Source: Rhodothermia bacterium
GTDB taxonomy: Bacteria; Bacteroidota; Rhodothermia; Balneolales; Balneolaceae
DNA: 64,000 bases
Direction: 5' to 3'
Assembly (NCBI GenBank): GCA_030427885.1
Contig: JAUICM010000007.1
Span: 186,001-250,000 of the forward strand
Positions 1 to 64,000 of the stretch are shown piece by piece. The position numbers were made by a program, and so were the translations under genes. Every line of letters starts with the position of its first letter. Within the stretch, counting starts at the first letter, position 1. Under the pieces are notes generated by a model. It had not been told where the DNA came from and ran no database searches. It saw only the letters and a program-made list of their open reading frames with translations.

Positions 1-305
1 AGCGTACCATTTACCGCCGCCTGAACAAACAAATAACCAAAGGCAAGACCTGCACCAATACGAACCCATTTAATCGTTGTATCAGACAGGTTCAGATCCT
101 GAACAGCCTTACCAACCTGAAATGCTTCACGTTCTGAAGTAACCTTTCCTTTGATCTCAGAAAGCGGCTTTCCTATAATTGGCACAAAAGACACAGCCAC
201 ATCTTTTACAATACCGAGCGTTTGCCCGGTTTTATTGCGCCCGGAAAGCGTACGGCCCAGGGCTGTTTTCTTAAAAAATGGTCGGTTAAATAGCTTTTTA
301 AACAT
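1..305 (-). CDS. Phage late-operon protein with a C-terminal hydrophobic stretch, partial
   Basis: The reading frame starts at the ATG complementary to 303-305 and runs off the left window edge, so only about 101 residues are seen. It begins MFKKLFNRPFFKKTALGR, is rich in basic residues at the N-terminus, and reaches a hydrophobic segment (IGAGLAFGYLFVQAAV) near the edge that could be a membrane span. Its start overlaps the end of the DUF5675 gene by 8 bases, so the two are probably co-transcribed and translationally coupled. I do not recognise a family. Its place near lysis-type functions suggests a small membrane protein, but this is a guess. Confidence 0.6.
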   Translation of the reverse strand, partial: MFKKLFNRPFFKKTALGRTLSGRNKTGQTLGIVKDVAVSFVPIIGKPLSEIKGKVTSEREAFQVGKAVQDLNLSDTTIKWVRIGAGLAFGYLFVQAAVNGT

Positions 306-753
306 GGTAGAAAACCTGTTTTTCGGGGTGGTCAAAAATAGTTATTTGTATCTCTGATCCTTCAGGAATCAGGCTTAGTAATTCTTCCAAAGTGTCTTTT
401 GAACGGGTGATATCGTATTCATTATCATTGTTCAAATGGGTAAACTTTTCACCTACCCCGATACACCCTTCAGACTCTTTGAAATAGTTAAGTACGTGCA
501 TTAAGATCATGTCACGATCAGGCACGTTTTGTATATGCAAATGCTTTCCGTAGGTATCTGAATAGCGTATCTCAACAGGATAAGTACCTGTTGGTATACA
601 GCTAATATCTCTCTGGTTCAGTATCCAGCTTAATTCCAGGGATACGCACTTAAACACCTCTTTTCCATTAACAACCAATACAGTATTATCAAGTGTTTGA
701 ACGCCCGTATCCCGGAACCGTTGCAACCAGATATGAACCAGATCGCGGGGCAT
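298..753 (-). CDS. DUF5675 family phage protein
   Basis: This 151-residue protein carries the DUF5675 pattern: a conserved LSWILNQRDISCIPTGTYPV stretch, followed by GKHLHIQNVPDRDMILMHV and a GCIGVG segment. DUF5675 proteins are common in Mu-like and other prophages of Bacteroidota and Proteobacteria and often lie near lysis genes. Their biochemical role is not established; the fold recalls the L,D-transpeptidase/YkuD-type Gly-Cys loop region, which is only an analogy. The gene sits one base downstream of the HhH gene and overlaps the next gene by 8 bases, in a leftward late operon. Confidence 0.8.
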   Translation of the reverse strand: MPRDLVHIWLQRFRDTGVQTLDNTVLVVNGKEVFKCVSLELSWILNQRDISCIPTGTYPVEIRYSDTYGKHLHIQNVPDRDMILMHVLNYFKESEGCIGVGEKFTHLNNDNEYDITRSKDTLEELLSLIPEGSEIQITIFDHPEKQVFYHV

Positions 754-754
754 A

Positions 755-1138
755 TTATTCTGCGTCTTCAGTTAAGATCGAAACGATCTTTTTTGAAGTT
801 GCTTGGCCTATTCCGTCCAATGCGGAAAAGTCGTTATTATGCTCTTCAGCATATTCTACAACCTTTTCCATTGAATCGAGACCGGCGGCAATCAGATCAT
901 CTTTGCCAGGAATGGAATCAAAAGGATCTAGCCCGAAAGAGTCACCAACTTTTACAGCAGTGTAACCATATGCTTTAGCTAGTGCTTTTGCGTGAGTTTC
1001 CGGCAGGGCTTCACTCTCCCCCTCAAAAAATTTCACATCATACCCCTTGCTTTTCTTTTCGCCGGGAATATTGGTTAATGCTCTCTTTCCAGTGAAAGCA
1101 ACTTTTGATTTTACAATATGAGTTTTTTTAGCTGACAT
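755..1138 (-). CDS. Helix-hairpin-helix phage protein
   Basis: This is a 127-residue protein. The C-terminal half holds two helix-hairpin-helix-like segments, one around IPGKDDLIAAGLDSMEKVVEYA and a second around LDGIGQATSKKIVSIL. The second matches the nonspecific DNA-backbone-binding hairpin seen in RecR, UvrC and RNA polymerase alpha C-terminal domains. The N-terminal half (KSKVAFTGKRALTNIPGEKK) has no motif I can name. It lies between the tRNA gene and the DUF5675 gene in the leftward structural operon. A role in head completion or DNA-end handling is possible but not shown by the sequence. Confidence 0.65.
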   Translation of the reverse strand: MSAKKTHIVKSKVAFTGKRALTNIPGEKKSKGYDVKFFEGESEALPETHAKALAKAYGYTAVKVGDSFGLDPFDSIPGKDDLIAAGLDSMEKVVEYAEEHNNDFSALDGIGQATSKKIVSILTEDAE

Positions 1139-1168
1139 AGTTCTAAGTTTAAAATGAATGGTTATTAG

Positions 1169-1241
1169 TGGCGGGTAGCGGGTTCGAACCGCTGACCTCC
1201 GGGTTATGAATCCGGCGCTCTGACCGCTGAGCTAACCCGCA
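1169..1241 (-). tRNA. tRNA with CAU anticodon (Met type)
   Basis: The minus strand folds as a 73-base cloverleaf. The D stem is GCTC/GAGC, the anticodon loop is TTCATAA with anticodon CAT (complement of 1206-1208), the T arm is AGCGG-TTCGAAC-CCGCT, and the discriminator base is A with no encoded CCA. Acceptor pairs 2-7 are intact but position 1:72 is T:C, and the top of the anticodon stem (31:39) is A:C. The D stem has the elongator-type C11:G24 pair, so despite the open 1:72 pair this is not a normal initiator tRNA. A lysidine-modified tRNA-Ile(CAU) cannot be excluded. It sits inside a phage late operon. Confidence 0.85.
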
Positions 1242-1245
1242 ATAT

Positions 1246-1617
1246 TTAACCCGCCCGATGAAATTCAGATCGGGTTAAGGTTCCTTTACTGTTTAATTTT
1301 GGCGGCCTTTTAACTCTCATACCTTCATAACACAGGTATCTATACTTTAAAAAGGCGTTGGGCGTAATGATTATACCTGACAACAGAACATCAGTAAATA
1401 CAATAGTTTCATTAACATCAGCCTGAAGGCTATATATAAGAGCGTTAAGCCCTGCATCAGAAATACTCACAGTTACGGGTGCATTAATTGCTAAAGTATC
1501 ACTTGATACAATTACCAAAGTGCCGTCTGGTTCACTTGCCTTTGTCGGGCCTGGGATCACCAGAATTACTGCGAAAGCAAGGATTAAAAAATGATATAGT
1601 CGGGAAATAGATTTCAT
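1246..1617 (-). CDS. Secreted phage-encoded hypothetical protein
   Basis: The 123-residue product starts with a clear Sec signal peptide (basic MKSISR, then a hydrophobic FLILAFAVILVI core, with likely cleavage near TKAS). The mature part is short and beta-rich, with VTVSISDAGLNALIYSLQADV followed by VLLSGIIITPNAFLKYRYL. No known family is recognised. It lies downstream of the capsid gene and a hairpin, and just upstream of the tRNA. An exported protein in this position could be a spanin-like, host-surface or superinfection factor, but nothing in the sequence decides this. Confidence 0.6.
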   Translation of the reverse strand: MKSISRLYHFLILAFAVILVIPGPTKASEPDGTLVIVSSDTLAINAPVTVSISDAGLNALIYSLQADVNETIVFTDVLLSGIIITPNAFLKYRYLCYEGMRVKRPPKLNSKGTLTRSEFHRAG

Positions 1618-1662
1618 AATTCAGTTGTTTGTTTATAGTTGGGGTTATAGTGGTTTAAAACC

Positions 1663-1687
1663 CTCTCCCTGAGTCAATCAGGGAGAG
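1663..1687 (-). terminator. Hairpin terminator after the capsid gene
   Basis: A perfect 10-bp stem (CTCTCCCTGA / TCAGGGAGAG) with a 5-base loop lies about 50 bases past the capsid stop codon. On the minus strand it is followed by GGTTTTAAACC, which gives a short T run. It probably ends or attenuates transcription of the abundant capsid message before the downstream genes. Confidence 0.6.
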
Positions 1688-1735
1688 AGTGAATCAAAAA
1701 CCACATGTCACCATGCAATTGGCCGAAGCCAATTT

Positions 1736-2689
1736 CTATCCAAGCCGTAGACCTGCCACGCGCTCAACACACTTGTTAGACAACCTTACAAGGTCAATAT
1801 CAAGCTCAGTATCAGTAACAATGAAGTTTCCATCCTCTCGGGTTTTGCTTACATCAAGACCGATAGTTGTTGCTAGAGCTAAATCTCGCTTACTGAGCTT
1901 TCCTACATAAACAGAAGAGCAGTCATCCGTTGCGCCAACAGTCTCAGAAAACGGGAGAATATCTTCGCTTTCGTCACTATTCCAACCAGAGCTAAAAATC
2001 GGTACACCTCTATAAAAATCTACTTCATGAGATCCAACGGTTTTGGTAGTCCAAAGCTTAGGAATCATAAGCTTTGATCGCTCGATTATATCAGCATTTG
2101 CAAGGCCAAAATTAGCCTTAGAGTGCTGAATTGCAGCTCCTAATGCCTCTGCTAGTTTGTGCTGACTCTTAACAGCCGCATCTGAATTGCCCGGCAGTAG
2201 AAGCAACCCATCAGTATCGTTATCAGCCTTAAGAGTATTAGTATTTCCTGCCGGGGTCTGAGCTTTCAAACCATCGAATTGCTCAACACTTGAACCAGTA
2301 TCACCGTTAATGAAATCATCAACAATCATACGGGCCAAAGAATGACCAAATTCTTCCAGGTCGGTTAAGTGCTGGCTAGAAGAAAGACCTTCAGCACTTC
2401 TGTCATGCGCCTTATCCGTACGGATCTCATCTCCGTAAATCTTCAAGGCAATATTCGCAAACGCTGGATCAATAACGTTGTTTGGAAACCCGTTATTAAT
2501 AGTTCTGGTTCTTCCACCCTGAGCGGCACTCTTTTTTTGCTTGGTATCAGCACGACCAACAATGCTAATAAATTCAAGCAGCTCAAAAATTGGGTGTTCC
2601 TCCCTGAATGCCTTAAGCATTAGAGTTTTTTTAGCGGTGTCGTAATCGCGCTTTCCTGGGGTTCCTATAGTTTCAAAAATTCTAGGCAT
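1736..2689 (-). CDS. Phage major capsid protein
   Basis: This 317-residue protein follows the scaffold gene by 12 bases, the usual Mu-type order (scaffold/protease then coat). The central segment LARMIVDDFINGDTGSSVEQFDGLK is the classical HK97/P22-type coat signature, in which a 'FINGDG..FDGL' stretch leads into the A-domain. The C-terminal part (LWTTKTVGSHEVDFYRGVPIF, then beta-rich SVYVGKL) also fits coat proteins that end with a strand-rich domain. The length is typical of small HK97-fold coats. The assignment as the head shell subunit is by family pattern and context. Confidence 0.85.
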   Translation of the reverse strand: MPRIFETIGTPGKRDYDTAKKTLMLKAFREEHPIFELLEFISIVGRADTKQKKSAAQGGRTRTINNGFPNNVIDPAFANIALKIYGDEIRTDKAHDRSAEGLSSSQHLTDLEEFGHSLARMIVDDFINGDTGSSVEQFDGLKAQTPAGNTNTLKADNDTDGLLLLPGNSDAAVKSQHKLAEALGAAIQHSKANFGLANADIIERSKLMIPKLWTTKTVGSHEVDFYRGVPIFSSGWNSDESEDILPFSETVGATDDCSSVYVGKLSKRDLALATTIGLDVSKTREDGNFIVTDTELDIDLVRLSNKCVERVAGLRLG

Positions 2690-2701
2690 CTTAGTATTTG
2701 T

Positions 2702-3337
2702 TTAGTTTATTTCGGATTCAATTTCTGCTCTAGCTGCATCAAGTATTTTATCAGATTGCTTACTCCAATCTTCCTCTGGATTAAATCTTCCAGTCTTAAC
2801 CTCTTCAGATCCATCATCGTTATTGTTATCAGATCCGGTATTTTCAGGCTTAGCGAACGCATCATTGACCGGAAGTGTGGCAGTGATAGACTTCAGGGTT
2901 TCGAGTTTGAAGTTTTCATCGCTTACAAAATCCTTATAGGTAGAATCACGCTGTTCTTTACTGATCTTTTTTTCTGAATACAGCTTATCAACCAGTTTCT
3001 GTTTTTCTTTCTGGTTTTCAGTTTTAGCCGCCTCTTCGCGTTCCTTTTCAGTAGTCTTACGGGCGTTATCCAATTCATTAAGCTTATCATTAATAGGCTT
3101 CAGCGCCTGGGATAATGACTGAGAAATAGCCGCCGCGAGTTCCTGGGTATTCGCCCCGTTATTCTGTTGCTGAGATTGAACCGGTGGAACGGGATTTTCA
3201 GTTTTTGGGCTAAACACAGATTCAAGACCTAGTTCATTAACAGCCGCGTTAAATTGATCGTCACTCACAGAGTCAGGATCAATACTCTTATCTGCAAAGT
3301 GCTTATGTAATTTTTGATATGCTTCAGCGAGTTTCAT
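2702..3337 (-). CDS. Phage scaffolding protein
   Basis: The 211-residue product has the composition of scaffolds. The middle (about residues 85-145) is rich in charged residues and predicted to be coiled coil (KLNELDNARKTTEKEREEAAKTENQKEKQKL). It is preceded by a Gln/Asn/Pro-rich linker (PPVQSQQQNNGANTQ) and followed by an acidic Asn-rich linker and a C-terminal helix. No protease motif is seen, so head maturation protease activity, which in Mu gpI is fused upstream of the scaffold, is not obvious here. It is the first gene of the leftward late operon, directly upstream of the capsid gene. Confidence 0.75.
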   Translation of the reverse strand: MKLAEAYQKLHKHFADKSIDPDSVSDDQFNAAVNELGLESVFSPKTENPVPPVQSQQQNNGANTQELAAAISQSLSQALKPINDKLNELDNARKTTEKEREEAAKTENQKEKQKLVDKLYSEKKISKEQRDSTYKDFVSDENFKLETLKSITATLPVNDAFAKPENTGSDNNNDDGSEEVKTGRFNPEEDWSKQSDKILDAARAEIESEIN

Positions 3338-3461
3338 ACGCGGTTTGTGTTGTTTTAAAATTCAATGTTCGTTAAGTTCAACACCGCAAATCTAACCTGT
3401 TCTAAACCGCGCATTGGTAGGTATATATAACTACCAATTTCTTCTCTGGTTATGGTGATTT
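3338..3461. promoter_or_regulatory. Divergent late promoter region with nested inverted repeats
   Basis: This 120-base gap separates the leftward scaffold/capsid operon from the rightward connector/terminase operon, so two divergent promoters must lie here. Two dyads are visible. ATTGGTAG (3413-3420) pairs with CTACCAAT (3431-3438) around a TATA-rich 10-base spacer. CGCGGTTT (3339-3346) pairs with AAACCGCG (3404-3411). In Mu the late genes are switched on by the dyad-binding activators Mor and C, so one dyad may be the site of an activator here. The site-to-protein link is inference. Confidence 0.5.
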
Positions 3462-3488
3462 TTGAGCGAACCCTTAAATAATCGCTCA

Positions 3489-3887
3489 ATGCCATTCAAC
3501 GACTCAACCACGCTAAAGGCCCATCTAAGGGAAGGCTTCATTAATGCCATTTATGATAATTTAAGTGGCGCTGAAATAAGTCTTGCCCTTACTCAAAGTG
3601 CCGGTATTGTAACCAATAAAACCGGTACAAAAGCCCCTGAAATTATCACTCAGTCTGACCCAGTGCTTCAGTTATGTGATGCATGGATATTCGCTTGGTT
3701 TGCTACCGATAGGATTGAAGGACTTGAGGAAGAGCTACTAACACTGGTTGATAGGAAGTACCGCGAAGTGATGAAGCTGTTAAAAGATTGGGCGGTTGAT
3801 AATGCCAGGAAAGAAGAAGAAAGTACTGTTAAGGCAGAATCTAAGAGAACCAATTGGTTTACAGACGTTAGCGGGGTAATAGAATGA
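3489..3887 (+). CDS. Putative head-tail connector (Mu gp36/DUF1320-like)
   Basis: This is the first gene of the rightward late operon, 132 residues from the ATG at 3489; a TTG at 3462 would add nine residues. The pattern is mainly helical, with an N-terminal 'LREGFINAIYDNLSGAEISLALTQ' segment and a later 'VLQLCDAWIFAWFATDRIEGLEEELLTLVDRKYREVMKLLKDWAV' segment. This resembles the small helical DUF1320 (Mu gp36) proteins that cap the portal side of the head. The overlap with the next gene, a gp37-like protein, repeats the Mu order gp36-gp37. The similarity is weak by eye, so the assignment stays tentative. Confidence 0.45.
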   Translation: MPFNDSTTLKAHLREGFINAIYDNLSGAEISLALTQSAGIVTNKTGTKAPEIITQSDPVLQLCDAWIFAWFATDRIEGLEEELLTLVDRKYREVMKLLKDWAVDNARKEEESTVKAESKRTNWFTDVSGVIE

Positions 3888-4330
3888 ATGAATTTGAATC
3901 CTTTTGGGATGCGATAGACCAACGCTTAATTGACACAAAAGAAACAACCGGTCTTAAATATGTTGAACGGGGTTCTTTTGCCAAGAAGCCCGCAATCAGG
4001 AATTACCAGGCTACAACATGGCTTAGGATTGGCGGGGCTTCAATCAATATCAGGGCATCACTTATACCAACAAAAATTCAAGTAGTAGTTTTTGTGACCG
4101 GCCCAACTCAGAACAACGTTCATAAAACTCATTTAGAAACAGTAAAACTTGGGTTTAAAGTAGCGGGATCTTTGCATGGCTTCAAGCCTTTAGAGGCAGA
4201 TGCCAATAATTCAGGATGCGTGCTTGCCTTAAAATTAAATGATCAAGATGAATTTGACATAATCGAGGCGGCCCCAACCGCGTACACTATAGCTGTTGAA
4301 TTCACCTGTAACCTGAATATCTCGAACTAA
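3884..4330 (+). CDS. Putative tail terminator (Mu gp37/DUF1834-like)
   Basis: This 148-residue alpha/beta protein starts four bases before the upstream stop codon and overlaps the next gene by one base. It has strands such as VVVFVTGPTQNN and YTIAVEFTCNLNI at the ends, and a central helix HLETVKLGFKVAGSLHGF. Size, context after a gp36-like gene and the alternating pattern fit the minor tail or tail-terminator proteins of the Mu gp37 type, which join head and tail. No catalytic motif is expected or seen. The assignment rests mostly on gene order. Confidence 0.4.
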   Translation: MNEFESFWDAIDQRLIDTKETTGLKYVERGSFAKKPAIRNYQATTWLRIGGASINIRASLIPTKIQVVVFVTGPTQNNVHKTHLETVKLGFKVAGSLHGFKPLEADANNSGCVLALKLNDQDEFDIIEAAPTAYTIAVEFTCNLNISN

Positions 4331-4860
4331 TGGCTAATACCACCGCACATACCAGGGCAAGAATGAAAGAGTATTACAATACTCAGTTAGAGGCGTTCGA
4401 AAATAAAGAGCGGGAGAGCGAACCAACATACGCGGAAGTAATGCGGCGATTCAACGTAAGCTATGATCAGGCCCGCAACGCTTGCACCGGTCGTACGGTT
4501 GCCAAAAAGGGTAAAGATTCTTCGAATCGTAAATATTCCAGGAGACCATCACAGAAGCGGATTAATAATGATGAACGCTCCATGTTTGATCTGTTTGAGA
4601 ATGAGCGGAAAGCAACTCTTTTGCAAATGGAATCCGATAAAAATTTATCCGCTGAAGATCGGGTTAATCTTCTTACCAAGCTCGCCGATGGTTGGGCCAA
4701 AGTTCAGCGTGTGGAGCTGGAACACCACCTGAAGCGAACCGATGCAAATATTGTGGCTCGCCTGGTTCGGCTGTTTGTTCCAGACGCTACGGATACCGAT
4801 GTAATCAAATACTATCATGAAGCGGCTGAAATGGTACGCATCGAGGAGCGGCAAAAATGA
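4330..4860 (+). CDS. Terminase small subunit (Mu gp27/DUF3486-like)
   Basis: The 176-residue product carries an N-terminal helix-turn-helix, TYAEVMRRFNVSYDQARNACTG, followed by a basic linker (KKGKDSSNRKYSRRPSQKR) and a long C-terminal helical region (LQMESDKNLSAEDRVNLLTKLADGWAKVQRVE). This is the layout of small terminase subunits, which bind phage DNA and guide the large subunit during packaging. It lies two small steps upstream of the large terminase in one operon, as gp27 precedes gp28 in Mu. Start and stop codons overlap those of both neighbours. Confidence 0.65.
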   Translation: MANTTAHTRARMKEYYNTQLEAFENKERESEPTYAEVMRRFNVSYDQARNACTGRTVAKKGKDSSNRKYSRRPSQKRINNDERSMFDLFENERKATLLQMESDKNLSAEDRVNLLTKLADGWAKVQRVELEHHLKRTDANIVARLVRLFVPDATDTDVIKYYHEAAEMVRIEERQK

Positions 4861-5060
4861 GAAATTTTAAGCCTGTCACAAATTGGTATTGTTGGAGTGA
4901 ATCAAGGGAATGTTGGGAGTTTAACCACCGTGAAGATGGTTGGAGTTATGAGGCTAAGCCGTCACCTAAGTTTGAAAGTCAAAAGATCTGGGCTTCTCAG
5001 TTATGGCAACGGGTTCATGAATTAGAGCCAAAGGCAAAAAAGAAGCGGGCGTTTAAATGA
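4857..5060 (+). CDS. Small Trp-rich phage protein
   Basis: This is a 67-residue protein with six tryptophans in its first 55 residues (NWYCWSESRECWEFNHREDGW, then WASQLWQRV) and a basic tail (KAKKKRAFK). It overlaps the small terminase gene and the large terminase gene by four bases each, so it is certainly translated as part of that operon. The family is not recognised. The position between the terminase subunits suggests an accessory role in packaging, which is inference only. Confidence 0.7.
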   Translation: MRNFKPVTNWYCWSESRECWEFNHREDGWSYEAKPSPKFESQKIWASQLWQRVHELEPKAKKKRAFK

Positions 5061-6730
5061 AGAATTTTTCGAATCTACATCATGAATTCGCATACCGTGA
5101 AAAAGAACTTGATGCACAAACCGGGAAGCATTTAGAATGGACCGAATCCGACCAAAAAAAGCGAATTAAACGCGCCCAGGAAGACCCGTTGTATTTTGCA
5201 AAAGAATACTTTCCTGAACACTGGTTCCCAATTGCGTTTGCCTGGTTTCATCAACTCTTATCTGATCTTTGGTACAATCACCTGAAGTCTTTTCATGTAT
5301 TCGTTGGCTTCAGGGGAGCCGGTAAAACAAGGCTTAGCCGGGTGTTACTTATTCACTCAAATATTTTCGGGATATATCATTTCTTCGGGATCACCTCAAG
5401 AACAAAGGATCTAGCCCGTGCCGCTTCTCGTTTAATGAAATTGGAGCTAGAGAAAAACCCGAAGATCTTAGCTGACTTTGGGCACCTGGTAGACCCAACA
5501 AGAAACGCCGATTCTGACTGGAAAACATTGCCAACAGCACATAACGAACTTGGCACAGTGAACCGGTGTTATTCGCTCAGCTCAACACCGCGCGGGGAAC
5601 TGGAAGATATACGTGTTGATTTCCTGTATTTCGAAGATGTTGAAGACTTTGAAAGCTCTATTAATCCAGAGCAAACCGATAAGCGGTTAAGCATTCTGAA
5701 AAAGGACTTTTTAGAGGCCGTTCATGAAAACCGTTGGAACGCCTTAATGAATACTAACAACCCTGTTGAAACCTGTATTGCTAACCGGTTGATCAATATG
5801 ACCCCTGAAGAGCGGAACGAGGAGTTTCCAAAATCGCGGGTAACCGTTGTTCCCCGATGGAATGAAGGCGGCTATGTGAATGAAGCCGGTGAATATGTAC
5901 CAGGCAATACGTTGGTAATGAATAAACCGGTTGATGAGGAAACCGAATGGCCCTTATCAGTTGTGCGTCATATTAACGGCCCGAACTGGCCTGAGAAAGA
6001 CGGGTATTCATTCGACAGCCAGGAAGCCATGCGTTCAGCGCTTGAAATTGATGTGGAGACATGGAGTTCAGAGCATCAATGCGAACCCTTTACACCACAA
6101 GGTGATGTGTTCAAACGGGAGAACTGGAATAATTATCAGTTCCTACCAGATGACGCAACCGGTATTATTTGGGTTGACCCTGCACATGGAACCAAAACCA
6201 GTTATAAAGCAGCGGCAACAATTTTGTTTTCACCAACGACAAGAAAGATTTATAAACTCATGCCCTTTTGCCGTAATTCAGGATGGGATTCTTTATTCGG
6301 TCACCTACATATGGTATTAAATCGCATTGGGCCGCGCATATCTTCGATATACTGGGAGAACTACTTTGGACAAGACTCGTATATATGTTTTCAGGAGATC
6401 GGAGCTTACAGGCTAAATTTCCCACTCCCAATAATACCGGATCAGATACCGGGCGAGAAACATACACGGTGTTTAAGATATGAACCATATTTCAACGGCG
6501 GTATGGTTGAGCATGATCCAGACTTTACGAGAACTGAAGACGGTGTTACTGCAAAACGAATGATCGTCAGCTATAAGCGAGGAAAGGGCAAGATTGATTA
6601 TCTGGACGCAACCGCTTGCGGGCTTGCTAAACTCTCTCAGCTCATAGGTGGATTTAATCAGGATGAAGATCTTCAGGAACAAAGCAAACCCGCCCTGTAC
6701 AAACGTAAGAAAAACAAATACGACTGGTAA
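5057..6730 (+). CDS. Terminase large subunit (Mu gp28-like)
   Basis: The 557-residue protein is the packaging motor. The Walker A box GFRGAGKT is at residues 84-91 and the Walker B segment VDFLYFEDVEDF at about 187-198. A C-terminal RNase-H-like nuclease domain begins around residue 373 (VDPAHG), with later acidic positions in SIYWENYFGQDS and IDYLDATACG. It cuts concatemeric or, in Mu-like phages, host-flanked DNA and pumps it into proheads using ATP. Length and domain order match Mu gp28 relatives. It overlaps the upstream gene by four bases and is followed by the portal gene after four bases. Confidence 0.92.
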   Translation: MKNFSNLHHEFAYREKELDAQTGKHLEWTESDQKKRIKRAQEDPLYFAKEYFPEHWFPIAFAWFHQLLSDLWYNHLKSFHVFVGFRGAGKTRLSRVLLIHSNIFGIYHFFGITSRTKDLARAASRLMKLELEKNPKILADFGHLVDPTRNADSDWKTLPTAHNELGTVNRCYSLSSTPRGELEDIRVDFLYFEDVEDFESSINPEQTDKRLSILKKDFLEAVHENRWNALMNTNNPVETCIANRLINMTPEERNEEFPKSRVTVVPRWNEGGYVNEAGEYVPGNTLVMNKPVDEETEWPLSVVRHINGPNWPEKDGYSFDSQEAMRSALEIDVETWSSEHQCEPFTPQGDVFKRENWNNYQFLPDDATGIIWVDPAHGTKTSYKAAATILFSPTTRKIYKLMPFCRNSGWDSLFGHLHMVLNRIGPRISSIYWENYFGQDSYICFQEIGAYRLNFPLPIIPDQIPGEKHTRCLRYEPYFNGGMVEHDPDFTRTEDGVTAKRMIVSYKRGKGKIDYLDATACGLAKLSQLIGGFNQDEDLQEQSKPALYKRKKNKYDW

Positions 6731-6734
6731 AAAT

Positions 6735-7946
6735 ATGCCTTACATACCTACCGAACTTAAGAACCGCACACTTCCAACACTCAGCTTTTATAAGCGGGCG
6801 TTGGATTTATCTGAAAATACAGATCCAAAAAAAAGAGATCTTCGTGACCTATACGCCTGTATTCAACGATTTGCCGAAAATACCCGAATCATGGGAATGA
6901 TGATTACCTATCGGGATGCGGTGTTAGGCTTTGATTGGTCGATAGGTTTAGATCCTGAAGATCCAATTACGGAAAGCTTAACAAGAGTCTTTAAAGATTC
7001 CAGGTTAAATCAGAATTTAGATATGCTCGTTAATACTTTTTTTACAGGCATAACAGTTATCGGGCCGGTTAGAACATTGGATACGGAAGCTGATATTATG
7101 GTTAAATATCCGATGACCGAACACGACCTTACCGATGTTGGGCCTTGGCCTGATTCTAGTACCGGGGCGGCGTTTTTTTCTGAGAAGAATTATAAACTTA
7201 CAGCGAAACCTATTAACGAACGAAAACAATACATCGTTGATCTGTATAACCCGCTAAAAGGTATAAAAAAGAATTATGTTGGAGGGGTACTGAAGCCGGT
7301 CGGGTGGTATTTGTTAGTTAGAAACATTCTTGAGCAACTACGCCTTAGATACTCAGAACGGTACGCGGAGCCTGATAGGGATGTTGAATGGCAAGACGGA
7401 GCCACAAAAGACGACATCGAGGCGGCTAAAGATTGGGCGCAAAATCCCGGTGATAATGCCAGTTTTGCTCACTCAAACAAAGTGAAAGCGGCTTTTCTTG
7501 AGGCAGTTAACAACCCGTCAAAAGAAACATTTCAGACAGCTATTGACGCATGTAATACTGAAATGGATATTTTGATTTTAGGACAAACAGCAACCACACA
7601 GGGTACGCCCGGAAAATTAGGCAATGAAGAAGCTCGCGACGAAGTGCGAAAGGATCGGATGTGGAGTGCCTTAAAGCGAATTACCCGCACGATAAATGAC
7701 CAATTCTTAGAGGTGGAATATCAGATTATAACCGGAAATAACAATGCGGTTCTCCCTGAAGAATATTATTTCAGCTTTAATACCGAATCTGAAGAAGATT
7801 CAGAGACAAACGCACGAACCGCGAACAATCTTCATCAGATGGGCGCTGACTTAGACATAAAGGTTCTGGAAAAGAAAACCGGCTTTAAGATCAGACCAAC
7901 GGGAGACGGATTTTTACCGGGCGATAAAGGGTTAATAGGTGTATGA
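6735..7946 (+). CDS. Portal protein (DUF935, Mu gp29-like)
   Basis: The start is set at the ATG at 6735, just after the terminase stop; a longer in-frame opening would overlap the terminase gene and lacks the family pattern. The 403-residue product has DUF935 features: the early DLYACIQRFAENTRIMGMMITYRDAVLGFDWSI segment, and LILGQTATTQGTPGKLGNEEARDEVRKDRMWSALKRITRTINDQ in the C-terminal half. The portal forms the ring at the head vertex through which DNA enters and leaves. Mu gp29 is about 510 residues, so this form is compact. The following gene overlaps by four bases. Confidence 0.88.
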   Translation: MPYIPTELKNRTLPTLSFYKRALDLSENTDPKKRDLRDLYACIQRFAENTRIMGMMITYRDAVLGFDWSIGLDPEDPITESLTRVFKDSRLNQNLDMLVNTFFTGITVIGPVRTLDTEADIMVKYPMTEHDLTDVGPWPDSSTGAAFFSEKNYKLTAKPINERKQYIVDLYNPLKGIKKNYVGGVLKPVGWYLLVRNILEQLRLRYSERYAEPDRDVEWQDGATKDDIEAAKDWAQNPGDNASFAHSNKVKAAFLEAVNNPSKETFQTAIDACNTEMDILILGQTATTQGTPGKLGNEEARDEVRKDRMWSALKRITRTINDQFLEVEYQIITGNNNAVLPEEYYFSFNTESEEDSETNARTANNLHQMGADLDIKVLEKKTGFKIRPTGDGFLPGDKGLIGV

Positions 7947-8233
7947 AATTAGCGGTTGAACATATTGTTCTTAAGGCACACAATAAGGCCCTGAAAACCC
8001 CTGATAATTACAAGGGCATATTCAGGGATGAACTATTGGTAAGGCTTCAGGATCTGTATAAGATTGATTTACGATCTGGATTGAAAGATCAGTTTGAAAC
8101 CGGAATTTGGGAAACAGAAAAGCGTTGGAGCCAATACGAAGGAAAGCGGATCAGTACCGGTAAGTTTCTTAAAGAAACAAGTAACTTTTGTGAATTTTTC
8201 TTCCTTAAGGTTCAAAAAGGAATCTTAAAATGA
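7943..8233 (+). CDS. Small helical phage protein between portal and gpG-like genes
   Basis: This 96-residue protein occupies the place where Mu has gene F (minor head protein), but it is far too short for that. It is helical and charged (RLQDLYKIDLRSGLKDQFETGIWETEKRWSQYEGKR) with a C-terminal hydrophobic patch (NFCEFFFLKV). The start overlaps the portal stop and the end overlaps the next start, both by four bases. No family is recognised. The gpF-like protein of this phage appears to be encoded elsewhere, at 18789-19664, so this gene may be a local replacement or an unrelated connector factor. Confidence 0.65.
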   Translation: MKLAVEHIVLKAHNKALKTPDNYKGIFRDELLVRLQDLYKIDLRSGLKDQFETGIWETEKRWSQYEGKRISTGKFLKETSNFCEFFFLKVQKGILK

Positions 8234-8811
8234 GCCTGAATCTTCGTGACATATACCAAATGTTGATCACCCGTCAAACCTTAGCTGAATTAGGTTCTGA
8301 ATCGGTATACATCACCAAGAAAAGAACACAGGAAGGTAAGTTTTTGCCTGGTTCAAGTTCAGGAGCGGAACGCTATTCAGAAAAACCATTTGCGTTGCCG
8401 GCGGGTGCTGTTAGCACAAGAGCATACAGCCAGTTAAACGGTAACGATGAAGAGGCTTCAAGCTTCATTACGAGGAACGGCGAACTTTGGTTAGTGATCA
8501 AAGGCGGTTATAAGAAGTTGCGGGAACTGGAAGGGTTGCAAAGCTCTAAAGTTGACCTGAAGCGCCGCCCCGGATCGGGCATGTTGAACGCCCTGAACGT
8601 GATCAAAATTGAACCTGAAGAAAACGCCGTTGAAGTTGGTTTTACAGATCGGGAAAGCGAACAAATTGCGATTTGGCATCAGATCAAAGGAGCGGGTAAA
8701 AATAAAGTGATCCGTAAGTTTGTTGGACATACCACGAAGGAAGAAAGCACACTTTCAAAGTCAGCACAAAAAAACATTTTTCAAAACATTACCAGGTTTA
8801 ACCAAGCCTGA
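8230..8811 (+). CDS. Virion morphogenesis protein (Mu gpG-like)
   Basis: In the 193-residue product, a basic central segment (WLVIKGGYKKLRELEGLQSSKVDLKRRPGSGMLNAL) leads into a strand with the wording 'AVEVGFTDRESEQIAIWHQIKG' and ends with 'KVIRKFVGHTTKEESTL'. This is the pattern of phage virion morphogenesis proteins related to Mu gpG: a 'tGaml.sl', then 'veVGf...yA.iHq.G', then 'pRpFlg' order. These proteins complete tails or head-tail joining. It is the last gene of the rightward late operon and is followed by hairpins. Confidence 0.7.
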   Translation: MSLNLRDIYQMLITRQTLAELGSESVYITKKRTQEGKFLPGSSSGAERYSEKPFALPAGAVSTRAYSQLNGNDEEASSFITRNGELWLVIKGGYKKLRELEGLQSSKVDLKRRPGSGMLNALNVIKIEPEENAVEVGFTDRESEQIAIWHQIKGAGKNKVIRKFVGHTTKEESTLSKSAQKNIFQNITRFNQA

Positions 8812-8827
8812 AGAATCAAAAAAACCA

Positions 8828-8932
8828 CAACGCGCCGCGCGTTGTTCATTGACATATTGTATCAGGATATTTGAAACAGTAAAGGGCGTTTCACCAAAAA
8901 TGAAACGCCCTTACTTACCCTGTATTCAGGGT
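8828..8932 (+). terminator. Three consecutive hairpins ending the late operon
   Basis: Three perfect dyads follow the gpG-like stop codon. CAACGCG/CGCGTTG with a 3-base loop is at 8828-8844. A 12-bp stem, AAGGGCGTTTCA/TGAAACGCCCTT with a 7-base loop, is at 8882-8912. ACCCTG/CAGGGT with a 4-base loop is at 8917-8932. None has a strong T tract, so termination may be partial or two-sided. The middle hairpin arms carry GTTTCA, the core of the MuA-like sites that begin 40 bases further on, so it may also be read by the transposase or the repressor. Confidence 0.55.
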
Positions 8933-8945
8933 GCTTAAGGCTCGC

Positions 8946-8993
8946 TGATTCGTTACAGTTATTCCCGAAAACGTTTCATTTATTTTCGTAAAA
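8946..8993 (+). repeat. Pair of adjacent MuA-type transposase-binding sites, candidate left end
   Basis: Two 22-base sites lie head to tail. The first (8951-8972) begins CGTTACA and ends CCCGAAAAC. The second (8972-8993) begins CGTTTCATTTATTTTCG and ends AAAA. Both follow the known MuA site pattern of GTTTCA, an AT-rich middle and CGAAA. The first is preceded by TGATT, so a TG dinucleotide lies five bases outside the site, as at the Mu left end. The next feature inward is a lipoprotein gene, then the repressor and the transposase operon, again as at a Mu left end. A structural operon sits directly outside, which is not expected for a simple end. Confidence 0.6.
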
Positions 8994-8995
8994 AT

Positions 8996-9781
8996 TTACT
9001 CTAATTCTTGAATTAATTCACCTAATCGAACAGTTTCCTTTATTGCCTGTATTTCCGATGGAGTTAACTTTAGTTCATTATACTTATCTCCAATCTGCCT
9101 TATTCTTATATCGTTAGTATTACTTTCACTTATAGCCTTTATAATTCCGTTGTCTTTTCCATTTAAAAAATGAACGATTTCTGTAACTCCTGGGCCTTCT
9201 GTATCACGGTCATTGTTATCAGAATAACTTGGAACCTCAAGGCTGTACAGCAATTCACCGGCAATATTTACCGCAATTTTAGTATGAAATATCCATCTTG
9301 AATCATTATAAATTGACTTTAAATAATAAGTACCATTACCTCTAACAGGCACTTCTATGTATGAATCAGGTGTATATAATGTTTCTGAAAATGTGTATTT
9401 CTTTACTTTTGCAGGAAGATCTTTATGCTTATACCATATAGCCCCATCAAAATCGTCTACACTTTTATTAAATTTCTTTTTTAGGACTTTTAATTCGTTT
9501 TTCTTTTCGCGTAACTCGTTCTCTATTCTCACCTGTAATAAGGAATCCGCGATCTGTTTTTCCCTTAATTTAATTTCATTCTGTTTAACAATATTTTCTA
9601 ATAAAATTTTTGCGGAATCAGCATAATCTGTATTAGGATACTTCCTTATAAGATCATCTAAAGCTATTTGTTTTTCTCCTCTTGCGTTATTCATCATCTT
9701 AGCCTTAGAAAATTTCATTTCAGCCATATGATCTTGACAGGCTGTAAAAGAGCATAAAAGAAGAATAATTAAATACCTCAT
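8996..9781 (-). CDS. Phage-encoded lipoprotein with coiled coil
   Basis: The 261-residue product starts MRYLIILLLCSFTAC, a lipoprotein signal with the acylated Cys at residue 15. Residues 30-65 resemble a tetratricopeptide-like helix pair (ALDDLIRKYPNTDYADSAKILLEN). About residues 65-110 form a charged coiled coil (KLREKQIADSLLQVRIENELREKKNELKVLKKKF), and the rest is a strand-rich domain. It lies between the candidate left end and the repressor and is transcribed away from the repressor promoter, so it could be expressed in the lysogen. Such 'moron' genes often change the host envelope or block superinfection. This role is inferred from position and lipobox only. Confidence 0.75.
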   Translation of the reverse strand: MRYLIILLLCSFTACQDHMAEMKFSKAKMMNNARGEKQIALDDLIRKYPNTDYADSAKILLENIVKQNEIKLREKQIADSLLQVRIENELREKKNELKVLKKKFNKSVDDFDGAIWYKHKDLPAKVKKYTFSETLYTPDSYIEVPVRGNGTYYLKSIYNDSRWIFHTKIAVNIAGELLYSLEVPSYSDNNDRDTEGPGVTEIVHFLNGKDNGIIKAISESNTNDIRIRQIGDKYNELKLTPSEIQAIKETVRLGELIQELE

Positions 9782-9931
9782 AAACTATGGTTTTGATTTT
9801 ATTTAATTAGTTAGACCACCTCGGGAACAAGTCCTTACAAAATTTTATTAGCAGTGACAATACGTTGTCATTCCCAATCATTAATATATATGTTCAATAT
9901 ATGTTAGCACCATAAAGAACAAGGGGGTTGT

Positions 9932-10342
9932 TCATGATTCAAGTTTCTTCTTTTCATCCCGAACCATTTTTAGCATTAATTCAGCAATGTCAAATTTTGT
10001 CTGTGGATTCTCAAAAGTCGCGTCTATCTCTTTTAGAATCTTTGTTAACCGATTTTCAAAATAATCTTCGGTTAGATCTTCCGGTTTCAGATACTCAGTC
10101 TGTGGCTCATTGATCTGAGAAAAGCTTAAACCAACAGCTTCATTTATCCATTGGTTAAAATTTACTTCATCAGGAAATTTTTTACCAATCGCTTCCAGAT
10201 ATTCAACCTTTACAGAATTACCATCCGTTTCGATGTTCTGTAATGTTTTAGCTGTTGTCTCTAAGAATTCAGCGAATTCATCCCTGGTATAACCTTTTTT
10301 CTCCCTAAACTCGCGAATCTGGCTGTTTATACTTTTTTTCAC
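9932..10342 (-). CDS. XRE-family phage repressor
   Basis: This 136-residue protein has an N-terminal helix-turn-helix of the Cro/CI type (IREFREKKGYTRDEFAEFLETTAKTLQNIETDGNSVKVEYLEAIGKKF, about residues 8-55) and a helical C-terminal part that may mediate dimer formation. It faces away from a rightward early operon across a 108-base gap with several TAGAA/TTCTA half-sites, the usual layout of a lysogenic repressor and its operators. No LexA-type peptidase domain is present, so induction is not by RecA-stimulated self-cleavage of this protein. Mu c is also non-peptidase. Confidence 0.82.
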   Translation of the reverse strand: MKKSINSQIREFREKKGYTRDEFAEFLETTAKTLQNIETDGNSVKVEYLEAIGKKFPDEVNFNQWINEAVGLSFSQINEPQTEYLKPEDLTEDYFENRLTKILKEIDATFENPQTKFDIAELMLKMVRDEKKKLES

Positions 10343-10450
10343 CCGTAGTAAAATTATTTCTAATCAAAATAGAAAATAATTTCCTTTTTAGAATTTTATT
10401 TCTATTTTTGGTGTGCATTAACTGTAAATACACACTAATTATACTGCTTT
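10343..10450 (+). promoter_or_regulatory. Early promoter and repressor operator region
   Basis: A Bacteroidota -7 box, TATTTTTG, is at 10403-10410, about 40 bases before the Ner-like start codon. Two dyads of one half-site type overlap or precede it: TTTCTA (10357-10362) with TAGAAA (10370-10375), and TAGAA (10389-10393) with TTCTA (10400-10404). The second dyad touches the -7 box, so a bound repressor would block polymerase. The divergent repressor promoter must also lie here. The assignment of these half-sites to the repressor at 9932 is inference from position. Confidence 0.6.
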
Positions 10451-10729
10451 ATGAATAGAACTGCTATTCCAATCGAAAAGATTGACAGAACGGAATTAGC
10501 CCGCCGAATTCCTCACGCCGGATTAACCAGAATCCACGAAGAAACCAAAAATATCAGGCCCAAAGGATACCATTACAACTATGTGCGGGAGGTGATCAAC
10601 GGACACGCTACCAACTTAGATATTCTTCAGATTGCTTACGATCTGTATTGGGATAATGAGAGGGCACTTAATGTTCTTCCTGAACATGCTAAGGATCTGA
10701 CTATTAATACAGAATCAGAGGCGGCGTAA
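10451..10729 (+). CDS. Ner-like DNA-binding regulator
   Basis: This is the first gene of the early operon, 92 residues. An N-terminal region with LARRIPHAGLTRIHEE and a following segment YHYNYVREVINGHATNLDILQIAYDLYWDNERAL fit a lambda-repressor-like helix-turn-helix, with recognition helix about residues 35-50. The family often reads '...yVreVlnG...n..il..a..l'. In Mu, ner at this place is a Cro-like protein that turns down both the repressor and early promoters. The 3' end overlaps the next start codon (TAATG). Confidence 0.6.
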   Translation: MNRTAIPIEKIDRTELARRIPHAGLTRIHEETKNIRPKGYHYNYVREVINGHATNLDILQIAYDLYWDNERALNVLPEHAKDLTINTESEAA

Positions 10730-10869
10730 TGAGTACATATGCAAGCCCAAAACGCCCCGATCCTGACGATGTGCTAACCAAACTTTTCTTGTGCTTACTG
10801 AGCCTGTTTGTAGCCGTCATGTTCTTTTATGTCTTAGTTGGTTTAGGCGGTTACAATGAGTTCAACTAA
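10729..10869 (+). CDS. Small single-span membrane protein
   Basis: A 46-residue reading frame starts on the ATG that overlaps the stop codon of the Ner-like gene and ends inside the next gene. After a Pro/Asp-rich N-terminus (SPKRPDPDDVLTK) there is one membrane span, LFLCLLSLFVAVMFFYVLVGL. The tight translational coupling on both sides is the main support for its being real. No family is recognised. Confidence 0.6.
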   Translation: MSTYASPKRPDPDDVLTKLFLCLLSLFVAVMFFYVLVGLGGYNEFN

Positions 10870-11056
10870 AGCCGCTCACCGCTACATAAGCAACCCCGAA
10901 TTGTACCGCCGCTTCGCAAACTTTTGCCGGTGTGCAATCGGGCAACCTGTTCAGGAACAAGAACCACCCGAAGTACAAGAGCTTATAAACTCCCTTTGGG
11001 CTTCCAACCTGGAGCAATTGAATCAATTATCAAAAACCATTCAAACCAAACCCTGA
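10856..11056 (+). CDS. Small early phage protein
   Basis: The 66-residue product overlaps the preceding small membrane protein gene by 14 bases. The N-terminal part is basic and has two Cys (YRRFANFCRCAIG). The C-terminal half is helical with Glu/Gln-rich stretches (EPPEVQELINSLWASNLEQLNQLSKTIQ). No family is recognised. Its place in the overlapping early operon supports expression soon after infection or induction. Confidence 0.6.
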   Translation: MSSTKAAHRYISNPELYRRFANFCRCAIGQPVQEQEPPEVQELINSLWASNLEQLNQLSKTIQTKP

Positions 11057-11060
11057 AAAC

Positions 11061-11582
11061 ATGTTAGAAAGTGTATTGATTTTTACAGGTGGAATAATAA
11101 TCGGCGCTACTGTAGGAGTGCTACTAATGGCACTTTTTACCGCCGCTAAACAAGCTGATTTAGAATCAGAAGCATTCTTCGTGGATGATATAGAACGCGG
11201 GATAGATAAAACCATAAATCAAAAAAGTCCTGACGTAATCCACACCGAAGATTCAAAAGAAGGCTATGCGATAGATTTCATAATTCAAGGAGAATCTACC
11301 TATTTCGGTATTCTGAATTTAGAAAACGGAAAATTTCAGCATAAGAATTTTTGTAATGAAGACAAAGTTAGGGGTGTTTGGTGGATTCATAACATACTAT
11401 TAGAAAACGGGCCTTGCGATATTTATTTAGAAGACTCCCCATTATGGGCTCATTTGATTTTTGGCTTAAATAATAAGGGGTTTAAATATGTGACAGGGCG
11501 AAAATCTATCACCTATTTATCAAGGATAGAAAACCGTTGGGCGAGGCTATTTAGTAAACCATTAGTAACCAATAACCATTAA
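11061..11582 (+). CDS. Membrane-anchored early phage protein
   Basis: The 173-residue product opens with a glycine-rich membrane span (LIFTGGIIIGATVGVLLMALFTAA, about residues 6-29), resembling the short DUF3789-type anchors found in phages and mobile elements. The rest is soluble and cytoplasmic by the positive-inside rule. It has alternating strands and helices (YAIDFIIQGESTYFGILNLENGKF, GVWWIHNILLENGPCDIYLEDSPLWAHLIF) that do not match a family I know. It follows the previous gene by four bases. Confidence 0.65.
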   Translation: MLESVLIFTGGIIIGATVGVLLMALFTAAKQADLESEAFFVDDIERGIDKTINQKSPDVIHTEDSKEGYAIDFIIQGESTYFGILNLENGKFQHKNFCNEDKVRGVWWIHNILLENGPCDIYLEDSPLWAHLIFGLNNKGFKYVTGRKSITYLSRIENRWARLFSKPLVTNNH

Positions 11583-11592
11583 GCAAATAGCC

Positions 11593-12003
11593 ATGCCAAA
11601 ACTAAACTACTTTTGCCGGCCTTCTGTGATTCGTGAATTACACGAAGATATGACCGAATGTTATATGAAGGCCCTTCGTGAATTTGAGATCTATTATTCA
11701 GTCAGTTGGTTTATGAGATCCCAACGTCAGGAATTCAGCGATATAAAACATTGTGTCCGTGTATTCCTTCTTGAAAAATACGGGGCCTCACACGTTGAGA
11801 TAGCCCGCGCGGAATCCATGTTTTTTGGTCACTCCCTGCATCACTCAACCGTGTACAACAGCGAATATCAGGTTCGGCAGGTATTGCCAAGCGCCCGCCC
11901 TGGTTTCTTAATCACAATGAAACAGATCGTATTAGGCAACGACTTCGATATGGTGTTTTTACAATCGGGCCTTCAGCTAACCCAAACCAAACAGGCATCA
12001 TAA
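11593..12003 (+). CDS. DnaA domain-IV-like DNA-binding protein
   Basis: This 136-residue protein contains the region FSDIKHCVRVFLLEKYGASHVEIARA (residues 48-73), followed by GHSLHHSTVYNSEYQVRQVL (79-98). The wording matches the C-terminal DnaA-box-binding domain: helix, helix-turn-helix, then the DHSTV-type signature with H84 S85 T86 V87. There is no ATPase domain. It may bind DNA in the phage early region and help recruit host replication, since replicative transposition needs host replisome loading. That function is inference; the family likeness is by eye. Confidence 0.5.
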   Translation: MPKLNYFCRPSVIRELHEDMTECYMKALREFEIYYSVSWFMRSQRQEFSDIKHCVRVFLLEKYGASHVEIARAESMFFGHSLHHSTVYNSEYQVRQVLPSARPGFLITMKQIVLGNDFDMVFLQSGLQLTQTKQAS

Positions 12004-12200
12004 TGGATATGAGGCAAATGATAACTGACAAGCTATTCCTTCAGGAAATATTAAATGACTTGTATAGAAATGGTTTTGTGAGACAAGGAAAGGCAGAAGA
12101 AATGCTAAAAGATTGGAGCCGTCAATTACGAGAAGAAACCGGATTACAGGGTAAAACTAAAAAGACTTTTTTTCAATTGGTTGGTAAGGAGAACTGGTAA
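12003..12200 (+). CDS. Small helical early phage protein
   Basis: A 65-residue charged helical product (MITDKLFLQEILNDLYRNGFVRQGKAEEMLKDWSRQLREE). Its ATG overlaps the upstream stop codon and its own stop overlaps the next start, so it is part of the coupled early operon. No motif or family is recognised. Confidence 0.6.
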   Translation: MDMRQMITDKLFLQEILNDLYRNGFVRQGKAEEMLKDWSRQLREETGLQGKTKKTFFQLVGKENW

Positions 12201-12382
12201 TGATAGCAGAAAAACCACCAAAAGAACTTCTGGTTCAGATCATGAAAGCAAGCGGCAACCAAACCTTAGCCGCACCAGGCGAGATCGAACAGATCAGAGA
12301 TAATACCAGGGCCGAACGTGAACGGTATATAGGCAATGAAAAAACAATGTCCGCTCAAACCGGACTTTTTGAAAATAAATGA
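12200..12382 (+). CDS. Small early phage protein ahead of the transposase
   Basis: A 60-residue product (LLVQIMKASGNQTLAAPGEIEQIRDNTRAERERYIGNEKTM). Its last codons overlap DNA elements that recur elsewhere in the prophage: one TGTCCGCT copy at 12348-12355 and an inverted copy of the MuA-like core at 12371-12385. It is followed by the longest gap of the early operon (111 bases) before the transposase gene. No family is recognised. Confidence 0.6.
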   Translation: MIAEKPPKELLVQIMKASGNQTLAAPGEIEQIRDNTRAERERYIGNEKTMSAQTGLFENK

Positions 12383-12533
12383 AACAAACACGAAACATTA
12401 ACCCCGTCCGCTCACTTGGACAATCGCCCTTTAAAGTATTTCTGAAAGGGGTGAATTCTTTTAGCGGACATAAGTCAACGGACATACTTTAAGATGAGTT
12501 CAGCGGACACGAATTTTATACCTTCAGCGGACA
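12348..12533. repeat. Six copies of an AGCGGACA element around the transposase start
   Basis: The octamer AGCGGACA, or a one-base variant, occurs six times in 186 bases. Two copies are on the minus strand (12348-12355, 12405-12412) and four on the plus strand (12463-12470, 12477-12484, 12502-12509, 12526-12533). The last two are inside the transposase coding start and encode a repeated Ser-Ala-Asp. Four lie outside or in another gene, so the repeat is a DNA feature rather than a protein one. The three gaps between successive plus copies are 14, 25 and 24 bases. It may bind a regulator or act as the transposition enhancer. Confidence 0.6.
12371..12385 (-). repeat. Inverted copy of the MuA-like site core
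   Basis: GAAAATAAATGAAAC here is the exact reverse complement of 15 bases of the second site at the candidate left end (8973-8987). An identical 15-mer by chance is unlikely in this window. It faces the sites at 8951-8993 and lies at the end of the small gene upstream of the transposase, so it could be an internal transposase-binding or autoregulatory site. Confidence 0.5.
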
Positions 12534-14485
12534 TTGGAGAATGGATATCTATAAGTGACCGTCACGTTCGAAGACTGGTTAATAATGGAGAGTTTAAAAA
12601 CACATACAAAAAAGAACGTGACGGAAGAACTACAAGACTTGTATTCAACGTCCTAAAGCTATACCGCTACTGTATTGAACAACTGGAATCAGTTGATATA
12701 AGCTATAATTCCGAGAATTCACAGATCACCGGAAAAAACGGCGCTCAAATTTCAACGGAGAGCCTCTCAAACGAGCAACAACGATACCTAACCTTACTTA
12801 ATGCGATCACTCAAAAATACGGTGATTCTATAACCCAGGGCGGGCGTAAAAGTTGGAGCGGCGAAGATCGTGCTTCAGAGCTTATTGATGAAATGATAAA
12901 ATGGAGAGACGCCGGATTATCTCAAGCCCAGATCGGGGCTAAGGTTGGAAAGAGTAAAGCAACCGTAAATAGAGAGCTTCGAAAACTTGATAAAATTGGA
13001 TACGCCGCCTATGTGACTGAGGCTTCAAAGAAGATCCATAACAGGGGCCGAAAAGAACAAAGTGTTCCAAAGGAAGTAATTGACTTTCTCACAAAGGAAC
13101 TGGCAATCACTGATAATATCAGTGATATCATTTACCACACACAAAAGAAGTTCCCTGAATACAGCGCTTATAAGATCCGTAAAGAATGCGGCGATATCAG
13201 AGCGGTAATTGGTGACGCCCGAAACCTTCAAAAACACCAATACAAACGGGCCGCCAACGTAAACCGTACTTATATGCCTATGGATTATTCCGGCTTACGT
13301 CCGAATCAATGGTGGTTTATGGATTTCCATATTATAAACCCTGTTCGGGTTATTGATGAAGATACCGGAGAAGTCGGTCGTGTGCGTACATGTGGGATCT
13401 TAGACGCCCGAACCCGCCGCCTGGTTGGTTGGCACCATGTAGTGGGTAATACTCCCACCTCTTACGATGTAGCCCAAATGGTACTAGCCACAATGTACAA
13501 ATGGGGTAATACTGAAGCCCTTATCGTTGATGGTGGTTCTGAAAACTGGAATTCAATTCAGGGGCTTGACGTACTGATTAACGGCCTTTCAAATTGTAAT
13601 GTTCGCTTAGATGCGTACAACTTCAGGCAGAAATCAAAGAACGGGTTAAAACGGCTTGGCGGTCACATGACGTCAGCTAGTGAGAAACCCCGCGAAAACC
13701 TGATTGAAGCATTCTGGCCAACAATGAAGCTTCGATTTGAAAAGCGCTTAAAAGGTTTTGATATGAGCGGTAAAGGCCGTTTCCCGAAGGATACCCCAAC
13801 AATTACAATGCGGGAGTTTAACGGCTTATTCATGGAACTATTGAACTGGTATCATGAAGATCATGAGCATAGTTCTATTGGTCGTACGCCCTGGAAAGAA
13901 TACCTGAAGGCTAAAAACAACGGGTTCAGCCCTGTAATGCCACGCGAGGAAGATTTAGAAACCTATAAAATGCACTTCGGGCGCAAACTTAAGGTTGACA
14001 GAAAACACGGGTACGGTCAATTACTGGTCACGGTATACAATCCATACGGTGACGGTCGGATATCATTTCATGCACCTGATTTAGACCCAACTTCAAAGCG
14101 GGTATATGTGAGTGTTTCAGAAGATCAGACACAGGCCGCAATCTATGATGAAAACCACAATTTCTTATTTGTAGCACCCAGGGCCGATGCTAAAGCCGGT
14201 TCAGATGATACCCAGGTATTAGATCAGTTCGCTGAACGATTGGAAGCCCAACAGCGAAATATTAAGCCATTTAAACAGGTGATCAGGCGTCATGAAGAGA
14301 ATGACACCCTGTATGAAACACCAGGCGATGAAGTAAACGATTCTGAAAGCAATAAAGGCGATTCAGGGGCTAAAATTCATTCAATCATACCGGATAAAAT
14401 GAAGCACAACCCCGATTTAGAACCGGTTGAACGCAAGAAGCGGTCTGATTCTGAAATTGAAGAATTATTCGCAAAATGGAGCTGA
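12494..14485 (+). CDS. Mu-type DDE transposase (MuA-like)
   Basis: The 663-residue protein catalyses strand transfer of phage ends into target DNA. An N-terminal winged-helix/excisionase-like segment (SADIGEWISISDRHVRRLVNNGEF) is followed by a second helix-turn-helix (GLSQAQIGAKVGKSKATVNREL, about 141-162). The retroviral-integrase catalytic core follows, with D277 (WFMDFHI), D346 (LIVDGGSENW) and E405 (ENLIEAFW). A beta-barrel region and an acidic/basic C-terminal tail (KRRKSDSE type) end the protein, as in MuA, where the tail contacts MuB and ClpX. Length equals MuA (663). No MuB-like ATPase follows. Confidence 0.93.
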   Translation: MSSADTNFIPSADIGEWISISDRHVRRLVNNGEFKNTYKKERDGRTTRLVFNVLKLYRYCIEQLESVDISYNSENSQITGKNGAQISTESLSNEQQRYLTLLNAITQKYGDSITQGGRKSWSGEDRASELIDEMIKWRDAGLSQAQIGAKVGKSKATVNRELRKLDKIGYAAYVTEASKKIHNRGRKEQSVPKEVIDFLTKELAITDNISDIIYHTQKKFPEYSAYKIRKECGDIRAVIGDARNLQKHQYKRAANVNRTYMPMDYSGLRPNQWWFMDFHIINPVRVIDEDTGEVGRVRTCGILDARTRRLVGWHHVVGNTPTSYDVAQMVLATMYKWGNTEALIVDGGSENWNSIQGLDVLINGLSNCNVRLDAYNFRQKSKNGLKRLGGHMTSASEKPRENLIEAFWPTMKLRFEKRLKGFDMSGKGRFPKDTPTITMREFNGLFMELLNWYHEDHEHSSIGRTPWKEYLKAKNNGFSPVMPREEDLETYKMHFGRKLKVDRKHGYGQLLVTVYNPYGDGRISFHAPDLDPTSKRVYVSVSEDQTQAAIYDENHNFLFVAPRADAKAGSDDTQVLDQFAERLEAQQRNIKPFKQVIRRHEENDTLYETPGDEVNDSESNKGDSGAKIHSIIPDKMKHNPDLEPVERKKRSDSEIEELFAKWS

Positions 14486-14488
14486 TCA

Positions 14489-14839
14489 ATGGCACGTAAA
14501 ATTAACCTTACATATCACGCTATTGAACGGGCTGAAGAGCGATTAAACCTGAACGCATCCCAATTAAAGAATTTAGCCAGGAAAGCAAAATCAAAAGGCT
14601 TTCACGCAGGATCAGCGCCAAGTCAGGCATGTAAACAATACCTGTTGCGCAAAACAAAATTACACCCTCAAACAAGTGTATTAGGCTATAAAAACCTGGT
14701 ATTCATATTTGATGGGAAAACAGTGTTAACCATATACAAACTTCCTTACAGCGTCATTAAGACCATTAAAAATGGAAGTAAAACCTATGGTCACCGAATC
14801 AGTCGAAAACATCAACAAAAACGATACGACAATGAGTAA
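14489..14839 (+). CDS. Small basic phage protein after the transposase
   Basis: This 116-residue very basic protein occupies the place of MuB, three bases after the transposase stop, but has no Walker motifs and is too short. The N-terminal HAIERAEERLNLNASQLKNLARKAKSKG and C-terminal TVLTIYKLPYSVIK recall the DUF4258/BrnT-like layout, in which a helix is followed by a small sheet with a 'v.TvY.l' strand. That is only a likeness. The gene overlaps the next by eight bases. Confidence 0.55.
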   Translation: MARKINLTYHAIERAEERLNLNASQLKNLARKAKSKGFHAGSAPSQACKQYLLRKTKLHPQTSVLGYKNLVFIFDGKTVLTIYKLPYSVIKTIKNGSKTYGHRISRKHQQKRYDNE

Positions 14840-15149
14840 ATCTAAGTCTTTAGATCAATTAGAAAATGAGCTTGAAAAGCTTGATGAATTGTACAACCAG
14901 TCAAGAAATGATCACACCGATCTAAGTATTGTCTATGATGAAAATCATGAAGCAATTCAGATTGAGCAAAAGAAGGTTAAGGATAAAATGAGTAAGCAGT
15001 ACGAGCGCCGAAAAAACGCCCGTAACGGTATGAAGGCCCTTCAGCCGACCATCAAATTTCTTAAGTCTGAAATAAGAAAAGTTCGTGAAGAAATACGCGA
15101 GCGAGAGCAATCAGGCCCGCAAAAATTGAACAAGGTAGTAGGTGCGTAA
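14832..15149 (+). CDS. Coiled-coil early phage protein
   Basis: The start is placed at the ATG at 14832, in the common ATGAGTAA overlap with the upstream stop; an earlier in-frame ATG at 14772 would overlap the upstream gene by 68 bases. The 105-residue product is almost wholly helical with heptad-like patterning (LDQLENELEKLDELYNQ; IKFLKSEIRKVREEIRERE). No enzymatic motif is seen and the family is not recognised. Confidence 0.6.
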   Translation: MSKSKSLDQLENELEKLDELYNQSRNDHTDLSIVYDENHEAIQIEQKKVKDKMSKQYERRKNARNGMKALQPTIKFLKSEIRKVREEIREREQSGPQKLNKVVGA

Positions 15150-15552
15150 TTGCGCTACTCCATATTGCCGAAATACGGTTAACAACCAGAAACTGTGTTC
15201 CAAGTGCAGGAAGCGAAAGCAACGCAAGGAACACCCTTTCCGGTACTATTATAACCTACATAAACAAAAGGCAAAACAGCGCGGTATTCCCTGGCTGATC
15301 AGCTTTGAAGAATTCCGTCAATTCTGGCTTGAACACCCTGAAAAATGGTTGGATAAGCTTTCAAATAATACCTGTCATTGGGAGATCGACAGGATAAATA
15401 ATCAGCTCCCATACCAGGCCGGAAATATTCAAATACTCAGGAAAAGGAAGAACATAGAAAAATATCACTATGTGGATAAAGTGCCTTTTCCAAGTCCGCC
15501 CTGGCAAGACTCAATACAACCTAAACAAACATATGAAGAGGCCCCGTTTTGA
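15142..15552 (+). CDS. HNH-type nuclease-like phage protein
   Basis: Translation most likely starts at the GTG at 15142, which overlaps the upstream stop by eight bases. The 136-residue product has an N-terminal zinc knuckle of four Cys (CATPYC, then CSKC) and a basic region. An HNH-like segment follows (TCHWEIDRINNQLPYQAGNIQILRKRKN), in which H, D and N match the usual 'ltvDRIdn..GY..gNiqwlt...N' pattern. Related small HNH proteins are common in Bacteroidota phages, where they act in packaging or as homing or defence nucleases. Which applies here cannot be told. Confidence 0.62.
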   Translation: MRNCATPYCRNTVNNQKLCSKCRKRKQRKEHPFRYYYNLHKQKAKQRGIPWLISFEEFRQFWLEHPEKWLDKLSNNTCHWEIDRINNQLPYQAGNIQILRKRKNIEKYHYVDKVPFPSPPWQDSIQPKQTYEEAPF

Positions 15553-15806
15553 AACCAATTGAATTTCCTGAACAGAATGTGATTTTCGCTAAAGATCAGC
15601 CCGAATATCAACCTTTACCGGCTCATAAAGACGAACTAGGCATTGTTACCACATGTTGGGAATTAAGCCCTGAAGAACGTCAAATACTCATTAGTAACGG
15701 TAAGATATACCTGCAACTAATGACATTCAATCAACCGCTTCAACCGGTAAGCTTACATGTACTTAACCCGATTGAACAACCAGAAGAAACATCAACCAAT
15801 AACTAA
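15549..15806 (+). CDS. Small early phage protein
   Basis: The 85-residue frame opens with a TTG that overlaps the upstream TGA stop codon. The pattern is strand-like with a Pro-rich N-terminus (MKPIEFPEQNVIFAKDQPEYQPLP) and the stretch VTTCWELSPEERQILISNGKIYLQLMTFNQPLQPVSLHV. The segment 'w.ls.eEr..i...g.iyL...tfn.plqPv' is typical of small uncharacterised phage proteins. I cannot name a function. Confidence 0.55.
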   Translation: MKPIEFPEQNVIFAKDQPEYQPLPAHKDELGIVTTCWELSPEERQILISNGKIYLQLMTFNQPLQPVSLHVLNPIEQPEETSTNN

Positions 15807-15819
15807 TAAATAAACGATC

Positions 15820-16461
15820 ATGGCACGCAAAATATGGATTGACCCACACGGAAGAGAAATTCCGAACAATCGGGTAACCGATGAAGAAAAACAGATCGAG
15901 AAGATCATTAACCGGATACACCCGAAAGCACAGAAAGCAGTTCAGGCATTAACAGAACTAAAAGAACTGTTTTTAGGTGATTTCATGGAGTACCTGAACG
16001 GGCTTTCTCAGTATGGTTTAAACGAAGATTGGAAGGGAAACGCAACCTCTCCTAACTTTTCGCAAACCATTCGATTAGTAAGAGAGGAAAAAGAACGGAT
16101 CACCTTTGATCACAATATTAACCTGTGTCAACGCCTGGTATATGAATGCCTCAATAAATGGGGGAAAAACTCCAATGTTAACCTTAAAAAAGTGGTTGAC
16201 AGAGCATTCAAGCCGACCGGATCAGGGAGCCTTTCACGGCAACGCTTATTTGATCTAAGGGCAACAGATGTACAAAATGACCCTGATTGGGATCAGGCAA
16301 TGAGTTACATGGAAAAAGCAATTAAGGTTGTTGATTCAAAGGCTTATTTCGCTATTGAAGTGAAAGACGCTGAAGGTAACTGGCAACGAATGCCGCTCAA
16401 CTTCTATGATATAAAACTGGAAGTTGAAGAGGAATCAGAAAGCGATTCAAAGGCTGCTTAG
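15820..16461 (+). CDS. DUF3164 family phage protein
   Basis: The 213-residue protein begins MARKIWIDPHGREIP, the DUF3164 opening 'w.D..G..vp'. It continues with FLGDFMEYLNGLSQYGLNEDWKGNATSPNFSQTIRLVREEKERITFDHNI and later DPDWDQAMSYMEKAIKVVDSKAYFAIE, all matching the family order. DUF3164 genes are markers of Mu-like phage early regions, where they lie between the transposase and gemA. The biochemical activity is unknown; a DNA-binding or sulphate-transport annotation sometimes seen in databases is not supported here. Confidence 0.85.
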   Translation: MARKIWIDPHGREIPNNRVTDEEKQIEKIINRIHPKAQKAVQALTELKELFLGDFMEYLNGLSQYGLNEDWKGNATSPNFSQTIRLVREEKERITFDHNINLCQRLVYECLNKWGKNSNVNLKKVVDRAFKPTGSGSLSRQRLFDLRATDVQNDPDWDQAMSYMEKAIKVVDSKAYFAIEVKDAEGNWQRMPLNFYDIKLEVEEESESDSKAA

Positions 16462-16484
16462 CCTATAATTTTAATTATAGATCA

Positions 16485-16766
16485 ATGAATCAATACTACA
16501 TCGTACAGTTCGCGATCATGGGCGGAAGCTTTAAAATCTACAATAGACAAAAAGACTTTGAAGAAATAAAAGCAACCGTTCGTGATCTGGAAATGAAACA
16601 ATTCTTCATTTCCACAAAAGAACCTATTGAAGATGTAGAAAAAGCGTTACTGGATAGATTGCGAGAACTGAATAGGTTTAGAAAATCAATCCATATACGA
16701 ACTGAAAAAATTGAATTAAATGAGAATAACGAACGGGTTATTCTTCTTGAATCAAATGACTTTTAA
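16485..16766 (+). CDS. Small early phage protein
   Basis: A 93-residue product with a strand-rich start (YYIVQFAIMGGSFKIY) and a helical middle (PIEDVEKALLDRLRELNRFRKSIHI). It lies between DUF3164 and the GemA-like gene. No family is recognised. Confidence 0.55.
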   Translation: MNQYYIVQFAIMGGSFKIYNRQKDFEEIKATVRDLEMKQFFISTKEPIEDVEKALLDRLRELNRFRKSIHIRTEKIELNENNERVILLESNDF

Positions 16767-16777
16767 AAGGACTTGCA

Positions 16778-17233
16778 ATGGTTTCTAATGCTCTAAAAAA
16801 CGAAGGACAGGCACAATCAATAAACGATAAAAGACCTGTACCCATGAACTTAAGAGTCCTTCACGGAATCGGTAAAAAAGCCGGTTTCGATCACGAAAGA
16901 TTAAGCGACCAGGCACAACTTGCCTTTGGTGTCGATAGTATGTCAAAACTTTCAATATCTCAGATGTGGGAGTTAGCAGACCAGATAAACCCTGGTTTTA
17001 CAACGTGGTTTAAATCATCCGGTAAACGCGGGAAAGCCACACAAAAACAGCTTGATTACTTGCAGGATCTTTGGATTCTACATTCCAGAGAAAAGACAAA
17101 ATCAAGCCTGTTAACATGGATAAACAACAAAAGGAAACAACACAATCTATCATTTCCAGTTGACGGGCCGGTATGGTTCAGCGCTCAGGATATGTACAAG
17201 GTCGTTAGCTTCCTACTTAATGAAAGGTGGTAA
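16778..17233 (+). CDS. GemA-like regulator (DUF1018, Mu gp16-like)
   Basis: The 151-residue product has the two parts of DUF1018. The N-terminal half reads LRVLHGIGKKAGFDHERLSDQAQLAFGVDSMSKLSISQMWEL, and the C-terminal half reads GKATQKQLDYLQDLWILHSREKTKSSLLTWINNKR, then WFSAQDMYKVVSFL. In Mu, GemA (gp16) affects host gene expression and DNA supercoiling through gyrase-related genes. Conservation of order after DUF3164 supports the call. Confidence 0.75.
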   Translation: MVSNALKNEGQAQSINDKRPVPMNLRVLHGIGKKAGFDHERLSDQAQLAFGVDSMSKLSISQMWELADQINPGFTTWFKSSGKRGKATQKQLDYLQDLWILHSREKTKSSLLTWINNKRKQHNLSFPVDGPVWFSAQDMYKVVSFLLNERW

Positions 17234-17235
17234 AT

Positions 17236-17439
17236 ATGGATTACAAAGAATTAGAACAGGCACTTGAAAACGGTGATACCGTTGAATTATGTGCAATTAA
17301 TCAACACGGTGAGGCGGTAAGATGGAGTAAAGTCTTAACTATAAATAAAGCATTCCCGCTAAGTAGGTTCAGGATTATTAAAAAGTCAGGACAGATAATA
17401 GATCCTCACTTGCATAATAAACTAACCTATGAAAACTAA
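17236..17439 (+). CDS. Small early phage protein
   Basis: The ATG at 17236 is chosen, two bases after the GemA stop; a GTG at 17227 would add three residues. The 67-residue product (MDYKELEQALENGDTVELCAINQHGEAVRW, then FPLSRFRIIKKSG) has a helix followed by a small beta hairpin. The family is not recognised. The next small gene starts inside its 3' end. Confidence 0.5.
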   Translation: MDYKELEQALENGDTVELCAINQHGEAVRWSKVLTINKAFPLSRFRIIKKSGQIIDPHLHNKLTYEN

Positions 17440-17587
17440 GGTCTGTTGGAAATGCAAAGGCACTGGAAAACACGCCTGGGAAGGTGTGTTGCCAGACGGC
17501 CAATTAGTGCAATGTTGGGAATGTAAGGGCCTTAAATACCTAGTAGTAAAACCGAAGAAAATACCCGCATGGGTTTTTAAAAAGTGA
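17429..17587 (+). CDS. Small zinc-ribbon protein
   Basis: This 52-residue frame overlaps the previous gene by 11 bases and ends just before the methyltransferase gene. It contains two paired Cys motifs, CWKCKGTGK and CWECKG, spaced as in the DnaJ-type CxxCxGxG zinc ribbon. The C-terminus is basic and hydrophobic (KYLVVKPKKIPAWVFKK). It may bind zinc and nucleic acid. Its position fills a gap that otherwise would be empty, which supports it as real. Confidence 0.65.
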   Translation: MKTKVCWKCKGTGKHAWEGVLPDGQLVQCWECKGLKYLVVKPKKIPAWVFKK

Positions 17588-17591
17588 ATTT

Positions 17592-18461
17592 ATGATAACT
17601 GCAAACACATATTTTTCAGGGGCCGGTTTATTTGATATAGGGCTTATTCAAGGTGGTTTAAATATCCAACAATCCTTTGAAATAGACCCTATATGCATTA
17701 ATACCCAGAAGATGAATTTTGATCATGATATTGTACAATGTGATATCAGAAATAAACTGGTTAAGGATGAAAAAGAATGTGATGTAATGGTTGCAACGTT
17801 CCCTTGTAACAAATACAGCACAATAGCTGATATTCACAACACACGATCAGGTGATGATTTATTCCTTCATTACTTCAGGCATGTAGCAATTCAAAAACCT
17901 GAAATATTCATAAATGAGAATGTTCCGGGAATGAAAAAATTTCCTGTCGTAATGGAAGCATTAACTAAACTTCCTGATTACTACGTTACTGTATTTTGCC
18001 CTGTTAAAGCTGATAACTGGTTACCACAACAAAGAGACAGGTTAATAATTATAGGTTCTAAAAAACCATTCAATTGGCGACCACCAGAACAACAAAAAAG
18101 GGTTTTACTTTCTGAGATACTAGAACCAAACCCCAAAATAAAAATACCTAAGTACGTCTATAATCGACTTAACGGGAAATACCGAGACCTTCCAATTATA
18201 TCAGATCCTGAATCAAATGATTTAGCGCCAACATGTGTAGCGCATTACGCTAAAGACATTGGAACTAGACTGGTTAAAGATGATCGTTTCAGAAATGGAG
18301 TTAGACCATATACACCCCTTGAATATGCACGATTACAAGGCGTTCCAGATTGGTTTAAGTTCTCAGGAACTGACAGGCAAGCTTATAAACAAATCGGTAA
18401 CGGTGTACCTGTTCCAATCGGTATTTGGGTTGCTAATGAACTAAAAAGATACTTTAAATAA
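17592..18461 (+). CDS. C5 cytosine DNA methyltransferase, phage-borne
   Basis: The 289-residue protein methylates cytosine C5 in DNA using S-adenosylmethionine. Motif I is TYFSGAGLFDIG (residues 6-17), motif IV is TFPCNKYS with catalytic Cys72, motif VI is ENV at 109-111, motif VIII is QQRDR at 146-150, motif IX is RPYTPLEYARLQGVP, and motif X is GNGVPVP near the end. The usual PCQ of motif IV is PCN here. No restriction nuclease gene lies beside it, so it is an orphan enzyme that likely protects phage DNA from host restriction or alters expression. Target sequence cannot be predicted. Confidence 0.9.
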   Translation: MITANTYFSGAGLFDIGLIQGGLNIQQSFEIDPICINTQKMNFDHDIVQCDIRNKLVKDEKECDVMVATFPCNKYSTIADIHNTRSGDDLFLHYFRHVAIQKPEIFINENVPGMKKFPVVMEALTKLPDYYVTVFCPVKADNWLPQQRDRLIIIGSKKPFNWRPPEQQKRVLLSEILEPNPKIKIPKYVYNRLNGKYRDLPIISDPESNDLAPTCVAHYAKDIGTRLVKDDRFRNGVRPYTPLEYARLQGVPDWFKFSGTDRQAYKQIGNGVPVPIGIWVANELKRYFK

Positions 18462-18462
18462 A

Positions 18463-18789
18463 ATGCTTTGCCCTGAATGTAAACATGACACTGTGAAGAA
18501 TCATCGCACGTATGACAGCGAGTTCTTACCGTTCCGAAAATCGGTTATGATTTGCGAAATGGAAGGGTGTAGTTTTAGAGCATTCTATTACTTAAGCATT
18601 GATGAAGATCAACAGTACACCTATAAAGATCATATCATTTATAAACGGGCGTATGAGCGGTTATGCCAGGTACTGAATCAGGTAGTTAAAGAACTGGAAC
18701 CAGGGGAAAACTATTTACAAAAGTGCGAACAATTGAGTTTTGAACTGGCTACAGTAGAATTAAAAGAAAAGATCGAAGAGCTTGAATAA
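18463..18789 (+). CDS. Zinc-finger phage protein
   Basis: The 108-residue product has an N-terminal treble-like zinc site: CPECKHDTV, then a second pair CEMEGCSF about 25 residues later. This resembles the Ogr/Delta-type or C2C2 zinc activators of late genes in P2-like phages, in which CP.C and C...C pairs occur in a short protein. The rest is helical and acidic (RLCQVLNQVVKELEPGENYLQKCEQLSFELATVELKEKIEELE). An activator role for the late operons is possible but not proven. It begins one base after the methyltransferase gene. Confidence 0.55.
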   Translation: MLCPECKHDTVKNHRTYDSEFLPFRKSVMICEMEGCSFRAFYYLSIDEDQQYTYKDHIIYKRAYERLCQVLNQVVKELEPGENYLQKCEQLSFELATVELKEKIEELE

Positions 18790-19664
18790 TGGAATATGAA
18801 GATTGGCTAAAATCCGTTCGCTTAGATGCTAAATTCAGGGAGAGTTTAGAGAATTCTAAAAAGCTTGTGTACCAGGTAAAACGGTTCACAAGCTTTGTCA
18901 TTTCAGACCTAACAACACAAGTACGCAAAGGCCGTAACATAGATGATATTATAAAAGATCTTCAATCCGGTTTCGGTATTCCAAAAAGTAGGATCAAGGA
19001 ATTCAGCGCTTTCATAAAAGACGAACTAAACCGGTATTCAGAATTTAGATCTACTTCAGGCCGTGATTTAGGATTAACGCTTTCAGATAGCGAATTTCAG
19101 CGTATAAATGCGATACTGAATTATGAAACAACTATCCAACAGCAAGCGGCGTTAGATGCTGTTAAAACCCTTCAGAAAGCCCAACAAACACCAAGTATTC
19201 AAAGAGTGTTAGCAAACGGCAGCGGCGTCAATCAAATAGAAAACCTGTTACGATCCGGCGGGATGCAATACCACGCTATAACAGAGGCACGTTTAGCACT
19301 TCAGCAATTCAATAGCCGTTACACCTATTCAGTTGCAGATCAGGCACAAATAAACATATTCGAATATTACGGGCCTTCAGACGAAAAGAACCGCGCCCTA
19401 TGTGCCGCCCTGGTTGGTCTATGGTTTACAAAAGATCAGCTATCTAACATGGATAACGGTTTAGGATATTCTGTACTTCATTATTGCGGCGGCCCGAATT
19501 GCCGTCATGAGCCTTTACCAGTTCCCCAACAGTTTCAAAACCAGTTCCCTGAAAAGCTTTCCGGTAACCTGGAATTAGTTCAATTTGCCCAGGATTCAAA
19601 ACGGCCTTTCTCAATATTCGTCACAGAAGAGAATAAACAGAAGCTTGAATTAGAATTAAACTAA
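18789..19664 (+). CDS. Minor head protein (Mu gpF-like)
   Basis: The 291-residue product has a long helical N-terminal half with Gln/Ala-rich helices (IQQQAALDAVKTLQKAQQTPSIQ). The C-terminal domain reads INIFEYYGPSDEKNRALCAALVGLWFTKDQLSNMDNGLG, followed by YCGGPNCRHEPLP. This is the 'Mu F-like' head morphogenesis pattern: a conserved 'yyGp.Ds.tR..C..l.gk.wt..e', then 'GGy.CRH...P'. Such proteins help build the portal vertex. The odd point is its place, at the end of the early operon next to the phage edge and about 11 kb from the portal gene. Confidence 0.72.
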   Translation: MEYEDWLKSVRLDAKFRESLENSKKLVYQVKRFTSFVISDLTTQVRKGRNIDDIIKDLQSGFGIPKSRIKEFSAFIKDELNRYSEFRSTSGRDLGLTLSDSEFQRINAILNYETTIQQQAALDAVKTLQKAQQTPSIQRVLANGSGVNQIENLLRSGGMQYHAITEARLALQQFNSRYTYSVADQAQINIFEYYGPSDEKNRALCAALVGLWFTKDQLSNMDNGLGYSVLHYCGGPNCRHEPLPVPQQFQNQFPEKLSGNLELVQFAQDSKRPFSIFVTEENKQKLELELN

Positions 19665-19665
19665 C

Positions 19666-19903
19666 CGTTTCATTTTTTATCAAAACCGTGTTTCATTTAA
19701 TTTCGAATTTTTATTGTATTTCAACGCCTTTCACGGTTGCATTAATTACGAATATGCCCTTTTAAGCAACTATACAATGCAAAATCATTTCACAGTGTGC
19801 GCCTCTCCCTGAAATGCCTTAATATCCCGTTTCAATTAATAACAGAATGAATTGCGCGTTTGCGTGCGTTTGGGCCTCACCCGTTGCATTTATTCTCGTA
19901 TAT
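19666..19903 (+). repeat. Cluster of five MuA-like sites at the right edge of the prophage
   Basis: Five 22-base sites in one orientation follow the last phage gene: 19666-19687 (CGTTTCATTTTTTATC...), 19689-19710 (TGTTTCATTTAATTTCG...), 19735-19756 (GGTTGCATTAATTACG...), 19828-19849 (CGTTTCAATTAATAAC...) and 19882-19903 (CGTTGCATTTATTCTCG...). The first three are spaced by 23 and 46 bases. They resemble the sites at 8951-8993, and a cluster at the phage edge fits a transposition end. At a Mu right end the sites should read inward from the right, that is, on the minus strand; here they read on the plus strand. Confidence 0.55.
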
Positions 19904-20173
19904 CACAAATTGGTAAAGTTGTTTTTTTAATTTCTGATTAAAATTAGTGCTTAAGAGTTATGGGTACAAGTTAGATTCTCTTAATTAAAAACGTCTAAAA
20001 AAGTAACCCTCAGTAAGCTTAAAACCGTCAATAGTTTTCCTAAAGCATTCCAATTTAAGAATAAGCTTTGTTTCCTTACATTACATTTTCTTAATAGTAT
20101 CCTATCCCTGTTAGTATTATTTCTGGATAGACTTATGTAGTAATGTAGAGATTGGCTGAAGAAGCAAATTTAG
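19904..20173. other. Prophage-host junction region without genes
   Basis: This 270-base AT-rich stretch lies between the last MuA-like site and the stop codon of the host DUF4402-like gene. It contains the phage-host boundary, but I cannot place it because the other phage end and its 5-base target duplication are outside the window. No open frame, tRNA or clear hairpin terminator was seen. Confidence 0.4.
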
Positions 20174-20704
20174 CTAATCGTAGTTCAATACGATAGTAAT
20201 ATCACCTATGTAATCTCCATTGGGTACATCGCCAACAATGATAGATCCATAGACATATAAATAGATCTCTCTCCAAACATCGCTAGCTGATCGTTGTTGA
20301 AGAGTATTCTCAGCTGGTGGTACCAATAACTTGCCCTGAGCAGGAATTGGAACAGCATACCGCGAATCATTAATTCCGTTATCGTTATATGCCATTTCAA
20401 GATTCATAGGGATTTGCGCTGAATTTCCAGGTGTAATGCTTATAAGGTTATCTGGAAACACTAACTCAACGAATACATTCTGGGCATCCAGCATCCTAAC
20501 ATTGAAAACACCCATATTAAGATCTCCCAGACTAATATTTTTTTGACCTGAGTTTGAAATGATAGCACCAAAATCAAGATTTTGTTCTACCTGGGCACTT
20601 AATTCCGGTTCAACGCGGATCTGAAGGTTGATGAACTGTGCTTTAATTGATGCAGAAGTGAATGATAGAACCGCAACCAATAATGATATTACTCTACTAT
20701 TCAT
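20174..20704 (-). CDS. Secreted DUF4402-like protein (distal of three)
   Basis: The 176-residue product has a Sec signal peptide (LLVAVLSFTSASIKAQ, cleavage near residue 22). The mature all-beta domain has the DUF4402 pattern: early 'LDFGAIISNSGQKNISL', a middle with Asn/Pro loops, and a terminal 'GDYIGDITIVLNY' strand. DUF4402 domains are small secreted immunoglobulin-like modules related in layout to spore-coat-U pilus subunits. The C-terminal strand ending in -NYD may serve assembly. It overlaps the upstream paralogue by eight bases and is the last gene of the cluster, next to the prophage. Confidence 0.65.
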   Translation of the reverse strand: MNSRVISLLVAVLSFTSASIKAQFINLQIRVEPELSAQVEQNLDFGAIISNSGQKNISLGDLNMGVFNVRMLDAQNVFVELVFPDNLISITPGNSAQIPMNLEMAYNDNGINDSRYAVPIPAQGKLLVPPAENTLQQRSASDVWREIYLYVYGSIIVGDVPNGDYIGDITIVLNYD

Positions 20705-21296
20705 AATTGATAGTTATCGTAATAGTACCTGAATAAGTTCCTGCAGTTAGTACACCCAACGACTGCAGGTTTAATGACCCATAAATCAATAGGTAAGCAG
20801 TTTCCTGGTATTGTTCAATATTTGGGTCGTAACCATCATAAACTGGAGTAGGAGGAGGTCCCGGAGGACCGCTTGAGCGTTGCTTAACTGAAAATCTTGC
20901 TTCGTATACATTAGGGGAGGTATTGGTCATAAGAACTGCAGCAGCCGGATTTGAGCCAACGAGTTCCCCTTTATTCACATAAGCAGCCTGCATGGTAAAC
21001 TCAAGTAAGCAACTGGCGTCATTGCAAGTACCGCCGCCCAGTGTAAGATCGGTAGCAGTTAATTCTACACTGATATCCATATATTCAACAGCTGTTATTT
21101 CTACAACTTCAGCATTATCTATTGTTACTGCTACTACTCCAAAGCCTGGAGCGACCTCTCCAAAGTCTATACTTCCTGTATTAGCGGCTGCATACACAGA
21201 ACTGAAACTCCCAAAATCAATCTCCTGACCATCGACAAATTGGAAGGGTGTTAAAGAACAAAAAAAGAGAAAAAATATTTTAAAAATAGTTTTCAT
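20697..21296 (-). CDS. Secreted DUF4402-like protein (middle of three)
   Basis: The 199-residue product has a signal peptide (FKIFFLFFCSLTPFQFVDGQ) and a beta-rich mature part. The opening motif SIDFGEVAPGFGVVAVTIDNAEVVEI and the end GTYSGTITITINYE are shared with both neighbours, marking them as paralogues. It differs by two Cys residues (GGGTCNDASCLLEF) that could form a disulphide and by a Pro/Gly loop (SSGPPGPPPTPVYDGYDPN). It follows the third paralogue by four bases. A role in a surface fibre or matrix is inferred. Confidence 0.65.
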   Translation of the reverse strand: MKTIFKIFFLFFCSLTPFQFVDGQEIDFGSFSSVYAAANTGSIDFGEVAPGFGVVAVTIDNAEVVEITAVEYMDISVELTATDLTLGGGTCNDASCLLEFTMQAAYVNKGELVGSNPAAAVLMTNTSPNVYEARFSVKQRSSGPPGPPPTPVYDGYDPNIEQYQETAYLLIYGSLNLQSLGVLTAGTYSGTITITINYE

Positions 21297-21300
21297 CAGG

Positions 21301-21804
21301 CTAGATGTAATCTATCTCAATGGTAAAATCACCCTCATAATTTCCGGGCCTGGCATTAGATAGGTTAACACGACCTCCGATCCAAAGATAGAAACGGCCT
21401 TCAGAGTTGAATCTTATACTTCTGTTTGCATTCTCAAAGAGTTCAGAACTAGACTGGTCTTCAATATCATTACCAGAGATCTCATATGTGAAAGTAAGAG
21501 AGCCGCTCCCACTTGTATTGGTCAAAGTTCTTTGTTGAATATACTCAAGCCTGAATTCAGTTCCCGGAGTTCCCGTTGCAACCATATATCCGGCATTAAT
21601 ATCGGAAATTGGATTTACATAAATTTCCTTTTGACCCGGTTGAGTATTTCCAAATGTCATTGAATTTACAGTGATGAGTTGAATCGATGGTAATACTTTT
21701 GATGACATTTGAATACTTGCACTGATAGCGTTTTCAGCTCCGATCTGACTATATGAAGTACCATAAATCAAAAAAGTGAATAAAAGGGTAAGGGTAAATC
21801 GCAT
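21301..21804 (-). CDS. Secreted DUF4402-like protein (proximal of three)
   Basis: This 167-residue protein has a clear signal peptide (LTLLFTFLIYGTSYSQ). The mature domain begins with ISASIQMSSKVLPSIQLITVNSMTFGNTQPGQKEIYVNP, the 'mtFG...pG...' wording of the DUF4402 group. It ends NYEGDFTIEIDYI, matching its two downstream paralogues. A 97-base gap separates it from the CBM-like gene upstream, so an internal promoter is possible there. Confidence 0.65.
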   Translation of the reverse strand: MRFTLTLLFTFLIYGTSYSQIGAENAISASIQMSSKVLPSIQLITVNSMTFGNTQPGQKEIYVNPISDINAGYMVATGTPGTEFRLEYIQQRTLTNTSGSGSLTFTYEISGNDIEDQSSSELFENANRSIRFNSEGRFYLWIGGRVNLSNARPGNYEGDFTIEIDYI

Positions 21805-21901
21805 GCTAACAAGTACGTAATCTTTTTCTTTAAAGATTGCATACTTAAAACTTTTAAGCCAGTTAAGGTTTCTTAATTAACAGAAAGTAATCTGAGAACG
21901 A

Positions 21902-22318
21902 TTACCAGGCAAAGGCATTGAAATAGAGGGGATCTAAAGGAACCTCACCAGCCCGAAGTAGTAAAGTTCTTTTCATTACTTCAGTTAGTACTCTTGGCTG
22001 TCTCTCTTCATTGATAACCATTTCAAAATTATACTCAAGAGTCTTTCCCCGAAATCTGGATGAGAAATCGATGGTGATTGAATAAACACTGTCTACAGGT
22101 TCAGTATCTGTAAGGATATAGGGTCTGTTTGTGTCAATGGGGTACATGTTTCCAACAATCTTAAGTTCATCTCTGCCAGGCACAAAGGAACTATCTTCTA
22201 ATTGAGGAAGCATGTTTACATTAAAAGTAACTTTCGATTGAGCAAGTAGATTATTCAGAGGAGTAAATACCACTATAGTCAGAATTAGTAGTGTTTTAGT
22301 TTTAAATAGTGGCTTCAT
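21902..22318 (-). CDS. Secreted CBM/starch-binding-like beta-sandwich protein
   Basis: The 138-residue product has a signal peptide (LLILTIVVFTPLNNLLAQ) and one small domain: SKVTFNVNMLPQLEDSSFVPGRDELKIVGNMYPID, then YSITIDFSSRFRGKTLEYNFEMVIN. The sequence 'vtFnVnM......F.Pg.d.v.v.Gn' is seen in CBM20/CBM48-like domains attached to many secreted Bacteroidota proteins. A carbohydrate-binding role is possible, but there are no clear aromatic binding-site residues. It starts two bases after the DUF4900-like gene, so it is part of the same transcript. Confidence 0.55.
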   Translation of the reverse strand: MKPLFKTKTLLILTIVVFTPLNNLLAQSKVTFNVNMLPQLEDSSFVPGRDELKIVGNMYPIDTNRPYILTDTEPVDSVYSITIDFSSRFRGKTLEYNFEMVINEERQPRVLTEVMKRTLLLRAGEVPLDPLYFNAFAW

Positions 22319-22320
22319 GA

Positions 22321-23823
22321 TCAGCTATCTCCCTCTGTTTTATTTACAACTTTGTCCTTCCAGTATACAATTGAGAAAATACTTTCCCGAGGAAAGGAGG
22401 GGGGTATTGTTGACCTCAACCGGTTGTCATATTGATAGTTTTTTGAGTAACCGGACACAATGGATGATCCGGAAAAAGTTCCTACCGGTCCACGATTTTT
22501 CTGAACGATACCACCAAGAAGGTTTATAGTTCCTTTGGAACCCCCGCTATTATAGTTTTCTACATAGAATGAAGTGTTAAGAGCCATGATACTGGCATGA
22601 ATAGTGAGATCCTGGGACCCGGAAACAGAATGAGCATAACGGTCAACAACCACATCTCCTTCACTAACCAGACCCAAAATATCAGTAGAAGAACTGTCAT
22701 CTAAAGGGCTGGTAAAATATTCAATATCACCCGTTATTTCGATCTCCTCTTCAGAATGTAAAGTAGCGGATCCTAATACAGTTCCTTTTACTGAAGCTTT
22801 TCCGGTAGTAGAAATAATTCCGTTAAAATCATTCATTTCATGATCCTCCCAATCACTGTACGAGGTAGTAGTGCAACCCCAGCCACAGGATGATGTTGTG
22901 ACTTCGCGAATTTGAACGTATCCAACATCATCATTTTCAAAAAATTCCACTTCTATATCTGCTTCAAAGGTAAGTCCTCCTGCATTCGCAGCATTCGAAA
23001 GTTTGGTCATTTCGTAATTTGAGGGAGATGTTTTTTCAGGTGCATTAAAATTCTCACCACCATAGAAATTAGGGCTTGTCGGATTGGTTTCATGTGCATC
23101 CCACATATTGGGACTTGTAATAAGACCATAGAATGAAGGTGACCCGGACATTTTAAAGGTTCCATTGGTATGAATAGGACCATAGATGTTATCGGCTCCC
23201 ATAAACCAGATCTCACTACCCAATGAGCTTAATTCGGAGTCAGTCATATAGGAGTATTTTGAAAATGAATCTCTCTGCATTAAAACTTCCGTTGTAACTT
23301 CAATACCATCAAATTCACTCACACTAACCAACAGTACTTTGTACTGATCCCAGGAAGCAACACTATTATCAGCGGGTATGTTATTACTATTCATGGTATA
23401 ACTGGTTAAGGTACCAGACATATTAAGCGAATTCGATTCTTCATTCTCATCATCATTTCCATTTCCATTTCCATTTCCGTTTCCGTTCCCGTTCCCGTTT
23501 CCATTACCGTTCCCAACCTGATTCTGAATTAGCACAGGAGCTTTTCCTGTCATATATCCAATGATGTTTCCGACTGACCTTCCCTCAATAATATCAGTAT
23601 TCATAACATCGTCGAGAGAAATAGTACCTACCCAGTCGTTATCAGCTTTCATTGTTTCAACGGCATTGTCGATCAAACTTTTCGATATGTTGCGTGCCTG
23701 TTGCTCAAGAAAATATTCTTTAGATCGTTCGGGAATGAGATTTGCCCGTTCATTATTTCTGAGATGAATAATACCGGTCAGGATAGTGAGTCCGGCAACT
23801 AAGAATAATAGACTTTTACCCAT
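22321..23823 (-). CDS. PilX-like/DUF4900-type membrane-anchored protein, cassette 2
   Basis: This is the third gene of the second cassette, 500 residues. A short N-terminus (MGKSLLFLVAGLTILTGIIH) forms a single membrane helix without a prepilin peptidase site. A helical stalk follows (QQARNISKSLIDNAVETMKADNDW), then a Gly-Asn repeat of about ten units (near residues 103-122). The large beta domain contains SEIWFMGADNIYGPIHTNGTFKMSGSPSFYGLITSP, which fits the DUF4900 'gpvhtNg.l...g.p.f.G' pattern. Its N-terminus is clearly homologous to that of the 25047 gene. Pilin-type assembly is inferred from helix plus stalk layout and gene order. Confidence 0.6.
   Translation of the reverse strand: MGKSLLFLVAGLTILTGIIHLRNNERANLIPERSKEYFLEQQARNISKSLIDNAVETMKADNDWVGTISLDDVMNTDIIEGRSVGNIIGYMTGKAPVLIQNQVGNGNGNGNGNGNGNGNGNGNDDENEESNSLNMSGTLTSYTMNSNNIPADNSVASWDQYKVLLVSVSEFDGIEVTTEVLMQRDSFSKYSYMTDSELSSLGSEIWFMGADNIYGPIHTNGTFKMSGSPSFYGLITSPNMWDAHETNPTSPNFYGGENFNAPEKTSPSNYEMTKLSNAANAGGLTFEADIEVEFFENDDVGYVQIREVTTSSCGWGCTTTSYSDWEDHEMNDFNGIISTTGKASVKGTVLGSATLHSEEEIEITGDIEYFTSPLDDSSSTDILGLVSEGDVVVDRYAHSVSGSQDLTIHASIMALNTSFYVENYNSGGSKGTINLLGGIVQKNRGPVGTFSGSSIVSGYSKNYQYDNRLRSTIPPSFPRESIFSIVYWKDKVVNKTEGDS
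23454..23513 (-). repeat. Degenerate hexanucleotide repeat coding (Gly-Asn)n
   Basis: About ten tandem six-base units (CATTTC, CGTTTC and CGTTCC variants on the plus strand) encode an alternating Gly-Asn tract in the DUF4900-like protein. Six-base units keep the frame, so copy-number change would alter linker length, not switch the gene off. Confidence 0.85.
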
Positions 23824-23835
23824 ATCTCTCTCCTT

Positions 23836-24420
23836 TTAATATGGAAGGTTGATGTTATTTGGTACAAAAATTCGTTTCCACACATTTCGCGGATAATTTT
23901 CTGTGGATGAGTTAACATGAAATGGTTCACCGGATTCCACGATCAGCTCTACTTCAATTTTCTTTACAATGGAGGTATTGTTAGTCACCGAGCCTGTTGC
24001 AGAGAAGTAGCTAAGTTTAAAATCGACAACCGGAAATTTGAGCGTTCCATAGGTATTTGAAGTAATTGGTCCGGTTCTTTTTAAATAGTAGTCGTTAGGA
24101 TTAGAAGTGGAGGTTACGGGATCCGTTTTATCGAAGTACCATCGAATGGTGGTAACGCCATAATTATCTGTATCGAAAGCATCTGCAAGAAAGGCGATGT
24201 TGTCGGAATCGATCTGAGAAAAAGGGTTAGCAGTACCGGAATTGAATCCGATTCTGTTAAAATCATTTGTCAAAACTTCTACAATGTCATTGATAGAGCC
24301 CTGGCTTACTGAATTTAGCGTAAGCTCCTGATTATTCATCAGCACTTGTTGGTTAAACACCAGGATGGAAATAAGTAAGATTCCTCCGATCACAAAAGAC
24401 GTAATAATACCGGCATTCAT
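23836..24420 (-). CDS. PilW-like membrane-anchored protein, cassette 2
   Basis: The 194-residue product begins MNAGIITSFVIGGILLISILVFNQQ, one membrane helix, then a helical stalk (GSINDIVEVLTNDFNRIGFNS) and a beta-rich head with VTTIRWYFDKTDPV and VKKIEVELIVESGEPF. The pattern (hydrophobic helix, amphipathic stalk with 'i..D..riGy..', small sheet) is that of PilW/PulJ minor pilins, but the Gly-Phe cleavage motif with Glu at +5 is missing. It is homologous to the 26166 gene in the other cassette (shared SFVIGG/SYIIAG helix and 'FxxxD..RIGFN/KIGYN'). Gaps to both neighbours are 12-13 bases. Confidence 0.6.
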   Translation of the reverse strand: MNAGIITSFVIGGILLISILVFNQQVLMNNQELTLNSVSQGSINDIVEVLTNDFNRIGFNSGTANPFSQIDSDNIAFLADAFDTDNYGVTTIRWYFDKTDPVTSTSNPNDYYLKRTGPITSNTYGTLKFPVVDFKLSYFSATGSVTNNTSIVKKIEVELIVESGEPFHVNSSTENYPRNVWKRIFVPNNINLPY

Positions 24421-24433
24421 TTATTCATCTCCA

Positions 24434-24853
24434 TTAGTAGGAATAAGATTTTACGTAGTCGAGTGTCACAAAAACGTCAGGTTCCGTTCGTTCGATCAGT
24501 ACAGAGATGCTTACCTGATATCTTTTTTGGGAGCCATCATCGCCAATTAGTGCAGAACTTCCGAAAACTAACAAAGTGTCGTTGTACTGATCAGAAGAAC
24601 CGTAGGTATGGACTTCTGTCTTTGGATAATCCTCATAAACATAAGTGAAGCTATCAGGATCAAGGTCATCATCATCATAGATCCATTGAACTTTGTCGAT
24701 CTCATCCTGAGCCACTGCTATGGCTCTATATTCGGCTTCGCCACGGTAGAATGCCTGTCTTATCTGATTAAAATTCCTTGCAGTATTCATGGAAAGCATT
24801 GAAAACAACACCATCGCAGCTCCAAGGAAAAAAATATCGGAGTAACTTTGCAT
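24434..24853 (-). CDS. PilV-like membrane-anchored protein, cassette 2
   Basis: This first gene of cassette 2 gives a 139-residue product with an N-terminal membrane helix (IFFLGAAMVLFSMLSMN) and then a stalk with NFNQIRQAFYRGEAEYRAIAVAQDEIDKVQW, the 'A...Aqd.ie...' wording of PilV-type minor pilins. A small acidic beta region (DDDDLDPDSF, YQVSISVLIERTEPDVFVTLDYVKSY) follows. It is homologous to the 26793 gene of cassette 1. A 193-base gap precedes it, so cassette 2 may have its own promoter. Confidence 0.58.
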   Translation of the reverse strand: MQSYSDIFFLGAAMVLFSMLSMNTARNFNQIRQAFYRGEAEYRAIAVAQDEIDKVQWIYDDDDLDPDSFTYVYEDYPKTEVHTYGSSDQYNDTLLVFGSSALIGDDGSQKRYQVSISVLIERTEPDVFVTLDYVKSYSY

Positions 24854-25046
24854 AACCCATCATTCTTGTTAAGTCAGAATCCTTTTTTCGGATCCTGAAT
24901 ACTTCTTCAGGAGAGTTATTGGCAATTCTGCCTTTTCAATCAGAGAACTGCTTTATAATCACCTGATTTTTATAGAAGAGGAGGGGGAGAGACAATAATT
25001 ACAAAAAATATACTGATAAACCTCGATTTAGGTACTAAGCCCGATT
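24854..25046. other. Intergenic gap between the two pilin-like cassettes
   Basis: This is the longest gap inside the 24-kb cluster (193 bases), between the end of cassette 1 and the first gene of cassette 2. It is AT-rich and contains a purine run (GAGGAGGGGGAGAGA). It may hold a terminator or internal promoter, but I see no convincing -7 box. Confidence 0.35.
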
Positions 25047-26153
25047 TTATTCAAAAGTACTAACTCTTGTGTAGCGATTTTGCTTAAGGTGATTAGCGGA
25101 TGCAAGTTTGGCATATTCAATAGCGGTACAGTCGTACTGAACAGAGAGATTACCACTGATATCTACATCGATCACCGTGTTATCTCCGGGGGTGTTTCCA
25201 ATAAGTACAGAACCGTTCAGATCAGGAGTACCCTTACCATCCAGATCGAAAGCATTCTCGAAAACAATAAGCCCGTTGAATGTAAAATTACCAGCCAGGG
25301 ATAGAGCTCCTTCAAGTTCGAGTTCACCACCGGACCGAATCACCATAATGCCGTAGCCTTCAGTAATACCGCCTGTAAGCTTAGCATAGGAATCAACGAA
25401 AAAGATTCCCGGATCAGCAGCTGAACCAAAATCGCCTTTATAATTTCCACTTACATTAACTACTCCGGGCTGATTGCTGAGTCTGGCAATAAGTTCATCT
25501 ACGGGTTCATAAGTCATAGTTGGATCGTAATCTACCTTATCAACACTGCTTTGAAGCGCAGATGAGTTACTGGTGCCTGCAAGAACCTTTACTTCATCTA
25601 ATAAAGTAGTTACTGTAACTGCTGGCAGGTCAGGACAGGTTCCGCTGGCGTCATTTCCATTAATGGTAGCACTACCTCCAAGACTGAAAGTGAAGTTATC
25701 TGTACCAAATCCCAGAGCTCCCTTGGCTTCCGGAATAAAATCAAGGCGGGTTTTAAGATAGGTACTGATAACCGTATGTGTTGAGGAACTAGATTTGTAT
25801 TCTGAAGATCCTCTGGTCCCAGTCCCACCATACCAAGCGGTACTGTAAATCCGGATAGAATCAGGGTCTGTAGCTGTTGCTCCAACCGACAGTTGATCAT
25901 AATATAATTCAATATACGCTCCATCAACATCGGTTACCCAGGGAGCATTTTCTGAAGGGGCCCAGGATTCATCCTGGTTGATCTCCTCCATAGCAAGCTG
26001 AATAGCACTGTGGGCAGTATTTTTGGCCTGAACCTCTTTTGCATAGTCAGAAGAGATCACCATTATTCGTTCCCTCTGATTATTCATTCCTAATTGAATA
26101 ATACCGAGTACTACGATTGACCCAACCACTAAAATTATCATACCTCTTCCCAT
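25047..26153 (-). CDS. PilX-like membrane-anchored protein, cassette 1
   Basis: The 368-residue product opens MGRGMIILVVGSIVVLGIIQ, a single membrane helix matching the N-terminus of the 22321 product. A stalk follows (YAKEVQAKNTAHSAIQLAMEEINQDESW); the 'A...A..A...a..ei' helix is typical of PilX/PilX-N minor pilins. The distal part is a beta-helix-like domain, with GNYKGDFGSAADPGIFFVDSYAKLTGGITEGYGIMVIRSGGELELEGALSLAGNFTFNGLIVFENAFDL. A later segment (TGDC/ CPDLP, YDCTAIE) has Cys pairs. It probably stands at the tip or surface of an extracellular structure. Confidence 0.6.
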   Translation of the reverse strand: MGRGMIILVVGSIVVLGIIQLGMNNQRERIMVISSDYAKEVQAKNTAHSAIQLAMEEINQDESWAPSENAPWVTDVDGAYIELYYDQLSVGATATDPDSIRIYSTAWYGGTGTRGSSEYKSSSSTHTVISTYLKTRLDFIPEAKGALGFGTDNFTFSLGGSATINGNDASGTCPDLPAVTVTTLLDEVKVLAGTSNSSALQSSVDKVDYDPTMTYEPVDELIARLSNQPGVVNVSGNYKGDFGSAADPGIFFVDSYAKLTGGITEGYGIMVIRSGGELELEGALSLAGNFTFNGLIVFENAFDLDGKGTPDLNGSVLIGNTPGDNTVIDVDISGNLSVQYDCTAIEYAKLASANHLKQNRYTRVSTFE

Positions 26154-26165
26154 ACTGCTACCTCA

Positions 26166-26780
26166 TTAATTATCTCTAAGGTTTACTGGTGAAAATCTTT
26201 TTGTCCATGAAGTTTGAATATACCGTGGATCCGAGCTACTGCTATATTGTAAAGGGAACGGGCTTTCAGTAACCATTACTATTTCAATCTGATTAATAGT
26301 ATCAATAGTGGATTTACTGGAAACGGCTGATATAGGAGTTGGCATAGCAGATGATCCGCCCAGCTGATTATAATACCTGATTTCGAAGCTTACCACTCCT
26401 GCATTCATATTTGTGATCACACCACCTACGGTTCTACGGAGCGTAAAATCATTAGGGTTCTCAGTTGCTGTTACAGAATCACTGGTGAACTCCCATTTTA
26501 CTAATTCAACTGATTCATCAGCACTGTTATCAATATTAGCGTAAAACTCAATATAGTTATCAGCCGCTACACGGATCAGAGTATCAGGAACCTGGTTCAG
26601 GTTATAGCCGATCTTAGGGATGTCATATGAAATACTCTTTACAACCTCAGATGCTCTTTTCTTCTGATTTTCAGAAAGAGTGAGCTCATTACCGCTGTAA
26701 TTTGTGTTATAACCAATGGTAATGATGATGATCATCAACATACCGGCTATTATATAGCTAACTATCATTCCAAAATTCAT
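26166..26780 (-). CDS. PilW-like membrane-anchored protein, cassette 1
   Basis: The 204-residue product starts MNFGMIVSYIIAGMLMIIIITIG, a membrane helix preceded only by four residues, followed by a stalk (LSENQKKRASEVVKSISYDIPKIGYNLNQ) and a beta head (VELVKWEFTSDSVTATENPNDFTLRRTVGG). The head wording 'R(R/W)tvggvi', 'FeIRYYNQLGG' and 'INQIEIVMVTESPF' parallels the 23836 product, which shows the cassettes arose by duplication. No prepilin peptidase signature is present. Confidence 0.6.
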   Translation of the reverse strand: MNFGMIVSYIIAGMLMIIIITIGYNTNYSGNELTLSENQKKRASEVVKSISYDIPKIGYNLNQVPDTLIRVAADNYIEFYANIDNSADESVELVKWEFTSDSVTATENPNDFTLRRTVGGVITNMNAGVVSFEIRYYNQLGGSSAMPTPISAVSSKSTIDTINQIEIVMVTESPFPLQYSSSSDPRYIQTSWTKRFSPVNLRDN

Positions 26781-26792
26781 AATATACCTGAT

Positions 26793-27299
26793 TTAGTCAG
26801 CGTAAAAGCTTCTGAGAAACTTGAAGGTGTAGCTGTTTACGTTGTTGTTCCTGGAAAGCGCGTCAGAAGAGATGGTGATCTCCATCAATTTAAGAGTGGA
26901 TTTATTGTTTGTCTTGGCTTCAGCGTCGCCATCGTAATACGACACTGTTATTGAAACATCGAATTCCACTCCACCAGAAGCTGTAACAGTTTCTGTCCAG
27001 CCATGGTAGTCGTCAAAATCATTAAAATTTGCCCTGGTAGTTTCTCCACCACCGGGGCCTAAGCTTGAAAAACCTCCGGGAATGCTTACCGGAACATTAC
27101 CACCTACAGTATTGGCGTCATAGGTGACCGCACGTGATTCATCAATATAATCCTGAGCAATGGCAATAACCTGTTCCTCTAACTCACCTTCAATCATTAC
27201 AACATTGTTAGTGAGAATTGCCCTGTTTGCATTCATTACCAGGAATGATACGAGAGCCATAGCAAGCATTGTTTGGAGAACCTCTATATAACCAGACAT
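26793..27299 (-). CDS. PilV-like membrane-anchored protein, cassette 1
   Basis: The 168-residue product (MSGYIEVLQTMLAMALVSFLVMNANRAIL) has one membrane helix, then a stalk with EGELEEQVIAIAQDYIDESRAVTYD resembling PilV minor pilins and the 24434 product ('AIAQDyID' against 'AVAQDEID'). The distal part is Gly-rich and beta-rich (VEFDVSITVSYYDGDAEAKTNNKSTLKLMEITISSD). It is the first gene of cassette 1, 121 bases downstream of the 2515-residue giant protein gene. Confidence 0.58.
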   Translation of the reverse strand: MSGYIEVLQTMLAMALVSFLVMNANRAILTNNVVMIEGELEEQVIAIAQDYIDESRAVTYDANTVGGNVPVSIPGGFSSLGPGGGETTRANFNDFDDYHGWTETVTASGGVEFDVSITVSYYDGDAEAKTNNKSTLKLMEITISSDALSRNNNVNSYTFKFLRSFYAD

Positions 27300-27420
27300 A
27301 CTTTTTTACTCTAATTACGAAAATTAACCCAGACATGGTTTGGATTAATATTATTAAAAAAACCTAATATTAAAAATCCCTAAGCTGATTCTAATATTAA
27401 GAGTGATGAGAAGAAAAATG

Positions 27421-30400
27421 TTACTTTATCAGGGTCATTTTTTTAAGAAAGGTACCTTTAGATGTAGTAAGTCTGTATACATACACCCCTGAAGCAAGCC
27501 TGCCCGTATTAAATTGAATTTCGTGATTTCCAGCTGAACGAAAGCCTGATACAAGAGTTTGTACTTTACGACCGAGCATATCATAAACGATAAGAGATAC
27601 ATCAGAATCTTCATCCAGACCAAAGGGAATGCTTGTTGTTGGATTAAAAGGGTTGGGATAGTTTTGATGGAGATAAACCTCTTTAGGAATGTTAGCTTCG
27701 ATCTCTTCTGTACTGATCAATAAGGTTAGTCGGTTCTTGACATGCTTATATCTGGATTTTTGTCTGTACTGTGGAGAATAAGGATTATAATTGGTTTCGG
27801 CTTTACCAATTGTATTATGATAAAGTGTATAATCCTGTTCTTGTCTGAGATCTATTTCCTTGCCGTTTGAATTATCAATTAGGGTGATAATCCAATCATC
27901 AGGTATCCCTTTCATGCCCGAAATACTAATTGTGTACTCACCTTCCGTACCATTTCCTTCAATAAAAGCGTCTAAGACCAAAGGTATTTTAATACGATAA
28001 TTGAAGGACTTGGGTTGATTATTAATAGCTAGTTGTTCTCCATTCTCTAATGTTGAAAAGAAATCAATTCTGGAATCACTGAATGGAACGAGCCTGTACG
28101 CGTCCATTTCGTCTACTCCACGGGTTCCAGTATCGCTGAACATAATACTTGTTCTTTTACTCAATCCATTGGTTTGAGCCACCAGTTCTAGAACAGGTGT
28201 AGATGCATGATTTTCCTTTCTGAGGAAATTTCCACCTGTAGTTTTTGCGGTTTTTTTGACCTTTAAAACTGGTGAAGGCCCGTTAGCTTTAACCCAAAAT
28301 CCCTGGAAAGGAGGGATGATTCCACTTCCTAAGGTCCCCGTAGTACCATTCCACGTAAGGTATTCTCCATTCCCTGAATTTGCAGCTGGATCCCATATAT
28401 AAATGGTTGAAGAAATATTAGTTTTAGTCCAATTTGAAGGGCTGTTCCAGTTTATTGCTGCTCCAAAAGGATTTCCCACGAAGTTCCAGCCAGAGTCTGC
28501 GGAGGTATTGTAAGTTACCCCAAAGTTCACTTCAGTTCCATTTCCATCCCATTCTTGTCCGCTGACATCCAGTGTATCAGGCAGTGGGTCATTATATCTG
28601 GAATCGGTTGCAATGTCACCAAAAACGTATACCCACATTCCTTGCCCTTGAACTATACTCTGAGATGTATTTGCAGGAACTCTGAACCGTTGATTATCTG
28701 TGCCGGGATAACTTTCGATATAAGTAAAAACATTTGGTTGGAGTACGGAATCCATCGGCAGGGAAGCCGGATCATAGGTGGCACCCGTAAAACCCTGAGT
28801 CAGAGTTCCATCAAACAAGTCTCCAAAAGTTGTAGACACAGGAGAGGAGATCATCCTCCAGCCTTTAACTGTTGTTATTATTCTCTGAAATCTGATCACA
28901 CCGGAACCATATAACTGAGCTTGTGAGATCAGATTTTTCCCGCTTGGAATGAATAATTCACCATCTGTTAAGGTTAGTGTACCTGTAACTGTTAGATTAT
29001 CTGTCGGAAAAAGAGAGGTTGGATTATTCAGCTCCAAATTCACGAAAGTATGTGGGCTTGTAATCGATTGCTCACTTGAACCATTGAAAATAACAGTTCC
29101 TAAAGTAATATCCGGCACATCAATATCCCCACCAACTGTTAAAGAATCATTATTGCTTCCCAGAATATCACCATTACCGGTAACATCTCCAGTGACCACA
29201 AAATTTACGGACCCTGAAACGGTTAATTCGGCACCACTCTCAATGGATAAGGCAGAAATAGTTGTGTTTGTTACATCAACTACTGGGAATTCGTTTCCTT
29301 CAGTTGGGTTTGCGGGGATCAATACCACTGATGAAGCTCCCGGGACAGAACCCACATTCCAGTTTTGCGTATCGAACCAATCGGAGGCAACAGCAGGGGA
29401 TCCGAGCTGACTTTCCCATATATGGCTGAAAGCAGCAAACTCAACATTTGCATTATCGGTAATGGCAACAGCATTGAGCGTACCTGTGATCGTAGATGTG
29501 GTGATGCTGGTAGAAGATGTGAGAATAGAAGTATAGGTGCCATTAGCATTATCTGTTACAGAACCAAGGCTTCCTTCTGTTTCTGAGAGAAGAATGGCAC
29601 TTCCACCTGAAGACAGGTTGTTGCCGTAAGCATCTTTCAACTGAACAGTAATTGTTGAAGTACTGGCCCCATCATTTAGTATTACGGTTGGGGATGCTGT
29701 TATAATCGAGGTTGCGGCGCTTGCAGCTCCTGGCGTCACATTAAATGAATTACTTATTCCTGTTTCAGAACCTGCTGAATTTGTTGCTGTAATTGTACAG
29801 TTGCCTATAACAGTTATACTTACAGTATGTGAATTGAGAATTCCCGAAGCAAAATTAGTTGTCGTACCCTGGCCGCTACCCATTGAACATGAAGATGTAA
29901 TGACAACTGTACCATTGAAGGTTGTAACGGTAGTTTGAGTACCATCAATGGCTGTAATCTTAATATCAAAAGATTGTCCGGCACTTTTAGTGCTTATATT
30001 TCCAGATGGGACCCGCTCTATTTTAAAACCTGTCAGAGTACCTGCATTTACAATATTGAATGAGTTACTTATCTCAGTTTTATAAGCTTCACTGGAAGTA
30101 ACCAACTCATGCACGCCTATGTTATCAAAGGTAAGATCATCGAATACGGCAATGCCCAGTACATTTGTAGCAATGGTTGTAGTACCTGATAAGCTTCCAG
30201 GTCCTGATTGTTTCGCAATATCAATGTTAACAGCAGGAGTTTCTACGCTATTCCCAAACTGATCAACTAATTGAACTCTGACAGAAGGAGTGATGCTACT
30301 GTTTACATTGGTTATTGATGGTTGTTGTACAAAAGTAAGGCTGTCAATTACTCCGGGAACCATAGTAAGAGTCCCATAATTGGTGGCCCCCCCTTGTCCT

Positions 30401-33400
30401 GTTGTACCGGTGTTTAAAATGTTTCCGGTATTTGGTAGAACTCCAGTATTTGGCCTAACCTGTAGTCCACTGAAAGTTATTTGTCCCGGATTAGAGGTCG
30501 ATTCCGAAGAGATGGAAAATTTAGCAGTAGATGAATCTCCCGAAAACGAAGTAAAAGATGCATTGAGATTAGTTGAACCACCATAGGCAGCGTCAATTGT
30601 AGCAACAGGAGAGGAGCCCGTATTCCAACGATACCCTGATGGAGCAGTAAGTACAATTGTACCGGAATTGGTTAATTCACCCGGAAATCCTTCCTGTATA
30701 ATAGGCCCGGTAAGGGTAGTAAAAGCCCCGTTTGCATTATCGGCTGAAATAGCTGAGCCACCAGTAGCGGCTGTAATCTTACGGATCGCAGAACTGTATT
30801 TTACTGATAGATAATCTTCCACACTCTCTCTTTCAACCTCAGACAAATTACGACCATACAAAATAACCTCGGCAATTAATCCATCCCAACTTCTATTATT
30901 ATTCTCAAAAGGATGATCCTTGCCACCTTTTCCCACAATGGCAGTTGTTGCTGAACTAATGGTACCAGTCGGGGGGGCCGCTGCTGATGATGGGTTATTC
31001 AGGATACCATCCACATAAAGATCATACACACTACCGCTCTCCCAATGCAAGCTGGTTATTTGAGCTCCCGTAGTCTGAATATCGGAAAAACTCTCAAGTT
31101 GGTTATCTGGATCGTTAGCAAGTATTCCTGTCTTTACAACATTTGAAAATGCACCTCCGGTATTAGCACCATCGGCATCATACCTGATAGTAAAAGTTTT
31201 ATCGTCATTGTCTGGTATAACCGCATGCCAGAGTCCACGGTCAGTGTTAGTTAGATCAGATTTATACACAAGAAACAGGGTAAATTCGGATAAACCATTT
31301 ATATAATTTTCGCCGTTTGCATCTTCAAAATGGTCCCCATTACCTGCGAAATTAATTGCTGGTTTGCCTCCAAAGGCAGTGTTACTGAGAGAATAAGTAG
31401 GCTCAGTACCGGTATTTGCCACACCTGAAAAATCATTATTATTTCCACTCTGGTCGTACCAGGTGGTAACTTCCCCAGCTCCTGTTGTATCGAATCCTGC
31501 ATCAGCACGTAGCCAAACTAACAAATTTGAAATGGATTCGACTGCACTTACTTCGATTACCCTTTTGACGGTATCACTTTCTGCTTCATCATCATCATAA
31601 GCCAAGAAGCTTATGGTTCTTTCAGGTCCGGTAGGAATCGTGGCATAGTTATAATATTCAACTGAGCGTAAGGCAGTTTCATAATCCCCAAAAGAGGCCG
31701 TGTTAAAAAGCTTGAGTTTACCGGTGGTCTCATCATAGATACCCTCGATACCGTACAATGTAGAATAGAGCAGGCTGTCTTCTACTGCTTTGAAATTCCC
31801 GGTAATAAGTACCAATGCACTATCTATCATCGTGTCGTCGGGGTCATACACTGAAATAGTATTACTGATATTAATGGCTTCCTGGGGATATGTTAGATCG
31901 GTTCCCTCTAAATTTGAAAGAACAGGTGAAGAGTTTATTGCACTAACATTTAGTGATCTGCTTTCGGTGTTACTGTCATTATCACCATCGTTGACTTTAA
32001 AACTTATTGTTCTGGTAACTTCAACAGGATCAGAACTGGTATTTTCATAAGTCACATTTTCAAGTGCAGTCTGGTATTCAGCAACGGTCGCTGATCCGGA
32101 AAGAGTGAGTGTCCCGGATAGTACAGAAAAAGAGCCGGTAATATTGCCAGTGTCAGTAAAGTCGAGATAGTCTTCTCCTGAATAATAGTTAGAAACGATC
32201 TGTATTGTTGCAGCTTCCATATTGGTATCATCAACGTCGCTTATGGCTGCAGTAAACGACATGGAAACAGCTCCATCACCTTCAGAATAACTTTCAGGAC
32301 CTCCCGAAACTCCGGACAAGGTAGGACTGGAGTTTAAAGCGATAATATTAACAGTTCTGGAATCAATATTACTACTATCATCCCAATCGAACACCTTAAA
32401 ATCGATCTGGCGAAGTGCGGTACTGGGGTTTACAGTATTTGTGTTTTCATACGTAACAGAGCGTAGTGCTGTTTGGTACTGAGCCAGATTTGCATTACCT
32501 GTTAATGTCATGGTTCCCGAACCGGAGTCCCAGCTCCCGGTAATTACCCCATCAGAAAAAGCTAATTCGTCTTCGGAAGGTGTATAATTACCAGAAATGA
32601 TCACTTTGGCAGAATCCAGAACAGTATTATCAGCATCGGATATAACAAGGCTGTTGGTGATACTGACAGGAGAGTCGCCTTCAGTGAAATCCAGATTACT
32701 CCCTTCAACGGATGAAACTACAGGAGCTTCATTACACCACTTATCACAAAGAAAATTATATACACTGGTAATTTGTCCATTGCTAAGAGCTGAATTCCAG
32801 GATATAAGTTCTCCAATGTAACCTGAAAAACTATTTAATCCTGTAGGATTGTTTCCGGTTGTTGCCGGATCACGTGTGCCGTCTTCTTCTCCAATTTTGG
32901 CACTACCACTATGTGAACGTTGATAATCAACATTGGTTTGCTGAATAATAGAACCTCCGTTCATTGAAGCAGACCAGGTATTCCCGGTAGTGGATTCCTG
33001 GCTGGCTATTATTATATAGCTTTCATTAGGTATCACCGTTCCAAGATTTATGGACTTATACTGATTTCCACCAGACCACTCATTACTATTCCATACAAAG
33101 GCATACGCCGATCCATCTTTAACACTAATTTGATACCCACGCGTAGCGCCTCCTTGTTCATAAATGATTTGTAAACCAGCCACTGAGTTTCCGGTTCTGA
33201 ATAAGGCCGCAAACGATTTTTCATAAAAATCTGAAGTATTTAAGATGGTATTATTTGGAGGTGTCATTGCGTCATTCATACCATCAAATAATAGCCCGCC
33301 ACGCTCACCCATATAATATGAATCAAAAACAGGTTGATCACCCGCTGGAGTAGCGGAAGCAGAAAGGTCTGTTCCACTTCCTAAAGCATTATCAGATCGG

Positions 33401-34968
33401 TCTCCCCAGTTCGCCACGTTAGTTCCATCTAATGGCTGATCACCTGTATCAAGATCTCCGTCAATGTCTTGTGCATCATAGTGAAAAACAACGTTAGAAA
33501 TATCAGTTGACAGATCAGAATACACTTGAGTCACCAACATATCTCTTGTCATGGTATTACTTGAATAGAAAAGATCGTTGACAGTGAAAGAAATAGTCCG
33601 GGTGCTTAGATCCGGTGATGACCCATCAGTATTCTGATATGTTACAGCTCGAAGTGCTGCCTGATAATCGGCTACGCTGGCGCGACCAGAAAGAGTGAGG
33701 ATTCCAGTTCCTGAAGACCATGATCCTGAGATCAACATGGTATTCGAGAAATCGAGTTCATCTTCAGAGCTGTCATAGTTACCCGTAATCTGAATTGTTG
33801 CTCCATCTATAGAATCAGCAAAAGGGGTGGAAAGGGTTATCTCGGAAGTGATATAAATAGGAGCACCACCAGCAACGGAAGATATAGGTGAGGATTCAAT
33901 ATTTGCCAGAATCGGGGGTTCATCCGATTCAGTTAAGAAATTCACAGGGTCATCCTGATTCAGGTATTCAGTATTGATCCAATCAGCACTTCTTGCAGAA
34001 TTCGAGATCCTTACCTCATCAACCCATCCATTAAGTGACCAGGCGGAACTTGAAATCGTCAGTGGGTTATTATTAGTTGAAAAATTACCTGCTGTACCTG
34101 TTACATCTAAGATTCCATCAATATAAATAGCACTGCCAGATCCTGTGTTGGTGAATGTTACATAATGAGTAGCACCCGAAGTGAGGGTGGAGGATGATTC
34201 AGCAATATTAACATTGTCATCAGCAAAACGCAGTGTTTCCTGAGAACGGATCCATGTGGCATATGACTCATTATAATCTCCTTTGGTGATCAGATCAGGA
34301 ACATCACCAAAATTATCTATTCGAATCCACACTGAGATAGTTAAATCGGAGGTAATATCCAGTGTTGGATCGTCCGCTATTGAGATATAGTCGTTATTAG
34401 CTGAGTTAAAATCCCTGGCGTTTCCAATTTTTCCCGAAACTGAGGCAGTTCCATTATCAGTTCCATTATTTCCGTTTGCAGTTGCATCAGCCATATCCTC
34501 CAGATGCATAACCAACTGGTAATTTGCATCCCAGGTAGAAGGTGTTGATTGATCCGTGGTTTGAGACAGGTTACCAAAATAGATATAGAAATCAGTATCA
34601 GTGGTAGCATTTAATGTAGGGAAGCGAACCCATGCCTGTATCTGGCCGGTTCCCGAAATATAAGTTTCCAGCTCATGATCTAACTGGGTTGTACCATCAG
34701 CAGCAGTAAATGCAATATCAAAGCCATTAGGGCTTTTAACCAATCCGGAGCCAGCAGATAAGTCAGAGTCAGTCAGGTCGATGAGAACAGGAAAATTGGA
34801 AAGGTCAGACGCAGAAATCTCACTAACCTTAGTGTTATCAATACTGAATTTTTTTCTGTATTCGTAACCAGGTAATTGAGCGTTTGCCAGATCATAAAAA
34901 AATATGCTCAAAAACAAACTAACTATAAAATAAACAGTGCTTTTAGCCCGACTGTATACCACAACCAA
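27421..34968 (-). CDS. Giant T9SS cargo protein with DUF2341, LamG and cadherin-like repeats (2515 aa)
   Basis: After a signal peptide (ends DLANAQ) come a DUF2341 domain (about residues 35-145: YRKKFSIDNTKVSE...FPVLIDLT) and a LamG/concanavalin-like domain (about 150-335). Four 100-residue repeats follow, with the core 'ISGNYxxxEDELxFS...GTLTLSGxAxxAxYQxALRxVxYxN', and two more LamG-like domains lie between them. Then there are Ig-like/invasin-type repeats with 'VQLKDAYGNNLSSGG', and a 'GWRMISSPV...GDLFDGTLTQGF...' module shared with the two other giants. The C-terminus is a type A T9SS sorting domain (NYPNPFNPTTSI to FLKKMTLIK). It is probably anchored to or released at the cell surface and binds glycans or cells. 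Confidence 0.82.
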   Translation of the reverse strand: MVVVYSRAKSTVYFIVSLFLSIFFYDLANAQLPGYEYRKKFSIDNTKVSEISASDLSNFPVLIDLTDSDLSAGSGLVKSPNGFDIAFTAADGTTQLDHELETYISGTGQIQAWVRFPTLNATTDTDFYIYFGNLSQTTDQSTPSTWDANYQLVMHLEDMADATANGNNGTDNGTASVSGKIGNARDFNSANNDYISIADDPTLDITSDLTISVWIRIDNFGDVPDLITKGDYNESYATWIRSQETLRFADDNVNIAESSSTLTSGATHYVTFTNTGSGSAIYIDGILDVTGTAGNFSTNNNPLTISSSAWSLNGWVDEVRISNSARSADWINTEYLNQDDPVNFLTESDEPPILANIESSPISSVAGGAPIYITSEITLSTPFADSIDGATIQITGNYDSSEDELDFSNTMLISGSWSSGTGILTLSGRASVADYQAALRAVTYQNTDGSSPDLSTRTISFTVNDLFYSSNTMTRDMLVTQVYSDLSTDISNVVFHYDAQDIDGDLDTGDQPLDGTNVANWGDRSDNALGSGTDLSASATPAGDQPVFDSYYMGERGGLLFDGMNDAMTPPNNTILNTSDFYEKSFAALFRTGNSVAGLQIIYEQGGATRGYQISVKDGSAYAFVWNSNEWSGGNQYKSINLGTVIPNESYIIIASQESTTGNTWSASMNGGSIIQQTNVDYQRSHSGSAKIGEEDGTRDPATTGNNPTGLNSFSGYIGELISWNSALSNGQITSVYNFLCDKWCNEAPVVSSVEGSNLDFTEGDSPVSITNSLVISDADNTVLDSAKVIISGNYTPSEDELAFSDGVITGSWDSGSGTMTLTGNANLAQYQTALRSVTYENTNTVNPSTALRQIDFKVFDWDDSSNIDSRTVNIIALNSSPTLSGVSGGPESYSEGDGAVSMSFTAAISDVDDTNMEAATIQIVSNYYSGEDYLDFTDTGNITGSFSVLSGTLTLSGSATVAEYQTALENVTYENTSSDPVEVTRTISFKVNDGDNDSNTESRSLNVSAINSSPVLSNLEGTDLTYPQEAINISNTISVYDPDDTMIDSALVLITGNFKAVEDSLLYSTLYGIEGIYDETTGKLKLFNTASFGDYETALRSVEYYNYATIPTGPERTISFLAYDDDEAESDTVKRVIEVSAVESISNLLVWLRADAGFDTTGAGEVTTWYDQSGNNNDFSGVANTGTEPTYSLSNTAFGGKPAINFAGNGDHFEDANGENYINGLSEFTLFLVYKSDLTNTDRGLWHAVIPDNDDKTFTIRYDADGANTGGAFSNVVKTGILANDPDNQLESFSDIQTTGAQITSLHWESGSVYDLYVDGILNNPSSAAAPPTGTISSATTAIVGKGGKDHPFENNNRSWDGLIAEVILYGRNLSEVERESVEDYLSVKYSSAIRKITAATGGSAISADNANGAFTTLTGPIIQEGFPGELTNSGTIVLTAPSGYRWNTGSSPVATIDAAYGGSTNLNASFTSFSGDSSTAKFSISSESTSNPGQITFSGLQVRPNTGVLPNTGNILNTGTTGQGGATNYGTLTMVPGVIDSLTFVQQPSITNVNSSITPSVRVQLVDQFGNSVETPAVNIDIAKQSGPGSLSGTTTIATNVLGIAVFDDLTFDNIGVHELVTSSEAYKTEISNSFNIVNAGTLTGFKIERVPSGNISTKSAGQSFDIKITAIDGTQTTVTTFNGTVVITSSCSMGSGQGTTTNFASGILNSHTVSITVIGNCTITATNSAGSETGISNSFNVTPGAASAATSIITASPTVILNDGASTSTITVQLKDAYGNNLSSGGSAILLSETEGSLGSVTDNANGTYTSILTSSTSITTSTITGTLNAVAITDNANVEFAAFSHIWESQLGSPAVASDWFDTQNWNVGSVPGASSVVLIPANPTEGNEFPVVDVTNTTISALSIESGAELTVSGSVNFVVTGDVTGNGDILGSNNDSLTVGGDIDVPDITLGTVIFNGSSEQSITSPHTFVNLELNNPTSLFPTDNLTVTGTLTLTDGELFIPSGKNLISQAQLYGSGVIRFQRIITTVKGWRMISSPVSTTFGDLFDGTLTQGFTGATYDPASLPMDSVLQPNVFTYIESYPGTDNQRFRVPANTSQSIVQGQGMWVYVFGDIATDSRYNDPLPDTLDVSGQEWDGNGTEVNFGVTYNTSADSGWNFVGNPFGAAINWNSPSNWTKTNISSTIYIWDPAANSGNGEYLTWNGTTGTLGSGIIPPFQGFWVKANGPSPVLKVKKTAKTTGGNFLRKENHASTPVLELVAQTNGLSKRTSIMFSDTGTRGVDEMDAYRLVPFSDSRIDFFSTLENGEQLAINNQPKSFNYRIKIPLVLDAFIEGNGTEGEYTISISGMKGIPDDWIITLIDNSNGKEIDLRQEQDYTLYHNTIGKAETNYNPYSPQYRQKSRYKHVKNRLTLLISTEEIEANIPKEVYLHQNYPNPFNPTTSIPFGLDEDSDVSLIVYDMLGRKVQTLVSGFRSAGNHEIQFNTGRLASGVYVYRLTTSKGTFLKKMTLIK

Positions 34969-35073
34969 TTTAATTTTAAACCAAATATAGGAGAGGTTTT
35001 ATATACAAGGGGATAGGTTAGTTCATTCTAACTCACTATAGGTAATAGTAATGTTAAGTACTTTTAATAAACC

Positions 35074-38000
35074 TTATTTAATCAGGGTCATTTTTTTGGT
35101 GAATACACCATCGCTTGTTACAAGTCGGGATATATATACTCCTGTTGAAAGGCCCCGGGTGTTCCATTCAAAGGTGTGAAATCCGGCTGTAAGTTCAGTA
35201 TCAATCAGAGTAGCTACCTCTCTACCGAGTATATCATAAACCTTTAGCTGAGCATTACTTTGGATCGGGATCTGGACATCAATTTTGGTAGAAGGGTTGA
35301 AGGGGTTAGGATAGTTCTGAGATAATCCGAACTCATCAGGTAAGCCTCGGGCATCATCACCTGGTGATATCTTCAGTGAAAATCGTTCTGATACCCCTTT
35401 TCTTTTGGTTTGGCCTGAAAGTCCCGAAACTGTTTTAGTTCGTTCTTTAGAATTAGCAAGTTTGAACGAATACTCAGTTTTATTATTTAGAATGGTTTTC
35501 TGTTTGGTTACCTGATCAATAAGGGTCAATTCCCATGAATCCGGTATGTTTGTAATGGAATCTAATTTGATCGTTATTTCGTCAGATAAAGTTTTTCCAT
35601 GCATGTATCCATCAATATAAACAGGGATTTCAAGGTCTATCCCAAATTTCCGGTAAAGATTATTTATCACAAGAGGGGTGCCATCATCCATTCGAGTATA
35701 GATCTCAAGAAAAGTATCGGTGAAAGGCTCGAGCAGGTAGGCATCATATCTGTCTTTACCCATTGAGCCGTTTTCAGAGAACATGATAAAGGTTTCTTTC
35801 TCAAGACTATCCGTTGAAACAGAAAGAGAAATAACAGGAGGAGGTTCCGATTTAGCTTTTACAGGTTCAGATTCAACATCCTCTTCCACATTATAAAAAA
35901 CACCACCACTGGTTTTAATACCATCTTTAATGATGAGTGATGGTAATGTTCCATTCGCCCTTACCCAAAATGCCTGAAAAGGAGCGATAAGTCCGTTTCC
36001 AAGAGATCCATATACTCCATTCCAAACCAGGTAATCTCCGTATCCACTATTCGCAGTATGATCCCATACATAAATGGAGGCGTCGATTTTTGTGGTATCC
36101 CAATTGGAGGTATCATCCCAGTCAATAGTAGCGCCAAAAGGATTGCCTACGAGGTTCCAGCCATTGAACGAAGGATCCTGATCGGTGGCTTCTGTGTAGG
36201 TTACATTCAGATCGAACTCACTGGACGTAAATGTATTTTCAGTCCCGACATCTCCAACATCAATAGTGTCTGGTAAGGAAATGTTCTGATATCTGGAATC
36301 TGTAGGGACATTTGGAAAAATATATACAAAGTATCCTAAGCCCGGTGTGATGGCGGTGCTGGCATCTGTTGGTGCTCTCCATCGTCGAACATCTGAAATA
36401 GGCCCTTCCTCAGGAGTGCCCGAAAGGTCAGGATTATAAGTTTCATCATACCACACAACACTGGGCTGATTACTAGCTCCAACACCCACGTCGGCACCTG
36501 TATAGCCCTGGGTTAGGATGCCACCTAAGAAGTCTCCAAAGGTTTCTGTATCAACAGGGGATGAAATCGCATACCATCCAGCCTCTGAGAAAATTCGTTG
36601 AAACCGGATATTTCCGCTGGTTATACTTCTGGTATCCGCAAGAAGATTAGTGCCGGAACCCATGATCAGGTCTCCCGAAGTCATTGTAAGAGTGCCGTCA
36701 ACAATAAGATCATCATCAGCAATAAGCGCTCCGGATGATTTATTTACAGTAAGGTTGTTGAATGAATCCAGGAAGCTGACCTCCTGATCGGTAGTTCCAT
36801 TGAATTCAACAGTAGTGGGTTCTGAAGTGATATTTGTGATGTTCAGGTTCCCTCCGATACCAATAGTGGTACCACTGGCTACCAAAGTATTGGCAGTGAG
36901 TGTTCCATCAACCTGTATAGTGCTTCCTGAAGTCAGGTTAAGAGTACCATTGACGGTTGTATTATCCTGGAAAGTAACAGTTGCACTTGTGTTAGTTATG
37001 GAAAGGGTACCATAAGTAAGGTCTTCGCTTAAGGTTTGTATTCCGGTACCATTCAGAGTAACATCAGAAGTTGAAAAGTCAGCATTGGTCAGCGAGATGT
37101 CACCAGCAATAATGATGTCTGATGCAGAAGTGTTCAGAGTACCGGATCCTGTAAGACTTCCGTAGAGTTCCATGGTTGTTCCCGAATTCATATTCAGGAT
37201 AGCTCCGGGGCCAATATTCAGCGCAGTACTTGCATTAATATACCCGGAACTGGATACGGTAACAGGTTGGCTGGTATTTGTAATATTTAAATTACCAGAT
37301 ACAACACTCCCTGAAATGGTTTGAGCGGTGGTTCCATTAAAGTTTACGGTAGAGCCAGCCGCATTCAGGTTATCAACACTAACATTACCTCCAACATTGA
37401 CCGTGGCATTATCAACGATCATTGTACCTGCACCGGTAATATCTTCAGTTACATTAAATGTAAATCCTGATTCCACATTCAGAGTAGCAGAGGATTCAAT
37501 TTCAATAAAAGCAACAGTGATTGGGGATCCGGCATCAGTAAGAGGAAATTTCACTGCATTTGTTGGAATACTGGGAATCAAAATAGCCTGGGATGAGGTG
37601 GGTACTCCTAAGGTCCAGTTACCTGCTCTGCTCCAATCCAGTGGATTTGAACCCCCGCCACCAGAACTTGTCCATTCATTTACCTCAGCGACATATAAAG
37701 TAAGATCATCCGTAGTAATAGTGTTTATAGTTGCATTAATAGTCAGTATCTCAGCGACTCCATTTGCATCAATTATTCTTGTGTAGGTTCCATCCACATT
37801 ATTAGTCAGACTTCCATTCCAGGTTGAGGAAGGAGATACGGGATTTGAAATATCAAGAGAGATAGAACTCACCTCTGTATTATCAAGCAGATTATTACCA
37901 TACTGATCTTTAAGCTGAACTGTGATTGTTGTTGAACCCGAGGTATAATCGATAAATCGATTTGCTGATGTAACTGTACTGGTAGGGACATCCAGAGATG

Positions 38001-40434
38001 CCGGAACAATGGTGAAAGCAGTAGTAGTCCCTGTTTGAGAGCTTACAGAATTTGTTGCAGTTATTGTGGCATCTCCTGCTCCCGATTCAGTCAGAGTAAT
38101 TGAATGCCCTAATAACTCACCATTGGATAATGAAAATGTTCCAAGACCAGAGGAGCCTGTTTTATTGGATGTGATATCCACACTCCCATTGAAAGAGGTG
38201 ACGGTATTATCGTTGGCATCCTGTGCATATATGTTGATATCAAAGGAGGTGCCAGCGGTCTTATTTGAAACAACGTCCAGTTCAACACCAAACTTCGAGA
38301 GCCCGCCGGGGGAATATGTTATAACGATACTTGAGTCCGCGGGATTACCATCAATGGTAAAGCCAATGGTTGCTGTTCCGGCAGTTGTCGGAGACATAAG
38401 CTGTTGTTCATATGTACCGTCATTATTATCAGTGATTGACGAAACCAGACTCCCATTACCACTTTCAATATTAAATAAAACAGGATAGCTTGCTCCTGCG
38501 CTGGAAGTATATAAGTTACCAAGTGTATCTACGATCTGAATCTCAAGCAGGGTAGTGGAGGCTCCATCAGCAACAATGGAAATAGGTGCAGCCGAAATAG
38601 TGGAAAACACGGTAGATGGTTCTGCTGGAATAACATCAAAGCTGTTACCCGATGTTGAAATTGAGTTTCTGGTTGCATTGATAGAAAAATTACCAGTTGC
38701 TCTGAGAACGAGTGTATCTAACACCTCCCCTCCAAAAAAAGACTCTGTACTGTCATTCAGTCCGAATCCATTATTACCGGTAGAGCTTATGAAAGCTCTT
38801 CCCGAAAAAGATTCTAAAAGTGCGCCACCACCGTCTACGGCTGAGATCTTTAAAAAGAGGGAATCACCAGCAATATGTGTTCCAATGGTTCCCGTACCCA
38901 GGGAATAGCCAACGGTATCAATAACAAAGTTTGCCAAAGTACCTGAACTAACTATGGTGAATGAACCGCTTGTCACGGGTGTTAGAGTTGCTCCATTATC
39001 ACTTGCTGTCAGGGTATAAGAGCCGTTTTTACTTAGTTCCACATCGGTAAATGTTGCCAGACCAACATCAGTATTTACCGGAGTATAGGTAATGTTACCA
39101 CCATTAGGTCCTGAATTTATGGCCAGGTTGATCTGTGTTCCGGACTGCGAAACATTGTTACCAAAAGCATCCACAATTTGAACGCTTGGATTTGGGGTAA
39201 GAGGAACATTTTTTTCACCATTTGGAGGAGAAACAGTAAAGGATAGAGCTGAAGCGCTTGCAGGATCAACGGTTATTGTAGCAGAACCTAATTGAGAGTA
39301 TCCGGAAACATTGAAATTGATGGTAATATCATCAGCTACCTGATGGCTCAGATTTGTGAAAGTGGCAATACCTGCTGAAAAGTTTACATCCACATCTCCC
39401 TGAAGAGTACCCGTTCCAGTTCCCCGAGAAGCCACTAATTCGTTTCCGCTAAAACTCGTTACTGTATTACCATAAATATCTACCATCTTAACCACCGGTT
39501 GCTGAGCCAAGACAACTCCTGCGGTAACTGAAGCGGATGGGGAAGTATCAAAGGCCAGGTTATTTGCCACACCTGGGATCACTGTTATAGTACCTGAGGG
39601 GACTGAGTTAAGACCGGATTCATTGGCTTGTATCTCACCTTCACCTACTAAGGTACTGTTAAGGATAGTACTAAAAGAATTGAATTCCGAAGAAAGATTA
39701 GCAGTTTCTACATTATCGACTGTACCAGTTACTTCCCAGCTGTCAGCTTCGATCGGGCCAATAAGGTTACCAAACTGATCTCTTGAAATGGCATAAACTT
39801 CCAGGTCAGTACCAGCATCAAGATCCTGTACAGGAACTACTACTCCACTGCCATCATCCATAGTTTCAACAGAGATTTCTGCTGGATTTCCAACCACCAG
39901 GCTTAGATTTCCATAACTTATTCCGGATGGAACGGCCGTACCCGAATTGGTGATCATCTTAGTACCACTAAGAACCCCGCTTGTTGGTGCGATCTGTATA
40001 TTTGAAAATGTAATGCGACCGGCGCGATTACCTCCGTTATCACTTGTTTGAGAGACTGTAAACGTAATAGTAGAAGAGGTGGGGGTGGCCGTTGCCGATG
40101 AAAGTTGTAGTTTGGTTTGTCCATTCAAACCCGGGGCTAATGTAACGGTGGCAGTAACTGTCTGGGCTGTATTGAATTGCCAACCAGATGGTGCATTCAA
40201 TACAATGGTACCTAGGGAAATCTGGCCTGCTGCGCTTTCCGTTATCAAAGGTCCTGTTAATGTGGTGTATGTGATAGGGTTAGCAAAATCAGCATTGAGG
40301 CCTGTTCCACCAGTAGCTGCGGTAACAGATTGTGCAACAGAAATTGTCTGAAACGCAGCAGAAATCACAAGCACTGTAAACCAACTTATCCAGTTCTTGA
40401 AATTCGAAATAATATGAGACTTCGCATAACTCAT
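35074..40434 (-). CDS. Giant T9SS cargo protein with Ig-like repeats (1786 aa)
   Basis: The 1786-residue product has a signal peptide (ISAAFQTISVAQ) and opens with a module, VTAATGGTGLNADFANPITYTTLTGP, that also occurs inside the 2515-residue protein (ITAATGGSAISADNANGAF). Many Big/invasin-like repeats with 'VQLKDQYGNNL', 'VDIYGNTV' and 'VDAFGNNV' cores follow. Next comes an autotransporter-like repeat region with 'GTLNLTSGSTIQVDGTLTAN' turns, the shared GWYAISSPVDTETFGDFLGGILTQGY module, and a T9SS sorting domain (NYPNPFNPSTKIDV to FTKKMTLIK). It lies between the two other giants. A surface adhesin or matrix role is inferred from domains. Confidence 0.8.
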   Translation of the reverse strand: MSYAKSHIISNFKNWISWFTVLVISAAFQTISVAQSVTAATGGTGLNADFANPITYTTLTGPLITESAAGQISLGTIVLNAPSGWQFNTAQTVTATVTLAPGLNGQTKLQLSSATATPTSSTITFTVSQTSDNGGNRAGRITFSNIQIAPTSGVLSGTKMITNSGTAVPSGISYGNLSLVVGNPAEISVETMDDGSGVVVPVQDLDAGTDLEVYAISRDQFGNLIGPIEADSWEVTGTVDNVETANLSSEFNSFSTILNSTLVGEGEIQANESGLNSVPSGTITVIPGVANNLAFDTSPSASVTAGVVLAQQPVVKMVDIYGNTVTSFSGNELVASRGTGTGTLQGDVDVNFSAGIATFTNLSHQVADDITINFNVSGYSQLGSATITVDPASASALSFTVSPPNGEKNVPLTPNPSVQIVDAFGNNVSQSGTQINLAINSGPNGGNITYTPVNTDVGLATFTDVELSKNGSYTLTASDNGATLTPVTSGSFTIVSSGTLANFVIDTVGYSLGTGTIGTHIAGDSLFLKISAVDGGGALLESFSGRAFISSTGNNGFGLNDSTESFFGGEVLDTLVLRATGNFSINATRNSISTSGNSFDVIPAEPSTVFSTISAAPISIVADGASTTLLEIQIVDTLGNLYTSSAGASYPVLFNIESGNGSLVSSITDNNDGTYEQQLMSPTTAGTATIGFTIDGNPADSSIVITYSPGGLSKFGVELDVVSNKTAGTSFDINIYAQDANDNTVTSFNGSVDITSNKTGSSGLGTFSLSNGELLGHSITLTESGAGDATITATNSVSSQTGTTTAFTIVPASLDVPTSTVTSANRFIDYTSGSTTITVQLKDQYGNNLLDNTEVSSISLDISNPVSPSSTWNGSLTNNVDGTYTRIIDANGVAEILTINATINTITTDDLTLYVAEVNEWTSSGGGGSNPLDWSRAGNWTLGVPTSSQAILIPSIPTNAVKFPLTDAGSPITVAFIEIESSATLNVESGFTFNVTEDITGAGTMIVDNATVNVGGNVSVDNLNAAGSTVNFNGTTAQTISGSVVSGNLNITNTSQPVTVSSSGYINASTALNIGPGAILNMNSGTTMELYGSLTGSGTLNTSASDIIIAGDISLTNADFSTSDVTLNGTGIQTLSEDLTYGTLSITNTSATVTFQDNTTVNGTLNLTSGSTIQVDGTLTANTLVASGTTIGIGGNLNITNITSEPTTVEFNGTTDQEVSFLDSFNNLTVNKSSGALIADDDLIVDGTLTMTSGDLIMGSGTNLLADTRSITSGNIRFQRIFSEAGWYAISSPVDTETFGDFLGGILTQGYTGADVGVGASNQPSVVWYDETYNPDLSGTPEEGPISDVRRWRAPTDASTAITPGLGYFVYIFPNVPTDSRYQNISLPDTIDVGDVGTENTFTSSEFDLNVTYTEATDQDPSFNGWNLVGNPFGATIDWDDTSNWDTTKIDASIYVWDHTANSGYGDYLVWNGVYGSLGNGLIAPFQAFWVRANGTLPSLIIKDGIKTSGGVFYNVEEDVESEPVKAKSEPPPVISLSVSTDSLEKETFIMFSENGSMGKDRYDAYLLEPFTDTFLEIYTRMDDGTPLVINNLYRKFGIDLEIPVYIDGYMHGKTLSDEITIKLDSITNIPDSWELTLIDQVTKQKTILNNKTEYSFKLANSKERTKTVSGLSGQTKRKGVSERFSLKISPGDDARGLPDEFGLSQNYPNPFNPSTKIDVQIPIQSNAQLKVYDILGREVATLIDTELTAGFHTFEWNTRGLSTGVYISRLVTSDGVFTKKMTLIK

Positions 40435-40589
40435 ATCTTACTTTTTGTAGCCCGTCTTTTATTCCAGATCTTTAATATTAGAAACCATTAATGACTCCTG
40501 AATATCGAGAAATTACTACTCATTAAGAAATCATTGGGCATTTCTAACAACTACGGAAACAGGACAGGATCAGATTTCGAAAGAGGAGA

Positions 40590-43500
40590 TTACTTAATAA
40601 GGGTCATCTTCTTGGTAAATACTCCTTCCGAAGTAATAAGTCGGTAAATATATACTCCGGAGGCCATACCGCTTGCATTCCATTCCATGATGTGTAAGCC
40701 TGCTCTCATTTCTTCATTCGCCAGGGTGGCAACCTGACGTCCAAGCATGTCATAGATGGTTAATGTAACCTGACTTTGTATCGGGATGGAAATTTCGATC
40801 TTGGTAGAAGGGTTGAAAGGATTGGGGTAGTTTTGTGAAAGCTCAAAAGAATCGGGTAGATCGACAGCATCTTTGCCTGGTTTTATAACAATAACAAAAC
40901 GGGTATCAGAAGCTTTTGCTTTTGAGGAGATCTTAGGCCTGTCTTTTACATTTCTATTAGGAGCAGTTTTCCCTCGTTCTGAAACAAAATTGAAGGGAAT
41001 GGTTTTGCCCTCTGTAATTTCATAGATATCCCCAGTCTTTTTGTCTTTAAGGTAGATAGACCAGGCTGATGGAACTCCATCAAAATCTTTAAATTCGAAA
41101 TTCATTGGTTTTGAAACTGAATATCCGCCGGAATATGCCTCGACCTGAAGAGGGATCTCAATAGGTTTACCAAAAAGCCGGGGTAAGTTGTTAATAGCAA
41201 ACTTATCACCTGACTCAGCAACTGAACTTAGTTCGATATAGTTTTGAATGCCTGATACTGGCAATAGACGGTATGCGTCAGATTTATCTTTCCCGATACT
41301 TGCATAATCCGTAAACATAAAATGTGCAGAGGCCTTTGAATTATCATCTCCCAAAACAATACTGAATTGTGGATGATGAGTCGAATTTCTAAGGTCTGCT
41401 TTCCCATTCCCGATAAAAGATCCGCCGGTTGTTTTTGCACCTTCTTCTACAATAAGTGAAGGATCTGCAATAGTATTATCATTGGCTTTTACCCAGAAGC
41501 CCTGAAATGGAGCGATCAATCCATTTGTTGGAAGGTCTCCGGTAGTGCCATTCCATGTTTTATACTGGTTTGTGGTGTAATCCCAAACATAGATAACATC
41601 GTCAATATCTGTTTTAGTCCAGGCACCGCTATCCCAATCGATCGTAGCAGCATATGGGTTTCCAACCAGATTCCATCCGGTGTCTGCTTCAGCAGTATAG
41701 GTCACGCCCAGATCTACAGGGCCTTCATTCTCCTGTCCCTGAACACTAATTGTTATAGGGAATGGGTTATTATAGCGGGTATCTGTGGCAATATCACCAA
41801 AAATATAAGTATATAGACCTTGTCCGGGGACCAATGAATTGGAAGCATTGGAAGGAGCTCTCCATCTTTGATTATCAGTTCCTTCATAGGTCTCGTCATA
41901 ATACAAGACGTTTGGTTGGAGGACTGAATCTAAAGGAAGGCTTGCCGGATCATAGTAAGCACCAGAATAACCCTGGGTGATAATGCCATCAAAAAAATCG
42001 TCAAAATCGGAGTCGATAGGAGAGGAGAGGAGTCTCCATCCATTGGAGCCCGTGATAGTATGCTTCATTTCCAGATAACCCGAACCGATAGTTTTGTTGT
42101 TTGCAATCAGGTTGTTTCCCGATTCTATCGTAAATGCCCCGGCAGTCAGATATAGAATACCGCTAACAGTCAGGTCGTTGTCAATTGTAACTCCATTGGA
42201 ATTATTGATTGTAAGGCTGGATACTGTTGAAGGCAGACCTGAACCGGTGATTTGTGCTGAAGTACCGGTGTAATGATATTTTCCTGAAGATCCGAATGTT
42301 CTGGTAGTTGTTTGAATATTTCCGGTAGCTCCAGAAGAACTTATTCCATTCGGAGATCCAATCTTTAATGTGCCAGTGGTTACTTCAAAAGTACCGGCGC
42401 CTGATATAGTTTTGGTACCCAAAGTGAGTGTTCCTCCACTTCCAACCCTGAGTTTAGATGCGGTTTTAACTTCAACCGAGGTTTGACTGGTGATAGAGGT
42501 AGTACTGGCAATAGTAACTACATCACCGTCTCCAACAATAACAGTTGCGCTAGTGGTGTTACCGGGATTTTTTGTAGCAGCTGGACCCGAATGACTAACT
42601 CTGGACCAGGTACTGTTAGATGCCCAGTTACCTGATGTGATGCTGTAAAATGTGATTGGGCCAAATTTTGTAAATCTCTTTTTATGATTCACAGACAAAT
42701 TCCCACCATCTGCACTCACAAAATTATTCATAGTGATCTCATACTCATAATCCTTTGAGAACGGAGTTGTAAACAGAATTGTAGCCTTTGTACTATCAAC
42801 TCCGGTATTAAGAGTAATACTTGATATAGTGAGAGTAGAATTGTCACTTAATCTTTTTACACTATAATTCGCCGAATTTTGAACACCAGCGGGTATCATG
42901 GCCTTGTTGAAAGTAAGTACAACTCTAATAGTATCTGGAGGGGCAGCAGTTACAACAAATGGTGCAGGACTTTGTACGTTACCCGCACCACCGCCTCCTA
43001 CTTCTCCCTGAACATCAAGCTGATCGTCATCTTCTACAACAACGCCACCGCCATCATTAACAGTTAGGTCTCCGGTGATAGTAACAGTATTCTCGCTACC
43101 ACCGTCTGTATTGAATACTGCTCCAGAATCAACTATAACATTATGAAACTGGACATCACTTCCGGCAGAAACTGTTTGAGTTGAGTCTCCGCTGAAAACT
43201 ACTGTACCGGAATCCGGATTGAAATTACTATTGTTGTTGATAGTAAAATCACCTTCTAAAGTGATGGTTGAGTTACCGGCATTCACTTGTCCTCCGGCAG
43301 TAAAGGAGGCGTCACCACCGACATTAAGGCTTCCGGAATTGAGATCAATTACCCCACCACTGCTAAGGGAAGCGTTGCCACCAATTGTGATAGAGCCATT
43401 ATCTACACTCATATTACCATTACTGGTGAAATTAGCGCTACCAGTCACGTATACATCAGCGTTCTGAACATTGAAGTACCCACCACTGCTCACGTTTACA

Positions 43501-44330
43501 TTTGCCATGATATTTACAGTACCAGAACCGAAATTTACGGTACCATTGTTACCAATATTAGTATTGCCGTCAAAATTGATGATTCCTGCTCCCAGGTTTA
43601 AAACGCCTCCGCTCTGAACATCTACAGTACCATTGAAATTAGTTGTACCATCGTCTCCATTGTAGGTGTCCAGTACTGTTGTATTACCTTCGATGGCAAT
43701 ATTTCCATTTTGAACATTGAATTGTCCGTCAAATACTGCGTTACCATAAACATGCATGGTTCCATTTTCAGCATTGAAAGTATCGGTAGCATCAGGATGA
43801 TCGAGATCACCATATATGGTTAGAGTTCCATTTCCAAGGTTAAAGGTTCCTTTAGCATCGATATCAAGATCTTCAGAAATAGTTCCGGCAGTAAAACTAC
43901 CATTCGTTATATCAACCAGTGCGAGCCCATTAGATGAAAAATTGTTAGAGCCTGAAGATGTGGCTGTCATATTCACATGGCCATTAATGATCCTTAGTTG
44001 TGCAGCTCCATTCAGTGTAAGGTCATCTGTAATGGTCAATGTTGCATTATTACGAATCCGAAGTTGATCGCCTGGATTGTTCCACCATGGGTTAATACTT
44101 ATCGAACGAACGGTTGTATTTAAAGTGATAACAGGTCTTGGAGTAGTATTACCCCTGATCTCAACAGTCTGTCCCGAAGAGGGGACACCGGAAGGAGTCC
44201 AGTTTCCTGCGGTGTGCCATGAAGAATCTATCGCTCCTGTCCATACCTTATCCTGTGCAATGAGATTTACACTCATGCATAGCACTGATAGAAAAATGAG
44301 TAAAAGATGTTTATAAATTCTGATGGACAT
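40590..44330 (-). CDS. Giant T9SS cargo protein with beta-solenoid N-terminal half (1246 aa)
   Basis: After a signal peptide (SVNLIAQ), residues about 80-450 form short regular repeats of the kind 'GGxLNLGxGxxNFDGNxNxGNNGTVNFGSGTVNIMANVNVSSGG', the signature of a right-handed parallel beta-helix. A Big_5/SbsA-like Ig domain follows (VTAAPPDTIRVVLTFNKAM...), then a second short beta-helix region, the shared 'GWRLLSSPIDSDFDDFFDGIITQGY...DPASLPLDSVLQPNV' module, and the T9SS sorting domain (NYPNPFNPSTKIEI to FTKKMTLIK). It is the most upstream gene of the cluster, 254 bases from the divergent rhamnose operon. Confidence 0.8.
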   Translation of the reverse strand: MSIRIYKHLLLIFLSVLCMSVNLIAQDKVWTGAIDSSWHTAGNWTPSGVPSSGQTVEIRGNTTPRPVITLNTTVRSISINPWWNNPGDQLRIRNNATLTITDDLTLNGAAQLRIINGHVNMTATSSGSNNFSSNGLALVDITNGSFTAGTISEDLDIDAKGTFNLGNGTLTIYGDLDHPDATDTFNAENGTMHVYGNAVFDGQFNVQNGNIAIEGNTTVLDTYNGDDGTTNFNGTVDVQSGGVLNLGAGIINFDGNTNIGNNGTVNFGSGTVNIMANVNVSSGGYFNVQNADVYVTGSANFTSNGNMSVDNGSITIGGNASLSSGGVIDLNSGSLNVGGDASFTAGGQVNAGNSTITLEGDFTINNNSNFNPDSGTVVFSGDSTQTVSAGSDVQFHNVIVDSGAVFNTDGGSENTVTITGDLTVNDGGGVVVEDDDQLDVQGEVGGGGAGNVQSPAPFVVTAAPPDTIRVVLTFNKAMIPAGVQNSANYSVKRLSDNSTLTISSITLNTGVDSTKATILFTTPFSKDYEYEITMNNFVSADGGNLSVNHKKRFTKFGPITFYSITSGNWASNSTWSRVSHSGPAATKNPGNTTSATVIVGDGDVVTIASTTSITSQTSVEVKTASKLRVGSGGTLTLGTKTISGAGTFEVTTGTLKIGSPNGISSSGATGNIQTTTRTFGSSGKYHYTGTSAQITGSGLPSTVSSLTINNSNGVTIDNDLTVSGILYLTAGAFTIESGNNLIANNKTIGSGYLEMKHTITGSNGWRLLSSPIDSDFDDFFDGIITQGYSGAYYDPASLPLDSVLQPNVLYYDETYEGTDNQRWRAPSNASNSLVPGQGLYTYIFGDIATDTRYNNPFPITISVQGQENEGPVDLGVTYTAEADTGWNLVGNPYAATIDWDSGAWTKTDIDDVIYVWDYTTNQYKTWNGTTGDLPTNGLIAPFQGFWVKANDNTIADPSLIVEEGAKTTGGSFIGNGKADLRNSTHHPQFSIVLGDDNSKASAHFMFTDYASIGKDKSDAYRLLPVSGIQNYIELSSVAESGDKFAINNLPRLFGKPIEIPLQVEAYSGGYSVSKPMNFEFKDFDGVPSAWSIYLKDKKTGDIYEITEGKTIPFNFVSERGKTAPNRNVKDRPKISSKAKASDTRFVIVIKPGKDAVDLPDSFELSQNYPNPFNPSTKIEISIPIQSQVTLTIYDMLGRQVATLANEEMRAGLHIMEWNASGMASGVYIYRLITSEGVFTKKMTLIK

Positions 44331-44584
44331 ACCGTTAAATTTCCGGTCGAAAAAATAACGAAAAACTGCCCAAATGTATTCTAAAACCCAGATTATGAGT
44401 GTATTATAACGTACATTAACAGCGCCTAATATTGGAAAAAATTAAGGTTAAGATTTAAGGATTCAATTCGTACGTTTATCGGATCCTAAAGGTATTTTAC
44501 CGATTCAGAAATGTGTTCATCGAATAAAACTTTAATACTGAGAGCAATTCACTAACTTTGTGAAAATTCAAAAAAGTAAGATTT
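44331..44584. promoter_or_regulatory. Divergent promoter region between giant-protein cluster and rhamnose operon
   Basis: A Bacteroidota -7 box TAACTTTG lies at 44553-44560, 25 bases before the rfbA start codon, fitting a leader of normal length. The leftward cluster must also start in this 254-base gap. Its promoter is less clear, and no perfect box was picked on the minus strand. Confidence 0.5.
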
Positions 44585-45295
44585 ATGAAAGGAATTGTTT
44601 TAGCCGGAGGAACCGGGTCCAGATTGTTTCCACTTACCAAAGTTACTAATAAACATTTATTGCCCGTTGGCGAAAAACCAATGATCTATTATCCAATTGA
44701 GAAATTGCTGGAGGTTGGAATAGAAGAAATACTGATTGTTACAGGAACAGATCATATGGGCGACGTGGTTAATCTTCTGGGATCGGGAAAGGATTTTGGA
44801 TGCCGTTTTACCTATAAAGTACAGGATGAGGCTGGAGGAATAGCTCAGGCGCTGGGTTTGGCAGAGAATTTCGCAGGAGATGATTCCGTGGTGGTTATTC
44901 TCGGTGATAATATTTTTGAGAACTCTTTAAATGAGGCCATGGCTAATTACTCAGGAAGTGGTGCACAAATATTGATTCAGGAAGTGCATGATCCTAAACG
45001 TTATGGGGTGGCAGAACTTGATGGAGATAATGTGATCTCGATAGAGGAGAAACCAGCAAATCCGAAAAGCAATTATGCTGTAACAGGTATTTATTTCTTT
45101 GATTCGTCAGTATTTGAATGCATTAAAACATTAAAGCCTTCAGGGAGAGGTGAGCTGGAGATCACTGATGTGAACAATTATTACATCAAAAAGGGGCAGA
45201 TGAAAAGTACAATACTCACTGGATGGTGGACGGATGCAGGAACTCATGAATCCCTAAGACATGCAAATAAACTGGTTCAAAATAAAGACGAATGA
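44585..45295 (+). CDS. rfbA: Glucose-1-phosphate thymidylyltransferase (short form)
   Basis: The 236-residue enzyme makes dTDP-glucose from glucose-1-phosphate and dTTP, the first step of dTDP-L-rhamnose synthesis. The nucleotidyltransferase loop is KGIVLAGGTGSRLFPLTKVTNKHLLPVGEKPM (residues 2-33), and a later motif is VVILGDNIFE. The terminal WWTDAGTHESL is the family tail. Classical RmlA is about 290 residues; this is the shorter branch that lacks the C-terminal allosteric helices. It is the first gene of an A-D-C-B operon, and its stop overlaps the next start by four bases. Confidence 0.88.
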   Translation: MKGIVLAGGTGSRLFPLTKVTNKHLLPVGEKPMIYYPIEKLLEVGIEEILIVTGTDHMGDVVNLLGSGKDFGCRFTYKVQDEAGGIAQALGLAENFAGDDSVVVILGDNIFENSLNEAMANYSGSGAQILIQEVHDPKRYGVAELDGDNVISIEEKPANPKSNYAVTGIYFFDSSVFECIKTLKPSGRGELEITDVNNYYIKKGQMKSTILTGWWTDAGTHESLRHANKLVQNKDE

Positions 45296-46155
45296 AGTTT
45301 TTGGTAACCGGGGCGGGTGGACAGTTAGGAAGGGAGTGGACAGACTATCTGCAACTGAAAGGGATGAACTTTACTGCTTATAACTCTTCTGATCTTGATA
45401 TCACTAATAAAGTTCAACTCAATACGGTTATTGGTGAAGAAAAGCCGGATGTGGTCATAAATTGCGCAGCATATACCAAAGTGGATGATGCAGAAGAAAA
45501 CACGTTAATGGCTTCAAAGATAAATTCAGGAGCGGTTGAGGAGCTGGCTTTAATATGCAAAGAGAAAGGGGCCATATTAGTCCACTACTCAACGGATTAT
45601 GTTTTCTCAGGAACTGAGGAAGATCAGAAAAGACTTCCAAATGGATACAAAGAAGATCAGGAAGGCAGCCCTATTAATGTGTATGGATCAACAAAAAAAG
45701 AGGGCGAAACAGCCATTAAAAGTTCGGGATGTAACTATCTGATAATAAGAGTTTCATGGCTTTGTGGGAAGCATGGAAATAATTTTGTAAAGACGATGCT
45801 GCGCCTCGGTAAAGAACGGGATACTTTAACCATCGTAAATGATCAATATGGAAGTCCCAGTTTTTGTGCGAATGTAGTTGAGAATACAATGGTGTTACTC
45901 GAACAAAGTAAAAATGGAGTATTTCATGTTACATCTTCAGGACTTATCACCTGGTTTGATCTGGCAAAAGAGATATTCAATCTGAAGGGTTTGAGTGTGA
46001 ATACTTTAGCTGTTTCATCTTCCGAATTTCCAACCAAAGCAAAACGCCCTTCTTTTTCTAAGCTAAACACTGATAAAATTGCTACCATTGACGGAATTAA
46101 AATCGAAAGTTGGAAAGAAGGACTTAAGAAGTTAATAGAGCAGCTTGATCAATGA
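45292..46155 (+). CDS. rfbD: dTDP-4-dehydrorhamnose reductase
   Basis: The 287-residue short-chain dehydrogenase-type enzyme reduces dTDP-4-keto-L-rhamnose to dTDP-L-rhamnose with NAD(P)H. The nucleotide-binding loop is FLVTGAGGQLGREW, and the family motifs VVINCAAYTKVDDAEE, VHYSTDYVFSG and YGSTKKEGE are all present, the last holding the catalytic Tyr and Lys. It overlaps both neighbours by four bases (ATGA), showing strong coupling. This is the last step of the pathway, though the gene is second in the operon. Confidence 0.9.
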   Translation: MKFLVTGAGGQLGREWTDYLQLKGMNFTAYNSSDLDITNKVQLNTVIGEEKPDVVINCAAYTKVDDAEENTLMASKINSGAVEELALICKEKGAILVHYSTDYVFSGTEEDQKRLPNGYKEDQEGSPINVYGSTKKEGETAIKSSGCNYLIIRVSWLCGKHGNNFVKTMLRLGKERDTLTIVNDQYGSPSFCANVVENTMVLLEQSKNGVFHVTSSGLITWFDLAKEIFNLKGLSVNTLAVSSSEFPTKAKRPSFSKLNTDKIATIDGIKIESWKEGLKKLIEQLDQ

Positions 46156-46700
46156 AAATAGTAGACACACGAATACCAGAAGTAAAGATCCTTGAGCCAA
46201 ACGTGTTCGAGGACGATCGGGGCCATTTTCTGGAATCATACAGAACATCAACCATAAAAGAGATCGATCCGGATCTGGAATTTGTACAGGACAATATTTC
46301 TAAGTCATATCAGGGTACAATTCGAGGGCTTCACTATCAGAAGGAAATACCCCAGGCTAAGTTAGTTCAATGCATAAAAGGAACTATTTTGGATGTAGCT
46401 GTTGATATTCGTAAAAACTCAAAAACTTTTGGGAATTATGTAGCAGTAAAATTATCCGGAGATAATCACCGTCAAATGTTTGTTCCTAAGGGGTTTGCTC
46501 ATGGATTTTCTGTTCTTTCAGATGAAGCAATTGTCCACTACAAATGTTCAGATTATTACGATAAAGAAGCTGAAAGGGGCATCAGATGGGACGATCCTTT
46601 GATCAGGATCAACTGGGATATTTCCAGACCAATTTTATCTGATAAAGACAGAAAATTACCACTTTTTTCATCACTTAAAGACGAAGACATTTTTTCATGA
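46152..46700 (+). CDS. rfbC: dTDP-4-dehydrorhamnose 3,5-epimerase
   Basis: The 182-residue cupin-fold enzyme epimerises dTDP-4-keto-6-deoxyglucose at C3 and C5. The typical segments are DDRGHFLESYRTSTIKEI, IRGLHYQ (catalytic His), KLVQCIKGTILDVAVDIRKNSKTFG and FVPKGFAHGFSVLSDEAIVHYKCSDYY. The length is the usual one for the family. It overlaps rfbD and rfbB by four bases each. Confidence 0.92.
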   Translation: MKIVDTRIPEVKILEPNVFEDDRGHFLESYRTSTIKEIDPDLEFVQDNISKSYQGTIRGLHYQKEIPQAKLVQCIKGTILDVAVDIRKNSKTFGNYVAVKLSGDNHRQMFVPKGFAHGFSVLSDEAIVHYKCSDYYDKEAERGIRWDDPLIRINWDISRPILSDKDRKLPLFSSLKDEDIFS

Positions 46701-47710
46701 AGATCATTGTAACTGGTGGGGCCGGTTTTATAGGCTCAAATTTAATATTGAAATTACACCAAGATCATCAAGACTGGCAGATTTTTAATATTGATAAACT
46801 TACCTACGCTTCAGACAGGAACTATTTAAATCCTATCAAAAACTCTGAACGCTACCATTTTAAAAAAGTGGATCTTGTTGACAGGGATGCAGTACATGGT
46901 ATTGTTTCAACATTTAAGCCTGACGGTGTTTTTCATCTTGCGGCGGAGTCTCATGTAGATAATTCGATCACAGGGCCTGAACCTTTTATTCAGTCTAATA
47001 TTGTAGGAACCTTCAACCTGTTGGAAGAGTGCAGACTTTTATGGTCATCGGATGATGAAACCTGGAAGAACAGCCGGTTTTTGCATGTTTCCACAGATGA
47101 AGTTTATGGTGAGCTGGAAGACGATGGTTATTTCACTGAAACCACGCCTTATGCTCCAAATTCTCCTTACTCGGCTTCAAAAGCAGGTAGCGATATGATA
47201 GTGAGAGCTTATTATCATACTTATGGAATGAACGTGGTTACTACCAACTGTTCGAATAATTACGGGCCTCATCAACATGACGAAAAATTGATCCCAACCG
47301 TCATCAGGAATGCAGTTCAGCACAATGATATTCCAATCTACGGAAAAGGAGAGAATGTGCGCGACTGGTTATTTGTCCGGGATCATTGTTCTGCTTTGGA
47401 AACAGCCTTTCTAAAAGGTAAAGCCGGAGAGACTTATAACATTGGTGGGAATAATGAATGGATGAATCTGAAACTGGTTCATAAGATCTGTGACATCATG
47501 AATGAAAAGATCGGAAAGGGACCGAATAGGGATTACAAGAATCTCATCACTTTTGTAACTGACCGTCTTGGGCATGATTTCAGATATGCAATTGATGCTT
47601 CAAAGATAAAAAGGGAATTGGATTGGGAACCATCACAGGATTTTGATGGAATGCTGGAAGAAACAATTATGTGGTACGTAAATAAGTACAGCGACTCAGT
47701 TAACAATTGA
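46697..47710 (+). CDS. rfbB: dTDP-glucose 4,6-dehydratase
   Basis: The 337-residue extended SDR enzyme converts dTDP-glucose to dTDP-4-keto-6-deoxyglucose. It shows the Rossmann loop TGGAGFIGSNL, the HLAAESHVDNSI segment, the STDEVYGEL catalytic region and the YSASKAGSD motif with catalytic Tyr and Lys. Later segments TTNCSNNYGPHQ and GENVRDWLFVRDHCSAL are standard for RmlB. It is last in the operon; the EVE-domain gene follows after 55 bases and may be read through. Confidence 0.93.
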   Translation: MKIIVTGGAGFIGSNLILKLHQDHQDWQIFNIDKLTYASDRNYLNPIKNSERYHFKKVDLVDRDAVHGIVSTFKPDGVFHLAAESHVDNSITGPEPFIQSNIVGTFNLLEECRLLWSSDDETWKNSRFLHVSTDEVYGELEDDGYFTETTPYAPNSPYSASKAGSDMIVRAYYHTYGMNVVTTNCSNNYGPHQHDEKLIPTVIRNAVQHNDIPIYGKGENVRDWLFVRDHCSALETAFLKGKAGETYNIGGNNEWMNLKLVHKICDIMNEKIGKGPNRDYKNLITFVTDRLGHDFRYAIDASKIKRELDWEPSQDFDGMLEETIMWYVNKYSDSVNN

Positions 47711-47765
47711 AATTGATTCACTGTACATTCTTACCCGATAATTAGAACATAATTTATTTAGTGTA

Positions 47766-48236
47766 ATGAGTGAGATAAAGTACTGGCTTTGTAAATCGGA
47801 ACCTGAAAATTACAGCATTGACGATCTGAAAAAAGATGGTAAAACTCCCTGGGATGGCGTTCGGAATTACGCAGCCAGAAACTCAATGAGGGATGATATG
47901 CAGGTTGGTGATGGAGTATTCTTTTACCACTCTAATCAAAAACCACCTGCAATTGTAGGAATCATGGAAGTATGCAGCAAGCCTTATCCTGATGCACTAC
48001 AATTTGATCCCAAGTCAAAATATTTCGATGAGAAAAGTTCAGAGAGTGAACCAAGATGGGTGAATGTAGACATGAAATTCATCAAAAAACTGGATACACC
48101 TGTAGATCGTGATATGCTGAAGGTAGAATCATCATTAGATAAAATGGAGCTTTTCAGACTGGGACGCCTTTCCATAACTCCGGTTACCAAAAAAGAGTGG
48201 AACAAGATACTGGATATGGCTGGGGTCGAACTTTGA
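47766..48236 (+). CDS. EVE domain-containing protein
   Basis: The 156-residue protein is one EVE domain (PUA-like), with YWLCKSEPENYSIDDLKKDGKTPWDGVRNYAARN and later VGDGVFFYHSNQKPPAIVGIMEV. Family members bind modified bases such as methylated or hydroxymethylated cytosine in nucleic acids. In bacteria the family is also found in defence loci, but here it stands alone after the rhamnose operon, as in many Bacteroidota, so a house-keeping role is more likely. The length is typical. Confidence 0.85.
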   Translation: MSEIKYWLCKSEPENYSIDDLKKDGKTPWDGVRNYAARNSMRDDMQVGDGVFFYHSNQKPPAIVGIMEVCSKPYPDALQFDPKSKYFDEKSSESEPRWVNVDMKFIKKLDTPVDRDMLKVESSLDKMELFRLGRLSITPVTKKEWNKILDMAGVEL

Positions 48237-48481
48237 CCAAAAGTTTAAAAAGCCTGGTTTCTATACTTCGGATCGTCTGTGCCGGATACAGGAATATCAA
48301 TTTCCAAACACAGTAGGCAGGTAGTTGTATAGTATTTTATTTTTAAGAACTAATCAGTTTCGGGAAAAGAGCCGTGAGTCAGATATAGATCTTGATCAAA
48401 ATAAATCAGGATCATATTGTGTCACAGTAACACAATATCTAAATTCTTTACTTGCTTAATAAAACACTTACTCAGGATTAA
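48237..48481. other. Intergenic region without recognised elements
   Basis: The 245-base AT-rich gap holds no open frame, RNA gene or clear hairpin. The short dyad GTGTCACAGTAACAC at 48419-48433, 48 bases before the esterase gene, could be a regulator site. Confidence 0.35.
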
Positions 48482-49282
48482 ATGACAATCACTAAAAGAC
48501 TTTTGGTTTTAACAGTTATTCTGGCCGGAATAATTTCGTGTAAAGAAAGCTCCACTGGATCAGAGGGAAGTCTGATACAAACTACTTCAATACAAAGTGA
48601 TGTGATGGATATGGAAGTAAATTACTCGGTATATCTTCCGAATTCATATGGTATATCGAAAACGGATTTCCCAATTTTATATCTCTTTCATGGGTTTGGC
48701 GGTAACAACAGAGACTGGCCTCAAAATGGAGTTAAAACCATCCTGGATAAGGCAATAGAAGAAGGAGACCTTCCTGAACTTATAGTAGTGATGCCTGACG
48801 GTATGGACAGTTTTTATCTTAATGATTATGACCAGAGAGGCCTTAAATACGAGGACTTTTTTGTGGATGAGTTCATACCAGCAGTTGAATCAAAGTACAG
48901 AGTGGATGCTGTAAAAGAGAAACGCGGGATTGCCGGACTTTCAATGGGTGGGTACGGAGCTACCTATCATGCTTTCAAACGCCCTGAACTGTTTACATTT
49001 GCATACTCAATGAGTGGTGCAATCGGTATTGGGGGTAACACCGTCAATATTCAGAATATGCTGGAAGCAAAGTCAGCTTCGGAGTTAAAAGAACTGCCCG
49101 CATTTACTCTTGATTGCGGGGCGTCGGACTTTCTTTATCAGAACAATGTTTCTTTTGGTGATTACTTAACCACGAAGGAAATAGAACATGAGTTTATTAC
49201 CAGAAATGGATCCCATACCTGGGAGTACTGGACAGAAAGCCTGCCAAGAGCACTTAAGCGTTTAGGAACAGCGCTGAACTAA
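48482..49282 (+). CDS. Esterase family lipoprotein (alpha/beta hydrolase)
   Basis: The 266-residue product has a lipoprotein signal (VILAGIISC, acylated Cys20). It is an Esterase-D/FrsA-like serine hydrolase: the oxyanion region is FPILYLFHGFGGNNRDW, the nucleophile elbow is GLSMGGYGA with Ser154, and a later Asp (LDCGASDFL) and His (GSHTWEYW) complete the triad. Such enzymes hydrolyse acyl or feruloyl esters of sugars, antigen-85-like mycolates or siderophores. The substrate cannot be told. It likely acts in the periplasm or on the cell surface. It ends four bases inside the convergent acetyltransferase gene. Confidence 0.8.
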   Translation: MTITKRLLVLTVILAGIISCKESSTGSEGSLIQTTSIQSDVMDMEVNYSVYLPNSYGISKTDFPILYLFHGFGGNNRDWPQNGVKTILDKAIEEGDLPELIVVMPDGMDSFYLNDYDQRGLKYEDFFVDEFIPAVESKYRVDAVKEKRGIAGLSMGGYGATYHAFKRPELFTFAYSMSGAIGIGGNTVNIQNMLEAKSASELKELPAFTLDCGASDFLYQNNVSFGDYLTTKEIEHEFITRNGSHTWEYWTESLPRALKRLGTALN

Positions 49283-49830
49283 GGAAGCCACTCATTCCTT
49301 AGAACACTATAGTAGATCGAGTCTCTTCTTCGTCCATTTGCAAGCAATGTATGACTACGAAGGACGCCTTCTTCTGTAAATCCACTTCTTTCCAGTCCTT
49401 TGCGGGCGCCGATATTAAGTACATCTGTTTTAGCTTCAACACGTTCCAGACCAAGTTCCTCAAAACAGTATTTGAGAAGAAGTTTTTTAACGGATTGATT
49501 CAACCCTGTTCCACGTGCACGTTCCGACATCCAGGTCCACCCGATCTCAATTCGTTTATCTCTTTCAGAATAACTGCCCAGGCTGGAGGATCCGATGATC
49601 TTGTTGGTTTCTTTTCTGATCACAGCAAAAGCCATTCGTTCTTTTTTCTCAATAGCAGCAACTGCAGTATTGATCCACTTTCTAAGGCTTTCGGGATCAG
49701 ATAAATTGCTTGTAAAATAGTCCCATACCTTCGGGTCGGAGGTTAGAGATAGCATTTCCTCAAAGTCTGATTCTCTGAGGGGACGAAGGATCACCTCATC
49801 ATTTTCCAGCGTAAGATCAAAATTGGTCAT
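49279..49830 (-). CDS. GNAT family N-acetyltransferase (RimJ/RimL-like)
   Basis: The 183-residue product has the RimJ/L opening 'LENDEVILRPLRESDFEEML' and the acetyl-CoA region 'IGWTWMSERARGTGLNQSVKKLLLKYCFEELGLERVEAKTDVLNIGARKGLERSGFTEEGVL', matching GNAT motifs A and B. It transfers acetyl groups from acetyl-CoA to an amine. Ribosomal-protein N-terminal or small-molecule acceptors are both known for this branch. It overlaps the upstream beta-lactamase-fold gene by four bases, so the two form an operon. Confidence 0.82.
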   Translation of the reverse strand: MTNFDLTLENDEVILRPLRESDFEEMLSLTSDPKVWDYFTSNLSDPESLRKWINTAVAAIEKKERMAFAVIRKETNKIIGSSSLGSYSERDKRIEIGWTWMSERARGTGLNQSVKKLLLKYCFEELGLERVEAKTDVLNIGARKGLERSGFTEEGVLRSHTLLANGRRRDSIYYSVLRNEWLP

Positions 49831-50861
49831 AAGTTGCTATCAGATTGTAAGACAAAGGCTTTAAGCTTGTCAGCTAAGTCCAGAACATTACCATTATTCT
49901 GGTTGGTAAGAATAATAATAGTAAGGTCCTCATCAATCAACCGGGTTATTACCGCCTCATAATTTCCAGATGATCCATGATGAGTATGCTCAACAAGCTC
50001 TCCATTTTCGACAACACATTCTCCCAGGGGTGACTGTTTGTTTCCAGCCCTGACATTAGCAGTTTGTGAAAGGAATATCAGAGATTCCCTGCTAATGATC
50101 TTATACGAATCAAGCTGGCGGATCCAGTGAGCCATATCTGCTGTGGTGGATTGGAAAAGCACGGATCTGGCGCTGATCTCAAATCCATCAGACTGCAAAT
50201 CTTTACCAAACGGAATGGCCATTAGAGATGTATCAGGAAAAGGATAAGATTCAGACATAATAGTCGCGTCCAGATCATAAGGAGTGAAGATCTCTTTCTG
50301 AACATATTCATAGAACGACATTCCTGCCACAGACTGAACTATTCTGGTGAGCAGGAAGGGGCTATTGTTTGTATATAAATATCCGGTACCCGGTTCAAAT
50401 TCAAGTTTCTCAAGATTCTGGAGATCAGAATAAATGTCATCATCAGAAATATTCTTATGTCCACCCCAGTCAACCTTAGGCAACCCAGAGGAATATTGAA
50501 GTAACTGAGTAATTGTGACTTTATCCGACCATTCGGGGAGATCAGCCAAATGATCAGATACATTATCATTGACATCTAATAAGCCTTTTTCGCTAAGCTG
50601 CATTATAGCAACAGCGGGGAATTCCTTGTAAATGGAACCTAAGTTGAAGCGATAATCTGAAGTAAGATTGGTGCTTTTAGATCCATCCACGAATCCGTAA
50701 GATCCTTCAAACAAAATGCTGTCATTTTTAAGAATAAGCACATTCCCATTCAGCCTTCCTTTCTTGAATTCATTTTCCAGAAAAGTGTGAATGGTTTGTT
50801 GCTGGCAACCAAAAGACAGAATGATTAAAAGTAACGGAAGAAGTTTTTTAAGTGATCCCAT
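49827..50861 (-). CDS. Beta-lactamase-fold serine hydrolase lipoprotein
   Basis: The 344-residue product has a lipoprotein signal (LLLIILSFGC). The class C/DD-peptidase fold is marked by SIYK (nucleophile Ser and Lys in LGSIYKEF), LYTNNSP (YxN motif) and HTHHGSSGNY (HxG-like third motif), with the expected spacing. Such proteins (Pfam Beta-lactamase) are usually D-amino-acid or ester hydrolases rather than resistance enzymes. It probably faces the periplasm. It is co-transcribed with the GNAT gene. Confidence 0.8.
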   Translation of the reverse strand: MGSLKKLLPLLLIILSFGCQQQTIHTFLENEFKKGRLNGNVLILKNDSILFEGSYGFVDGSKSTNLTSDYRFNLGSIYKEFPAVAIMQLSEKGLLDVNDNVSDHLADLPEWSDKVTITQLLQYSSGLPKVDWGGHKNISDDDIYSDLQNLEKLEFEPGTGYLYTNNSPFLLTRIVQSVAGMSFYEYVQKEIFTPYDLDATIMSESYPFPDTSLMAIPFGKDLQSDGFEISARSVLFQSTTADMAHWIRQLDSYKIISRESLIFLSQTANVRAGNKQSPLGECVVENGELVEHTHHGSSGNYEAVITRLIDEDLTIIILTNQNNGNVLDLADKLKAFVLQSDSNL

Positions 50862-50964
50862 AACATAATTAAGTTCGATAATGGGATACGGACACGGATA
50901 AAAACGAGACTTGTTTCGGCTTTAACTAAAATTGACAAAGGCGGGATATTTTAAACTTATCAGG

Positions 50965-51432
50965 TCATTTGTCTGTTTCACTACATCCTTCTCTTTCAAG
51001 AGAATACGAAATGGTAGTGATCTTCCACGCTCCCTGATCTTTGAGCAGTGTAAATATGTCCACTCCGCAATGGGAGAATTCATTATTGAGATGAAATTCA
51101 TAGGGAACCCATGCCATAGCTATCCCATTGTCCACTTTGATATCAAAGCTCAATGGTGTTTCGAGCAGTTGTTCTCCGGGGTTAAAGTTATTGAGATCGG
51201 CAGTGAGGAAACGGGTGCCATATCTGGAGGGGGTGCTGAAATTACTAATTGTCCAAACCTGTCCTTCGGGGAAAACAGCTTTTTTCATTAGAAGAGTGTC
51301 CTGTTTGGCTAAAGAATCGAAGAATAAGTTCACAACATCTTTGACTGCTTGCTCATCAGCGGACAAGGGAGGAGTTGTTCGGGTACAAGAAATGGGCATT
51401 AGAAAAAGGAGGATTAATGATGCAGTTTTCAT
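50965..51432 (-). CDS. NTF2-like lipoprotein
   Basis: The 155-residue product has a lipoprotein signal (LILLFLMPISC). The mature part has the NTF2/SnoaL-like pattern: 'EQAVKDVVNLFFDSLAKQDTLLMKKAVFPEGQVW' (helices with a pocket-lining strand) and a final sheet 'GIAMAWVPYEFHLNNEFSHCGVDIFTLLKDQGAWKITTISYSLER'. The DUF4440/nuclear transport factor group binds small ligands or acts as a minor enzyme. A specific role is not predicted. Confidence 0.7.
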   Translation of the reverse strand: MKTASLILLFLMPISCTRTTPPLSADEQAVKDVVNLFFDSLAKQDTLLMKKAVFPEGQVWTISNFSTPSRYGTRFLTADLNNFNPGEQLLETPLSFDIKVDNGIAMAWVPYEFHLNNEFSHCGVDIFTLLKDQGAWKITTISYSLEREGCSETDK

Positions 51433-51492
51433 AATTGAAAATGAGGTTTTACTTGAGAAAATGAGTGTTTTTGAATAGGAGAATAAAAGTCA

Positions 51493-51849
51493 TCAATAAT
51501 CTTCAATTTTCCGGTCATCCTGAATCTCACCGATATGGTAATAAGCTATGATCTCATCGATAAGGCCATCTTTAATATAATACCATTCGCTTACATCCAG
51601 GCTGAAATCGTTCTGAATTCCTGTATATCTCACACAAGCATGGTTATTACCATAGATCGAATCATGAATATCAAAATGGTAGCCAAGAAATTTATCTTTG
51701 TTTTTTTGAACTATCTCGAGGTATGCATCCTTGCCGTTAATAGTGCCAAAGGGACTGGTGTGTTTGAAGGAGTCAGTGATAGGGAGCTCCATAAAATTTC
51801 CGGTATTCCATTTAGCAAACCAGGTTTCAACAAGGGATTTGGGATTCAT
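51493..51849 (-). CDS. SnoaL/NTF2-like protein
   Basis: This 118-residue single-domain protein lacks a signal peptide, so it is cytoplasmic. The pattern VETWFAKWNTGNFMELPITDSFKHTSPFGTINGKDAYLEIVQKNKDKFLGYHFDIHDSIYGNNHACVRYTGIQN is typical of SnoaL-like ketosteroid-isomerase-type folds. The catalytic Asp of true isomerases cannot be assigned with confidence. It lies near another NTF2-like gene but on its own transcript. Confidence 0.7.
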   Translation of the reverse strand: MNPKSLVETWFAKWNTGNFMELPITDSFKHTSPFGTINGKDAYLEIVQKNKDKFLGYHFDIHDSIYGNNHACVRYTGIQNDFSLDVSEWYYIKDGLIDEIIAYYHIGEIQDDRKIEDY

Positions 51850-52013
51850 AACATCTGGGGTTTATTCTGATTGCATTCTACTATATCCCATCTATTTCTC
51901 CAAGCCTGATTGTCGAATTTCAAACTCACATCAATTCGTTGCATATTTGAACTTTGAAATCTGGTATTTGGATGTTGCACAAACTATCTTCCCCTAAAAA
52001 TTAATAGCTGTCT

Positions 52014-53228
52014 ATGCCCGATATTTCCAAAGAAGTTCATCTGCGTACCAAAGGCGTTTTACCGGTACAGAAATTGAAAATTCTCAGGGATCTTGAAATC
52101 CTTGACGCACATCCCGACTACCCGATACAGGACAATCAGTTTCAGCCCAACTCTCTTGACCTGAGATTGGGGGAGAAAGCGTATCGTGTGCGCTGCAGCT
52201 TCCTTCCGGAAAATGAAACAGTAGAACAAAAACTTGAAAAGCTTGAACAATATAGCTTTTCATTGACGGATGGCGCAGTACTGGAAGAAAATTGTGTGTA
52301 TATCATTCCATTACTGGAGAAACTGAATCTACCCAAATCTCATTACTCCATTCAGCAGGGTTATCAAAATGGAAAAGCGCATGATGATGAGGTTCAGCTT
52401 CACTCACTGGAAAATTTATCCGCCAAGGCAAATCCCAAGAGCTCCACAGGCCGGCTCGATGTTTTTACAAGAGTAATCACTGATTATTCTCATCGCTTCG
52501 AGGAGATAGCACCGGGATATCAGGGGAATTTATATCTCGAAGTGGTTCCTAAATCTTTCTCGATCAAAGTACGAACTGGACAAAGGTTGAACCAGCTTCG
52601 TATTCGCCACGGATTTGAAGTGGTTCCAGATCAGGACCTGCTTAGAATTCATGCAACAGATCCGCTTTTGTTTGATGAGAAGATCAAGCCCGTTTCAATG
52701 GAGCAGATAAAAGTGAACAAAGGTTTGTTCATGAGTGTGCAGCTGAAAGGTGAATACGGGGAAGTGATCGGTTACAAAGCTAAAAAGCACGTCAACTATA
52801 TTGATATGGAGAATATTAATCATTATTCAGTTGATGAATTCTGGGAGCCTATTTATGCATCTAAAGATTCTAAATTCATTCTGGAACCGGAAGCCTTCTA
52901 CATCTTTGCCTCAAAGGAAAGGATCAGGGTTCCGGCCCAGTTGGCCTGTGAGATGATGGCATATGATACAGGTTCAGGAGAATTACGAACTCATTACGCC
53001 GGATTCTTTGACAGTGGGTTTGGAGGATCAGTGAATGATAAAGGAGCGCGTGCAGTGCTGGAAGTTCGTTCACATGATGTTCCTTTTATGATTGAAGATG
53101 GTCAGACTTTATTCAGTATGCAGTTTGAGCCAAATACTGAGATCCCTGAATTCATCTATGGAACGGATATCGACAGCAACTATCAGGGGCAGGGGCTTAA
53201 ACTAGGAAAGCACTTCAAACAAGTATGA
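52014..53228 (+). CDS. dcd: 2'-deoxycytidine 5'-triphosphate deaminase (double-length dCTP deaminase)
   Basis: The 404-residue protein belongs to the long dCTP deaminase group with two dUTPase-like jelly-roll halves. The first half has the signature NQFQPNSLDLRLGEKAYRVRC, in which 'pnSlDLRLg' is the family motif; the second half has ELRTHYAGFFDSGFGG. It deaminates dCTP to dUTP in pyrimidine deoxynucleotide supply. It starts a three-gene operon with coupled starts and stops (four-base overlap with the BFD-like gene). Confidence 0.82.
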   Translation: MPDISKEVHLRTKGVLPVQKLKILRDLEILDAHPDYPIQDNQFQPNSLDLRLGEKAYRVRCSFLPENETVEQKLEKLEQYSFSLTDGAVLEENCVYIIPLLEKLNLPKSHYSIQQGYQNGKAHDDEVQLHSLENLSAKANPKSSTGRLDVFTRVITDYSHRFEEIAPGYQGNLYLEVVPKSFSIKVRTGQRLNQLRIRHGFEVVPDQDLLRIHATDPLLFDEKIKPVSMEQIKVNKGLFMSVQLKGEYGEVIGYKAKKHVNYIDMENINHYSVDEFWEPIYASKDSKFILEPEAFYIFASKERIRVPAQLACEMMAYDTGSGELRTHYAGFFDSGFGGSVNDKGARAVLEVRSHDVPFMIEDGQTLFSMQFEPNTEIPEFIYGTDIDSNYQGQGLKLGKHFKQV

Positions 53229-53449
53229 ACCGATTGTTGGTAACGCATTGCATATGCCACTCCCGGAGCTTTGAGGAAATTAAGGAACTAGCTTCTGAAC
53301 AGAATCTATCCACAGTAGAAGAACTTCAAGCAGAGGATTTGTGCAGCAACAGTTGTCAAATGTGTGAGCCTTATGTAGAATTGATGCTTGAAACCGGCGA
53401 GACAGCATTTGAACCAGGAGCATATCTGATCAGGGACCATATCTCATGA
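53225..53449 (+). CDS. BFD-like [2Fe-2S] binding protein
   Basis: The 74-residue product has the Cys spacing of BFD-type [2Fe-2S] domains: HCICHSRSFEEI (CxC) and, about 30 residues later, CSNSCQMCEPY (CxxxCxxC, one pair being ligands). Such small ferredoxin-like proteins pass electrons to, or regulate, partner enzymes. It is fixed between the dcd and rsmE genes by four-base overlaps, but neither neighbour is a known redox partner. Confidence 0.65.
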   Translation: MNRLLVTHCICHSRSFEEIKELASEQNLSTVEELQAEDLCSNSCQMCEPYVELMLETGETAFEPGAYLIRDHIS

Positions 53450-54141
53450 ACTATTTTTACGCCCCAAAAGAAGACTGGAATGAAGAGCACAGTGTTGATC
53501 TGAAGGGGCAGGAAGCACAGCATATTTCAAAAGTGCTGAGGTATAAAGTTGGAGAACGGGTCGCTGTGGCAGATGGGCAAGGCCATCATTTCCGATGTGA
53601 GATCACAGAACTTTCTAAACAATCGGTATCAGCCAGAGTAGTGGAAGGTGATTTTAAGCCTGAGCCTGAGCAAAAAAAAGTTCTCGCATTTGGTTCCATT
53701 AAAAAAAGAGACCGGCTGGAATATGCCGTGGAAAAGGCTGTGGAGTTAGGGGCATGGGAGATTTGTATTTTTGATGCTGATCATTCAGAACGTTCCCGGA
53801 TCAATGAGGAGAGAATAAGAACTCAGATCATAAGTGCTTTTAAACAGTCAGGGCGGCATTATTTACCGGCTTTGGTTGTCAAAGATTCACTGGATCAGGT
53901 CATTGATTACTACAAAGATCATAAGCCCATTATGGCTTATCTGGGAGAAAGGGAATCAGTCCCATCGGTAGAACTTACTCATCATAACCTGTTATTGGTA
54001 GGGCCGGAAGGTGGGTTTTCTGAACGGGAAGCCAACCTGGTGGCCAATCATAGTGGGAGTTTTATCGCACTTGGGAATCTAAGGCTCAGAGCGGAAACAG
54101 CTGTAGCTGCCTTACTGTCTCAGTACCTGTATTCTCAGTAA
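53446..54141 (+). CDS. rsmE: 16S rRNA (uracil-1498-N3)-methyltransferase
   Basis: The 231-residue SPOUT-class enzyme methylates U1498 of 16S rRNA with S-adenosylmethionine. The N-terminal PUA-like region reads GQEAQHISKVLRYKVGERVAVADGQG. The trefoil-knot motifs are LLLVGPEGGFSEREANL and FIALGNLRLRAETA, exactly the RsmE wording. It is third in the operon after dcd and the BFD-like gene. Its stop overlaps the convergent hypothetical gene by seven bases. Confidence 0.92.
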   Translation: MNYFYAPKEDWNEEHSVDLKGQEAQHISKVLRYKVGERVAVADGQGHHFRCEITELSKQSVSARVVEGDFKPEPEQKKVLAFGSIKKRDRLEYAVEKAVELGAWEICIFDADHSERSRINEERIRTQIISAFKQSGRHYLPALVVKDSLDQVIDYYKDHKPIMAYLGERESVPSVELTHHNLLLVGPEGGFSEREANLVANHSGSFIALGNLRLRAETAVAALLSQYLYSQ

Positions 54142-54554
54142 GCCGGGAAGGGCTCGAGATCGGGTTCTACGAATTCGATTCTGGCTTTTTCATCATTGAA
54201 AAGGTCGAAACTATAATGAGTAGCCAGTAATTCTTTGAAATCAGTTTTGAGTTCAGGATGTGCTGCTATGAAGACCTCAAAGCTGTCTGCACACGACTTC
54301 ATCATAAAATGATATACAGCCATTACAGCTGCAATGGTGACAGTTCGGTTGAACTTATCGCCTTTGCCATGGGTGTTATCGAAAGCCAAGATCTGCTCAC
54401 AAATATTATCAATGGCTTTGTCCGGGCCATATTTTGCAATGTGAATCCAGGCCAGTCTTAAATGGGCCTCATGGGTGAAAAGTACCGGGTCGAGGGTGCA
54501 ATTAGCAAATTGCTCTTCAAAATCCCCGTTAGCTAGCTCAAAGTGTTTTTCCAT
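54135..54554 (-). CDS. Conserved helical hypothetical protein
   Basis: The 139-residue all-helical protein reads EKHFELANGDFEEQFANCTLDPVLFTHEAHLRLAWIHIAKYGPDKAIDNICEQILAFDNTHGKGDKFNRTVTIAAVMAVYHFM. This 'FtHEAHLRLAWihi..yG...A' wording is widespread in Bacteroidota and Proteobacteria as an uncharacterised family. The conserved His-Glu-Ala-His might bind metal. No function is known to me. Confidence 0.7.
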   Translation of the reverse strand: MEKHFELANGDFEEQFANCTLDPVLFTHEAHLRLAWIHIAKYGPDKAIDNICEQILAFDNTHGKGDKFNRTVTIAAVMAVYHFMMKSCADSFEVFIAAHPELKTDFKELLATHYSFDLFNDEKARIEFVEPDLEPFPAY

Positions 54555-54618
54555 CCGGAAAATCTAAAAAGAAAGAGCCAATTTTGGAAACACTCCTAAG
54601 TGAACATGAGGTGAACAA

Positions 54619-54969
54619 TTATTTTTTCTTTTTCCTTTTACTAGATTTAGCCTGAGGATTAAAAGCCAGACATTGTTCAACCCAGAATTCGAGTTCATCA
54701 TCACGGTCAATAGCGGTTGGGTCTACATACAGATACCCCTTCATCGGGCGATTGGTAAAATCCATGGGTTTGGCTCCGGGTTTGCTTATCAGTTCCTGCT
54801 CCCTGTCGGGATCGACCCTGGCCATAAGCTGATCATGAATGATACCAATGCACATCTTATCATCCACAAGAAAACAAAGGCCACCAAACATCTTCTTGTC
54901 TTCATATTCTATGGATCTTGAATCCAATACATTCTTGATCCGCTCTTCTAAGTATTCATCGTAAGCCAT
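54619..54969 (-). CDS. TfoX N-terminal domain protein
   Basis: The 116-residue product has the TfoX-N pattern: 'RIKNVLDSRSIEYEDKKMFGGLCFLVDDKMCIGIIHDQLMARVDPD', then 'GAKPMDFTNRPMKGYLYVDPTAI'. A basic KRKKKK tail follows. TfoX proteins regulate competence in Haemophilus and Vibrio, but the isolated N-terminal domain is common in bacteria without that link, so the role is unclear. Confidence 0.8.
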   Translation of the reverse strand: MAYDEYLEERIKNVLDSRSIEYEDKKMFGGLCFLVDDKMCIGIIHDQLMARVDPDREQELISKPGAKPMDFTNRPMKGYLYVDPTAIDRDDELEFWVEQCLAFNPQAKSSKRKKKK

Positions 54970-55027
54970 AATTCTACTATTAAGTGATATTCAATAGAAT
55001 AACAGATACAAATGAAAAAGGGGACAG

Positions 55028-55504
55028 TTAATCTGTGATTTCTACTGCAAACTGATTAATAGCCTGATGATTGATCCTTTTAACCGTTTTTGTTTCGCCG
55101 GTTATTTTTTTGACGATCAGTTTTTCAAAGAAATTCATCTTTTCAAAAAGAAATTCCCCTCCAAACAATCCCTTAGCTAAGGCGTGATTTTTAAGTTCTT
55201 CTGGAAAAGCATCCTCAAATTCTTTCTCCGGATCTTCCTGATCCATATGGCATATGAATAACCCCAGTCTTTTATTCAGTAATTCTTCCGAATATTGATT
55301 ACAGAAGATCCTGATTCCTTTCTGGATCCTTCCGGCGTGGATAGATCCTCCTACAATAACAGTATCGTAAATTGAAAGATCAGCATTAAAACCATCTTTA
55401 AGATTTATCGAAGCAGCATTATTGTAACCAAACTGTCTTTTTAAAGTAGTTACAACTTTTTCGGTGGTGCCATGATGGCTCATATAAACGATCAAAGCAT
55501 TCAT
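55028..55504 (-). CDS. Flavodoxin-domain protein (HemG-like)
   Basis: The 158-residue product opens with the FMN phosphate loop NALIVYMSHHGTTEKVV (SHHGTTEKV as in flavodoxins) and has the second loop YDTVIVGGSIHAGRIQKGIRIFC. This wording is that of menaquinone-dependent protoporphyrinogen IX dehydrogenase (HemG) and its relatives. The end (FEKLIVKKITGETKTVKRINHQAINQFA) matches the family tail. It may oxidise protoporphyrinogen or act in another electron-transfer step. Confidence 0.75.
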   Translation of the reverse strand: MNALIVYMSHHGTTEKVVTTLKRQFGYNNAASINLKDGFNADLSIYDTVIVGGSIHAGRIQKGIRIFCNQYSEELLNKRLGLFICHMDQEDPEKEFEDAFPEELKNHALAKGLFGGEFLFEKMNFFEKLIVKKITGETKTVKRINHQAINQFAVEITD

Positions 55505-55582
55505 ATATCTCCTGTCTTTATTTTGTAAACAGGGGACAATACTGAAGCATTATGTAGCAATTAAGAAGATGTTTGGCTTCTT

Positions 55583-56068
55583 TTAAGAGGCTTTGGCAAA
55601 CTGAACTGCAAGCTTCCGGCCTCGTTCTTCAAACCCGGATTCATTTATCGGTTGAAGTACAGACCCAAAAAGAGACATGAACTCTTCGGAGTGAGATTCA
55701 GACCGCTGGCTTCTCAGGTTAAAGTGAATGTAATTTGACCATAAGAGGGCCTTGATCCTGGTTCTGTCTTTATCCCACATTCTCATTTCAACGGTAAGGC
55801 TTTTGTTCGAGAACTTGATGAGCTGTGACTCAATAAGTACAGTTTCCATGGTAATGGCAGGGTTCATGTACATGATCTGACTGGTGCCCACAACCCATCC
55901 GATACCCTGCTCTTTCATGAGCTTGTAAAAGTCGATTCCATAATGCTCTAATACCTGATCTTCCCGGGCATTAATAAAGTAATCCAGATATTTCGAATTG
56001 TTCAGGTGGTTGAACGGGTCGCAGTCCTGAAACCGGACAGGGGTGTAAGTTTGAAGAATGGTTTTCAT
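55583..56068 (-). CDS. Acyl-CoA thioesterase (hotdog fold)
   Basis: The 161-residue product reads 'TYTPVRFQDCDPFNHLNNSKYLDYFINAREDQVLEHYGIDFYKLMKEQGIGWVVGTSQIMYMNPA', the 4-hydroxybenzoyl-CoA thioesterase/YbgC-type hotdog pattern, in which the 'D.dp.gHlnN..yl.yf' Asp acts in catalysis. It hydrolyses acyl-CoA or acyl-ACP thioesters. A perfect 16-bp palindrome lies 15 bases upstream of the start codon, and a TetR gene lies just beyond, so it is probably under control of that TetR protein. Confidence 0.8.
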   Translation of the reverse strand: MKTILQTYTPVRFQDCDPFNHLNNSKYLDYFINAREDQVLEHYGIDFYKLMKEQGIGWVVGTSQIMYMNPAITMETVLIESQLIKFSNKSLTVEMRMWDKDRTRIKALLWSNYIHFNLRSQRSESHSEEFMSLFGSVLQPINESGFEERGRKLAVQFAKAS

Positions 56069-56082
56069 AGGGTATTTTTATT

Positions 56083-56098
56083 TATACCGATCGGTATA
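56083..56098. promoter_or_regulatory. TetR operator before the thioesterase gene
   Basis: TATACCGATCGGTATA is a perfect 16-bp palindrome, 15 bases upstream of the thioesterase ATG and 18 bases after the tetR stop codon. The same ATACCG-nn-CGGTAT core recurs at the tetR 5' end, which ties the two sites to one repressor. Confidence 0.75.
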
Positions 56099-56115
56099 TT
56101 AATGATTAAATTTTT

Positions 56116-56754
56116 TTAGGTGATCAGTTTCTCCCGGATCATTTCATCAATGTGGTCCATCATATTATTCATGTAGACACGGTCATTATGAGTAGTGGCC
56201 ATAAATACACTCCCCTCGATCATGGAGTAAATATTCCGGGCTGCTTTTTTAGTGTCGATGCTTTTTTTAAGCTCTCCGGTGCTTATTCCATCTAACAGGA
56301 TCTGCTCGATTCCAACTTCCAGTTTTCGGGCAGTGGTCTGTGCAAGGCGAAATAGAGAGGGGTTCATATTCTTTGAGTCGGTTCCGACATTCAAAACAGG
56401 GCAACCTCCAATAGCACTGGAATAATCATAATAGCCACGATAATAACTTGTTAGTGCATATAGTTTGTCAACGGAACGTTTTGCAGTATTAATGGATGCA
56501 TTTAAGCGTGAAACAAGATTCCGTACATTGAATTTGAACGCCTCAATAGCAAGATCTTCTTTATTTTTGAAGTTCCCGTATAAAGCACCTTTAGTAAGTC
56601 CGGTTGCCTGGGTCAGGTCGGTGAGAGAAGTTCCTTCATAGCCCTTTCTGTTGAAGATAGGAGCAACGGTTTCTATGATATATGAACTTGTATTTTTGAT
56701 ACCCGGGGAATTTTTGATTATCGGTAAATATAAAAATATACCGTTCGGTATCAA
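56116..56754 (-). CDS. TetR family transcriptional regulator (start uncertain)
   Basis: The protein has a TetR N-terminal helix-turn-helix (SSYIIETVAPIFNRKGYEGTSLTDLTQATGLTKGALYGNFKNKEDLAIEAF) and a TetR_C-type ligand domain with AIGGCPVLNVGTD. The usual start lies a few codons before SSYIIETV, but no ATG, GTG or TTG occurs there; the nearest is a TTG at 56752-56754, inside the upstream operator. An upstream ATG at 56856 would overlap the DUF1835 gene by 101 bases. The regulator likely represses itself and the thioesterase gene, with an acyl-CoA-type inducer. Confidence 0.75.
   Translation of the reverse strand: MIPNGIFLYLPIIKNSPGIKNTSSYIIETVAPIFNRKGYEGTSLTDLTQATGLTKGALYGNFKNKEDLAIEAFKFNVRNLVSRLNASINTAKRSVDKLYALTSYYRGYYDYSSAIGGCPVLNVGTDSKNMNPSLFRLAQTTARKLEVGIEQILLDGISTGELKKSIDTKKAARNIYSMIEGSVFMATTHNDRVYMNNMMDHIDEMIREKLIT
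56738..56751. promoter_or_regulatory. TetR operator at the tetR 5' end
   Basis: ATACCG-TT-CGGTAT is palindromic except for the two central bases and shares both half-sites with the operator at 56083-56098. A further single half-site-like GATTATCGGTAAAT lies at 56717-56730. This supports autoregulation of the TetR gene. Confidence 0.7.
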
Positions 56755-56755
56755 A

Positions 56756-57493
56756 TTAAATTTCAGGAAGGAGTTGGTCAAAGAGATATTTAACCTGAAG
56801 ATCCCCGAAACCATAATGTGGGGTTCGTTTACAGAACTCTCTGAACACTGGTCCAAATTCCTCAGTTTTCAGTTCTTCAATGATCTGTTTCAAGATCTTT
56901 ACAGGGGTATTATTTTCAACCCGGTCAATGTGAGCTTCAACAGCATTCCGTACAAAAGGAAAGGAGTGAAGCTGTTGAGCCAGCTCATTCATACTTTTTA
57001 GATCGTCGTACTGGTAAGCTTTCCATAGATCTGCCAACAGCTGGATTATCTCTCGATCAACCTGAATTTTGTTGTTCAATAATTCCGGAAGAGTATCAGG
57101 TTGAAATCCCCCAAAACCATATTGAGAATGAACGGGTGGGCGGACCAGGTAAACAGAATGGGAATATTCACTTTTACTCAGCAGGTGACAGACAAACCAG
57201 AAATTGACCTGGCAAAACAGATCGTCTTCGAACCACAGGTTGATCTCTGATCCCGGGGGTATTTCTAGGATATTATTGAATTCAGGTACCGTTTTATCGA
57301 AATACTCACCTGCTACATAACCGGGGTATCTCGTGCTAATAAACTGATCTCGTATCTGGTACAGTTCTTCCAGGGTTTCTGCTTTAACAGGTCCATCGAC
57401 GAGTGCTTCTCTGGCTACGATCCGTTCACCTGAAACAGAATCAGGTAGTTGCTGAAGCAGGGCGTCACCATTAAGAATATGATAGGTTTTCAT
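56756..57493 (-). CDS. DUF1835 domain-containing protein
   Basis: The 245-residue product has the DUF1835 opening 'YHILNGDALLQQLP....GERIVAREALVDGPV', a segment with 'INLWFEDDLFCQVNFWFVCHLL', and a C-terminal 'TPHYGFGDLQVKYLFDQL'. The family is widespread and uncharacterised. It overlaps the neighbouring 57490 gene by four bases, so the two share a transcript with the lycopene cyclase gene upstream. Confidence 0.8.
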   Translation of the reverse strand: MKTYHILNGDALLQQLPDSVSGERIVAREALVDGPVKAETLEELYQIRDQFISTRYPGYVAGEYFDKTVPEFNNILEIPPGSEINLWFEDDLFCQVNFWFVCHLLSKSEYSHSVYLVRPPVHSQYGFGGFQPDTLPELLNNKIQVDREIIQLLADLWKAYQYDDLKSMNELAQQLHSFPFVRNAVEAHIDRVENNTPVKILKQIIEELKTEEFGPVFREFCKRTPHYGFGDLQVKYLFDQLLPEI

Positions 57494-58134
57494 TTTTTGC
57501 GTTCTCCCAGGTATACTATTCCTTTTCTATGCAGGTAGGATATATATTCTGTGCCTTCGAACTCATAGACAGAACGTTCCGCTGTTTTTTTGAGTTTACG
57601 AAAAAACTTCATGTCTGCATGGTAATCTTCTAAACTGTAATACATATCCGGATCTGTATCAAAATCTGATTCGGAATAGGTTTCATAATCCTGAACTACA
57701 TCCCATGTGAATTCATCAGCTTTATTTCCAACGGCATTGAAAAATCCTTCTGTGGGCTCTTTATCTCCGAGCTTTTCAGGGAACGTTTTATCATAGAATT
57801 TGAGAAAATCGCCGGTCGCACACACTACCTGAGATCTTGAGAACCGTTCATGGTAGATCCAAAGCTTCAGGTAGTACGGCTCTCCAAGTGTATCAAGTTG
57901 TGCCTTCCATTCATCATGGATCTCAAATAGCCCCTGTAACATTCTTTTCCTGATCTTACCTCTTGGTTCCGGAATTTCACTGTTCAGGACACTGATGCCG
58001 CTCCAGGGGTGAACCCATATTTTAGCATAGTCCCGCTGACTATCCAGGTTGAGTTTTTTATTCCGTTCGATCCATTCATCCACATCCTTCAGGAGTCTTT
58101 TTTGACCCCGGATCTTTTTATAACGCACTGGCAC
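57490..58134 (-). CDS. Conserved hypothetical protein of carotenoid-linked operon
   Basis: This 214-residue basic protein is rich in Trp, Tyr and charged residues (AKIWVHPWSGISVLNSEIPEPRGKIRKRMLQGLFEIHDEWKAQL, then EPYYLKLWIYHERFSRSQVVC). I see no catalytic motif and do not recognise the family. It is placed two bases after the lycopene cyclase gene and four bases into the DUF1835 gene, so it is co-transcribed with both. Confidence 0.7.
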   Translation of the reverse strand: MPVRYKKIRGQKRLLKDVDEWIERNKKLNLDSQRDYAKIWVHPWSGISVLNSEIPEPRGKIRKRMLQGLFEIHDEWKAQLDTLGEPYYLKLWIYHERFSRSQVVCATGDFLKFYDKTFPEKLGDKEPTEGFFNAVGNKADEFTWDVVQDYETYSESDFDTDPDMYYSLEDYHADMKFFRKLKKTAERSVYEFEGTEYISYLHRKGIVYLGERKK

Positions 58135-58136
58135 TG

Positions 58137-59306
58137 CTAGCTTTTAATTCTGAGGTTCTTACTAATTGCTTTGAAAAAAGGCGTGTATGGTACACTGTTC
58201 ATCACTTTCAGATCCTGAAAAACAGAAGTGTCTTCCGAAAGGAATTCAAATAATTCATCCAGACTGTTGTTTTTGAAAAGCTGTTGAAAAACGCGCAGAC
58301 TTTCTTTCTGAGAGTTTGAGATGATGTGAAGTAAAAGCAGATCGTAATACCGGTACCGGAATTTTGAAGGGGGGACCGGTATGGGTTCCTCACCATTAAT
58401 GATCGAATCGGCCAGCTTACTGGTATATTTCTGAATCCTGGTGAATGTATAACCAGTGCTGGGTTTAGTCTGTCCACCCACGGTTCCGATATTCAGAATC
58501 TTACTGGTGTAGTAGGGATCAGGTGAACGATCGTCCATGGGAATTTCGCCATATTCTTTTCTCTTTACTTCATAGTCCTCTTTGTTCAGACCATGTTTCT
58601 CCTTCAGGTATGCTCTGATCTTTTTCCGGTACTTCTTTTTCTTCTTCAGTGGCTTCTTTGAAAAAACAGTGAACTCCACGAGTGCACGATTCTCCTTGTA
58701 TGGAAGCACATAAATAAAAGCCAGTCCTTTTTTAAAGTCTTCATCAAAATCCATGATGGTAAATGTTTCCGGATCGAAGACGGGTTTATTTGTCTTGATC
58801 TCCATCCCATAGAAATGCTGAATGATCGGATATTTGAGTTTCTTTTTGTCGAAACCGGAAGGATTGAAAATACTTTGGAAGATGAAATTAGCCAGATAGG
58901 TATCACTGTTTTTAGTAACAAGAGCGGCCTTGTTCTTATTGGACGAAAAATCCAGAATACCTTCTTCAAGGAGTTTGAAGTTGGGATACTTCTTCAGCTC
59001 TATCAATACATGTTCTTTAAAATCACTTTCCCTGATGCAGTGATAGGTATATTCATTCATATACAGAAAAGCATCGAAATCGAGTGCGCTGAAAAAAGTT
59101 TTACGCCACTTTTTATAAATGATCTGGCTGAACGGGGGAGTTTCCTTGGTCCAGAAGCACCAGGTCTTATTATTGGATGGAGCAAAGCTGGAATCAACGA
59201 GTAAAACATCCCCTTTATAACCGCCTTTCGCCAGGTACCAGGCCAGGCTAAGTCCTGATAGTCCTGCACCCGCAATGATCAAGTCATACTTTTTTACATC
59301 AGCCAT
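58137..59306 (-). CDS. crtY: Lycopene cyclase
   Basis: The 389-residue flavoprotein closes the beta rings of lycopene to make beta-carotene. The dinucleotide-binding motif is YDLIIAGAGLSGLSLAWYL (residues 8-26). The family motifs NKTWCFWTKE, FYGMEIKT and VGGQTKPSTGYTFTRIQ are present, the last being the CrtY-type motif near the substrate pocket. The length is normal. Carotenoids protect membranes and support xanthorhodopsin-type light use in this group of bacteria. It heads a leftward operon with two uncharacterised genes; the other carotenoid genes are not in the window. Confidence 0.88.
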   Translation of the reverse strand: MADVKKYDLIIAGAGLSGLSLAWYLAKGGYKGDVLLVDSSFAPSNNKTWCFWTKETPPFSQIIYKKWRKTFFSALDFDAFLYMNEYTYHCIRESDFKEHVLIELKKYPNFKLLEEGILDFSSNKNKAALVTKNSDTYLANFIFQSIFNPSGFDKKKLKYPIIQHFYGMEIKTNKPVFDPETFTIMDFDEDFKKGLAFIYVLPYKENRALVEFTVFSKKPLKKKKKYRKKIRAYLKEKHGLNKEDYEVKRKEYGEIPMDDRSPDPYYTSKILNIGTVGGQTKPSTGYTFTRIQKYTSKLADSIINGEEPIPVPPSKFRYRYYDLLLLHIISNSQKESLRVFQQLFKNNSLDELFEFLSEDTSVFQDLKVMNSVPYTPFFKAISKNLRIKS

Positions 59307-59403
59307 AAGTGTTTAGTTGAAAGGCGTGTGTATTATGCTGATAATCTTTCATGGATTAATGACCTGATAATATTTGAAGAAAACGACAAAGCAAAATCAA
59401 AAT

Positions 59404-60423
59404 ATGATTGATCTGAGAAGTGATACAATTACAAGGCCAACACAAGGAATGCTGGAGGCCATGACCAATGCAGCTGTAGGGGATGATGTGTTCGGAGAAG
59501 ATCCAACGGTGAATGCGTTCCAGAAAAAAGTTGCTGAATTATTCGGAAAAGAGGCCGGACTGTTTGTTTCGAGCGGTACTATGGGTAATCAGCTGGGAAT
59601 AAAAGTACATACCGAGCCGGGCGATGAAGTACTTATTGATGAAAAAGGACATGTTTTCAATTACGAAACAGGAGCGGCATCTTTTTTATCTGGAGTGCAG
59701 CTTAATCCACTAAAAGGAGAGCGCGGAAAACTGAGTGTTGATGTTCTGAAGAATAGAGTTCGTGGTTTATATGAATGGGAACCCAGAACGAAAGTGATCT
59801 GCATAGAGAACACAACCAACAAGGGGGGTGGGGTGTGCTATACTGAGCAGGAGTTAAATGGTATATCTGAATTCGCAACAGATCATGAGCTTATCATTCA
59901 CCTGGATGGTGCAAGGATCTGGAATGCCATCACGGCCAGTGGAGTTAAGCCGAAATTCTTTGGAGAGATCGCTGAGACCATTTCCGTTTGCTTCAGCAAG
60001 GGTTTGGGGGCACCAGTAGGGTCAATGCTGCTCGGACCAGAGGAGAAGATCAGGAAGGCCCGCCGGTTACGCAAAATGATGGGAGGAGGAATGCGCCAGA
60101 TCGGACTTCTTGCAGCTGCCGCTGATTACGCTCTCGAAAAGCACTGGCCACTGCTGGAAGAAGATCATCGCAGAGCCAAAGCATTTGCACAAACAGTAAG
60201 CGAGTGTAGTCAGCTATCCATTGACCTGGATTCAGTGGAAACCAATATTGTGATCTTTGATGTGAAGGAAGGAGGAGCTCCGGCTGCGTTGGCCAAACTG
60301 GCTGATCAGGGAATACACATGGTTCAGTTTGGAGCGGATACCATACGGGCTACTTTTCACTTTCAGGTGGGGGATGCGGAGTTGGAGAAAGTTATTAAAA
60401 CTATAAAAAGTTTATTTCGTTGA
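59404..60423 (+). CDS. ltaE: Threonine aldolase (low-specificity L-type)
   Basis: The 339-residue PLP enzyme splits threonine or allo-threonine to glycine and acetaldehyde. The start is the ATG at 59404, giving the family opening MIDLRSDTITRPTQGML; a TTG ten codons upstream is less likely. Motifs GDDVFGEDPTVNAFQ, FVSSGTMGNQLGI, HLDGARIWNA and the PLP lysine region SVCFSKGLGAPVGSMLLG are all seen. It serves glycine supply or threonine breakdown. It diverges from the lycopene cyclase gene. Confidence 0.92.
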   Translation: MIDLRSDTITRPTQGMLEAMTNAAVGDDVFGEDPTVNAFQKKVAELFGKEAGLFVSSGTMGNQLGIKVHTEPGDEVLIDEKGHVFNYETGAASFLSGVQLNPLKGERGKLSVDVLKNRVRGLYEWEPRTKVICIENTTNKGGGVCYTEQELNGISEFATDHELIIHLDGARIWNAITASGVKPKFFGEIAETISVCFSKGLGAPVGSMLLGPEEKIRKARRLRKMMGGGMRQIGLLAAAADYALEKHWPLLEEDHRRAKAFAQTVSECSQLSIDLDSVETNIVIFDVKEGGAPAALAKLADQGIHMVQFGADTIRATFHFQVGDAELEKVIKTIKSLFR

Positions 60424-60645
60424 TCTCAAGGTGCTTTTTAAATGGCAATAGCAATCAATCATGAGTACTAAAAAAGTTGATGTTGCAAAAAAGCTGAATA
60501 TTGACAGGCTTATTAGAGAAAAAAAATATTTGGTTGATTCTGACCCACCAGGTATCGCATGATTCAAATGAATCTGTAAAGACAGATAGAATGCTGTTAA
60601 AGCTAGTAGAAAAGGAAAATATTTGATGTTAAATCTGTTTCCCAT
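60412..60645 (-). CDS. Possible small two-span membrane protein
   Basis: A 77-residue frame overlaps the end of the threonine aldolase gene by 12 bases and fills an otherwise empty 313-base gap. It has two hydrophobic stretches (YFPFLLALTAFYLSLQI and FFSLISLSIFSFFATSTFLVLMI) separated by a Gly/Ser/Glu loop. The composition could also be a by-product of AT-rich non-coding DNA. There is no homology I can name, so this is listed with low confidence. Confidence 0.25.
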   Translation of the reverse strand: MGNRFNIKYFPFLLALTAFYLSLQIHLNHAIPGGSESTKYFFSLISLSIFSFFATSTFLVLMIDCYCHLKSTLRSTK

Positions 60646-60736
60646 AGATATATATAAAACTAATATTTAAAAAAACTATCAAGCTTTCATTCTGAAACAC
60701 ATATATTACCCCGAAATCAAGGTTAAGTATAAGGTT

Positions 60737-62797
60737 ATGAGTGTATCAAAGAAGTTCTGGATCGCCTCTCTTTTTACATTGTTTGTAAGTAATCCCTTAC
60801 TCGCCCAATCCGGGAAAGTCCTCATGTTCGTTTCCTATGAGGACACCTACTACTCCGAATACATTGTGATGAAGGAAGCTTTGGAGGCTTCAGGGTATGA
60901 AGTGGAAGTACGAAGTGCAGGGCCTGATTCAGCCTCTGTGTATATGCTGCCCGAGGGAACAGATATCGAAGAAACAGCCAATTCACTTTCCGGAAGCAGT
61001 TATGCAGAATTTACCAGCCAGTTTGAAGCTTCATTCGGGCGACCATGGAATGAAGATCTGAATGAAACGCCAGATTTTATTCCGGTAGATGGCCTGATTC
61101 AGGATTTAGAAGACATGGACGGGTACTTCGCTTTGGTGATCGTAGGAGGGACAGGGGCTATCGACTATCGTTTTGACGATACTTACTCAACTCAGGGAGA
61201 AGGAGAGCGACAGCTAAGTGCAGCAACTGTTCAGGCAGCAGCGGAGAAACTAAACGAACTGGCTAACGAAGCGATCGACAGGAGCATGCTCTTGTTAGCT
61301 CAGTGTCATGGAGCCAGTCTGCCGGTTTTCTGGAAAATACCGGATGATGAAATGAATTCGGGGAGTTCGGTACTGAAAGGAGAATACGCAACAGGATTTC
61401 CGGAAGAGGAAACATTCACAATTCTGGAGGAATTTGAAGTAAACTATCTTCCCGTAACTGGGGTAGTGATATCAGATCCAAATGAGGTATATCAAAACGG
61501 AGAGCCCACAAACAAGATTATTACTACCCGTGATTGGTATCCCCAGACAGTGATCCATGCCGCGAAAGCATTCAGGAATATTTATGAAACAATAGTAATT
61601 ACTGAACTTCCGGTTGAAGTATTAATTATTCACGGTGGAGCTATAAATCCAGAGAATTGTTCTGCAGGCAACAGAGTGAATGACGTGCCCTGTAATTATG
61701 GGACAGGAGATGATTTACCTGCTGATTATACAACGATCGCAGGAATGCTGGGAGCGGAGTATTCTGATGATGGGTTCATTTTTGATGTGGATGATGTCAA
61801 TTTAACGAGTGAAAGTCTTCCTGTATCCACTTCAGATTGGGCGTCATATTTTGGTTCTCATGATGTATTGATTTTCTTTAAACACTGGTCTACCGGTTTA
61901 TCGGATGAGATTCAGAATGCAATGGTTGTATTTGCAGATAATGGGGGAGGAGTGCTTGGAATTCATCACAGTATGTATAATGATATTGACGGCCCCCGGA
62001 ATAAAGATATTCTGGCTGATGAACTCTTTGGTGCGGAATCACCGGCATCAGGCTGGTCTGCAAACCTGACAAACTATGATCTGTTAGTTACCAACCAGGG
62101 GCATTTCATAACCACGTATAACATTAACTTTGAGGAAGCAACATCCACACCAACCACCTGGAATGAAAACCCTCTTCCGGATGGTAGCAATCCAAGTTTT
62201 TCTCACTACCCAAGCTTCCAGATCTACGATGAGATCTATAACAATATGAGTTTTGTGGAAGGGGTTGAGTTTGGTGAGGAAGTGGGACAGATCACACCTA
62301 TTCTGTCTAATGGCCAAAGTCCATCCGGGCAAGTTCATACTTCAGGTTTTGTACGCCGGTTCAATCCCTCCGATGATGCGAGTGAAGGAAGAGTAGCTTA
62401 TTTCGAACCTGGTGAGAGAAGGGAAAGTTTTGAAGAAGGGTATCCATATACTCAGATCATACGAAACGCTGTGGTCTGGACAGCTAATATGCCACCATGG
62501 CCACTGGCGATTGAAGAAGTATCAGACAACCCGTATGGGTTTTCAATTGAAGGATTCTATCCAAACCCTTTCAACCCAAATGGAAAGGTAGAATTTACCC
62601 TTAGACAACCGGGAGAGGTACAGGCATATCTTTACAATACAATGGGACAAAAAGTAACGGAAATCTATTCCGGCATGATGAATTCTGGAAAACATCTAAT
62701 GAATGTAGATGGAACGAACCTGTCCAGTGGAATCTATCTTCTTCAGATCCGGTATATGAATCAGGTTCAGTTTGTAAAGATCAGTCTGATCAAATGA
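60737..62797 (+). CDS. ThuA-domain T9SS cargo protein with DJ-1/PfpI-like N-terminal domain
   Basis: The 686-residue product has a signal peptide (SLFTLFVSNPLLAQ). About residues 28-240 form a DJ-1/PfpI-like domain (SGKVLMFVSYEDTYYSEYIVMKEALEASGYEVEV, VIVGGTGAIDYR, and the Cys elbow LLLAQCHGASLPVF). About 290-590 is a ThuA-like domain (VEVLIIHGGAINPENC, SHDVLIFFKHWSTGLSDEIQNAMVVFADNGGGVLGIHHSMYND). A T9SS sorting domain follows (GFYPNPFNPNGKVEF to VQFVKISLIK). ThuA proteins act in trehalose or other sugar use. The enzyme is exported, so it probably works on sugars at the surface. Confidence 0.8.
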   Translation: MSVSKKFWIASLFTLFVSNPLLAQSGKVLMFVSYEDTYYSEYIVMKEALEASGYEVEVRSAGPDSASVYMLPEGTDIEETANSLSGSSYAEFTSQFEASFGRPWNEDLNETPDFIPVDGLIQDLEDMDGYFALVIVGGTGAIDYRFDDTYSTQGEGERQLSAATVQAAAEKLNELANEAIDRSMLLLAQCHGASLPVFWKIPDDEMNSGSSVLKGEYATGFPEEETFTILEEFEVNYLPVTGVVISDPNEVYQNGEPTNKIITTRDWYPQTVIHAAKAFRNIYETIVITELPVEVLIIHGGAINPENCSAGNRVNDVPCNYGTGDDLPADYTTIAGMLGAEYSDDGFIFDVDDVNLTSESLPVSTSDWASYFGSHDVLIFFKHWSTGLSDEIQNAMVVFADNGGGVLGIHHSMYNDIDGPRNKDILADELFGAESPASGWSANLTNYDLLVTNQGHFITTYNINFEEATSTPTTWNENPLPDGSNPSFSHYPSFQIYDEIYNNMSFVEGVEFGEEVGQITPILSNGQSPSGQVHTSGFVRRFNPSDDASEGRVAYFEPGERRESFEEGYPYTQIIRNAVVWTANMPPWPLAIEEVSDNPYGFSIEGFYPNPFNPNGKVEFTLRQPGEVQAYLYNTMGQKVTEIYSGMMNSGKHLMNVDGTNLSSGIYLLQIRYMNQVQFVKISLIK

Positions 62798-64000
62798 TCA
62801 AAGCTTTCCTGCTTTGACTTGTTTGTCTGCATAATCAACTGCACGGGCTGTAAGCGCCATATAAGTGATACTTGGATTCTGAGTTCCGGCGCTGGTCATG
62901 CACGCACCGTCAGTCACAAATACATTGGGTACGTTATGGATCTGATTCCATTTGTTCAGTACGCTGTTTTGGTCATTATGGCCCATGCGGGCAGTTCCCA
63001 TTTCGTGGATACAGGCACCAGGTGCTGTTTCTGAGTTATAAGAGCTGATATTCTCACATCCTGCTGCTTCCAGCATTTCAACGGCACAACGAACACCATC
63101 TTCACGGAGCTTCTTCTCATTCTCACGAAGCTGGGCATCAAAGGTGATGATTGGCATGCCGTGTTTGTCGCGCTTATTAAAGTTGAGCTCCATTTTATTG
63201 TCATGGTACGGTAGCATCTCACCAAAACAGGAGATACCAAACGACCAGGGACCCGGTTTAAAGATCTCATCCTTGAGATCAACCCCCAGAACTCCTGCCG
63301 GAACATTCTGTGAACGGGTTGCTCCGCCCTGATACCCAAAACCACGGAGGTAATCTTTTTGTTTAGTCTCTTCATCGATATTACGGAAGCGTGGAATGTA
63401 AATTCCACCCGGTTTGCGGCCGTAGTAGTATTCATCTTCAAAGCCGGGAAGTGAACCACTTGCACCCATACCGTAATGGTGATCCATCAAATTGTGGCCC
63501 AGTTCTCCACTTTCATTTCCGAGTCCGGTTGGGAAAGCATCAGAACGGCTATTCAATAAAATAGCTGTAGTTCCGATGGTACTTGCATTGCAGAACACTA
63601 TGCGGGAGAAAAATTCCATTTCCTCACCTGTATTAGAATCTTTGACCCGAACTCCGGTAGCCTTACCTGTTGAGGCATCATAAACGATCTCACTTACAAT
63701 ACTGTCAGGTCTGATCGTAAGGTTGCCCGTTTCCTCGGCAACCACTAGAGTAGATGAAAGGCTGCAAAATGGTGCACCATACGGACATCCACGCCAGCAA
63801 CGATCTCTGGCTACACATTGGCCTCTGGTTCCTTTATGAACTTCAGGATCGTATTCACTCAGGTTGGCGACCCGGCCAGGAGTGAGTATCCGTTCCGGGT
63901 ATTTTTCCCGGATCTTTTCTCGGACATGCTCTTCCACACAATTCAAAGGAAAAGGTTTTAAGAATTTTCCATCGGGGACCTGTTTCAGACCTTCGGCCTG
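62798..64000 (-). CDS. GMC oxidoreductase, C-terminal part (partial)
   Basis: The frame stays open to the right window edge, so the N-terminal FAD-binding GxGxxG region is missing; 400 residues are seen. A Cys-rich segment RDRCWRGCPYGAPFCSLSS and NLTIRPDSIVSEIVYD lie near the visible start. The C-terminal catalytic region HEMGTARMGHNDQNSVLNKW...VPNVFVTDGACMTSAGTQNPSITYMALTARA is typical of GMC/gluconate-type sugar dehydrogenases of Bacteroidota. Its convergent neighbour is the ThuA-domain gene, and GMC and ThuA proteins often occur together in sugar-lactone or trehalose use. Confidence 0.88.
   Translation of the reverse strand, partial: QAEGLKQVPDGKFLKPFPLNCVEEHVREKIREKYPERILTPGRVANLSEYDPEVHKGTRGQCVARDRCWRGCPYGAPFCSLSSTLVVAEETGNLTIRPDSIVSEIVYDASTGKATGVRVKDSNTGEEMEFFSRIVFCNASTIGTTAILLNSRSDAFPTGLGNESGELGHNLMDHHYGMGASGSLPGFEDEYYYGRKPGGIYIPRFRNIDEETKQKDYLRGFGYQGGATRSQNVPAGVLGVDLKDEIFKPGPWSFGISCFGEMLPYHDNKMELNFNKRDKHGMPIITFDAQLRENEKKLREDGVRCAVEMLEAAGCENISSYNSETAPGACIHEMGTARMGHNDQNSVLNKWNQIHNVPNVFVTDGACMTSAGTQNPSITYMALTARAVDYADKQVKAGKL

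Follow-up and report, generated by a model that had tools for sequence, protein, structure and literature searches.

The class III signal peptide, a hydrophilic leader that ends in Gly and is cut by the prepilin peptidase, has been treated together with this enzyme as a defining and near-universal property of type IV filaments, and the two are the usual handles for genome searches (PMC4471445, PMC6668835). In the account of Denise et al., the prepilin peptidase is one of the key components regarded as ancestral (PMC6668835). For Ignavibacteria (Melioribacter roseus), 'incomplete' sets of type IV pilus genes have been described (PMC3534657). The closest described counterparts of the genes reported here are the minor pseudopilins GspI-GspJ-GspK (XcpV-XcpW-XcpX) of the type II secretion system (T2SS), together with TTHA1218 and TTHA1219 of Thermus, and the type IVa operon fimU-pilV-pilW-pilX-pilY1-pilE. 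With the former our locus shares the V-W-X order, a long N-terminal helix and, for V1 and W1, the predicted fold of the ectodomain. As in the latter, V, W and X follow one another in this order and with these relative sizes, and are associated with PilB/PilC/PilT/secretin-type machinery; a preliminary description of this DNA had likewise compared the gene order with that of type IV minor pilin operons. Unlike the type IVa operon, the locus consists of two tandem cassettes set among type IX secretion (T9SS) giants and DUF4402 genes, its products carry no leader, and neither PilY1 nor PilE was identified with the cassettes of the window.

The window, that is, the whole stretch of 64,000 nucleotides of Balneolaceae DNA that was analysed (G000:C13:186001-250000), carries the two V-W-X cassettes as six open reading frames in tandem, all on the minus strand:

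26793-27299, minus strand: V1, 168 aa, N-terminus MSGYIEVL, acidic residue at codon 6; predicted leaderless GspI/PilV-like minor pilin (AF2 model and VIA-align)
26166-26780, minus strand: W1, 204 aa, N-terminus MNFGMIVSYI; predicted leaderless GspJ/PilW-like minor pilin (AF2 model and VIA-align)
25047-26153, minus strand: X1, 368 aa, N-terminus MGRGMIIL; leaderless, in the GspK/PilX position by gene order and N-terminal helix
24434-24853, minus strand: V2, 139 aa, N-terminus MQSYSDIF, acidic residue at codon 6; V1 paralogue by phmmer
23836-24420, minus strand: W2, 194 aa, N-terminus MNAGIITSF; W1 paralogue by phmmer, separate old lineage in the tree
22321-23823, minus strand: X2, 500 aa, N-terminus MGKSLLFL; X1 paralogue with a DUF4900 domain, and a bactofilin-like stretch in relatives

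The intergenic gaps from V1 to X2 are, in order, 12, 12, 193, 13 and 12 nt, i.e. 12-13 nt within the cassettes against 193 nt between them. The three pairs that had been described as alike (26793/24434, 26166/23836 and 25047/22321) were found to be homologous by phmmer within the set of 778 ORFs (E 1.8e-4 for V1-V2, 8.7e-20 for W1-W2 and 5.6e-7 for X1-X2), and for X also by hhalign, which aligned the X1-type and X2-type profiles with a probability of 99.3. Chance or non-coding ORFs were ruled out: W is kept in 35 of 59 relatives and dN/dS is low (0.044 for X1; for the other genes dS was saturated, with dN of 0.05-0.24). The two W genes of the window are the only ones in the whole genome. The maximum-likelihood tree of W sets types 1 and 2 apart in a moderately supported split (89/90 and 85/85), and since the type 2 side takes in other families, the duplication of the cassette is old.

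The cassettes are flanked by genes for surface and secreted proteins:

27421-34968, 35074-40434 and 40590-44330, minus strand: three giant type IX-secreted surface proteins (Por_Secre_tail 1.7e-8 to 8.1e-8, Invasin_D3, Laminin_G_3)
21902-22318, minus strand: secreted protein of 138 aa without Pfam match, which follows type-2 cassettes in relatives
21301-21804, minus strand: DUF4402-type secreted protein 1 (DUF4402 1.1e-5)
20697-21296 and 20174-20704, minus strand: DUF4402-type secreted proteins 2 and 3 (DUF4402 sub-threshold, 0.03 and 0.09)

The giant genes (27421-44330) lie upstream of the cassettes in the same direction, and the three DUF4402-type genes, spanning 20174-21804, belong to the same operon, with a gene order that is kept in relatives. 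The downstream genes were also considered as a chaperone-usher pilus, a candidate reading that is kept as a lead at most, since DUF4402 alone was supported: a 275-aa Ig-like protein and a 1204-aa protein matched WxLIP and SPOR, and neither PapD nor an usher. The position of the cassettes among the T9SS giants and the DUF4402 proteins may point to a role in surface adhesion.

For all six genes, the nearest in-frame stop lies at most 5 codons 5' of the ATG, so that no leader is possible, and an alternative in-frame start at least 5 codons upstream was detected in a single one of the 138 family rows. A leader hidden by a wrong start call was accordingly rejected, as the other 137 rows offer no such start, and with it the annotated alternative start that the preliminary description had named as able to refute its claim; the lack of a prepilin leader claimed in the preliminary description was thereby confirmed: V, W and X carry no class III signal peptide. 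The single N-terminal membrane helix close to the Met, also claimed there, was recovered, with one hydrophobic segment per protein that begins at residue 1-7 in all six, and with the helix starting at residue 3 in the predicted models of V1 and W1. As for Glu+5, which was also said to be missing from all of them, the claim holds for W and X, which have no equivalent, but not for V, where an acid (D or E) occupies position 6 in all 39 homologues and no other charge occurs at positions 4-25. This acid appears to be the analogue of the Glu+5 in the helix of a mature pilin, with which it would line up once the initiator Met is lost, and the GspI-like member of the T2SS likewise has an acidic residue near +5. 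Only with this loss does the acid fall at exactly +5; the loss is predicted for V1, which has Ser2, and in all for 25 of the 39 V proteins, but neither for V2, which has Gln2, nor for any W protein. The V proteins of Kryptonia and Ignavibacteria are without the acid at codon 6.

A Gly close to the Met is nevertheless frequent. The N-terminus of X is M-G-[R/K] in 41 of 41 proteins, with Gly2 followed by a basic residue 3; Gly2 is also invariant in the MGQQQ proteins (21/21), the leaderless pilin-like proteins considered below, and Gly is common at position 4 of W. Such conservation would be expected if V, W, X and the MGQQQ proteins carried an ultra-short leader (MG, MSG or MNxG) cut after the Gly by an unrecognised peptidase. 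The matching Gly is, however, missing in 23 of the 39 V proteins and in several W proteins (MNDYSD, MNINIL, MNPSLL and MKLAFI), the acid of V would land at +3 instead of +5, and the leaders known so far have 6-26 residues (PMC4471445); we regard such a leader as quite unlikely. The different processing route proposed in the preliminary description is possible in general terms, but no cleavage Gly is conserved in V or W, and most simply the proteins would stay unprocessed, except perhaps for loss of the initiator Met. They differ in these respects from the minor pseudopilins of T2SS, as they have neither a class III leader nor a conserved cleavage Gly, and W has no Glu+5.

Models of V1 and W1 were predicted by AF2 using family alignments. 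Both show a long N-terminal helix followed by the antiparallel beta sheet of the ectodomain (helix 3-57 and pLDDT 92.2 for V1; helix 3-56 and pLDDT 89.6 for W1). With the W1 model, VIA-align gave Z of 11.1-12.8 to TTHA1219, XcpW and EpsJ, the next unrelated structure being at 2.9, and Foldseek placed XcpW first (E 1.4e-3). With the V1 model, the best seven rows of VIA-align were all of GspI type (XcpV, GspI, EpsI and TTHA1218) with Z of 7.3-8.2, a range that calls for caution, against 5.2 for the next unrelated structure; the alignments cover nearly the whole length of the GspI-type targets. The assignment of V1 depends on VIA-align, and Foldseek alone returned no significant match. V1 points to the GspI type and W1 to the GspJ type; in the solved complexes that contain both types, each model thus finds its own counterpart. 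On the basis of these models, V is predicted to resemble GspI/XcpV and W to resemble GspJ/XcpW, which supports for these two the minor-pilin identity previously assigned to V, W and X. The folds were not accompanied by family matches, as searches of Pfam and NCBIfam found no pilin family in V, W or X1, and a sequence search of PDB with the V and W profiles gave nothing relevant. The sole PDB match of the V profile, to the CaMKII hub (E 0.004), was discounted.

X may be GspK/PilX-like, as judged from its gene order and N-terminal helix. Neither T2SSK nor PilX_N was detected in X by Pfam. X2 instead matched DUF4900 (7.4e-8), and among the X2-type members DUF4900 was found in 17 of 17 and Bactofilin in 9 of 17; X2 is larger than its T2SS counterpart and differs from it by the DUF4900/bactofilin-like part.

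The machine with which V-W-X are associated was identified in the sister families, where V-W-X lie inside an operon together with T2SSF/PilC, the T2SSE/PilB ATPase, a second, PilT-like T2SSE ATPase, a PilO-like protein and secretin. V-W-X are likewise inside the machine operon in Fodinibius sediminis, F. salsisoli, F. roseus, KSB1 and Kryptonia contigs. The machine operons open with leaderless proteins of 120-160 aa with the N-terminus MGQQQLLLVILVTIIVGIATVVA, and leaderless pilin-like 'MGQQQLLLVILV' (MGQQQ) proteins accompany the PilB-, PilC-, PilT-like and secretin genes in the operons of the sister families. The genome of the window has its machine on another contig (G000:C2:473473-483978), without V-W-X of its own, where matches to T2SSF (1.6e-27), T2SSE (2.7e-98 and 3.6e-34) and secretin (3.6e-26) adjoin MGQQQ proteins; these machine genes have their named relatives in Balneolaceae and elsewhere in Balneolales. 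Of the 59 relatives, the same 39 carry both the MGQQQ protein and T2SSF, neither being found outside this set, and 33 of the 35 relatives with W are within it (Fisher p 3e-8; 59 genomes), the two with W and no machine being incomplete assemblies. Against solved pilins the MGQQQ protein gave a weak match (geopilin, E 0.007). A scan of genome contigs with W1 only yielded no matches, and a scan with the MGQQQ alignment did yield matches; leaderless MGQQQ proteins are present in Ignavibacteria and Kryptonia contigs as well.

This association bears on the suggestion, made in the preliminary description, that the proteins have left the type IV pathway, which is contradicted by the co-occurrence of V-W-X with the machine and by their location inside its operon in sister families. 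It bears equally on the idea that V, W and X have given up assembly and, as stable minor pseudopilins anchored in the inner membrane, serve the surface proteins of their operon, whether T9SS giants or DUF4402 proteins. The missing leader and the location of the cassettes, which in the family of the window are in the surface-protein operon and apart from the machine, would agree with it; yet W is nearly confined to machine-bearing genomes, the same genes are part of the machine operon in other families, and the putative major subunit of the machine is itself leaderless, leaving this idea with little probability. What the machine does is a separate matter. Instead of a surface pilus, the subunits could form a T2SS-like pseudopilus with which periplasmic proteins, DUF4402 or others, are driven out by way of the secretin; it would be equally leaderless and differs from our preferred explanation in function. 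The nearest folds are indeed those of the T2SS pseudopilins GspI and GspJ, and Denise et al. (2019, PMC6668835) remark on an unusual 'T2SS' of Bacteroidetes whose major pilin is very divergent. The second, PilT-like ATPase at the machine locus is, on the other hand, typical of retractile pili. PilV, PilW and PilX of type IV pili have the same folds as the T2SS pseudopilins, and the fold therefore cannot separate a T2SS-like system from a pilus. We consider the T2SS-like function unlikely.

The distribution of the prepilin peptidase was analysed for the 59 relatives and for the class as a whole (165 genomes, completeness floor 90%). Peptidase_A24 (PF01478) was present in 3 of the 59 relatives, and N_methyl prepilins in 5. 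At the class level, the leaderless pilin was found in 116 of 165 genomes and Peptidase_A24 in 16, with 13 genomes having both; hence no prepilin peptidase was detected by the PF01478 search, which a divergent enzyme could evade, in 103 of the 116 genomes bearing the leaderless pilin. Control searches were positive in 12 of 14 genomes. Most hosts thus differ from those of T2SS minor pseudopilins in being without Peptidase_A24, and the same count of 103 stands against an ultra-short leader. Among named genomes, ten Balneolales, with Gracilimonas mengyeensis, Aliifodinibius salipaludis and four Fodinibius among them, and all 7 Ignavibacteria/Kryptonia examined were without Peptidase_A24; it was detected in four KSB1, in one Neomarinimicrobiota and in a further two Balneolaceae. 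The genome of the window itself has one Peptidase_A24, on contig C4, beside canonical N_methyl prepilins with normal leaders. V-W-X might then serve this canonical pilus or T2SS, for which a peptidase is at hand; but with Peptidase_A24 in 3 of 59 relatives as against W in 35 of 59, this assignment, already disfavoured, is very improbable.

With good confidence we assign V, W and X to the minor pilins of a type IV filament system, as the counterparts of GspI, GspJ and GspK, for which neither a class III leader nor a prepilin peptidase would be needed. Each subunit would begin where a mature pilin begins or no more than three or four residues away, the N-terminal helix would insert, and the globular part would stay in the periplasm. 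Assembly would be carried out by the PilB/PilC/PilM-like platform and the secretin encoded on the other contig, with V and W, and X by analogy, forming a priming tip complex under the major filament of 'MGQQQLLLVILV' subunits; insertion, engagement of the platform and polymerisation would all proceed without removal of a leader. In the family of the window, the tip cassette, in two versions of old standing, would have been placed in the operon of the giant T9SS-exported and DUF4402 proteins, and the two cassettes probably provide two alternative tips made with that surface programme. With fair confidence the reading may be extended: an entire type IV filament lineage, found in Balneolales, Ignavibacteria, Kryptonia and related groups, would have lost prepilin processing, all subunits being mature-like and the PilB/PilC/secretin machine otherwise standard, with no prepilin peptidase.

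As the leader was looked for and is absent, we class the system as a variant of the type IV filament and not as a strict member. No description of leaderless type IV pilins was found in the literature searched, bioRxiv and subscription papers being outside its scope. Unlike in the 'incomplete' gene sets reported for Ignavibacteria, the missing pilin is identified here, on contigs of Ignavibacteria and Kryptonia (M. roseus itself was outside the sample), as the leaderless MGQQQ protein. If our reading is correct, it would account for the 'incomplete' pilus gene sets in this part of the tree, where prepilin-based searches would systematically miss the pilins. The cultured strains of Fodinibius and Gracilimonas make the proposed leaderless filament directly testable. 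On our reading, removal of the leader would not be mechanistically required for the insertion of pilins, their extraction from the membrane or their polymerisation.

The operon carrying the V-W-X cassettes and the DUF4402 genes is interrupted by a Mu-like transposable phage, which occupies window positions 1-19700, extends left to about C13:177700 (L067:9778-17712, on the same contig), and carries terminase, portal and major head protein genes in addition to its transposase. The insertion point lies between the third (20174) and fourth DUF4402 genes, separating the last three operon genes from the rest; in relatives these three genes are contiguous with the operon.

12494-14485, Mu-like phage transposase
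L067:4529-9686 (C13:172529-177686), distal genes: DUF4402-position protein, 275-aa Ig-like protein, 1204-aa SPOR protein

The distal genes resemble what may be a chaperone-usher-type system, with DUF4402 subunits, an Ig-like chaperone candidate and the SPOR-domain protein of about 1200 aa; Pfam and PDB sequence searches with these genes gave no match to PapD or an usher.

A third V-W-X-like trio (MNANQLLLALGALLLL / MHALTQIIVPQIIVGLL / MGNYALILVMALSF), which is very divergent, is present in genomes of family f4. The source genome, G000, carries additional genes for MGQQQ-type leaderless pilins, each single and distant from the machine locus.

L117:11898-14143, third trio, within the machine operon
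L060:16360-18827, third trio
G000:C8:81759, single MGQQQ-type gene
G000:C4:413693, single MGQQQ-type gene
G000:C4:391067, single MGQQQ-type gene

The leaderless pilus operon of locus L056 also contains a gene for a small cyclic-nucleotide-binding-domain protein, a possible regulator of the pilus motor.

L056:8937-9443, small cNMP_binding-domain protein (Pfam cNMP_binding, 7.6e-10)
L111:11582-12085, protein of similar size at the same operon position
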